Shown here: one piece after another, positions 1 to 37,582 of the stretch
Numbering within the stretch: position 1 is the stretch's first letter
How the letters are laid out: each line of letters opens with the position of its first letter
Origin: Draconibacterium orientale
Lineage (GTDB): Bacteria; Bacteroidota; Bacteroidia; Bacteroidales; FEN-979
DNA: 37,582 nt
Reading direction: 5' to 3'
NCBI GenBank assembly: GCA_020719165.1
Contig: DYQT01000001.1
Location: 45,781 to 83,362, forward strand
Notes under the pieces: generated by a model
Seen by the model: only the letters and a program-made list of their open reading frames with translations
What the model was told of the DNA's origin: nothing
Databases searched by the model: none
Program-made: the position numbers and the translations under genes

Positions 1-1
1 T

Positions 2-2305
2 GTGATGGATGCCCACAACTGTCCGATGATCGAAACCTTCACCGTGAACGAAAATCCGGCACTTTCTATCAGTCTTGTTGACAAGAGTAATGCTCTCTGT
101 CATACCAGCGCTGATGGTTGGATTCAGATTAGCGTTGCAGGAGGTCTTACCAGCTACTCCTACTTGTGGAACAATGGTCAAACAGATGCAAGGGCAACAG
201 GCCTTACTGCAGGTACTTACACCGTAGTTGTTACTGATGCCGGAACGTGTACAGCAACAGACAGTTGGTCAATTACAGCTCCTTCTGAATTAACTGTAAC
301 TGTACCGAGTACGACCATTAAATGCTACAGCTATTCCGATGGAACGCTTACTGCCATTGCAAACGGTGGTGTAACTGCCTACAACTATCTCTGGAATAAC
401 GGTTTAACTACTTCGACCATAACCGGTCTATCTGCAGGTACTTATTTGGTAACTGTTACAGACTTTAACAGCTGTAAAGCTTATGCCGAAGGAACTGTTA
501 ACCAGCCTGACGGGTGGTCTATAGGTCTGGGAGGAGATTCCACTGTTTGCTGTAACGCACTTGGAGTGGAAGAATATTCTGCGAGCATAATTCCAGGTAG
601 CTTCCTCGGCTTCAAGCCAAATTCACAGACACCTTGTCTGGAGTCGGACATTACCTACGAATGGGTTGTTATCGGAGGTTCAATTACCTCTGGCTGGAAC
701 ACATCGGGAATTACCGTTGATTGGGATTGCTGTACACAAGGTTCCGTTACTGTGACGGCTACCAGGTGCGATGGCTGTATGTTGTCGAAAACACTAATTG
801 TGGCTGTCAGTCTGCCACCAGCTCCTGTTATTACAGGTCCTGTTACTGTTCTTGCCAACACCGATACTACTTACTGCACTCCTAACTTCCCCAATCATCT
901 CTATACCTGGACGGTTGTAGGCGGTTCGGTTACTTCAGGACAAGGTACAAGTTGCATCACTGTGATGTGGGGACCATTCCCACCGTGCGGATGCGGCATC
1001 GTTACTGTTTGTGAAACAGATCTTGCCACCGGCTGCACCGGATGTACCTCTATGAACATCACCATTCTACCTGTAATTGTTGGCAACCAGAATATCGAGG
1101 GTACCGTATATTACAAGAGTGGTTTGCAATTCCCATATAACTTTGCAATCAATGGAGTCACCATTAAATTACGAGATCCTTCTACAGGAATTATCGTTGC
1201 AACTACTGTTTCAGCTCCGAACATGAACGAGCCGTTATACACGGGTGATCCAGGCTATTTCGCCTTTACCAATGTACCTTCTGGCACCTATCAGCTTGAA
1301 AGCTCATTCAACGGAACCTGGGGCGGCAACAACGCAACTGACGCGCTTCTTGTACAGTTATACGTTTCCAACAGCACGATGTACCCATTTGAAAGCGATC
1401 TGCAGAAAATTGCAGGCGATGTCAATGCAAGTCTTACCTGGAGCGGTTTGGATGCTTTATACATCAAACTGCGCACCGTTGGCTCGATTACTTCATATCC
1501 TGCCGGCGATTGGAAATTTGACACTCCAAGCGTAGCAGTTCCTACTTCAGGAACCCATAATATCATGGGTATCTGTGTTGGTGACGTAAACGGTTCGTAC
1601 ATTGCCTCCGGATTAAAGGAAGCCTCCTTTATGACAGTTAATGACGATGCCGTACAAACCATCCCAGTTAACCAATCGTTTAATTACGACATCAAGAGCA
1701 GTGCTATTGCTGACTTGGGCGCTATGACTTTGTTCATGGGATACGATCAAAACCGTTTTGAAATCGAAAGCGTAAATACTTCTCTCGAAGGAATGAAATA
1801 CGTGATCGAAGATGGCAAGATCGCCCTCGCCTGGTCGGATACAAGACCTCTTTCTGTCACAAACGATGAGCCCATTATCACCCTTACGCTGAATGCGAAA
1901 GAACTGGTATCGGAAGCTACTCAGATCTTCAGCCTTCTCCCAGGTAGTGAATTTGCTGATTCAAAAGCAAACAGGTTTGATAATTTTGATCTGAAAATGT
2001 CAAAGGTTATCACCCCCAACGGCTTGAATGAGTTCAGCATGTTCAATTACCCGAACCCGTTTAAAAACACCACGAATATCGTTTACACACTGCCAGAATC
2101 AGGCAATGTACGCCTTGTACTTACCAACATGTATGGTAAGACCATCCGCGTGCTTGTTGATGAAATGCAGAATGCTGGTTCCCATACTGTAACAGTTAAT
2201 CCTGTAGACAACACTCTTACCCCGGGCGTATACCTGTATAAGATTGAAGTTACCGGAGCTACTGATTCTTACATGAAGGTCAACAAAATGATGTTCACAC
2301 GGTAA
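2..2305 (+). CDS. Secreted multidomain adhesin-like protein (5' truncated by window): SprB-like repeats, PKD/Ig-like regions, X-module-like + dockerin-like region, cohesin-like region, T9SS type A C-terminal sorting domain
   Basis: ORF runs off the left edge. Two repeats of the form 'YLWNNGxTxxxxTGLxAGTYxVxVTDxxxC' are present. Dockerin-like 'GDVNASLTWSGLDALYIKLRTV...GICVGDVNGSY'. C-terminus 'NYPNPFKNTTNIVYTLPESGNVRLVLTNMYGKTIRVLVDE...GVYLYKIEV...KVNKMMFTR' is a typical T9SS sorting tail. Confidence 0.85.
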   Translation: MMDAHNCPMIETFTVNENPALSISLVDKSNALCHTSADGWIQISVAGGLTSYSYLWNNGQTDARATGLTAGTYTVVVTDAGTCTATDSWSITAPSELTVTVPSTTIKCYSYSDGTLTAIANGGVTAYNYLWNNGLTTSTITGLSAGTYLVTVTDFNSCKAYAEGTVNQPDGWSIGLGGDSTVCCNALGVEEYSASIIPGSFLGFKPNSQTPCLESDITYEWVVIGGSITSGWNTSGITVDWDCCTQGSVTVTATRCDGCMLSKTLIVAVSLPPAPVITGPVTVLANTDTTYCTPNFPNHLYTWTVVGGSVTSGQGTSCITVMWGPFPPCGCGIVTVCETDLATGCTGCTSMNITILPVIVGNQNIEGTVYYKSGLQFPYNFAINGVTIKLRDPSTGIIVATTVSAPNMNEPLYTGDPGYFAFTNVPSGTYQLESSFNGTWGGNNATDALLVQLYVSNSTMYPFESDLQKIAGDVNASLTWSGLDALYIKLRTVGSITSYPAGDWKFDTPSVAVPTSGTHNIMGICVGDVNGSYIASGLKEASFMTVNDDAVQTIPVNQSFNYDIKSSAIADLGAMTLFMGYDQNRFEIESVNTSLEGMKYVIEDGKIALAWSDTRPLSVTNDEPIITLTLNAKELVSEATQIFSLLPGSEFADSKANRFDNFDLKMSKVITPNGLNEFSMFNYPNPFKNTTNIVYTLPESGNVRLVLTNMYGKTIRVLVDEMQNAGSHTVTVNPVDNTLTPGVYLYKIEVTGATDSYMKVNKMMFTR
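91..510 (+). repeat. Two tandem SprB-like protein repeats (about 70 aa each) within the first CDS
   Basis: 'SYSYLWNNGQTDARATGLTAGTYTVVVTDAGTCTATDSWSITAPSELTVTV' versus 'AYNYLWNNGLTTSTITGLSAGTYLVTVTDFNSCKAYAEGTVNQPDG'. Boundaries approximate. Confidence 0.75.
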
Positions 2306-2314
2306 ATACCATTT

Positions 2315-2356
2315 GGGAGGAAGACAACTATTTGAATAGTATGTTGTCTTCCCCCC
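2315..2356 (+). terminator. Strong inverted repeat directly after the stop codon; probable terminator or mRNA-stabilising hairpin
   Basis: gggaGGAAGACAAC-tatttgaatagtat-GTTGTCTTCCcccc: perfect 10-bp core stem extended by G:C pairs, 10 nt after the TAA at 2303..2305. The following T-tract is weak. Confidence 0.6.
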
Positions 2357-2380
2357 ATCTTAATCATGCTTAATTTTTAA

Positions 2381-3460
2381 ATGAATATGAATACACTTCG
2401 GATATCAGTAAAAGAGATGAAAAGAGCAGGCTTCGTGCTGCTGTTTTCACTATTTATTGGTATTGCAACGACTGCGCAGGCTCAAACACTAACCATAGGT
2501 TCAGTGTTAGCCTGCGCAGCCCCTGAAGTGTTTGTACCGGTTACCGGGTCCAACCTTGTCGGCATCGGATCAATTACATTGTATATCAGCTTCGATAGTT
2601 CAAAAGTCATTTATCAATCATTAGAGAATATTGATCCGCAACTTAACGGAGTCATCTATTCCCTTAACACATCACCATTTCAACTTGCTATTGTGTGGAC
2701 AAAAGTTACCCCTATTAACTTTTCAGACAAGAAACTTTTTGATATTCACTTTAAATTCAAAGGCGAATCAACCCCGGTTTTCTTCAATGCCGACTGCGAA
2801 ATCTCAAACAGTCAACTTCAAATTCTGCCTGTAAATTATTTAAACGGATCCGTTTATACCGGCCTTTTGCCCGAAATTATTCTCCAGCCCAAAGACACCC
2901 TTGTTAAGCCCTGGGCGCAAACATCCTTTACCATTAGTTCAACAAATTCGCCCGGCTTTGCTTGGAAGGAGAGCACCGATCATGGCCAAACCTGGTCTGA
3001 ATTATCTGATAATGCCGTTTATAAAGGCACCCATTCCCCGCAATTATTGCTCACCTATACTCCTCCCGCATTTAATAAATATCAGTATATTTGCAGTCTG
3101 AACACACAAGATTGTTATACAACCACGCTGCCTGCTACCCTTACCGTTGACACCCTTGCCTCGGTAAACGGTTATGAAGGAGCCAAAATCTTTTTATTGC
3201 AAAATAAACCAAACCCAATACATAATTTTACATTCATTGAATACACACTTCCAGCCAAAGGCAAAGTGTCGCTAAAAATCGTTGACCTTTATGGAAAACT
3301 CATTGCACAACCCGTGACAGAGATTCAAACAAAAGGAACTTACACAATTCGTTTTGATGCATCCGAACTTACTCCAGGCATTTATTTTTACCAACTTCAG
3401 TTTAACAATGAAAATTCAGGCTTCATCGCCTCTCGTAAAATGATAAAGCAGTTAAATTAA
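2381..3460 (+). CDS. Secreted protein: signal peptide, one cohesin-like module, Ig-like region, T9SS type A sorting domain
   Basis: Hydrophobic N-terminus ending '...TTAQAQT'. Cohesin-like 'VPVTGSNLVGIGSITLYISFDSSKVIYQSL...KLFDIHFKFKG'. C-terminus 'LLQNKPNPIHNFTFIEYTLPAKGKVSLKIVDLYGKLIAQPV...PGIYFYQLQF...SRKMIKQ'. Confidence 0.85.
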   Translation: MNMNTLRISVKEMKRAGFVLLFSLFIGIATTAQAQTLTIGSVLACAAPEVFVPVTGSNLVGIGSITLYISFDSSKVIYQSLENIDPQLNGVIYSLNTSPFQLAIVWTKVTPINFSDKKLFDIHFKFKGESTPVFFNADCEISNSQLQILPVNYLNGSVYTGLLPEIILQPKDTLVKPWAQTSFTISSTNSPGFAWKESTDHGQTWSELSDNAVYKGTHSPQLLLTYTPPAFNKYQYICSLNTQDCYTTTLPATLTVDTLASVNGYEGAKIFLLQNKPNPIHNFTFIEYTLPAKGKVSLKIVDLYGKLIAQPVTEIQTKGTYTIRFDASELTPGIYFYQLQFNNENSGFIASRKMIKQLN

Positions 3461-3521
3461 ATATGATAACCAATATTATATACCACTTAGCAAATATTAA
3501 TAACCTTTATACCTCTATCCT

Positions 3522-5702
3522 ATGACAAAAAAATTTACATTGATGATGCTCTTCCTCGTCTTATTGGGAGCATTTGCGCAAAGTCAAACTGTTTCTCTGG
3601 CGCCTGCGGTTATAACCAGCCCCGGAGAAGATGTGATGGTTCCTATGAATGTAACTGGCTTTACCGGTATTGGAGCTATCACTTTTTATGTTCGATTTAA
3701 CCCCGACATCATAACCTATATTGGCACCTACAATCTGGCGAACCCTGCACCAGGAGGGATGTGGTTAAAGGACTTAATTAACGACTCAACGATATCGCTT
3801 GTTTTTACCGCTAATTCTTCATTTGTCACTTTCCCGAACGGGAAATTGCTTGACTTAAAATTCAACTACAAAGGAATGACAGCCAGCCCTTTGAATTTTG
3901 TTGGAGATTGTGAAGTTACTCAGGGACTTACGTTGATTTTCCCAACCTATACCAATGGGTCAGTGGACATGAATAAGGGTCTTGCCCAAAAAGCAACACT
4001 GGCCAATGCGACAGCAGCAACAGGCGGAAATGTTACCATTCCCTTGGAATACACTGCATTGCCAAATGTTGGATCACTAACCCAAAAGATACATTTCGAT
4101 CCAACAAAATTATCTTTTGTCAACTTGATTGGCATCGGTGATCTTGCTTCGGGAACAAACTATAATGTGGACAACAGTGCCGGCATCATTACCATTAGCT
4201 GGTTTACCGTAGCATTAGGCGGGAAAAACATCAATTACAATGTGGCCCCATTCAGCAAATTTTTGCTCAACTTCGTTTACATTGGCAATACAGATGCCTA
4301 TATTGATTTCGTTGGTGGAAGTTTAATTACTACTCCAGTTCCTGCTACCAACATTGCTTTATCCTATTTTGGAGACACTGTTTCGCTCGCTGCCACAACT
4401 GCCAACGCAGTTTTGGGTTCTGTAGCAACTGCGGTGCAAGGAAATGACTTTGAAGTTCCTCTGAATCTATCCGGATTTGATGTAGGAACTACCCAGGCGT
4501 TTACGCTTACCATCCCATTTGATTCACCCAGGTTGACCTTTCTTGGTGTTAAAGCTCCTGCTCCATCAGGCTTAGTAGTAAGCCAGGCTACGGGTACAGT
4601 TACACTTGCCTGGTCAAATGCCAGCGGACCAGATATCAATGGTACTTTTCTAACCCTGAAATTTAAGTATAATGGCATTGGCACTGCCCATGTCAACTTT
4701 GGAAACTCTTGCGTATTTAACACTTACAATGCGGGTATTGTCGGAACTGTTCAGGTAGCCTATACCAGTTCAACCATCACACCCACCCTTGCGCCAGCCA
4801 ACGCTACCATCGGGTTTGTGCCCGATACACCAGGCCTCCCGGTAGAGGTTCCTGTCAGTTTCTCTGGCCTGCCATTAACCATGGGTGCCGCCGACGTTGT
4901 TATTAGTTATGATGAAAGTAAACTTACCTTTGTTGACGCGATCGATACTAAGTCCGGTACAAATGTACAGTCTGATCCTGCCAATCATAAGGTTTCCATT
5001 ATCTGGACAAATCCGGCCGGAGCCGACATCAATGGTGAGTTTTTAAAACTGCGCTTTAATTACATCAGCGGAACCTGCGGGGCCACAGTGTCATTCATTG
5101 ACGGTTGCCAATTAACTGAATTTGTTCCGCCTGCAACACCCATTGTACCTGCAAACTGGATTGACGGAGGCATTGATCTTAAATACAAAATCAGTGGTAC
5201 CCTTACCTATGACGCCCCTTCAAGTGTTCCACTACCCGGAGCAACCATTCAGATTAAAAGCGGGCCTGAACCTGTTCCACCTGCCATTGCCCCTGTTCCA
5301 GAAGTTCTTTACACAACTACTACTGATGCTGCAGGCCATTATGAAATTTACGTTCCCAACGGAACTTACTACATTTATGCCACCGATACTGCAGCCTGGA
5401 AAGGTGTTGACCTTTCGGATGTGACCAATATCAGAAGATACATCGCACTTTTAACAAGCACCCTCAACTCTCCATTGCGTTTACGCTCGGCCGATGTCAG
5501 CATGGATGGTATTGCCAATATTGATCTGACTGATGTTACAGCTGTTCGCAGAAGAATTGCTCTGTTAACGCCTAACCCCAGTTTTAAAGCAGCGGATTGG
5601 ACGTATGAAAACCCCATGGTCGTGGTTGATTGCGCTGAAGCCCCGGATAAAAATTTCACAGGCTTGTGCTCAGGCGATGTCACCGGATCTTATCCCAACT
5701 AA
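3522..5702 (+). CDS. Secreted protein with four tandem cohesin-like modules, a carboxypeptidase-regulatory/X-module-like domain and a C-terminal dockerin-like module; no T9SS sorting tail
   Basis: Signal peptide 'MTKKFTLMMLFLVLLGAFAQSQT'. Four repeats of the pattern 'VPxxxxGxxxxGxxxxxIxFDxxxLxFxxxxxxxxG...VSIxWxNxxGxDINGxFLxLxFxYxG'. Ends 'LSDVTNIRRYIALL...ADVSMDGIANIDLTDVTAVRRRIALL...FTGLCSGDVTGSYPN' then stop. Confidence 0.85.
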   Translation: MTKKFTLMMLFLVLLGAFAQSQTVSLAPAVITSPGEDVMVPMNVTGFTGIGAITFYVRFNPDIITYIGTYNLANPAPGGMWLKDLINDSTISLVFTANSSFVTFPNGKLLDLKFNYKGMTASPLNFVGDCEVTQGLTLIFPTYTNGSVDMNKGLAQKATLANATAATGGNVTIPLEYTALPNVGSLTQKIHFDPTKLSFVNLIGIGDLASGTNYNVDNSAGIITISWFTVALGGKNINYNVAPFSKFLLNFVYIGNTDAYIDFVGGSLITTPVPATNIALSYFGDTVSLAATTANAVLGSVATAVQGNDFEVPLNLSGFDVGTTQAFTLTIPFDSPRLTFLGVKAPAPSGLVVSQATGTVTLAWSNASGPDINGTFLTLKFKYNGIGTAHVNFGNSCVFNTYNAGIVGTVQVAYTSSTITPTLAPANATIGFVPDTPGLPVEVPVSFSGLPLTMGAADVVISYDESKLTFVDAIDTKSGTNVQSDPANHKVSIIWTNPAGADINGEFLKLRFNYISGTCGATVSFIDGCQLTEFVPPATPIVPANWIDGGIDLKYKISGTLTYDAPSSVPLPGATIQIKSGPEPVPPAIAPVPEVLYTTTTDAAGHYEIYVPNGTYYIYATDTAAWKGVDLSDVTNIRRYIALLTSTLNSPLRLRSADVSMDGIANIDLTDVTAVRRRIALLTPNPSFKAADWTYENPMVVVDCAEAPDKNFTGLCSGDVTGSYPN

Positions 5703-5731
5703 TATTTTTTTAACTGAAAAACAATAACAAT

Positions 5732-7813
5732 ATGAAAAAGATAACAACTTTCGCAGTAATACCCTTGTTAGCGCTGTTTTTGGTTCTGTGGAGCGGAACC
5801 AGCAATGGTCAAACATCGATCTCATTGGGATCAGATCAAACTTCACTAGTAGCAGGTGAAATTGTACTTGTACCGATAATTGTAACCTCGACCTTTGAAT
5901 CTGCTGATATATATATCACATATGACAAAGATGTTTTAACACCTGCGTCTCCTTTTTTTACTGGACTTGATCCGAATTTTGGTATTTTGGCGAATCCGAA
6001 TTACAATACCACAACATCGTCAATTCAGTTTCAAGGAACAGGGATTAATGTGACACTTGATGGATCCACTCCAATTATAACATTGCGTTTTATCTATAAT
6101 GGAGGCTCCTCCTCACTTCATTTGAGAAAGTCTCCGGACGCCATTCCAAGGTGCTTAATAATTGATGAGATTGGTTCTCCGGTCGAACCTTACACATTTT
6201 CAGATTTAATGGTGAATGGAACTGGATTTTTAGAACTAAAATCGATTGAAACAGGAACAACTCTGTTATGGAAAAATTCTACGACCTGGAGATTTATGGA
6301 CGGGACACCAGTCCCCAATGGATGTATACCCACTGGCATTGTTAACACTACTATCACCGGAGCTCTTGTAACAATTGATTCACCTGTTCCACCAGCCACT
6401 GCGCCACAAATCAGAACAAAAAATTTGACAATATATCCTGCTGGCAAACTTACATTAAATGCATCCCGGTCCTTGGCTGTTACAGGCAATTTGCTCATCC
6501 AAAGTGATGCGACAAGCACGGGTTCTTTTGTCGATTTGGGAACCACGACTGTTACCGGCTCAACATCTGTTGAACGTTATACTACCGGTACCTGGGATGG
6601 TAACTGGCCCCCGGCTACGATTACCTGGCATTATGTTTCATCTCCGGTTTCGGGAGGTACCATCAGCTCGTATGAAGGTTCGCTGCTGAATGAATGGAAA
6701 GAGGACACTCTTTCCACCGGATACTGGAAACCGCTCACTTTACCACTTACCAAGCCTTTGGTAGTAAACAAAGGTTACTCTGCTGCTACAACCACCAACA
6801 AGGTAATCACCTTTACCGGAGGCACGCTGAACACCGGAAACCGGACTATCACCGGCTTAACGAACACAGGGATGTCGGATGCCAGAGGATTTAACCTCGT
6901 TGGAAACGCCTACCCCTCGGCAGTTATTTGGGATGGTGCAGTTACAAGAACCAATGTGGATGCCGCCGCCTATTTTTATGACGGAGTAACTAATAACTAT
7001 ATACCCCACATGACCACCGATGCTGTCAAATACCAGATTCCTGCAGAACAAGGCTTCTTTGTGCACGTAACAACAGGCTCTGCAACTGGTTCAATTACTA
7101 TTCCCAACACCAATCGGGTACATTCAGCAAACGCCTATGTAAAAAGCACCTCCGGCCAGGAATTGATCTTAAAAGCGAATGGCAACAACCTGGAAGACAT
7201 GACCTCCATCAGGTTTAACTCGGAAGCAACCGAAGGTTTCGACAGCGAATACGATGCATATAAATTATGGGGCGCCACTACCTCTCCTCAAATATATTCC
7301 ATCGCCCCGGGTGACAACCTCGCCATCAATTCCATTCCTGAGATGGCCGCGCAGACGGTTGTTCCGGTTGGATTCAAGGTGGGCGTAAATGACACCTACA
7401 CCATTACAGCATCAGGATTGGAAACATTCCCCGGAGAAACAGACATCTACCTGGAAGACATTTTCTTAAACAAAACACAGAATTTGAACTTAAACCCTGT
7501 TTATGAGTTTACCGCATCAACTGGCGCCAATGCACACAGGTTTAATATTCGTTTCTCCCCAATATCAGGTTTGGGAGAAACCACCGGTAACAACATCAGG
7601 ATTTATGCGGCGGAGAACACCGTTTATATCAACATCCCGATGGAGTTGCATGGCGAGATTATCGTTTACGACTTGCTTGGCAAAGAGATGAAACATCAAT
7701 CGATTCAGGGAAATTCTCTGAACAGAATTAACCTGAATGTTGAACAAGGTTATTATCTTATTAAAGTTCTTGGTGACAAATCAACTGTTTCAGGAAAAGT
7801 ATTTATCCGATAA
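5732..7813 (+). CDS. Secreted protein: N-terminal cohesin-like module, long Bacteroidetes surface-protein region, T9SS C-terminal sorting domain
   Basis: Signal peptide; 'GSDQTSLVAGEIVLVPIIVTSTFESADIYITYDKDVL...ITLRFIYNG'; C-terminus 'IRIYAAENTVYINIPMELHGEIIVYDLLGKEMKHQSI...GYYLIKVLGDKSTVSGKVFIR'. Confidence 0.8.
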   Translation: MKKITTFAVIPLLALFLVLWSGTSNGQTSISLGSDQTSLVAGEIVLVPIIVTSTFESADIYITYDKDVLTPASPFFTGLDPNFGILANPNYNTTTSSIQFQGTGINVTLDGSTPIITLRFIYNGGSSSLHLRKSPDAIPRCLIIDEIGSPVEPYTFSDLMVNGTGFLELKSIETGTTLLWKNSTTWRFMDGTPVPNGCIPTGIVNTTITGALVTIDSPVPPATAPQIRTKNLTIYPAGKLTLNASRSLAVTGNLLIQSDATSTGSFVDLGTTTVTGSTSVERYTTGTWDGNWPPATITWHYVSSPVSGGTISSYEGSLLNEWKEDTLSTGYWKPLTLPLTKPLVVNKGYSAATTTNKVITFTGGTLNTGNRTITGLTNTGMSDARGFNLVGNAYPSAVIWDGAVTRTNVDAAAYFYDGVTNNYIPHMTTDAVKYQIPAEQGFFVHVTTGSATGSITIPNTNRVHSANAYVKSTSGQELILKANGNNLEDMTSIRFNSEATEGFDSEYDAYKLWGATTSPQIYSIAPGDNLAINSIPEMAAQTVVPVGFKVGVNDTYTITASGLETFPGETDIYLEDIFLNKTQNLNLNPVYEFTASTGANAHRFNIRFSPISGLGETTGNNIRIYAAENTVYINIPMELHGEIIVYDLLGKEMKHQSIQGNSLNRINLNVEQGYYLIKVLGDKSTVSGKVFIR

Positions 7814-7852
7814 CAAACATTCAACCGCATTTAAAACAACATATATCATACT

Positions 7853-8107
7853 ATGAAAACATTGAAACTAATATTAGTACTTTTTGCCGTCATGGCCTTG
7901 CCGTTACTGAGTATTTCAGACACCCCCCCGCCTCCACCAAACGGAACCGGGGGAGGTCCCGGACCTGGCGGCGGGGGTACCCCGGTTGGCGCTCCCATCG
8001 ATGGAGGGATGGGTATTTTGCTGGCCTTAGGTTTAGCCTATGGTGGAAAAAAGCTTTATACCATGCGTAAGGAAAATAGTCAACCAGAGACAGATACAAA
8101 TAAGTAA
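7853..8107 (+). CDS. Small (84 aa) Pro/Gly-rich protein with a signal peptide and a C-terminal PIDGG-TM-basic tail, resembling PID-CTERM-type protein-sorting tails of Bacteroidetes
   Basis: MKTLKLILVLFAVMALPLLS...PPPPPNGTGGGPGPGGGGTPVGAPIDGGMGILLALGLAYGGKKLYTMRKE: signal, low-complexity linker, PIDGG motif, hydrophobic stretch, basic tail. Confidence 0.75.
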   Translation: MKTLKLILVLFAVMALPLLSISDTPPPPPNGTGGGPGPGGGGTPVGAPIDGGMGILLALGLAYGGKKLYTMRKENSQPETDTNK

Positions 8108-8246
8108 TCTGCATAAGAATTGCAAATTGCATTTCTTTACTGATTGTCATTCAAGAAACTGGTTCATTTGTAATAGATTTCGCTAGCAGAAATTTATTCA
8201 AAAGAACCAGTTCTTTCATTATTCATAACTCAAAAATAAATTACCC

Positions 8247-8678
8247 ATGTTAAAAAAAGTTTTCATTTTTCTGATTGGCAGTGTTTTAATCTCTGCCTCG
8301 CTCATAGCTCAAAATGCAGGAAAGATTGAAGTTCCGACTGCAGTTAAAAATGCTATGCTGTTTAAATTTCCTCAAACCCAGGAGGTCCCTGTGACCTGGA
8401 CAAAAGAGGGGGCCTACTATAGCGGAACTCTGATGATCATGGAAAAACCTGCCCTTGCAGTTTTTGACTCAACCGGGAAGATAATTCGGATTGAAAAACG
8501 GTTGCACATTTCCTTTTTACCGAAAAAGATTATCACTGCACTAAATAAGCAGTATCCCGGTAACGAAATTCTCGACATATACGAATTGACTGATGCGGCA
8601 GGCAAGAAAACCTACAAAACCACCTTTCAGTATAAACAAACATCGGTATTCAATGCTGATGGCGTAGTTGAGAAATAG
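8247..8678 (+). CDS. PepSY-like (PepSY_like / BLIP-like fold) exported protein
   Basis: Signal peptide 'MLKKVFIFLIGSVLISASLIAQ'. 'VPTAVKNAMLFKFPQTQEVPVTWTKEGAYYSGTLM...FDSTGKIIRIEKRL...LPKKIITALNKQYPGNEILDIYELTDAAGKKTYKTTF' matches the usual PepSY-like layout. Confidence 0.65.
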   Translation: MLKKVFIFLIGSVLISASLIAQNAGKIEVPTAVKNAMLFKFPQTQEVPVTWTKEGAYYSGTLMIMEKPALAVFDSTGKIIRIEKRLHISFLPKKIITALNKQYPGNEILDIYELTDAAGKKTYKTTFQYKQTSVFNADGVVEK

Positions 8679-8686
8679 TCAATCTG

Positions 8687-10468
8687 CTATATTCTCCCAC
8701 CCCGCCTTCTGAATTCACGGGCAAAATACTCAATTGAATCGCGATTAGTTGTGTTATTCAGGTAATAAAAATAGAGGCTTCGATAAGCTTCTTTAAGTTC
8801 AGGATCAATGGAAAGCGAGCGACGCCACACGGTAGCCGCTCGCTTTTCGTTTCCGGAATACACAAGATACAACCCCAGGTTATAAAAGGCAATTGAGTTT
8901 TTCGGATCAAGCTTTACAGCAATTTCTGATCGTTCCACTGCTTTTTCATACTGTCCCTTTTCAAAAAAATCCCGTGCAGAGGCAACACACAATTTAACAT
9001 AATTAGAATCTGCTTCCGGGTCGGTAAATCCTGTTGCGCGCGCCTCATTGAACAGGATAAACGCAGTATCATAATTCTTCTTCTCCACAAAATAGATCAT
9101 ACCCAAATGGTAAAGAAATCTGGGATGCTTTTTCAAAACAATCGCTTTCCGCAGATATTTTTCAAATGAGACATAATCCTTATTCTTGAAGTATGAACGC
9201 CCCAGGAAATATTTGAACCAGGCTCTTTCAGGTTTATAAGAGATGGAGGAACCCCAAAAAGAATTGGCGTCATGATACCTGCTTCCAAGAAACAATGAAT
9301 TACCAGCCAGAATAATCAACAAAATGGCCAGCACAGCCTTAGGCAGTCTGTTTTTAAGCAAGAACCAGTGCTCCGGAACAATCACAAGAAGCGAAATCAG
9401 AAAACCGGCAAGGGGTAAATAGGATCGATGCACCAGGTAATCGTAATTATCGGCAGAGGTATCGAGCCTTACAAACATATTGGGCAGTGAAAAAGAGAAA
9501 TACCAAATCAACCCGAACACAAACAGCCATATCACTTTTTCTTTTCTGAAAAGAAACACTCCAGCGATCAGCAAAATAAAAAGTATCCCCAGTCCGGTAA
9601 AAATAGCGGTGTAAACCGGCGTCACAGCCAGATTAAAAGGAAGCAGGAATTTTGCGATGATCTCAAAAGGGAATGGATAATTTGCGATTAATGCCCATAT
9701 TCCCAATTGCCAGGTGCCAACACGTGAAATGGAATTTGTGCGCAGGAAAAACCATGCGATAGTTACTAAAGAAACCCCGGCAAAGAGTAATATTTTCCGG
9801 GAATCGAAAGACAATTGCTTCTTTGAAAAAAGGTAAAGTAAAAGTAAAAACGGCAGTAGAATACCCGACTCCTTAGAAAACAGCGCCATAAAAAAACAAA
9901 GAACAGCCGTAAAAAGCTGTAAAACTTTTCCCCTTCGGAACCAGGTAATGCTCAGCGCCATAAAAAGTATTCCGAATAAGGTCACCAACAAATCATTTCG
10001 GGCAGGAATCCAAAACACCGCACTTGCCATGAGCGGGTGGATGGAGAAGATCAAAGTACCAACAATTGATTTATTCGGCGAAAACCCCAGTATTTGGAGC
10101 AGCCAGAACAGACTAAGACAGCATAGGATGTGATAAACCAGACTCATGAAGTGATAAAATCCGGGATTTGTTTTTGCCACCTGCGCGTCAAGCATCAACG
10201 AAACATTCAGCATGGGCCGGTAATAGGGACTCATATTATTAAAAAAAGCATCTGTTTTAAAAGCTTTTAATAAATTGTCGGGGTTGGTAATTTTGGCCTG
10301 ATTATCCAAAATAAGTATATCGTCGTCAAAATAAACATACCCGTTGCGGAGAGAAGGTATAAATAGAAGCAACGGTATCAAAACAATTAACAAATACGAA
10401 TACTTAACAAGCATATTTACAGGCTCTGGCTTGCTAGTCTTCAATGGTTTAACAGAACTTTTCGTCAT
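8687..10468 (-). CDS. Polytopic membrane protein with C-terminal TPR repeats (TMTC/GT-C glycosyltransferase-like)
   Basis: Multiple hydrophobic helices; N-terminal 'GYVYFDDDILILDN' acidic loop; 'YYRPMLNVSLMLD'; 'HPLMASAVFWIPARNDLLVTLFG'; TPRs at the C-terminus. About the same length and layout as the 24660..26435 product. Confidence 0.8.
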   Translation of the reverse strand: MTKSSVKPLKTSKPEPVNMLVKYSYLLIVLIPLLLFIPSLRNGYVYFDDDILILDNQAKITNPDNLLKAFKTDAFFNNMSPYYRPMLNVSLMLDAQVAKTNPGFYHFMSLVYHILCCLSLFWLLQILGFSPNKSIVGTLIFSIHPLMASAVFWIPARNDLLVTLFGILFMALSITWFRRGKVLQLFTAVLCFFMALFSKESGILLPFLLLLYLFSKKQLSFDSRKILLFAGVSLVTIAWFFLRTNSISRVGTWQLGIWALIANYPFPFEIIAKFLLPFNLAVTPVYTAIFTGLGILFILLIAGVFLFRKEKVIWLFVFGLIWYFSFSLPNMFVRLDTSADNYDYLVHRSYLPLAGFLISLLVIVPEHWFLLKNRLPKAVLAILLIILAGNSLFLGSRYHDANSFWGSSISYKPERAWFKYFLGRSYFKNKDYVSFEKYLRKAIVLKKHPRFLYHLGMIYFVEKKNYDTAFILFNEARATGFTDPEADSNYVKLCVASARDFFEKGQYEKAVERSEIAVKLDPKNSIAFYNLGLYLVYSGNEKRAATVWRRSLSIDPELKEAYRSLYFYYLNNTTNRDSIEYFAREFRRRGGRI

Positions 10469-10541
10469 TGTATAATCGCTCAGGAAACAATGTGTAAATA
10501 TGCGAAAAATCTGTAAAACTATTTAGAATTGTTATATTTTC

Positions 10542-10549
10542 TATATTTG
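10542..10549 (+). promoter_or_regulatory. Bacteroidetes-type -7 element (TATATTTG) upstream of the TPR/GT-C gene at 10569
   Basis: Matches TAnnTTTG, 19 nt before the start codon. No well-spaced -33 TTTG was identified. Confidence 0.4.
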
Positions 10550-10568
10550 CCTAATTAAAATTCAGCCG

Positions 10569-13121
10569 ATGCACAAGAAGGAAAGTGTTACTCTTTTTCA
10601 GTCAAAATTATTCTGGAGCGTTCTGATTGCTGTGGTTACCATCATTGTATTTTTTCCCACCCTGTTTAATAGTCTCACCAATTGGGACGACAGGGTTTAC
10701 GTGAATGAAAACACTTATATCACAGTGTTTTCATGGGATAACATCAAGTGGATTTTCAGCAATTCATACATGGGAAATTATCATCCATTAACCATGCTTT
10801 CATTGGCGCTGGACTATCAAATCAGCCAGGTAAATCCTTTCACCTTTCATTTAACCAATCTGTTATTGCATTCAGGCAATGCGGTACTTGTGTTTTTGGT
10901 GTTTTTTGCGCTGACTAAACGACTAAATCTTTCGATCATCGTCGGGTTATTGTTCGGGGTTCACACATTGCATGTTGAGTCTGTTTCGTGGGTGTCGGAA
11001 CGCAAGGATGTCTTATATGCTTTTTTCTATCTTCTTTCGCTCTATTTTTATGTTCAATTCAATAATACGAAAGAATCAAAATCATACTGGTTAAGTCTTG
11101 TTTTTTTTATGCTGTCACTTTTATCAAAAGGGCAGGCAGTATCATTGGCCATCACACTTTTCCTGATCGACTATTTTCAGAATAAAAAACTACTTGATCA
11201 AAAAAAACTTATTGAAAAAATTCCATATTTTATATTAGCCTTGATATTCGGCATCGTGGCCATTCAGGCCCAGCAGGGAGTTTCAGCCACAGAAATGGTG
11301 AATACTGAAGGTCAGCAACGGATTTTCTTTTCCTCATATGGGTTCCTGCTATATTTAGGCAAACTTATCCTGCCAATTTACTTGTCGGCCTATTATCCCT
11401 ATCCAAATCTCGCTGCCGGGGTAGATTTGCCCATTCAATACTATCTCGCTCCTGTTTTTGTAATCGCTTTTTTCGTGCTTCTTTTTATCAGTTATAAACG
11501 GTCAAAGCCTGTTTTCTTCGGGCTGAGCTTTTTTCTGGTAAACATTTTTCTATTATTACAACTTTTACCGGTTGGGGGTGCGATTATGGCAGACCGTTAT
11601 GCCTATATCCCGTCGGTAGGATATTGCTTTCTGTTTGGTTTTTTAATATTGAAGAAAGAATATATTCCGAAAATAAACATCTCCTATGCTATTGTTGCCG
11701 CTTATTTGTTGGTATTGGGGGTGATGACCTTTTCACGAACGATGGTCTGGAAAAACAATTTCACCCTTTGGACAGATGTGGTAAAAAAGAACAGTGAAGT
11801 GCCACTCGCCTGGTACAATTTAGGCAATGCGCACAGTGACACACTTAACTACAAGGAGGCAATTTCAAATTATGATCAATCCATCAGGGTTTCCCCCTTG
11901 TATTACAGCGCTTATATAAACAGAGCCAATGCCAAAACCAAATTGAATGATCATGTTGGCGCCATTGAAGATTTGAATTTTGTAATCTCCCATGATTCTT
12001 CATTGGTAAATGCCTATATAAACCGGGCTTTGGCACGGCGTAACCTACAGGATTATAAAGGCTCGCTTGAAGATTACAAGATTGCGATAAGGATGAAACC
12101 AACGCAACCGGAATTGTATATGAGCCGGGGCAACGTTCTTTTTGATCTGAAAGACAACGAGGGGGCGTTGAAAGATTTTGCGAAGGCATTGGAAATCAAT
12201 CCAAAAATGGTAGACGCATATGCTAATCTTGCATTTGTCAAGAAAGCAATGGGGAATCTTGCAGGAGCCATCAGCGATTATGACAAAGCCATTGAGCTTA
12301 ATCCGAATAACAGTGAATACTATAATAACAGGGGGAATCTTAAGTTTCAGATGGGTCGCAACGAGGAAGCTCTCGCAGATTACGGACGGGGCATGAAAGC
12401 AAACCCTAAAGAATATCTGTCCTATAAAAACCGGGGAGCGATCTTCTTTATCCTTAAAGATTATCCATCGGCATTAAACGACTATTCGGAAGCAATCAAA
12501 CTAAATCCCGCGGTGGCCGATTTATGGTTTACGCGGTCGCTTATTAAAAAGGAGATGGGCGATATGAGCGGCGCTGCTGCCGATTATAAAAAAACAGTTG
12601 AATTGGATGCCAATTTTGGCAATGAAATGTACAGTTCGAAATTGGGATTAAAACCAATTCAAACAATTCCGCCTTATGAACAAATGAACAAAGAGGCACT
12701 GAATTTAGACAACCAGGGCATGTATCAGGATGCCATTAACATGTATAAAAAAGCGCTTGTTCTAAAACCTGATTATGCAGAGGCATGGTACAATCTTGGG
12801 AACACCTATGGTAAAACAGGCAAATTTCCTGATGCCATCGCTTCATTTAACAGTGCTATCGCATCGAAAAAGAATTTTTCAGAAGCTTATGCCGGTCGCG
12901 GAATCGCGAATGCAAGTCAGGGGAAAATTCAGGACGCCCTAAAAGACATGAGTGCAGCAATCAAACTCAAACCCGATTATGCCATGGTTTATCTCAACCG
13001 GGCCCTGATCTATCTTAATAACGGCAAAAAGGAGTTGGCATGTGTCGACCTTCAAAAAGCAGTGCAACTCGGCTACAAAGAGGCCTATGAAATTTACCAA
13101 AAAGAGTGTCAGGGAAAATAA
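10569..13121 (+). CDS. Polytopic TMTC-like GT-C protein with a long C-terminal TPR array
   Basis: 'SLTNWDDRVYVNENTYI...NYHPLTMLSLALDYQ...HVESVSWVSERKDVLYAFFYLLSLYFYV' followed by many TPR units ('AWYNLGNAHSDTLNYKEAISNYDQSIRVSP' etc.). Confidence 0.85.
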   Translation: MHKKESVTLFQSKLFWSVLIAVVTIIVFFPTLFNSLTNWDDRVYVNENTYITVFSWDNIKWIFSNSYMGNYHPLTMLSLALDYQISQVNPFTFHLTNLLLHSGNAVLVFLVFFALTKRLNLSIIVGLLFGVHTLHVESVSWVSERKDVLYAFFYLLSLYFYVQFNNTKESKSYWLSLVFFMLSLLSKGQAVSLAITLFLIDYFQNKKLLDQKKLIEKIPYFILALIFGIVAIQAQQGVSATEMVNTEGQQRIFFSSYGFLLYLGKLILPIYLSAYYPYPNLAAGVDLPIQYYLAPVFVIAFFVLLFISYKRSKPVFFGLSFFLVNIFLLLQLLPVGGAIMADRYAYIPSVGYCFLFGFLILKKEYIPKINISYAIVAAYLLVLGVMTFSRTMVWKNNFTLWTDVVKKNSEVPLAWYNLGNAHSDTLNYKEAISNYDQSIRVSPLYYSAYINRANAKTKLNDHVGAIEDLNFVISHDSSLVNAYINRALARRNLQDYKGSLEDYKIAIRMKPTQPELYMSRGNVLFDLKDNEGALKDFAKALEINPKMVDAYANLAFVKKAMGNLAGAISDYDKAIELNPNNSEYYNNRGNLKFQMGRNEEALADYGRGMKANPKEYLSYKNRGAIFFILKDYPSALNDYSEAIKLNPAVADLWFTRSLIKKEMGDMSGAAADYKKTVELDANFGNEMYSSKLGLKPIQTIPPYEQMNKEALNLDNQGMYQDAINMYKKALVLKPDYAEAWYNLGNTYGKTGKFPDAIASFNSAIASKKNFSEAYAGRGIANASQGKIQDALKDMSAAIKLKPDYAMVYLNRALIYLNNGKKELACVDLQKAVQLGYKEAYEIYQKECQGK

Positions 13122-13161
13122 TGAAAAGAAAAGAAAACTGCATATTGGCAAAAAACAGCAT

Positions 13162-15648
13162 ATGAAGCAAAAAACAATCTCTAAGCCAGCCATCAAAACG
13201 GCAATCAAACCCCCTGTAAAAAAGGAGATAAAGAAAACTCCGACGACTCCGTTTTTCCTCGATCCATATATGAACAAATATGGTGTATGGATCATGATGG
13301 GACTGGTTTCAGTGCTAATATTGCTAATTTTTCATAATTTTATTGCCGGAAATATTTTCTATTTGTTTAAAGATATCGGGAGTGACACCCTAAATCAATC
13401 CTTTCCCATATATAAATCCCTGACCAAATACATCAACTCTGAAGGATTTCCGATGTGGTCATTTGACCAGGGAATGGGTCAGGAGATAATATCGACAAGT
13501 TTGGTCGATCCCTTTTATTGGATCATCTATTTTTTCGGGGAGAACAATGTTGCATATGGTATGCTATGGACTGAATTAACAAAAATAGTTCTGACTGCTT
13601 TTGTTTTTTTCAAGTTTCTGAGCGTGCTGAAATTTTCCAACACGAACGCATTGATTGGAGCGCTTTTATACTCGTTTAGCGGGTTTATGATTGTTGGAGG
13701 CTCCTGGATCGTGTTTTCTGCAGAAGCCTGCTATATGGCAATACTCCTACTGGGTTTTGAATTGTATTTTACACGGAATTCGTGGTATTTATTCCCTATT
13801 GCCATTGCACTGATAAGCGCCATGCGACCTTTCGACCTTTACTTTTACGGCCTATTTCTGATATTCTATTTTCTTTTCAGACATTTTTCTTCTGATAAAT
13901 TTTCCTGGAAGTTTCTTATCACAAATGGGCTAAAACTATTGGCATTGTCGATACTGGGAATTTTAATCAGTACATTCTTTTTTGTTAGTGGAGTGCAATT
14001 AATGCTCGATAGTCCGCGTGTTAGCGGAAGCTCTTCCTATTTCAATCTTTTACTTTCAAGGTCATTATTCTTTCTTGAGCAGCCAATCCATTACATCACT
14101 GTTATATTCCGGACCTTTTCAAATGACATGTTGGGCAATGGCAGTAACTTCAGGGGCTGGGGTAATTATCTTGAGGCACCGATGACCTACATTGGAATAC
14201 TTCCTTTGGTGCTTTTTTCGCAAGTTTTTGTGCTGCTTGACAGAAGGAAAAAAATTGTATATTCAATTTTCCTGGCAATTTTTCTTATTCCGGTTGTTTT
14301 TCCTTTTTTCAGGTATGCCTTTTGGGCCTTTGCCGGTGATTATTACCGCGGATTTTCCATCATTATTTCATTTACAATGTTGCTTTTCTCTCTTCAGGTG
14401 ATAAACGAGATTGAAAAGCAGAAAAAAATCAATCTGATCCTCTTACTGGCCAGTTCGGTAATGTTGCTTGTTCTGCTATATTACCCATACACCGGAATTG
14501 AACAGGTGATCAACAAAGAGCAACAGTCCATTGTTGCCTTCCTGATAGTTTTGTACACCATTTTAGCCTACCTTTTCAGTCATACAAAAAACAAAGGCCT
14601 TGTTCTGGGGTTATTTGTACTGGTTATATTCATTGAATTGGGCTACATGAACTATAAAACCGTTAATAACAGGGTGTGTCTTACCAATAAAGAGTATCTC
14701 CAAAAGGTTGGTTACAATGATTATACGGTTGAGGCGATCGATTATCTCAAGAAGACTGACCCAACCTTTTTCAGGATTAATAAAGACTACAATTCCGGTC
14801 CGACGGAACACACCAGCTACAATGATGCTAAAGCACAAGGATATTATGGTACCATGTCGTACTATTCGTTTAATCAGAAATATTACATTCGCTTTCTGGA
14901 GGAAACAGAGGTAATCCATAAAGGGAATGAAACTGAATCACGTTGGGCGCCCGGCGTATCGGGACGGCCTCTCCTTCAGATTTTCAGCAGCATCAAATAC
15001 AACCTGAGTAAAAGTACCAAGCCTGCATTTATGCAAATGGGCTACGATTCAATATACCAGGTCGGAGATGTTAAGATTCTGCGAAACCACTTTTTTCTCC
15101 CGCTGGGGAACACCTACGACAAATATATCCCGCTCTCAAAATATCAAAAGTTATCCCGTCTGCAAAAGGATCTTGTTCTTTTACAAGCTGTTGTTACGGA
15201 GGAACCAGTATCAGCGGATTATAAAAAACTTACAGAATTCAACGTTTCTGACACCATGCCCATACCTACCTGGGTAGCCATCGGCAACGCGTGTGAAGAG
15301 CGGAAAAAAGACACGCTCCAAATCCAGCGTTTTTCCAACAACCATCTCAAAGGTACAATAGCCCTGAAGGAGCCCCGGTTGTTGTTTTTCAGCATACCAT
15401 TTGACAGAGGCTGGAATGCCATTGTTGACGGTAAAGAGACAAAGCCCATGCTTTGTAATCTTGGTTTTAATGGTATCATGCTGGATTCGGGTCAGCATAC
15501 CATTGAAATGTATTATAAACCACCCTATTTTACAACCACCATCCTGCTGTCGTTATCAGGCATTGTTCTATATTTTGTATGCGTTTTAATAGATTTAGCC
15601 ATAAAAAGAAAAAAGCGCAAAACCCTGGTTGACAATCCGGCTACTTGA
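13162..15648 (+). CDS. YfhO family polytopic membrane protein
   Basis: 'DTLNQSFPIYKSLTKYINSEGFPMWSFDQGMGQEI' and many TM helices are YfhO-like. The listed ORF opens at 13042; the in-frame ATG at 13162 (MKQKTISKP...) avoids the long overlap with the upstream CDS and is the likelier start. Confidence 0.75.
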   Translation: MKQKTISKPAIKTAIKPPVKKEIKKTPTTPFFLDPYMNKYGVWIMMGLVSVLILLIFHNFIAGNIFYLFKDIGSDTLNQSFPIYKSLTKYINSEGFPMWSFDQGMGQEIISTSLVDPFYWIIYFFGENNVAYGMLWTELTKIVLTAFVFFKFLSVLKFSNTNALIGALLYSFSGFMIVGGSWIVFSAEACYMAILLLGFELYFTRNSWYLFPIAIALISAMRPFDLYFYGLFLIFYFLFRHFSSDKFSWKFLITNGLKLLALSILGILISTFFFVSGVQLMLDSPRVSGSSSYFNLLLSRSLFFLEQPIHYITVIFRTFSNDMLGNGSNFRGWGNYLEAPMTYIGILPLVLFSQVFVLLDRRKKIVYSIFLAIFLIPVVFPFFRYAFWAFAGDYYRGFSIIISFTMLLFSLQVINEIEKQKKINLILLLASSVMLLVLLYYPYTGIEQVINKEQQSIVAFLIVLYTILAYLFSHTKNKGLVLGLFVLVIFIELGYMNYKTVNNRVCLTNKEYLQKVGYNDYTVEAIDYLKKTDPTFFRINKDYNSGPTEHTSYNDAKAQGYYGTMSYYSFNQKYYIRFLEETEVIHKGNETESRWAPGVSGRPLLQIFSSIKYNLSKSTKPAFMQMGYDSIYQVGDVKILRNHFFLPLGNTYDKYIPLSKYQKLSRLQKDLVLLQAVVTEEPVSADYKKLTEFNVSDTMPIPTWVAIGNACEERKKDTLQIQRFSNNHLKGTIALKEPRLLFFSIPFDRGWNAIVDGKETKPMLCNLGFNGIMLDSGQHTIEMYYKPPYFTTTILLSLSGIVLYFVCVLIDLAIKRKKRKTLVDNPAT

Positions 15649-16057
15649 GCGCCCAGTATTTAAACCCTGTAAAATTAATCACGATTACCAAAGGCAGAAT
15701 TAAAAACTGCAGATAAAACGGATCGGCAAGAGTTGCTGAAACCAATAGTTTCAGCAGAACCATGTTTATTGCATAAGAGGTACAATATACAACAAAGTAC
15801 TTTGGCAGTCTCTTTCGGAATTCCAGCTTTTCCTCCGGCTTAAAAACAAAGGCAAAATTGATTACGTAGGTAAATAAAACGCCAAATATCCATGATATGC
15901 TGAATGAACCCAGATAATGGATTTCAAATAGCCGAAGGCATACAAGGTAAACTATTGTTGAAAGTGCTGCATTGGAGATGCCTACAAGCACATACTTATA
16001 AAATTGCAGGCTGAAGATGTTTTGTTGAACAAGTCTTACAAAGCGGTGTACCTTCAT
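15641..16057 (-). CDS. GtrA family protein (small 4-TM flippase-like)
   Basis: 138 aa; 'FYKYVLVGISNAALSTIVYLVCLRLF...ISWIFGVLFTYVINFAFVFKPEEK...LVIVINFTGFKYWALK' is the GtrA pattern. Confidence 0.85.
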   Translation of the reverse strand: MKVHRFVRLVQQNIFSLQFYKYVLVGISNAALSTIVYLVCLRLFEIHYLGSFSISWIFGVLFTYVINFAFVFKPEEKLEFRKRLPKYFVVYCTSYAINMVLLKLLVSATLADPFYLQFLILPLVIVINFTGFKYWALK

Positions 16058-17880
16058 TTTCTCAATCTGTAATAACTCAACCCGGTGTATTGGTAAAATG
16101 AAGGAAGGATATTTGTAACCTTCTCAAAATAGTAGTCTTGTTTATAAAGGTAGTGGTAATAGGCGCGCAAGAAATTATTAAAATTGTCCTCTGAAATGAA
16201 AATCACATTGTTCATAGCACTGATTTTCTTAAATAATTCGGCGTGATCGTAAGTACCGAACTTAGCCAATAGTTGATCTTGTGTTTCGGGCGCCAGGGAA
16301 AGTTCGATGGTTAAATACACATAACAATTCTTATTCTTGAAATTGATTTCTTTAATCGGATCAGTTGCGTTATGCATTTCCCAACTCCGTAACGTGGTGG
16401 GAATGAAAATTGTATTGCTGAAATTCGAGTTCATGTCATCGAACATCATGTGATTTATTTTCCCAAATGCATCGTAGCGGGATATTGCTTCCTTATTTGC
16501 GCTGGAATATTTCGGAATTGCGGCCAAAGAAACAGCAATGGGGAAAGTTATTAGGAGATACCACAGCTTTTTTTCAAAGTGAAACATGGAAAACAAGTAG
16601 ATCAAGTTTGAAAAAGTAAGTACAACCAGCAACGGATTAAAAATCCGGGCAGGCAACTTCATAAAATAGCTCATCGCAGCAATTACCACGATAAAAAATA
16701 CCTGAAAAAGGAGGTATTTAAGAAATCCGATGTAATTATGCTTAACAGATGTTACAAACCATATGAACACGATAAATAAAAACGCGTAATTCAAGTTAGC
16801 CGCGACTTTATTTTCTGCATTCAAACTATCTAAAAACACGCCAAATTCATCTTTAAATTTCAACTCGTTTCCGCTTGGGATCAGAGGAGATTGTTGAGTT
16901 AGTTTTTTCAGAAAGGGAACCGAGATCACATTATTGTCACTGCAATATCGTGCGTTGACCATTGCGTTGTATGCGATCGTATCATTGATGTTCTGCGGAA
17001 CATAAGCCGCAGCATTTCTGTAATCAATGAGCTGTCTGATGATTTCTGTCTTTTCTAAAAATTCGTTGTTTCGCTGATTATTCCGCTTTGAAATTACATC
17101 GATCGTTGTTATAGCCAGAATGAACATCAACACCGGTAACATAAATTTAAGAAGAAACGGGAAAATATTTTTCTGAAAAACAACAAACAAAACTGCAAAT
17201 ACAAAGCCAAAGGCGAAACCCAGGTATCCTGCATCAAGCCTTGTACAATGGCCAATGACATAGGTTAAAACCGGAAAAATTAAAATCCATTTGTTGCTTT
17301 TCAGAATCTCAGAATTTACATATAATACTCCTAAAAGGATTATGAAGCTTGAAGTTACCAGGATAGAGGGGCGTGTGAAATTAATCCAATAGATATTTTG
17401 AAAATATATCCCAAAACAGAAAGCAATAAAGATCAGGATAATCAAGGGGAAGGCAATTCTGTTTTTCGCTGCTAAATAAAGGGTAATGAAGATATTAAAC
17501 AATGAACCCAAAAGCAGCAAAAACATCGAAAATCCATACCAGCCAATATTCGGGAGGTACTTATAGAGGAAAATGTATAAAGAAATGGTGAATTTATATA
17601 CTGAAACAAAATTATCATACGGCAATGGAGAGGCGAATCCTTTCATGGCCATCACATATCGGGGATCGTCGTTCATTTCGAAATATGAACCGAAGAACTG
17701 ATAGCAAAAAACAAGCACCAGCAATGATAATAAAAACCCAATTAAAGCAACAACTTTAAAATCATATTGTTTTGGCAACAGTTTCTTGTTGCCTGGTGCA
17801 TTCTTTTTTTTAAGAATCGTTGTTTTTTTTTCGTAAACAGAACTGCGTTGTTTTTTGATATTTGATTTACTCATCTTCAA
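16054..17880 (-). CDS. Large polytopic membrane protein, candidate GT-C-like glycosyltransferase of the Gtr-like cassette
   Basis: About 10 or more hydrophobic helices; 'FEMNDDPRYVMAMKGF' acidic motif after TM1. Stop/start overlap TCAT (16054..16057) with the GtrA gene. Confidence 0.65.
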   Translation of the reverse strand: MKMSKSNIKKQRSSVYEKKTTILKKKNAPGNKKLLPKQYDFKVVALIGFLLSLLVLVFCYQFFGSYFEMNDDPRYVMAMKGFASPLPYDNFVSVYKFTISLYIFLYKYLPNIGWYGFSMFLLLLGSLFNIFITLYLAAKNRIAFPLIILIFIAFCFGIYFQNIYWINFTRPSILVTSSFIILLGVLYVNSEILKSNKWILIFPVLTYVIGHCTRLDAGYLGFAFGFVFAVLFVVFQKNIFPFLLKFMLPVLMFILAITTIDVISKRNNQRNNEFLEKTEIIRQLIDYRNAAAYVPQNINDTIAYNAMVNARYCSDNNVISVPFLKKLTQQSPLIPSGNELKFKDEFGVFLDSLNAENKVAANLNYAFLFIVFIWFVTSVKHNYIGFLKYLLFQVFFIVVIAAMSYFMKLPARIFNPLLVVLTFSNLIYLFSMFHFEKKLWYLLITFPIAVSLAAIPKYSSANKEAISRYDAFGKINHMMFDDMNSNFSNTIFIPTTLRSWEMHNATDPIKEINFKNKNCYVYLTIELSLAPETQDQLLAKFGTYDHAELFKKISAMNNVIFISEDNFNNFLRAYYHYLYKQDYYFEKVTNILPSFYQYTGLSYYRLRK

Positions 17881-17940
17881 AACTGTTTAAGGTTCACTCT
17901 TGGAAATGAAATTTCTATTTTGATAATGGAACTGAGTATT

Positions 17941-18870
17941 TTATTTTGTTGTATAAATATCTTTAATAATGTAATTCGGCTTGTGTTTAACTTCATCATA
18001 AATTCTCCAGATATACTCTCCGATAACCCCCAACATGATCATAAGGAAACCTCCGATGATTAAAAACAGCATCATCAGCGGGGCCCAACCATTGAACGGA
18101 GTTTTGGCAATAAAGTAGGCATGTAAGATGGAAAATGAATAAATGAATCCGGAAAATGCAGTGACAAACCCGATCAGTGACATTAAACGAATCGGGAAAT
18201 AGCTTACATTTAAAAAAGCAGTCATGAAATTACCAAAACGCTTCACGAAATTATATCCGGATTTGCCATGTACTCTCTCTGCTCTGAGGTACGGCAGATA
18301 CTTGATTGTAAAACCAACCCAAAGGATATCTCCCTGGTAAAATCTGTTTTTTTCGGTAAGACTGTTTATTGCATCCATTGCTTTTCTGTCGAGCAAAGCA
18401 AAATCAAAACCGCCGGGTGGAAGTGTTGGCAGGGAGTATCTGAAAAGTTTGTAGGCAATTCGGGAGGTTATTGCCGAGGAGGTACTGTCGCTTCGTGCCT
18501 CCCGGTAATTAATGACAATTTCATTGTTATTTTCCCATTCTTCCAGCATTTTCGCGATCAATTCCGGCGGGTCCTGCAGATCAGCAGAAATATTAATGAC
18601 AGCGTCGCCGGTGGCATATTTCCACCCCGCCAAAATTCCCGCCATTTGACCGAAGTTTCTGGAAAAATTTATCACCTGCACTCCTGAGTCTTTGAGTTGT
18701 ATGGTTTTCAGGATATCCAGAGAATTATCATGGGAGCCATCATTGATAAATATCAGCTCATAAAGGAATGATTCGTTGTATGATTTGATTGTTGAAACAA
18801 GTTTTTCATACAAAATCCCAAGAGAGCCCTCATTATTATATACAGGAATGATAACAGATATTTTTTTCAT
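17941..18870 (-). CDS. Glycosyltransferase family 2 with two C-terminal TM helices (GtrB/DPM1-like polyprenyl-phosphate glycosyltransferase)
   Basis: 'ISVIIPVYNNEGSLGILYEKL...ELIFINDGSHDNSLDIL...NFSRNFGQMAGILAGWKYATGDAVINISADLQDPPELI...' and a TM-containing C-terminus '...GVIGEYIWRIYDEVKHKPNYIIKDI'. Confidence 0.92.
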   Translation of the reverse strand: MKKISVIIPVYNNEGSLGILYEKLVSTIKSYNESFLYELIFINDGSHDNSLDILKTIQLKDSGVQVINFSRNFGQMAGILAGWKYATGDAVINISADLQDPPELIAKMLEEWENNNEIVINYREARSDSTSSAITSRIAYKLFRYSLPTLPPGGFDFALLDRKAMDAINSLTEKNRFYQGDILWVGFTIKYLPYLRAERVHGKSGYNFVKRFGNFMTAFLNVSYFPIRLMSLIGFVTAFSGFIYSFSILHAYFIAKTPFNGWAPLMMLFLIIGGFLMIMLGVIGEYIWRIYDEVKHKPNYIIKDIYTTK

Positions 18871-18899
18871 GGATTGATATTAGCCGGGTAATTTCAATG

Positions 18900-19643
18900 C
18901 TACTCTCCTTTTTCACACATTAAAAAAATGCTTGAACACAGATCAGGGTATTGCTGCCCCAATTGATAACAACCCTCCAAATACTCTGGTGAAATAATAT
19001 CTGTGTTCAACAATTTATCCCACTGGAAATTTGCCAAAGCTTTAAAGAATATTCCCGACCTGTGAATTACCCTGAGGCCAGCAAGTCGCGCATCTCTTTC
19101 AAGCGTGTCAAAGGTATATGTAATCCGATGCCCATGTGCAGCTTCTGCAGGAGTTACTGCCGCATTTTGACTAATCAAGCCCATCTTGACGGCTATTTGC
19201 CGGGAAGGGGCATTGGCATTTGGGCAAACAAGGAAAAACCTGCCATTGTCGGATAACCATTCATCATTGATTCTTTTCAATATTTGAACAGGGTTGTCGA
19301 TGTGCTCCAACACATGGGTTAGAACGATGTTATCATATTTCGTTGGGAGCGCAACAGTTTCAAAAAGTGAATTGACAAATTTGACATTTTCACCAAATTC
19401 CTTTGCCGCTATTTCAATGGCCTGGTCGGATGCCTCAACACAGGTAATATCTTTGAAAAATGGAAGAAGTCTCCTGGTAAAATGACCTCTGAAACTCCCT
19501 AATTCTAAAATATTGCCAGCGTTAAAAAAGGGGAGAAAGGATTTTAACATAAATGGATGCATCACATCAAAATCAAAGCTATAGCCATATTTATGGTCAG
19601 CAGTATCTTGTAATTCTTCGTTGTAGTTTCTCTTGTTAATCAT
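18900..19643 (-). CDS. Class I SAM-dependent methyltransferase
   Basis: 'NILELGSFRGHFTRRLLPFFKDITCVEASDQAIEIA...YDNIVLTHVLEHIDNPVQILKRI'. Confidence 0.88.
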   Translation of the reverse strand: MINKRNYNEELQDTADHKYGYSFDFDVMHPFMLKSFLPFFNAGNILELGSFRGHFTRRLLPFFKDITCVEASDQAIEIAAKEFGENVKFVNSLFETVALPTKYDNIVLTHVLEHIDNPVQILKRINDEWLSDNGRFFLVCPNANAPSRQIAVKMGLISQNAAVTPAEAAHGHRITYTFDTLERDARLAGLRVIHRSGIFFKALANFQWDKLLNTDIISPEYLEGCYQLGQQYPDLCSSIFLMCEKGE

Positions 19644-19690
19644 TGTTCCGGTATTTTTATAATTGAATGTACTTTAAAGCCTGAAATTCA

Positions 19691-20155
19691 TTATTCATTG
19701 AGCGTTGCAAGTTCAATCTTCATAATCAATGTTTTTTCTCTCTTTTCATCAATTGAAAATCCGTATTTTTCATACAGTTTTATGGCAGGGCTGTTTGTGC
19801 TGTTTACCTCCAGCAATACCCGGGAAAAATTGTTTTGAACTGCATGTTTAAAACACATGGTTAATAATTGCGAAGCAATTCCCAGGCCTAAGAACTCACT
19901 GATTACACTAACATTGGTAATAAACACAACATGATTCTGAAAATCATTGAGATAAGCTGCTACCAAACCGATAAGCCTGTTGTTTGCCCATGCTTCAAAG
20001 GTGGTTGATTTCTGGAATATTTTTTTTGAATATTCTTTGATGTCAACGGTTTCAGCCAAATTCGGAATAAAGCTGCTGCTACATTCAAACAGGTGCTGGC
20101 AGATATCATCCTCTGAAGCAATTTTGGTTTCAAATTTGATTTTCTTGTCACTCAT
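19691..20155 (-). CDS. GNAT family N-acetyltransferase
   Basis: 'VFITNVSVISEFLGLGIASQLLTMCFKHAVQNNFSRVLLEVNSTNSPAIKLYEKYGFSID' is the GNAT acetyl-CoA-binding signature. Confidence 0.9.
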   Translation of the reverse strand: MSDKKIKFETKIASEDDICQHLFECSSSFIPNLAETVDIKEYSKKIFQKSTTFEAWANNRLIGLVAAYLNDFQNHVVFITNVSVISEFLGLGIASQLLTMCFKHAVQNNFSRVLLEVNSTNSPAIKLYEKYGFSIDEKREKTLIMKIELATLNE

Positions 20156-20178
20156 ATCACCTTCTAAAAGAAAAAATA

Positions 20179-21135
20179 CTATTGGTCATCCCACACTGCC
20201 AGCCCAAACCCGAAACGGCCAAACTCATTTCCGTTATAGAGCATAAACAACTTATCGTCACAATGAAAAACATGAGGGTAGCAAAGCATATCTGAATCCC
20301 AGTTATCGTTCGAAACTTCAATTCCGGTATTTTTATCGTCTCTGATCCAATGGATCAGGTCGTTGGAATATGCATAGCCAATTCGGTAGGCATTATTCCT
20401 GTTTTTCCGGAAGCCTGCAGCTTGTCTGAAGCAAAAATACATATGGTATTTCCCATTGTGACGGATTACAGTCGGGAGTGCCTGGCATTCATCCGCATCA
20501 AGGCTGTCGGCAATGATCTGCCGGCCGGTTTTATGCCATGAAACACCATTTTCGGAGGTTGCATGGCCGATTTTATATACACGCTGGGGGAAAGCCTCAT
20601 CGGGATGGTCGATCCATCTGAGGCCATAAATGTACCACATATGGTAGGTGGGGCCATATTTCATAACAAACGGATCACCAACCAGAAATGGTTCATTTAC
20701 AGAGGAGGTTAAAACCGGACCATCGCCAATTCTTTTAAAGGTTTGTCCATTGTCGCTGCTAATTGCCAGTCCGATGGAGGTCTCGACAGAAACAGAAACC
20801 CTTCTGCTCCACCCACCGATGTATCCAAGAATTCTGTCATTATCCCGGTAAATATTTAATGGAAAAATGCCATGTTCATCATAACAGCCTAAGGCTCCTA
20901 ATTCAATTACCGTATCGGTAGAGACACCAAGGACTTTTTGAAATCCTTTATCCATGTCGACAAATGATATGTGGCTGAGATATTTTCCCGACTTGTCTTT
21001 TTGACGGGTTGAAAAATAAATTCTAACAAAATCATCGAACATGAGTGTTTGAGGTGACTGAGCAAATTCCACACAACCATTTGATAATTTGTGGTTTGTC
21101 GGGTCAAATATTTTTCCTAATTTCCTCCATGCCAT
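20179..21135 (-). CDS. Five-bladed beta-propeller glycosidase-like protein (GH43/GH130-type superfamily), apparently cytosolic
   Basis: 'DHPDEAFPQRVYKIGHATSENGVSWHKTG...ECQALPTVIRHNGKYHMYFCFR...YRIGYAYSNDLIHWIRDD': propeller-type repeats. No signal peptide. Confidence 0.65.
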   Translation of the reverse strand: MAWRKLGKIFDPTNHKLSNGCVEFAQSPQTLMFDDFVRIYFSTRQKDKSGKYLSHISFVDMDKGFQKVLGVSTDTVIELGALGCYDEHGIFPLNIYRDNDRILGYIGGWSRRVSVSVETSIGLAISSDNGQTFKRIGDGPVLTSSVNEPFLVGDPFVMKYGPTYHMWYIYGLRWIDHPDEAFPQRVYKIGHATSENGVSWHKTGRQIIADSLDADECQALPTVIRHNGKYHMYFCFRQAAGFRKNRNNAYRIGYAYSNDLIHWIRDDKNTGIEVSNDNWDSDMLCYPHVFHCDDKLFMLYNGNEFGRFGFGLAVWDDQ

Positions 21136-21155
21136 AATCCAGTCTCCTTCGATTA

Positions 21156-22115
21156 TTAAAATTCACCCTCTAAACGGGCCAAGCCAAATCCACATCTGCC
21201 CACCTCGTTGCCCAGGTAAAGCATGTAAATATTGCCGTCAAGTTCAAAAACATGGGGATAAGCAATCATCTCAGAATCCCAACCTTCGTCAGAGACATTG
21301 ATTCCAGCTTTTGAATCATCTCTGACCCAGTTGGTCAAATCGGCAGATGATGCATATCCGATGCGATACCCATTCTCTTTTCCTCTGAAATTCAAACTAT
21401 AGCGATAGCAAAAAAACATATGATACATCCCGTTCTGGAAAAACACATCCGGGCTTGCCTGGGCCTCATTTTCTTCAACTCTGGATTCAATGAGGTTCTT
21501 TTCCAACTTGGTCCAGTTGGCTCCATCATCTGAATATGCCATTCTGATTTTATATACCGGTTCAGGATGTCCGTCGTTGGCAACCCATTTCTGGCCAGCT
21601 ATATAAAATAAATACCACCGATCGTTGAATTTCCTGATTTTAGGTCCGCTTAAAATAAAAGGTTCGTTCACGGAATAGGACAAAACAGGTCCTTTTCCTG
21701 CTTTGGTGAATGTGACTCCATTATCGTGGCTTATTGCAAGCCCGATGGCAACATTAAACGGAACAGATTCACACCTGGTCCATCCTCCGTAATAGGCTAA
21801 CACATCATTCCCATTCCGAATCACTGATGTTGGATATATACCGAATTCATCGAAAGTTCCGGGTTCGCCCAACTTTAAGATGGGGTTCGCCGCAATATCT
21901 TTTATTTCGAATAAATTTTGTCTGTTTAAATCAACATAGGCCGTATTGCTGACATATTGCCCATTGCCATCCCGTGGTGGCCGGCATGAGAAATAGACCC
22001 GGACAAATTCATCAAAAATTAACACAGCGGGAGCCTGTGCAAATTCCTGCATCCAGCTTACATTCTTTACCTCTGTTGGATTAAAAACCCTTCCAAGTTT
22101 TTTCCATTTAAACAT
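21156..22115 (-). CDS. Five-bladed beta-propeller glycosidase-like protein, paralog of the adjacent 20179..21135 product
   Basis: Clear residue-by-residue similarity to the neighbour: 'WRKLGKIFDPT'/'WKKLGRVFNPT', 'SVNEPFLV'/'SVNEPFIL', 'KYHMYFCFR'/'MYHMFFCYR', 'YRIGYAYSNDLIHWIRDD'/'YRIGYASSADLTNWVRDD'. Confidence 0.65.
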   Translation of the reverse strand: MFKWKKLGRVFNPTEVKNVSWMQEFAQAPAVLIFDEFVRVYFSCRPPRDGNGQYVSNTAYVDLNRQNLFEIKDIAANPILKLGEPGTFDEFGIYPTSVIRNGNDVLAYYGGWTRCESVPFNVAIGLAISHDNGVTFTKAGKGPVLSYSVNEPFILSGPKIRKFNDRWYLFYIAGQKWVANDGHPEPVYKIRMAYSDDGANWTKLEKNLIESRVEENEAQASPDVFFQNGMYHMFFCYRYSLNFRGKENGYRIGYASSADLTNWVRDDSKAGINVSDEGWDSEMIAYPHVFELDGNIYMLYLGNEVGRCGFGLARLEGEF

Positions 22116-22148
22116 GTTGCAGTTGTATTTGCATGAATTAAGATCTAT

Positions 22149-23348
22149 TTAAACCACATTTACAAAAATATAATTGGTCATTCTGTCAAGATAATAAATC
22201 ATCTCATCCTGGCTAGAGAACCTGAGGATAAATGTACCGAGAGTGTTATTGGATCCATTGAATTTATTCACTTTGTCGCCTGGTTTGATCAGAATATTCT
22301 GTTGAATTATTTTTGGTTTAATTTCATCCGTAATCGTGATACTCCCCACAATGCCATCCCTTTTAGCATGAAGGATATAGGAGGAATAAAACCCTTCGGT
22401 TTCAACCATTTTCAAATCCGAACAGTCTTTCCCAACTGCACTATCCACGGAATATGCAATCAGATCAACCCCTGTAGAGAGTTTTATTACTTCCGGTATC
22501 AGATTTCCGCCGCTTCTCGGTCCAATTTCAAGAATATAAATGTTTGCGTTTTTATCGGTCAGGTATTCAATATTCAGCCCTCCCAGTTTCATATTTAATT
22601 TTGTGAGGATTGATTCAATGATGTCATGCGCCTTTTGCTGAACAGGTTTTTCCTGAATATAGGGAAAGCTAATGCCCATCGGGACATAAGGGTTGCATTC
22701 GATATCGTTGTGCTGATTACCGAAGCACCGGAATGCAAGTTTTCCCTGCCAAACAAAGCCATCGCCATCCATCTCATAAATTGCCTTTTCAATAAAATCT
22801 TCAATGACAACAATTTTTGCCAGAGAAAATGACATCGCATCGTTAAATGATTTTTCAAAATCGACAATGGTGAAATGCTTTGTGACACCTTTGGAACCCG
22901 ATGAGTCGGCCGGTTTAACAATGATTGGATTACACTGAAGCCTTTCGACGGCAAATTGCTGTGCTTCATCCACATTGATAAAAGAGGCAGATACCGGCAC
23001 CAAAAACCCATTATCTTTTAAGAATGTTCGGAACAGGTCTTTTCGTTGGAGGATTTTAACCGATTCATAGGGGTTCCCCGGGAGTGACAATTTTTCGGCA
23101 ACATAGGCGGCTGCAGGCGCTCCGGGATCGGAAGCATAAGAGACAATCCCATCGATTTTTAGCTTTTCTGCAAGTTGCAAAACCTTCTTTTCATCCGTAG
23201 TGCTCACATTGTAGTACTCATCGGAATACTTATGGCCGGGATTATCGGGAAGGTAATCGGCTGTAATCACATGATATCCTGCACTTTTTGCATATTTTAT
23301 AGCAGGAATCTGAAAATGGCTGCCCCCAAGCATGAGAATTTTTTTCAT
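22149..23348 (-). CDS. ATP-grasp domain-containing protein (carboxylate-amine/thiol ligase-like)
   Basis: 'KKILMLGGSHFQIPAIKYAKSAGYHVITADYLPDNPG...NPIIVKPADSSGSKGVTKHF...VIEDFIEKAIYEMDGDGFV...YILEIGPRSGGNLIPE'. Confidence 0.9.
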   Translation of the reverse strand: MKKILMLGGSHFQIPAIKYAKSAGYHVITADYLPDNPGHKYSDEYYNVSTTDEKKVLQLAEKLKIDGIVSYASDPGAPAAAYVAEKLSLPGNPYESVKILQRKDLFRTFLKDNGFLVPVSASFINVDEAQQFAVERLQCNPIIVKPADSSGSKGVTKHFTIVDFEKSFNDAMSFSLAKIVVIEDFIEKAIYEMDGDGFVWQGKLAFRCFGNQHNDIECNPYVPMGISFPYIQEKPVQQKAHDIIESILTKLNMKLGGLNIEYLTDKNANIYILEIGPRSGGNLIPEVIKLSTGVDLIAYSVDSAVGKDCSDLKMVETEGFYSSYILHAKRDGIVGSITITDEIKPKIIQQNILIKPGDKVNKFNGSNNTLGTFILRFSSQDEMIYYLDRMTNYIFVNVV

Positions 23349-23352
23349 CGAA

Positions 23353-24477
23353 TTATTTTCCTGCGGATTTTATTAATTCACAAATTCTTGACACATCGGA
23401 AAGTTCCAGATCGGGGTATATGGGCAGACAAAAAACCTGTTTCGTTTTGAGTTCAGCCACAGGTAAATTAGCCGGATTTGAAGAGGCCAACCCCTTATAA
23501 GTCGGGAATTGGCTAATCAGCGGATAGAAATAACGGCGGCCAAATAATTGATGACTCTTGAGTAAATCATTTAATTCATCCCGGCTAATGCCAAAGTTTT
23601 TTTCGTCAATGAAAACAGGAAAATAAGGATAGTTGTGTTTAACCCCGGGTATTTCATTCTGACAGCTAAGACCCTTAACATCAGCAAGCGATTCTTTATA
23701 CAATTCACAAATTATTTTTCGTTTGGCAATGGCTTGTTCAACATATTTTAACTGCAGAAGTCCAAAGGCAGCTTGTACTTCATTCATTTTAGCATTTATA
23801 CCGGGCGCCACAACTCTTAATTCCCCATCATATCCGAAATTTTTAAGAAAGTCGATGCGTGTTTTTGTTTTCTCATCATGGCAAATGATAGCGCCTCCTT
23901 CGATGGTATTAAAAACCTTTGTAGCATGAAAACTCAGCACAGAGAGATCGCCAAAATTCAACACTGAATTATCGTTGATCTGAACTCCGAAAGCATGGCA
24001 GGCATCATAAATCACCTTTAGCCCATAAGCATCGGCAATTTTTTGGATTTTATCAACCTGGCAGGGATTGCCATATACATGTACCGGCATGATGGCGGTA
24101 GTTTGAGGCGTGATAGCAGCCTCAATTTTTTCGGCATCCAGATTGCAAAAATCAGGTTCGACATCGACAAAAACCGGTTTAATTCCATTCCACCACAAGG
24201 CATGTGTGGTAGCAACAAAACTGAATGGCGTGGTTATCACTTCACCGGTAATTTTTAAAGTTTGTAAAGCTGTTATTAAGGCAAGTGTTCCATTGGAAAA
24301 TAGAGAGATATACTTTACTCCTAAAAAATCGGCAAGCGCTTGTTCAAATTCCTTATGAAAGGGGCCACTATTCGTAAGTATTTTATTATCCCAAATTTGT
24401 TTCAGCAATTCAGTAAATTCATCAAGGGGGGGCAAGAAAGGCTGGGTTACGAATATTGGTTTCATGGACAGTTTCAT
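23353..24477 (-). CDS. DegT/DnrJ/EryC1/StrS family aminotransferase
   Basis: 'FSNGTLALITALQTLKITGEVITTPFSFVATTHALWWNGIKPVFVDVEPDFCNLD...LSVLSFHATKVFNTIEGGAIICHD...GINAKMNEVQAAFGLLQL' includes the PLP-lysine motif. Confidence 0.93.
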   Translation of the reverse strand: MKLSMKPIFVTQPFLPPLDEFTELLKQIWDNKILTNSGPFHKEFEQALADFLGVKYISLFSNGTLALITALQTLKITGEVITTPFSFVATTHALWWNGIKPVFVDVEPDFCNLDAEKIEAAITPQTTAIMPVHVYGNPCQVDKIQKIADAYGLKVIYDACHAFGVQINDNSVLNFGDLSVLSFHATKVFNTIEGGAIICHDEKTKTRIDFLKNFGYDGELRVVAPGINAKMNEVQAAFGLLQLKYVEQAIAKRKIICELYKESLADVKGLSCQNEIPGVKHNYPYFPVFIDEKNFGISRDELNDLLKSHQLFGRRYFYPLISQFPTYKGLASSNPANLPVAELKTKQVFCLPIYPDLELSDVSRICELIKSAGK

Positions 24478-24493
24478 TTATCTATTTAACAGG

Positions 24494-24501
24494 CAAAAAT
24501 A
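24494..24501 (-). promoter_or_regulatory. Candidate -7 element (TATTTTTG on minus strand) for the DegT gene
   Basis: Minus-strand TANNTTTG match about 16 nt upstream of the start at 24477. No clear -33 element. Confidence 0.35.
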
Positions 24502-24659
24502 TTGATTAATTTCTATCTTTGAAAAAAAATCACCATATGCCTCTATTTGAGCGATTTGCGATTAGGCATCTTGCCACAAAACTGTTAACAATAGCATATC
24601 AATCAATGAGTTTATTGCGGAATGTGTCGCGGAATATAGAAATTTAAGCTAAAAGCCCT

Positions 24660-26435
24660 TCACTTTGCCTCAACCTCGGCCGGATTTCCACCGTACTTGA
24701 TAAACTGGGACGCAAAATAGGTTGCAGAATCATGGAGATTGGTGTTGCCGGCATAATAGATTGTAAGGTTCTTATAGGCACTTACGATGGTGGGATCAAT
24801 GGTTAAAACCCGGCGCCAAAGGGCAACGGCCTTGTGATTATTTCCACTTTTGACAGAAAAGAGCGCAAGGTTCATCATGGCGAGCGTATTGTTCGGATCA
24901 TATTTCAATGCAACCTCAATCCGTTCGGAGGCTTTGTCATAATTCCCTGATTTTGAAAGCTCAATGGCAGATTCGATGCAGAGGTTGATGAAATTTTTTA
25001 TCACATCAGGCTTTGTCTCCCCCAATTCAATGGCTTTGGTAAAATAGGTAAATGCACTTTCGAAGTTCTTCTTTTGCATCAGTTCGATCATGCCCAGGTT
25101 GTAATAAAAGGTTCCATATTCTTTTAACTGTACCGCCTCCTTCAAATGTTCCTCAAACTTCACAAAATCCTGCTGTTTGAAATAATACCTGCCATAAAAA
25201 TGATGAAACCATGCGCGGTCGGGAGAAACTTTCAGCACTGATCCCCAAAAAGCTTCCCCATTTTTATATTTCCGTTCCTGCAAAAGGGTGAAAACCGAAA
25301 AAATGATCAGTACTGCCGCGCAGATGATCTGAATTTGTTTCTTCCTCAGATCGGCCCATGCCTCGGGGAGTATGGCAAGCAGTAAAAAAAGTAGTCCGAT
25401 TGAAGGCATACAAGCCCTGTGTTCGAGGTAATTATAGCTGTCGTTTGCGTTGAATAAAACGATAAACATATTGGGAACTGCAAAAGCCATGAACCAAATG
25501 ATCCCCAGCAGGATCGCAGGAACATTTTTTTGTTTTATCAGAACGATTGCCAGGATTAACAAGAGGCCGATTACCAGCCCGGAAACCGTGTAAAAGGTGG
25601 AAAAAACGGGCATTATCGCGAGGTCGAACGGCAGGAAAAACCTGGCGACAATCTCAGGAAGAAACGGAAGGTTTTTCATTATGGCGACCACACCCTGCTC
25701 GTCGCCCTGAAGCTCTCCGATAGCGCCTTTTCGTAAAAAAAACCAAAGGACGATCAAAGATAACCAGCTGAGATACAGGATGATTTTTTGCCGATCAACA
25801 ACTCGTTGCTTGTTAATTACCAGATAGAAAAGGAACAGGAATGGCAAGGCAATGGCCGATTCTTTTGAGAAGAAGGCCCCGGCAAAAAAAAGCAAATGCA
25901 GGAGGAAATATCTCCAGGAATGGCTGCGGTTATACTCGATAAAGCATGCGAATGAGAGTAATCCGAAAAGGGTGATGAGCAGGTCGTTCAGTGCAGGTAT
26001 CCAGAACACAGCGTTGGCAATGAGGGGGTGCAAAGAAAAGAGGAGCGCCCCTATCAGGGATTTTGATTTACTAAAGCCGAGCAAACCCAACAACCACAGC
26101 AAGCTCAGTGCAATGAAGCAATGCAGGATAACACTGATCAGGTGATAGGCAACAGGGGATGTTCCTCCCATCTGTGCGCCGATCATCAGCACGACATTGA
26201 GCATGGGGCGATAGTATGGAACCGAATGCTGGAGGAAAACATCGGTGGTAAAAAGAGTTCCAAAATTAGACGGATCGCTCAGCTTTGACTGATTTTCAAG
26301 GACCAGAACATCGTCATCAAAAAAAACAAAACCAAGGTTCAGGGAAGTGAGGTAGAGGGATAAGGTGACAATGAACACAATTATCCCGGAATAGGAAAAA
26401 AAACGGTCGAAAGGATCCGGTTTAACTTTTTTCAC
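24660..26435 (-). CDS. Polytopic TPR membrane protein (TMTC/GT-C-like), paralog of 8687..10468
   Basis: 'LGFVFFDDDVLVLENQSKLSDPSNFGTLF...PYYRPMLNVVLMIGAQ...HPLIANAVFWIPALNDLLITLFG' aligns by eye with the other copy; 591 versus 593 aa. Confidence 0.8.
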   Translation of the reverse strand: MKKVKPDPFDRFFSYSGIIVFIVTLSLYLTSLNLGFVFFDDDVLVLENQSKLSDPSNFGTLFTTDVFLQHSVPYYRPMLNVVLMIGAQMGGTSPVAYHLISVILHCFIALSLLWLLGLLGFSKSKSLIGALLFSLHPLIANAVFWIPALNDLLITLFGLLSFACFIEYNRSHSWRYFLLHLLFFAGAFFSKESAIALPFLFLFYLVINKQRVVDRQKIILYLSWLSLIVLWFFLRKGAIGELQGDEQGVVAIMKNLPFLPEIVARFFLPFDLAIMPVFSTFYTVSGLVIGLLLILAIVLIKQKNVPAILLGIIWFMAFAVPNMFIVLFNANDSYNYLEHRACMPSIGLLFLLLAILPEAWADLRKKQIQIICAAVLIIFSVFTLLQERKYKNGEAFWGSVLKVSPDRAWFHHFYGRYYFKQQDFVKFEEHLKEAVQLKEYGTFYYNLGMIELMQKKNFESAFTYFTKAIELGETKPDVIKNFINLCIESAIELSKSGNYDKASERIEVALKYDPNNTLAMMNLALFSVKSGNNHKAVALWRRVLTIDPTIVSAYKNLTIYYAGNTNLHDSATYFASQFIKYGGNPAEVEAK

Positions 26436-26482
26436 AATTATCTACTTTTATTACATGTGTCTTCCCCGGAAATCGGATCATG

Positions 26483-26938
26483 TTAATTCTCTTTGAGGAT
26501 ATAATCATCATACTCGACCTCGAAAGCAAGTTTGTGCTTCGACTCCTCCTGGGCCAGGTTTAAAAACAAGGTTTTTACCTCAGGATTTTCAGCATTTTCT
26601 GCAAGTTTTGTGTACATGCGAAAGGCTGCTTTTTCTTTTTTCATGGCAAGAATCAGCGCATCCTGATATGACATACTTGCCGATGGTTTTACGTCAACAA
26701 GGTATTCAGCAATTTTAAGGTCCTTCACTTTTGCATCCGTCAAGATGAAGCTGCCTTGTTCTCTGATGGATAAAAGATTGGCTTTATGCCGCATCTCCTC
26801 TTCAGCATACTCTTCGAATGTTTTTTTTATTTGCTTGTTTTTTGACTGTGCAGCGAGTTGCAGATAAAAGTCAACGGCTGCCTGTTCTTCCCCGATTGCA
26901 AAATCGAGAATTTCTGTTATGTTGGCGAACTCCTTCAT
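26483..26938 (-). CDS. Ferritin-like / rubrerythrin-type di-iron protein (no rubredoxin domain)
   Basis: Two helical-pair halves ending 'EEYAEEEMRHKANL' and 'NLAQEESKHKLAFE', with 'GEEQAAVDFY' and 'KKEKAAFRMY': E...ExxH ligand layout. Confidence 0.85.
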   Translation of the reverse strand: MKEFANITEILDFAIGEEQAAVDFYLQLAAQSKNKQIKKTFEEYAEEEMRHKANLLSIREQGSFILTDAKVKDLKIAEYLVDVKPSASMSYQDALILAMKKEKAAFRMYTKLAENAENPEVKTLFLNLAQEESKHKLAFEVEYDDYILKEN

Positions 26939-26942
26939 TTCA

Positions 26943-26977
26943 ATTATGATTTACGATTTATGATTTACGATTTAAGG
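26943..26977. repeat. Heptad microsatellite of ATTTACG/ATTTATG units
   Basis: attATG-ATTTACG-ATTTATG-ATTTACG-ATTTaag. The same repeat family recurs at 32627..32658. Confidence 0.8.
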
Positions 26978-27039
26978 TTTTCCTTTCCCCGTTCCTGCTG
27001 TTCAGGGAGAGGGGAAGGAATGATTTGGGATATAAATAA

Positions 27040-30000
27040 TTAGTTTTCAATTGCTCTGGCATACTCCTCTTCGAAACGTCGTGTAACGGAGTCGCACCCA
27101 TGGTTAAAGTTGCGTTTGTTGTTGTCGTCGCTGGTAGGGCTCATCAGCAATTTTCCATGCTCCTTTTTCTCGGGCAAGAGTGCGATAATTTCCAGGAAAA
27201 TATCGTGTGGATTGCCGGATGCAGCCATCCCAAATCCACCAAGAATTCCGGCGAATTGTTCCAGGGAAGTTTTCGCCAAACGGGGCTTGATTGCCGGTGA
27301 AAATTCCTGGATTACCTTTTGTGCATTGGTAAAAGTACCCCCTGATTCGGCAGGAAACGATGATGGTAACAAAAGGTCGGCTGTTTTGGCCGTTTCTGTT
27401 AAAAAATAGTCCTGTACCACCTTGAACGATGCATCAGCAAAGACTTTTTCGAGTGCCTCGCGGTCGATGGCACAACCAATCGGGTCTTCGCCAAAGATAA
27501 AGAGGTTCCGGATCTCACCTGCATAAAACCTGCCGTGGAGGCATTCTGTCTCCTCCGAAGCGATTTCAGCAACTCCCCAGATTTCTTTCAACCGCCGTCT
27601 GTAATCCTGATCGGCGATGTCTTGTCCGCCAATGCCTAAATGCGGACTTACCCCCATGTCAAACACCCCTTGTGAATTGTTCTTTTCCTTTAATGAAATG
27701 AGGCCGTTGGCAGTTTTTGCTAATTTTCCGGTTATTCTGGCCAGATTGAACAGCTCTTTGGAAGCGTTGCCAGAAACTTGTTTTTCGGAAAAGATAAGGA
27801 TCGCATTGATTTCGTTGTTATAGGATTCAGCGAATGCTGCAATCTCTTCGGTGGAGACACCCGAAGCGGTTGCCAGTTTGGCAAAATCCTCTTTGAGCAG
27901 CATGGCCTTGTAGCCGTCAAAACCCTCCACGCGATCGCGGAGGAAGAGTGCATTTTCAAGTCCCTTCGTCAGCAGGTAATGGTTTACAGCTTTGATAAAA
28001 TGGTAATATGATTTCACCACAATCTGGCGGTTCACTTTGTGCGACATGGTGTTGTCGATATTTTCGGTCACCATGATGACAGGAGTTTTCTTCAGGAAAT
28101 GGGTATTTTGAACCATGAATCCGACCACTGCATGGTCTTTATTTATTTCGGTACCGAGCAGATAGATTGCACTGGCATCGCCTATTTCAGCAAACGGAGC
28201 ATTAAGATCACTGTTGGCACGGTAACCCTCTCCCCTGCCCAAATAATGGAAACTGCCAACGTTGTTGGTTTTAGCAGCTGCCCGTGCCAACTTGTGTATC
28301 AGATAAAGTTCTTCATTGGATAACCTTGCTCCGCCAAAAAAAGCATTTTCATCCGGTTCAACGGATTTTATTTTTTCGCTGATCAACCGGAAAGCATCTT
28401 CGAAAGAGATCTCTTCAAACTTTCCACCGACCTTTAACATAGGTTTGGTTATGCGGTTTGCATCATTGAGATACTGATATCCAAATTTCGGAAATCGACA
28501 AAGGTTTCCGTCTCGGTTTACGAGTCCGTTTTTGCCGGCAACCGCCATCACAAAACTATTTTTATGGTGCAGTTCGATGGCACAGCCAACGGAGCAATAG
28601 TTACAAATCGTGTCAACCTTGTCAGTTTTTACGGGACCAGGTTTAAAAAGAACATTTTCTGAAATAGCCCCGGTAGGGCAGGTTGAAATGCACATACCAC
28701 AAGATTCGCATGGAGTGTCCTGCAACGATTCACCCATGCTTGGGGCTATATAGGTATGGAAACCTCTGTTAATCAATCCTAAAGCGTTGGCGCCTACAAC
28801 TTCACGGCATATGCGAACGCAGCGGGCACACAAAATACATTTGTTGTTGTCGATTTCAATGAAGGGATGACGAAAATCAACCTGGTATTCCCTGAATTCG
28901 CCTTCAAATGATTTTTGCCGGGCATCGTATTCACTTGAATACTTTTGCAGATCGCAATCAAGGTAGGCGACACAACCACATTCGAGACAACGCTGGGCTT
29001 CGTGATGAGCCACTCCGGCATCGGCATAACCCAATTCAACTTCGTTGAAATTGAAGCGGGCATCAGCATTCAGGGTTGGCATTTCCTCACGGACCTGGGT
29101 TTCAAAACAGCCTTTGTAGGCATCTTTCTGTTGTTTTTTAAAATTATCCCGTTTGCTGGTGAATGGTTTTTTTGCCGGTTGCATGGGCAATCCCATCACA
29201 TATTGATGCGCGCTGGTTGAGGCTATCCGGGCTTGGGCAATGGCTTCGATGATCGTGGCCGGACCGGTTACCCCGTCGCCGGCGGCAAACATTGATGGTA
29301 TGCCGGTTTGGAGTGTGGATTTATCAGCATCGATATCACCCCATTTGTTGATTTTCAGTTCGCCACCTTCCGTATGCGTATTGATATCGTCGATGAAGTT
29401 CACGTCCGTCTTTTGTCCGATTGCGGCAAGGATAAAATCAACTTTAATCTCGAAATCAGATCCTTCAACAGGAACCGGACGGCGCCGCCCGGAAGCATCC
29501 GGTTCGCCAAGCTCCATTTTAATGCAGGTAACAGATTTAACTTCACCCTGCTCATTTTTATTGATTTTTTTTGGCAGCGTCAGAAACAAATACTCCACCC
29601 CTTCCAGTTTCGATTCATGGATTTCGATCGGGTTTGCCGGCATCTCTTTTTCGGTACGCCGATAGATGACATAAACTTTATCGGCCTGGCAACGAATCGA
29701 TGTGCGGCAACAGTCCATGGCTGTATTTCCCCCACCCACAACCGCAACTGTTTTTCCTCGAAAATCGTAACGCTGGCCGGTAACCTCCATGTTTTTGAGA
29801 AAATCGATTCCTGAGAAAACATTGCCGGCATCATCTCCATCGCATCCTACACCGGTACCTTTTTGGGAACCTATTGTTAAAACCGTTGCATGGTATTTTG
29901 ATTTCAATTCGCGGTAGCTCATATTTTCGCCGAGCTTTTTATTATAAAATATGTTTACTCCCAAATCGGTGATATTCTTTACCTCTTTATCCAGGATGTC

Positions 30001-30741
30001 GTTTGGCAGACGGTATTCGGGAATTCCATACCGAAGCCAGCCACCCGATTTTGGAGCTGCTTCGTAAATGTCAACCTGATGGCCTTCGATCTGCATAAAA
30101 TGGCCCACAGACAAGCCTCCGGGACCGGCTCCGAGAACAGCAATTTTTTTACCCGTGGAAGGTTTTACAGCCGGCACGTATTTTTCAGGGGAGGCCAGAT
30201 CATAGTCGGAAGCAAATCTTTTCAGGTAATCGATGCCAACCGGAGCACCTTCATCCAATAAGTTGCGACGACATTCAGCTTCGCAGGGGCGAACACACAC
30301 ACGTCCACAAATTGCAGGCAAAGGGTTTGTCTCTTTGATTAAAGCCACTGCTTCACTGTACTGGCCTTTGTCGATCAGGGAAATATACCCCTGCACATCC
30401 ACTCCGGCAGGACAGGTTTGCTTGCAAGGTCCGATGCAATCAGCATAATGGTTGCTAAGCATCAGCTCGAGTGCCATTTTTCGTGATTTTCGAATTCCTT
30501 CACTTTCGGTAATTATTTTCATGCCTTCGGTAAGTTTGGTCGAGCATGAAGGTTGATGTCCCCTCATTCCTTCCACTTCAACGACACAAACATAGCAGGA
30601 GGTAAATGGTTCAAGCCGTTCGTCGTTGCATAAGGTCGGAATTTCAATTCCATGGCGGTTAGCGAGGTTCAGGATGGTTTCGCCTGGGAATCCTTTTACG
30701 ATGTTTCCGTTAAGAATGATATTTAATGAATTGTCAGCCAT
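27040..30741 (-). CDS. Giant FeS-flavoprotein: N-terminal [2Fe-2S] domain, GltD/NfnB-like FAD/NAD(P) domains, 2x[4Fe-4S] ferredoxin, NuoG/FdhA-like molybdopterin-oxidoreductase fold region
   Basis: 'CNDERLEPFTSCYVCVVEV'; 'CIGPCKQTCPAGVDVQGYI'; 'KIAVLGAGPGGLSVGHFMQIEGHQVDIYEA'; 'VAVVGGGNTAMDCCRTS'; 'NNKCILCARCVRICREVVG...CESCGMCISTCPTGAI'; 'CNYCSVGCAIELHHKNSFVMAVAGKNGLVNRDGNLCRFPKFGYQYL'. Confidence 0.9.
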   Translation of the reverse strand: MADNSLNIILNGNIVKGFPGETILNLANRHGIEIPTLCNDERLEPFTSCYVCVVEVEGMRGHQPSCSTKLTEGMKIITESEGIRKSRKMALELMLSNHYADCIGPCKQTCPAGVDVQGYISLIDKGQYSEAVALIKETNPLPAICGRVCVRPCEAECRRNLLDEGAPVGIDYLKRFASDYDLASPEKYVPAVKPSTGKKIAVLGAGPGGLSVGHFMQIEGHQVDIYEAAPKSGGWLRYGIPEYRLPNDILDKEVKNITDLGVNIFYNKKLGENMSYRELKSKYHATVLTIGSQKGTGVGCDGDDAGNVFSGIDFLKNMEVTGQRYDFRGKTVAVVGGGNTAMDCCRTSIRCQADKVYVIYRRTEKEMPANPIEIHESKLEGVEYLFLTLPKKINKNEQGEVKSVTCIKMELGEPDASGRRRPVPVEGSDFEIKVDFILAAIGQKTDVNFIDDINTHTEGGELKINKWGDIDADKSTLQTGIPSMFAAGDGVTGPATIIEAIAQARIASTSAHQYVMGLPMQPAKKPFTSKRDNFKKQQKDAYKGCFETQVREEMPTLNADARFNFNEVELGYADAGVAHHEAQRCLECGCVAYLDCDLQKYSSEYDARQKSFEGEFREYQVDFRHPFIEIDNNKCILCARCVRICREVVGANALGLINRGFHTYIAPSMGESLQDTPCESCGMCISTCPTGAISENVLFKPGPVKTDKVDTICNYCSVGCAIELHHKNSFVMAVAGKNGLVNRDGNLCRFPKFGYQYLNDANRITKPMLKVGGKFEEISFEDAFRLISEKIKSVEPDENAFFGGARLSNEELYLIHKLARAAAKTNNVGSFHYLGRGEGYRANSDLNAPFAEIGDASAIYLLGTEINKDHAVVGFMVQNTHFLKKTPVIMVTENIDNTMSHKVNRQIVVKSYYHFIKAVNHYLLTKGLENALFLRDRVEGFDGYKAMLLKEDFAKLATASGVSTEEIAAFAESYNNEINAILIFSEKQVSGNASKELFNLARITGKLAKTANGLISLKEKNNSQGVFDMGVSPHLGIGGQDIADQDYRRRLKEIWGVAEIASEETECLHGRFYAGEIRNLFIFGEDPIGCAIDREALEKVFADASFKVVQDYFLTETAKTADLLLPSSFPAESGGTFTNAQKVIQEFSPAIKPRLAKTSLEQFAGILGGFGMAASGNPHDIFLEIIALLPEKKEHGKLLMSPTSDDNNKRNFNHGCDSVTRRFEEEYARAIEN

Positions 30742-30845
30742 TGATAAATTGATTTAAGTTTTTAGTTTTATTTCGGCCATTTCGGGACGGGTGACGGAAC
30801 ACTGGGCGGGTGACACGGAATGGATGGCACGGGGCCCTGGTCTGA

Positions 30846-32621
30846 TCACGACAATAAGATTGATTCGAATTTGCATTTTGAGTAGCACACTCCACATTTG
30901 GTGCAGAGATCCTGGTTGATAAAATGCTTTTGCTTACGTTCACCGGTAATGGCTTTTACCGGGCAATTTTTCAGGCAAACCATACATCCGGTACATTTCT
31001 CCTCATCCACTTTATATGTAAGCAAAGGTCTGCAAACTTTGGCGGGGCATTTTTTGTGGTTGATATGGGCTTCATACTCATCACGGAAATATTTGATGGT
31101 GGTGAGAACCGGATTTGGAGCTGTTTGCCCCAATCCACAGAGTGAGTTTTCCTTAATCTGATATGCCAGCTCTTCAAGTTTTTCGAGGTCACCCTCTTTG
31201 CCCTGTCCATTGGTGATCCGATCGAGTATTTCCAACATTCTTTTGGTTCCCATGCGGCAGAAGGTACATTTTCCGCAACTTTCCTTGCAGGTGAAATCGA
31301 GAAAGAATTTAGCCACATCGACCATACAGGTAGTTTCATCCATAACCACCATCCCTCCGGAGCCCATGATGGCGCCTGTTGCGTTAACGGAATCGTAATC
31401 GACAATGGTATCTGACAAAAATTCGGGGATACAACCGCCCGACGGGCCTCCCATTTGAACGGCTTTGAACTTTTTATTGTTTTTGATGCCTCCTCCCAGT
31501 TTGAAGATCACATCGCGGATCGTCATTCCCATTGGAACCTCTACCAGCCCTGAATGGCGCACCTTACCTGCCAAAGCGAACACCTTGGTTCCTTTACTTT
31601 TTTCGGTGCCATATTGTGCATATGCTTCTGCGCCGTTCAGAATGATCCACGGGATATTGGCAAAGGTTTCAACATTATTGATGTTTGTCGGTTTTTTCCA
31701 CAACCCTGAAACAGCGGGAAAAGGAGGCCGTTTGCGTGGCATTCCGCGTTCTCCCTCGATGGATGCAATCAGGGCAGTTTCCTCGCCACACACAAAAGCG
31801 CCTGCGCCCTCCTTGATATAGATATCCAGATTAAAACCCTCAATTCCGAATATGTTCGTGCCAAGATAGCCTTTATCATGCGCTTGTTTAATGGCAATAT
31901 TCAGTCGTTTTATGGCAAGGGGATATTCGGCACGGCAATAGATTACCCCACCGGTAGCCTCAATGGCATAGGCAGCAATGATCATACCTTCGAGCACGGA
32001 ATGAGGGTCGCCTTCAAGCACCGATCGATCCATGAATGCACCCGGGTCGCCTTCATCAGCATTGCAGATCACATATTTATCGGCTGATTTGTTTGCATTT
32101 GCAAATTTCCATTTCAACCCTGTGGGAAAACCGCCGCCACCACGTCCGCGCAAACCCGACTTTAAAATCGTGTCGATGACTACTTCGCGTGAGGTTTTTT
32201 CTGCGGCAATCTTTTTAATCGCCAGATAACCATTGCGCAATTCATACTCCTCAATGGATTCAGGATCCATATAGCCGCAATTGCGCAGCACAATTTTCAC
32301 CTGAGCTCCAATAAAGTCATTCTCCGGAGCATCGAACAAGTCGGTAAAAACGATGTAGTCGCGAATCGGATCCTGCTGATTGATATGTTTTTCAATCACC
32401 TCAACCGCGCGGTCGGCATCAACTTCACCATAGAGGTATGTTCCGGTTTCATCGGTGATTTCAACCAGTGGTTCACGATAACACATGCCCACACAACTGG
32501 TTTTTTTGAGTATGAAGTCAAGTTTTTCAGTCTCTTGGAGCGCCTTAATTTTGTCATACGTCTTGTTTGCACCTGCAGCGATTCCGCAGCTTCCAAGACC
32601 AACAGTGACGGTAGTAGCCAT
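30846..32621 (-). CDS. nuoF: NuoF/HydB-like NAD(P)H:FMN subunit with N-terminal thioredoxin-like [2Fe-2S] domain and C-terminal 2x[4Fe-4S]
   Basis: 'SGLRGRGGGGFPTGLKWKFA', 'YVICNADEGDPGAFMDRSVLEGDPHSVLEGM', 'GAGAFVCGEETALIASIEG', 'ESCGKCTFCRMGTKRMLEIL', C-terminal 'CTGCMVCLKNCPVKAI...CTKCGVCYSKCKFESI'. Confidence 0.93.
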   Translation of the reverse strand: MATTVTVGLGSCGIAAGANKTYDKIKALQETEKLDFILKKTSCVGMCYREPLVEITDETGTYLYGEVDADRAVEVIEKHINQQDPIRDYIVFTDLFDAPENDFIGAQVKIVLRNCGYMDPESIEEYELRNGYLAIKKIAAEKTSREVVIDTILKSGLRGRGGGGFPTGLKWKFANANKSADKYVICNADEGDPGAFMDRSVLEGDPHSVLEGMIIAAYAIEATGGVIYCRAEYPLAIKRLNIAIKQAHDKGYLGTNIFGIEGFNLDIYIKEGAGAFVCGEETALIASIEGERGMPRKRPPFPAVSGLWKKPTNINNVETFANIPWIILNGAEAYAQYGTEKSKGTKVFALAGKVRHSGLVEVPMGMTIRDVIFKLGGGIKNNKKFKAVQMGGPSGGCIPEFLSDTIVDYDSVNATGAIMGSGGMVVMDETTCMVDVAKFFLDFTCKESCGKCTFCRMGTKRMLEILDRITNGQGKEGDLEKLEELAYQIKENSLCGLGQTAPNPVLTTIKYFRDEYEAHINHKKCPAKVCRPLLTYKVDEEKCTGCMVCLKNCPVKAITGERKQKHFINQDLCTKCGVCYSKCKFESILLS

Positions 32622-32626
32622 ATTAA

Positions 32627-32658
32627 ATTTACGATTTACGATTTGCGATTTACGATTT
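32627..32658. repeat. Heptad microsatellite of ATTTACG units
   Basis: ATTTACG-ATTTACG-ATTTGCG-ATTTACG-ATTT between the nuoE-like and nuoF-like genes. Confidence 0.85.
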
Positions 32659-32700
32659 CGGGACAGCCGGCAGATTACTTCAATTTTCAGTTCTCAGTTT

Positions 32701-33219
32701 TCAATTGTTTTCTGCCAGCCTGATATTTTTCACAATTTTCACGGCTTCGTTGCCTGTAAGTTTGCCGTATGTTTGATCGCCGATCATCATAACGGGGGCA
32801 AGTGAACAGCAACCGAGGCAGGCAACCGATTCGAGGGTAAAGAGACGATCCTCAGTGGTTTCGCCATCTTTTACTTTCAGCATTTCCTCAAGTGATTCGG
32901 TAATTTCAACGGCATTCTGAACATGACATGCTGTTCCGTGACACACTTTTATAATATTCTTACCAACAGGATTGAGCCTGAACTGGGCATAAAAAGTAGC
33001 TACACCAAACATGTCGCTCAGCGGAATTCCTGTTTCCCGTGAAAGCTTATCAAAAGCAGCTTTGGAGATAAAGCCATACATTTCCTGGGCTGCCTGTAAT
33101 AGTGGGATAAGGTTCCCTTTTTTACCCTTATGTTTGGCAATTAAAGGATCTAATAGTGAAAGATCCTGAACATCGCCTATTTCACCCTTCACATTCGGTT
33201 TAATACGAGTAATGCGCAT
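32701..33219 (-). CDS. nuoE: NuoE/HydC-like [2Fe-2S] thioredoxin-fold subunit
   Basis: 'GNLIPLLQAAQEMYGFISKAAFDKLSRETGIPLSDMFGVATFYAQFRLNPVGKNIIKVCHGTACHVQNAVEI...VACLGCCSLAPVMMIGDQTYGKLT'. Confidence 0.95.
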   Translation of the reverse strand: MRITRIKPNVKGEIGDVQDLSLLDPLIAKHKGKKGNLIPLLQAAQEMYGFISKAAFDKLSRETGIPLSDMFGVATFYAQFRLNPVGKNIIKVCHGTACHVQNAVEITESLEEMLKVKDGETTEDRLFTLESVACLGCCSLAPVMMIGDQTYGKLTGNEAVKIVKNIRLAENN

Positions 33220-33232
33220 ATTTCAGTTTTTA

Positions 33233-36200
33233 TTATAATGATACATTCCCAATTGGTTCATTTTGCCAGGTTATGACTGATATTCGTTTTTTCCCATCCA
33301 TCCTCACTGTCAGTGGTTTGTCAAACTTAACAATCGAAAAATATTGAGTTTTCCTTATGTTTTTTTGAGCTTTTAAAACATCATAGCGGATAAAACTGTC
33401 CGATAATTCGGGTTGAATGCAAAAATAACCCACATTCATGGAGGTTACATTGTGGAAGAAATGTGACCCGGATGAGGCATCGAGAGGGAAACCTTCGAGA
33501 CTTGTTTCAACAATCACCTTTGCGTTGCTGATTTGTGGCCAAACAACAGGAATTCCGATCCAACGGTCGCGGGTACCCCAACGTCCGGGGCCGACAAGGA
33601 TATACTTTTTCCCTGCTTTGCCCATTTCGGCATTGATTTTATCAATTTCTTCGGCCATTTCGACTGTTTTCCCTTTATCGAACGTATCGGGGTCGACAAA
33701 TATCACTTCATCTATGGTGTCAACCAGACCATTGCCCATCTCCTTTTCAGAGTAGAGGAGAATATCCTGCTTTGGAATCTTGTCCATATCAATCACGAAA
33801 TCAGCCACATTTCCTATCAAAGGTTTGATCTGGAGGAGGTAAAAAGATGCTTTATAATCGTTATCCTTGTCGAGATCGATGGCAAATTCGATCTCCACCG
33901 GTGATCCGAGGGCCTCTTTCACAACATCCAGCACTACTTCAATGGTTTTGGCCATGGGAATGTAATTGTATTTCAGGATATCTGCAAAGTTGACCACCCG
34001 TGGCCCCATGTCGCGTAAACCAGCAGAGATACGGTCATTTTCAATTGAATATACAGATGCAAGATGTTTGAGGGTGCCATGCATTTCGGCATCGTAAATA
34101 TCGAGTTTACGTAACCCTGCATCCTCCCCGTCGAGCAGATTCACATCCTGTTTTTTGAGATCAACAGCATAAAAATAGACCTGAGAGCCTTTGTACTGAT
34201 CTTTGGCTGAATTTATCTCGAGATTTGGGTAAAGGGGTGAGAATCGAAAAGCTTTTTCACCTTCAACAACGTACCTGCCAAGACCCAGGGCGGCAACAGC
34301 AAAACCCTCTTCGGGTTTCATATGGGCAAAAGGATAATAGTTAAATGACTGTGCCACTCCGCTGATATGGGGATAAAAAACATCCTGGTATTGATTTCCA
34401 ACTACCTCCTGAATTACAACCGCCATTTTTTCCTGCTCAATGCGATAATTCACCGCTTCAACGTAGCCTTTGGCAACCGGTGAATAAACAGAAGCATACA
34501 CCAGTTTGATCGCGTCCATCAATTGATCGAGTCTTGTCTTGGGATCGGGATGGTTGTTTGGAATCAGGTATGTTTCGAAAATACCTGCAAAAGGTTGGTT
34601 TTGAGAATCTTCAAAAAGCCCGGAAGATCTGATGGCCAATGGTTTCGTAATATGTTTTATGATCAGTTTCAGCTTCCTGATCAACGTTTCCGTTAGCCTG
34701 CCTTCGATAAAAAGTCGTTTGATCTGATCATAATCAGGTTCATACACAGCCCTTTCCCTCAATTTATTACGGTCGAGGAAATATTCAAATTCATCGGTAC
34801 CGATGATCGATGTTTTTGGTGTCCGGATATTTATATTGGGCACATGCTGTGCGAAATCATAGTTGTAAATGAGGGTATTGGCAAAAGCGAGGCCACGGCC
34901 TTTGCCTCCGAGGGCACCTTCGGTAAGTGCTAAAATGTTGTGTTCGTCGGTGATGGATGACTCTTCAAAAGGTATTACCTTTCCAATATTCTGTTCATTT
35001 CTGAAATCCTGAATCACGTTGAAAAGATACTCACGAAGGGATGCAGGGTCTTTAAAATCGGTGACTTTGGCAGGATTAAGGATTTTAGCAACCTGAATTT
35101 CTCCCCGGGCCATGAGCCAGAGTGAAAAATGGTCTTTGCGGGCATGATATAGCAAAGACTCTTCCGGGATTGTTTTTAAAAGATCTTCAAACTCTTTGAG
35201 CGACTTGGCCACGGCGATCTGGCCACCCTCCTTATCCCGGTATATAAAATTTCCAAATCCAAGGTAGTGCGTAATGAAACTTCTGAATTCAACCAGCAGT
35301 GTTTCCGAATTTTTATTGATAAAAGATGCTTTCAGTTCGTAGGCTTTCTGTGCGTTATGTTCATCCGATGACTGTAAAACGATTGGAAGATCAAAAAGCT
35401 CTTTCCTGGTTTGTTTCACAAGACTAAAACCTGCATTGTCATTCAGTTTTCCGTCCTTTTTAAATTTAACATCCGATATCAGGCAGAGGATATTATCGCG
35501 GTATTTGTTAAATATATAAATAGCCTCTTCATAGGTGGAAGCCAGCAGGATTTTAGGGCGTGCTTTCAGGCGAAGAATGCGATAAAGCTCATCGGATGTA
35601 ACATCTTCGATGATGTTTTTTGTTTGCTCAAGCACAATGTTATACAGCATTGGCATGTACAGGGAGTAATATTTCGACGAATCTTCGACCAGCAGAATCA
35701 CCCTTACCATGCCGATGGAAGTGTCATTTTCCACATTTATCTTATCCTCAAGATAATTGATCATGGCAAAGAAAATCTTCGAGTCGCCATTCCAGACAAA
35801 GATCCGGTCGATCCATGTCAGCTTCTCAGGCTCCTCTTCATAAACGGCTATGTCGGAATTGCTGTTAAGCAATAAAAAAACAGGGATATATTGAAATTGA
35901 TCCTTGACTATTTTACTAAGCTCGAGCGGAAATTTTTTATCCGAACCAATCATAATGATAATCAGATCGTAATGCTTTGTATTGAGCTGTTCCATCACCT
36001 CTTCGGCAGTAGAGACACCCGTTATGCGGGGCATTGTGCTCAGGCTTAATGAATAGAACTCTCCAAGAACATGTTCAGAGAACCGACCCTCCTTCTCGAT
36101 GCTGTAGGCATCGTATAGGTTGGCAACGAGTAAAATCTCTTTGACTTTAAAAGGCATCAGATCATGATACAGATCGCGGTTGTAATTTGTTCGATTGAGA

Positions 36201-37126
36201 AAGGTTTGCAGCAGTTTGCGGCTGTATTTGACCGGAATTTCAGGATCCGGTTTGGATTGTCCTGAATCTTTCTGAACAGTTTTCCGGAGGATCGCTTTTC
36301 CCTTTACTGCATTCAGGTAGCCCGTTATGATATTTGCAAGGTTGACAATCAGGTGGCGTTCTTCCTCCAGAAAAGGTCCTTCGAATGATGTCTGGAAAGC
36401 TTTGAGATAGCAAATCTGAATATACCCTTGCTGGCTGTCGATGGTTTCGAATGTTTGTTTTTGCGACCACTCTGTTTCGCGGAATGCAGGAGTTTTTACT
36501 TCAATGTTTCCATATTTGATGCGGCCTACGGTATATTCGGGGTATTGCCAGGCTCGTGGCAAAATGAGACAAATCTGGTGCAAAGCCTCTTCGATGGGCT
36601 TGCCCGTTCGCAGGATTGCGGTAGTTTGGTTTATTGCTGTAAGTTCCTTTAAACGTTCGCGGGTAATGTATCTCCCTTCGCGACCCTTCACGCCATTGAG
36701 ATAACCTTCAATGAGGCTGGCCAGGGTAACCACGAGGTTGCGCTCTTCTTTTAAAAAGGGCCCCTCGTCACTTTCTTGAAATTCTTTGAGATAAAAAATG
36801 TCAATGGTTCCTTTCAGGTTATCGATGGTATCAAAAGCCTGCTCTTGTTTCCATTGGGTTTCGGTAAAACCGGAGCTGGTAAATTCCAGTTCCTCGTAAC
36901 GTATCCTCACGACCGTAAACTCGGGATACTGCCATGCTTTGGGCAAAATCCGGCATATTTCGTAAAGGGTTTCGGGGATGGATTTTCCCTCTTTGATGAT
37001 GGCTGTACTTTCATTGATAGCAGCCAATTCTTTGAGACGTTCCTGGTTGTTATAAACCAGTTGTTTCAAGTCAATCGGGTCGGCAGATCCGATTGGGACG
37101 ATATTGATGTTGTCGGTGGTTGACAT
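33233..37126 (-). CDS. PEP/pyruvate-binding (PPDK-N, PEP synthase-like ATP-binding) domain protein with duplicated N-terminal GAF-like modules, receiver-like regions and an unassigned C-terminal domain
   Basis: PPDK-N signatures 'EGALGGKGRGLAFANTLI', 'KPLAIRSSGLFEDSQNQPFAGIFETYL', 'VVIQEVVGNQY', 'SFYLLQIKPL'; tandem duplication at aa 29-148 and 157-276. No 'GGxTSHAAI' phosphohistidine domain seen. Confidence 0.88.
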   Translation of the reverse strand: MSTTDNINIVPIGSADPIDLKQLVYNNQERLKELAAINESTAIIKEGKSIPETLYEICRILPKAWQYPEFTVVRIRYEELEFTSSGFTETQWKQEQAFDTIDNLKGTIDIFYLKEFQESDEGPFLKEERNLVVTLASLIEGYLNGVKGREGRYITRERLKELTAINQTTAILRTGKPIEEALHQICLILPRAWQYPEYTVGRIKYGNIEVKTPAFRETEWSQKQTFETIDSQQGYIQICYLKAFQTSFEGPFLEEERHLIVNLANIITGYLNAVKGKAILRKTVQKDSGQSKPDPEIPVKYSRKLLQTFLNRTNYNRDLYHDLMPFKVKEILLVANLYDAYSIEKEGRFSEHVLGEFYSLSLSTMPRITGVSTAEEVMEQLNTKHYDLIIIMIGSDKKFPLELSKIVKDQFQYIPVFLLLNSNSDIAVYEEEPEKLTWIDRIFVWNGDSKIFFAMINYLEDKINVENDTSIGMVRVILLVEDSSKYYSLYMPMLYNIVLEQTKNIIEDVTSDELYRILRLKARPKILLASTYEEAIYIFNKYRDNILCLISDVKFKKDGKLNDNAGFSLVKQTRKELFDLPIVLQSSDEHNAQKAYELKASFINKNSETLLVEFRSFITHYLGFGNFIYRDKEGGQIAVAKSLKEFEDLLKTIPEESLLYHARKDHFSLWLMARGEIQVAKILNPAKVTDFKDPASLREYLFNVIQDFRNEQNIGKVIPFEESSITDEHNILALTEGALGGKGRGLAFANTLIYNYDFAQHVPNINIRTPKTSIIGTDEFEYFLDRNKLRERAVYEPDYDQIKRLFIEGRLTETLIRKLKLIIKHITKPLAIRSSGLFEDSQNQPFAGIFETYLIPNNHPDPKTRLDQLMDAIKLVYASVYSPVAKGYVEAVNYRIEQEKMAVVIQEVVGNQYQDVFYPHISGVAQSFNYYPFAHMKPEEGFAVAALGLGRYVVEGEKAFRFSPLYPNLEINSAKDQYKGSQVYFYAVDLKKQDVNLLDGEDAGLRKLDIYDAEMHGTLKHLASVYSIENDRISAGLRDMGPRVVNFADILKYNYIPMAKTIEVVLDVVKEALGSPVEIEFAIDLDKDNDYKASFYLLQIKPLIGNVADFVIDMDKIPKQDILLYSEKEMGNGLVDTIDEVIFVDPDTFDKGKTVEMAEEIDKINAEMGKAGKKYILVGPGRWGTRDRWIGIPVVWPQISNAKVIVETSLEGFPLDASSGSHFFHNVTSMNVGYFCIQPELSDSFIRYDVLKAQKNIRKTQYFSIVKFDKPLTVRMDGKKRISVITWQNEPIGNVSL
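36299..37042 (-). repeat. Tandem internal duplication (about 120 aa, period 128 aa) in the PPDK-N chimera
   Basis: 'ERLKELAAINESTAIIKEGKSIPETLYEICRILPKAWQYPEFTVVRIRYEELE...GPFLKEERNLVVTLASLIEGYLNGVKG' versus 'ERLKELTAINQTTAILRTGKPIEEALHQICLILPRAWQYPEYTVGRIKYGNIE...GPFLEEERHLIVNLANIITGYLNAVKG'. Confidence 0.9.
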
Positions 37127-37149
37127 GAGGTAGCAGGGGATGAAGGCCT

Positions 37150-37182
37150 CAAAATTAGCACTTTCTTTTTAACTAATTACAA
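37150..37182 (-). promoter_or_regulatory. Bacteroidetes-type promoter for the PPDK-N/NuoEF-like operon
   Basis: Minus strand reads GTTG-N22-TAATTTTG, ending 24 nt before the ATG at 37126: TTG -33-like and TAnnTTTG -7 elements. Confidence 0.5.
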
Positions 37183-37425
37183 CCCTGAAAACGAAATATT
37201 TTCCACTTTCAAACGGAACGGCATGGACATGGTGAACAAATGAAAAACCCGTCACATCGGATGGATCAGCCAAGAAACCAGAGCAGCGCTCCACAATCAT
37301 GAATTTCAGAAGTAAAAAAGAACGCATTTCCCACATCCATCAATACGTATTTTACTTATTAATCATACGTACATTTCTTATCAATTTGAAATTTAAACCA
37401 TTATAAAAATAAATAGGAAAAATTG

Positions 37426-37433
37426 TATGTTTG
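37426..37433 (+). promoter_or_regulatory. Candidate -7 element (TATGTTTG) upstream of the truncated gene at the right edge
   Basis: TAnnTTTG match about 100 nt before the ATG at 37531. No convincing -33. Confidence 0.3.
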
Positions 37434-37530
37434 CTGTCAGAAATTTTGTTTAATATTGTGAATTATTTCACATACTAAATTATCCATCAAACCTTTCACA
37501 ACACTCAATCATTAATTTAATCAATCCACT

Positions 37531-37582
37531 ATGAACAACGACATGTTAAAAAAACTGCTCGACGAATTCATGGCCAAGGTTA
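37531..37582 (+). CDS. Start of a gene truncated by the window (MNNDMLKKLLDEFMAKV...)
   Basis: ATG with open frame to the window end, preceded by a long AT-rich intergenic region. Only 17 codons visible. Confidence 0.45.
   Translation, partial: MNNDMLKKLLDEFMAKV

Follow-up and report, generated by a model that had tools for sequence, protein, structure and literature searches.

Gene content of the locus

The window (the whole stretch of DNA that was analysed, 37,582 nucleotides) opens with four consecutive same-strand genes that encode cohesin-like modules, dockerin-like modules and C-terminal sorting domains (CTDs) of the type IX secretion system (T9SS) in different combinations (Table 1). 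All four open reading frames (ORFs) proposed in the initial annotation are real, and its count of one, one, four and one cohesins for genes 1 to 4 was borne out by Pfam in genes 2 and 3 and by profile comparison in genes 1 and 4. Gene 1 had been given as a gene at 2..2305; its ORF exists, but the part in the window is only the 3' end of a larger one, which spans 1,854 codons with SprB repeats, begins 3.3 kb upstream and is interrupted by a run of N (an assembly gap) just before base 2. Given the gap upstream, a complete 767-aa gene that starts from the GTG at base 2 is ruled out, and this GTG is no start codon.

The host is a lake-type Bacteroidales bacterium. The row of predicted secreted proteins, built from the cohesins and dockerins that act as snap-fasteners in cellulosomes, is conserved: eight MAGs of related Bacteroidales have the four genes in the same order, and other MAGs have variants of it.

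Table 1 Features of the four-gene row (window coordinates).
Feature	Position	Strand	Evidence or content
Gene 1, 3' part	2..2305	+	SprB repeats, X module, dockerin, CohB, T9SS type A CTD
Gene 1 X module, CarboxypepD_reg/prealbumin-like	1091..1312	+	PF13620 31.2 bits (cut-off 32.3)
Gene 1 dockerin, split loop 1	1313..1600	+	AF2 and Foldseek; PF00404 family matches
Gene 1 loop-1 C-terminal half, GNNATD	1325..1342	+	its D invariant in 109/109 sequences
Gene 1 calcium loop 2 (DVNASLTWSGLD)	1418..1453	+	complete, 12 residues, contiguous
Gene 1 GDVNGSY, proposed N-terminal half of calcium loop 1	1580..1600	+	conservation, join and reciprocity tests
Gene 1 cohesin-like CohB	1622..2011	+	hhalign 98.0% to CohA; Foldseek
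Gene 1 T9SS type A sorting domain	2033..2302	+	TIGR04183 3e-9, 36.7 bits
RNA hairpin between genes 1 and 2	2315..2356	+	strong fold, no U tract
Gene 2	2381..3460	+	signal-peptide-like N terminus, one CohA cohesin, T9SS CTD
Gene 2 cohesin CohA	2489..2860	+	PF00963 E=6.7e-7
Gene 2 T9SS CTD	3188..3457	+	TIGR04183 1.3e-8, 34.7 bits
Gene 3, four-cohesin scaffoldin with C-terminal X module and dockerin	3522..5702	+	Pfam, no T9SS CTD
Gene 3 four CohA cohesins	3591-3971, 3993-4391, 4407-4784, 4803-5183 (span 3591..5183)	+	PF00963 E=5e-26, 4 stretches
Gene 3 X module, CarboxypepD_reg-like	5187..5390	+	PF13620 1.7e-6, 28.8 bits (cut-off 32.3)
Gene 3 C-terminal dockerin, split loop 1	5391..5693	+	sub-threshold PF00404; aligns with own-genome copies
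Gene 3 GDVTGSY, proposed N-terminal half of loop 1	5673..5693	+	join test
Gene 4	5732..7813	+	divergent cohesin CohG4, large region without Pfam family, T9SS CTD
Gene 4 cohesin-like module	5816..6220	+	hhalign 98.4% to CohA
Gene 4 T9SS CTD	7592..7810	+	TIGR04183 26.1 bits (cut-off 23)

Identity of the cohesins, sorting domains and dockerins

The cohesin profile PF00963 scored above its curated cut-off in genes 2 and 3. The modules of genes 1 and 4 were below detection in the Pfam search with this profile and were also missed by HMMER with the CohA profile in default mode; profile-profile comparison recovered both. The cohesin fold was assessed with a structure model for CohB of gene 1 and by profile only for genes 2-4. 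In a Foldseek search with the AlphaFold model of CohB, the 43 best PDB matches were all cohesins; a generic Ig/FN3 identity is excluded for this module, as the first non-cohesin match came only at rank 44.

Sorting tails had been claimed for three genes, and the type A domain (NCBIfam TIGR04183) indeed exceeded its cut-off of 23 bits in genes 1, 2 and 4, while the same search detected no such domain in gene 3. SprA is encoded in the window's genome, so that genes 1, 2 and 4, though not gene 3, combine the hallmarks of type A substrates (a TIGR04183/PF18962 domain plus the machinery), and their products are probably secreted and attached to the surface.

The two dockerins expected from the initial annotation lie in genes 1 and 3, as judged from Dockerin_1 matches to the isolated modules and the AlphaFold fold of the gene 1 module. 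Neither reaches the PF00404 cut-off (22.9 bits) in its native order: the whole gene 3 protein gave a sub-threshold match (E=0.035, 14.8 bits), and the gene 1 protein had no dockerin match in Pfam as a whole and 16.3 bits as an isolated module. Dockerin_1 nevertheless matched 43 of the 44 family members that were scanned as isolated modules (best 1.2e-9), and other members exceed the cut-off (28.0-34.6 bits). For the gene 1 dockerin, the AF2 model (pLDDT 88) retrieved only dockerins among its 23 best PDB matches, with TM values of at most 0.72 (Foldseek). The unrelated Ig/FN3 fold that would have spoken against the initial annotation thus did not occur, the gene 1 modules falling among solved cohesins and dockerins, and chance similarity is excluded by the fold and profile results.

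An X module directly precedes the dockerin in genes 1 and 3. This arrangement resembles the type II X-module-dockerin dyads of clostridia (e.g., 4u3s), where a beta-sandwich X module also stands directly ahead of the dockerin, and the clostridial scaffoldin X module gave a weak profile match (4u3s_B, 4wi0_B). In contrast to those dyads, the X module here resembles CarboxypepD_reg, and the dockerin is extended at its C terminus by a stretch that closes with GDVNGSY.

Calcium loop 1 of the dockerins

With type I dockerins (PF00404; 4uyp, 4dh2, 5m2o) the window modules share two loop-helix repeats (TM to 0.72), but only loop 2 is a contiguous 12-residue calcium loop. At the N terminus, loop 1 begins without its first half; we therefore refer to the window modules as a dockerin-fold variant rather than as canonical type I dockerins. 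Also unlike type I dockerins, they have an extra 35-40 residues beyond the last helix, which bring back the missing motif: split-loop dockerins end in a near-invariant GDVNGSY (G in 109/109, D in 108/109, N in 104/109 and S in 105/109 sequences), which we propose to read as the N-terminal half of loop 1. The gene 3 protein of one family member has GNVLG in place of GDVNGS.

The two halves are complementary in sequence. When the terminal half-loop was moved in silico to the front of the module, Dockerin_1 scores rose by 7-8 bits, with no gain for scrambled controls. Gene 3 went from 20.7 to 27.7 bits (20.2 when scrambled) and gene 1 reached 24.9, which takes both window modules past the PF00404 cut-off. 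Presence of the motif was also reciprocal to the state of loop 1 in 75 sampled dockerins: a downstream GDV motif was absent from 44 of 45 with a complete loop 1 and present in 28 of 30 with an incomplete one (Fisher 4e-17, shared ancestry ignored, and with a classifier for loop completeness that was tuned after seeing the same sequences). The two apparent exceptions among the latter carry GDVK and GDVQ, which brings GDV to 30/30. Dockerins of the G064/G158 type often have NxD in the residues preceding loop 1 and may thus have a partly complete loop 1.

We thus picture a Bacteroidota-type loop 1 made of WGGVNxTD at the start of the module and GDVNGSY at its end. If the loop is assembled from both ends in this way, the site can form only when the two ends come together; the loop may close in this manner and bind calcium, and the window dockerins may bind cohesins. 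No solved chain covers the C-terminal extension by sequence, and in the open-access papers searched we found neither a natural dockerin described as split or permuted nor an earlier account of a T9SS-cohesin gene cluster of the present kind. Judged by sequence, these dockerins seem to represent a form not described before, with one calcium loop built from opposite ends of the module.

Cohesin-dockerin association and the role of the cluster

Across Bacteroidota, a cohesin gene adjoins the dockerin gene in 42 of 97 downstream and 13 of 54 upstream cases, and a good many dockerin genes lack a neighbouring cohesin gene within the flanking DNA examined. At the genome level, both modules occurred together in 71 genomes, dockerins only in 35, cohesins only in 27 and neither in 164 (odds ratio 12, p=3e-20, phylogeny ignored). 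In the window's genome, the three contigs with split-loop dockerins also carry cohesin genes. These associations bear on whether the modules recognise each other at all. Cohesins are Ig-like beta-sandwiches, and many Bacteroidota surface proteins chain Ig-like modules; together with the SprB repeats present here, this would suit proteins in which cohesin folds are mere spacers and the dockerin a calcium-stabilised cap, with no mutual recognition. We regard this as improbable, given how often dockerin and cohesin genes adjoin and co-occur and how specific the fold matches are to cohesins and dockerins.

Recognition could also be confined to a single chain. Of 113 dockerin ORFs, 87 have CohB directly after the dockerin, the tails being of closely similar length (~216-256 aa), and the AF2 model of the dockerin-CohB pair has a pTM of 0.83, which is high for two independently tumbling domains. 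The dockerin might accordingly pack on the following CohB as an intramolecular clasp; the two would then form a fixed C-terminal cassette that keeps the protein stable for export by T9SS and recruits nothing. However, only the best of the five models reached this confidence (mean pLDDT 85.9, against 74.6-76.5), linker residues 106-109 fell below pLDDT 50, and a self-contained clasp leaves unexplained both the dockerins that form bare C-termini without CohB and the adjacency of CohA and dockerin genes; we consider it unlikely, if less so than a purely spacer-like role.

Five dockerin proteins were found in the window's genome. They carry SprB repeats, kelch/beta-helix or parts that match no Pfam family, or are the four-cohesin scaffoldin. 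No enzyme domain was found in any of the five (0/5), and no enzyme or CBM domain in them or in the gene 3 scaffoldin (Pfam; genome 81% complete). In related genomes the same dockerin is fused to GH16, polysaccharide deacetylase, M14 peptidase and endonuclease I, which means that the module is not purely structural. The earlier suggestion of a non-degradative surface scaffold therefore fits this genome but does not extend to a purely structural dockerin. These fusions would agree with a cellulosome-like, degradative complex whose scaffoldin is loaded with dockerin enzymes, as would Ca. Stygibacter (Cloacimonadota), for which PMC8542988 reports dockerin enzymes together with a cohesin scaffoldin. 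Against this stands the lack of Pfam enzyme domains among the five proteins noted above: polysaccharide enzymes with dockerins on a CBM-bearing scaffoldin, as in a cellulosome, were not found in this genome at 81% completeness, and we hold such a complex to be very unlikely here.

The reading that we favour, and consider probable, is a non-cellulosomal, T9SS-exported cohesin-dockerin surface scaffold with split-loop dockerins. The products of genes 1, 2 and 4 would exit through the type IX system by means of their C-terminal signals and display cohesins, with the large SprB-repeat protein of gene 1 as the main adhesin-like body. Gene 3 would be the scaffoldin, its C-terminal X-dockerin plugging into the cohesin of a CTD-bearing partner (gene 2 or 4) and its four cohesins collecting dockerin-bearing proteins, i.e., gene 1 and products of other loci; such pairing would give a cross-linked surface layer. 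More tentatively, and with slightly less confidence than doubt, we extend this to a large Bacteroidota family of dockerins split at loop 1, in which the C-terminal extension reunites the halves and bearers without a CTD, such as gene 3, become surface-bound by docking on T9SS-exported cohesins.

Cohesins and dockerins outside cellulosomes have been described in Archaeoglobus fulgidus, ANME archaea and Clostridium perfringens (Peer et al. 2009 review, cited in PMC9012536). The present system resembles these in having cohesin and dockerin folds outside cellulose degradation, and an Archaeoglobus cohesin (2xdh) and C. perfringens cohesin-like modules (2jh2) were among the top Foldseek matches of CohB; it differs in its T9SS tails, SprB repeats, conserved cluster with a four-cohesin scaffoldin and split dockerin loop 1. 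Ca. Stygibacter is likewise a non-Firmicute with dockerin proteins and a tandem-cohesin scaffoldin that has a C-terminal sorting domain, but there GH18, GH57 and peptidases bear the dockerins, the scaffoldin has CBMs, and a split loop is absent from the portion of its description considered here (PMC8542988).

The cluster offers a cohesin-dockerin surface system, conserved and open to testing, from Gram-negative bacteria with T9SS and a possible source of new docking pairs, and its CTD-less scaffoldin makes piggy-back export by T9SS a concrete question. If the loop is split as proposed, the architecture would be new among dockerins and under-called by standard profiles; as both window dockerins fall under the Pfam cut-off, such systems would then probably be undercounted.

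Between genes 1 and 2, the hairpin region (2300-2385) folds at -26.3 kcal/mol (z=-4.6, with 0/200 shuffles as good) and is a candidate terminator, attenuator or stabiliser.

Cohesin and dockerin modules in the gene cluster

The initial annotation described four consecutive same-strand genes with cohesin-like modules, and all four ORFs are indeed present. The first, however, is incomplete, as it belongs to a 1,854-codon ORF full of SprB repeats which, on contig C394 (the window spans its positions 45781-83362), is interrupted by a run of N directly upstream of window base 2; near-identical SprB repeat blocks flank this assembly gap. Pfam scored one cohesin in gene 2 (E=6.7e-7) and four in gene 3 (E=5e-26) above the family's cut-off; all five are of type CohA. 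The modules of genes 1 (CohB) and 4 (CohG4) were below detection in the Pfam search but matched this genome's Pfam-supported cohesins in profile-profile alignments (98.0% and 98.4% probability, respectively), which places a cohesin in every gene, as proposed. Also as proposed, three genes (1, 2 and 4) passed the NCBIfam cut-off for the T9SS type A C-terminal sorting domain (CTD), which was absent from gene 3; the genome encodes the T9SS translocon SprA. We consider the cohesin-dockerin cluster real. Between genes 1 and 2 (2315-2356) lies a very stable RNA hairpin (z=-4.6) without a U tract.

Genes of the cluster (window coordinates) and enzymes with a split dockerin in other Bacteroidota
Feature	Position	Strand	Description
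Gene 1 ORF	2..2305	+	3' part of incomplete gene
Gene 2 ORF	2381..3460	+	one cohesin over Pfam cut-off, T9SS tail
Gene 3 ORF	3522..5702	+	four cohesins over Pfam cut-off, no T9SS tail
Gene 4 ORF	5732..7813	+	cohesin by profile-profile alignment, T9SS tail
GH16 protein	L080:8072-9274		split dockerin
Polysaccharide deacetylase	L076:3-1373		split dockerin
Endonuclease I	L049:3359-5344		split dockerin
M14 peptidase (carboxypeptidase)	L087:4486-6579		split dockerin

The gene 1 dockerin, modelled with 44 aligned relatives (pLDDT 88, pTM 0.79), consists of three helices, a short strand pair and a C-terminal motif. Its best 23 PDB matches were all dockerins (top probability 1.00, target-normalised TM up to 0.72). 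For the joint dockerin-CohB model (27 sequences; pLDDT 86, pTM 0.83), every one of the best 43 matches was a cohesin or cohesin-like module (lowest E=2.6e-8, TM up to 0.70), a non-cellulosomal Archaeoglobus cohesin among them. Unrelated Ig/FN3 folds, named at the outset as grounds for refutation, were therefore seen for neither model. At the profile level, a cohesin profile from genes 2, 3 and 4 matched solved cohesins with E=1.2e-7.

A proposed split of dockerin loop 1

A canonical dockerin calcium loop has 12 residues (DxNxDGxxNxxD), and its calcium ligands span positions 1 to 12. In the dockerins studied here loop 2 is contiguous (ADVNxSxxVNxxD), loop 1 starts at around position 7 (WGGVNxTD), and nearly all modules have GDVNGSY at their C-terminal end. 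Across 109 sequences few parts of the module are as conserved as this motif (G 109, D 108, V 105, N 104, S 105, Y 98), and the terminal D of each loop is found in 109/109. Setting the motif directly before GVNxTD produced a gap-free 12-residue loop; in three modules the Dockerin_1 score rose from 17.6 to 24.9, 20.7 to 27.7 and 30.6 to 39.0 bits, with matches from profile position 2, while scrambled versions scored 17.0, 20.2 and 30.1 bits. At the level of sequence this shows that the half-loops are complementary, which is distinct from loop closure.

In a sample of 75 dockerins from the whole phylum, loop 1 was complete in 45, of which 44 had no GDVN-type motif downstream, and incomplete in 30, of which 28 had one (Fisher 4e-17, with the rule settled after viewing the data and the sequences non-independent). 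The two exceptions in the latter class read GDVK (L106) and GDVQ (L167), meaning that GDV occurs in 30/30. Both classes were found inside the anonymous families f15, f29 and f33, and hence the reciprocity is not confined to one lineage. We infer that loop 1 is closed from two half-loops, a specific structural prediction that is quickly testable; no solved chain aligned to the C-terminal extension. Given that NxD often precedes loop 1 in dockerins of the type found in two other genomes (G064, G158), a partial native half-loop may, judging from these sequences, coexist with the C-terminal motif. One close-family member no longer has the motif: gene 3 of L038 reads GNVLG. The window's genome yielded only one canonical dockerin, with a complete loop 1: it is close to the N terminus of a 1,058-aa protein (L016:116-3292, contig C104) from a phage-tail locus, where a neighbour matches the baseplate hub family phrog_4930 (8.8e-62).

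Conserved gene order and possible assembly

An alignment of this genome's four copies of the dockerin (DOC) with its preceding CarboxypepD_reg-like module (X) was searched against one-genome-per-species contigs and matched 203 related places; the best 80 of these were almost all from uncultured Bacteroidota, many from lake metagenomes. With modules mapped on ORFs, the order [SprB...X-DOC-CohB-CTD] - [CohA-CTD, one or two genes] - [4xCohA-X-DOC] - [CohG4...] recurs in related Bacteroidales MAGs (L022, L023, L024, L025, L029, L034, L037, L038). Gene 3 has a signal-peptide-like start and ends in a dockerin without CTD; its orthologues at these loci share this ending, so the missing CTD is no local error. 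In the variants L026, L027 and L028 the scaffoldin ends in DOC-CohB-CTD instead, and the fourth gene is CohA-CTD. Behind a dockerin there is either almost nothing or a CohB-CTD tail, which is about 216-256 aa long.

The gene directly downstream of a dockerin gene encodes a cohesin in 42/97 usable cases, as does the upstream gene in 13/54; cohesin and dockerin genes again adjoin on contigs C494 and C330 of the window's genome. Across 297 Bacteroidota genomes, Pfam dockerins were found in 106, cohesins in 98 and both in 71 (odds ratio 12.3, p=3e-20, uncorrected for shared ancestry). Two related proteins, truncated at contig ends and assigned to no Pfam family (L014:8878-9783, L013:16071-18293), are likewise encoded beside CohA genes. 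A split dockerin forms the end of the C494 copy and may also form that of the C421 copy.

Judging from the CTDs and SprA, the products of genes 1, 2 and 4 would reach the surface via T9SS. In the simplest reading, the gene 3 dockerin would engage a CTD-bearing cohesin protein, while its four cohesins would engage dockerins such as those of gene 1, of a kelch/beta-helix protein (C330) and of a C494 protein. A serious alternative for DOC-CohB-CTD proteins is that the dockerin forms an intramolecular clasp with CohB, because CohB follows the dockerin in 87/113 dockerin ORFs and the joint model reached its pTM of 0.83, although only one of five models was this confident.

Enzymes and neighbouring genes

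The initial annotation saw no glycoside hydrolase. None of the five dockerin proteins found in this genome, which is 81% complete, showed an enzyme domain in Pfam. At four loci in other Bacteroidota, by contrast, the split dockerin lies at or near the C terminus of enzymes. Since the same module is attached to enzymes elsewhere, a general tag for surface assembly describes it better than a part reserved for adhesins. Cohesins and dockerins outside cellulosomes are already known, including in ANME archaea (PMC9012536), and in Cloacimonadota a cohesin scaffoldin has been reported to carry a C-terminal sorting domain (PMC8542988). In the open-access papers searched, neither split-loop dockerins nor this T9SS-cohesin cluster was described, an absence that is weak evidence.

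On the minus strand, window 16054-24477 contains glycosyltransferase, methyltransferase, ATP-grasp, DegT aminotransferase and GH130/GH32-like matches, probably genes for surface polysaccharide, close to those of the scaffold. Further along (27040-30741), a 1,233-aa fusion combines 2Fe-2S, pyridine-nucleotide oxidoreductase, ferredoxin and molybdopterin oxidoreductase domains.
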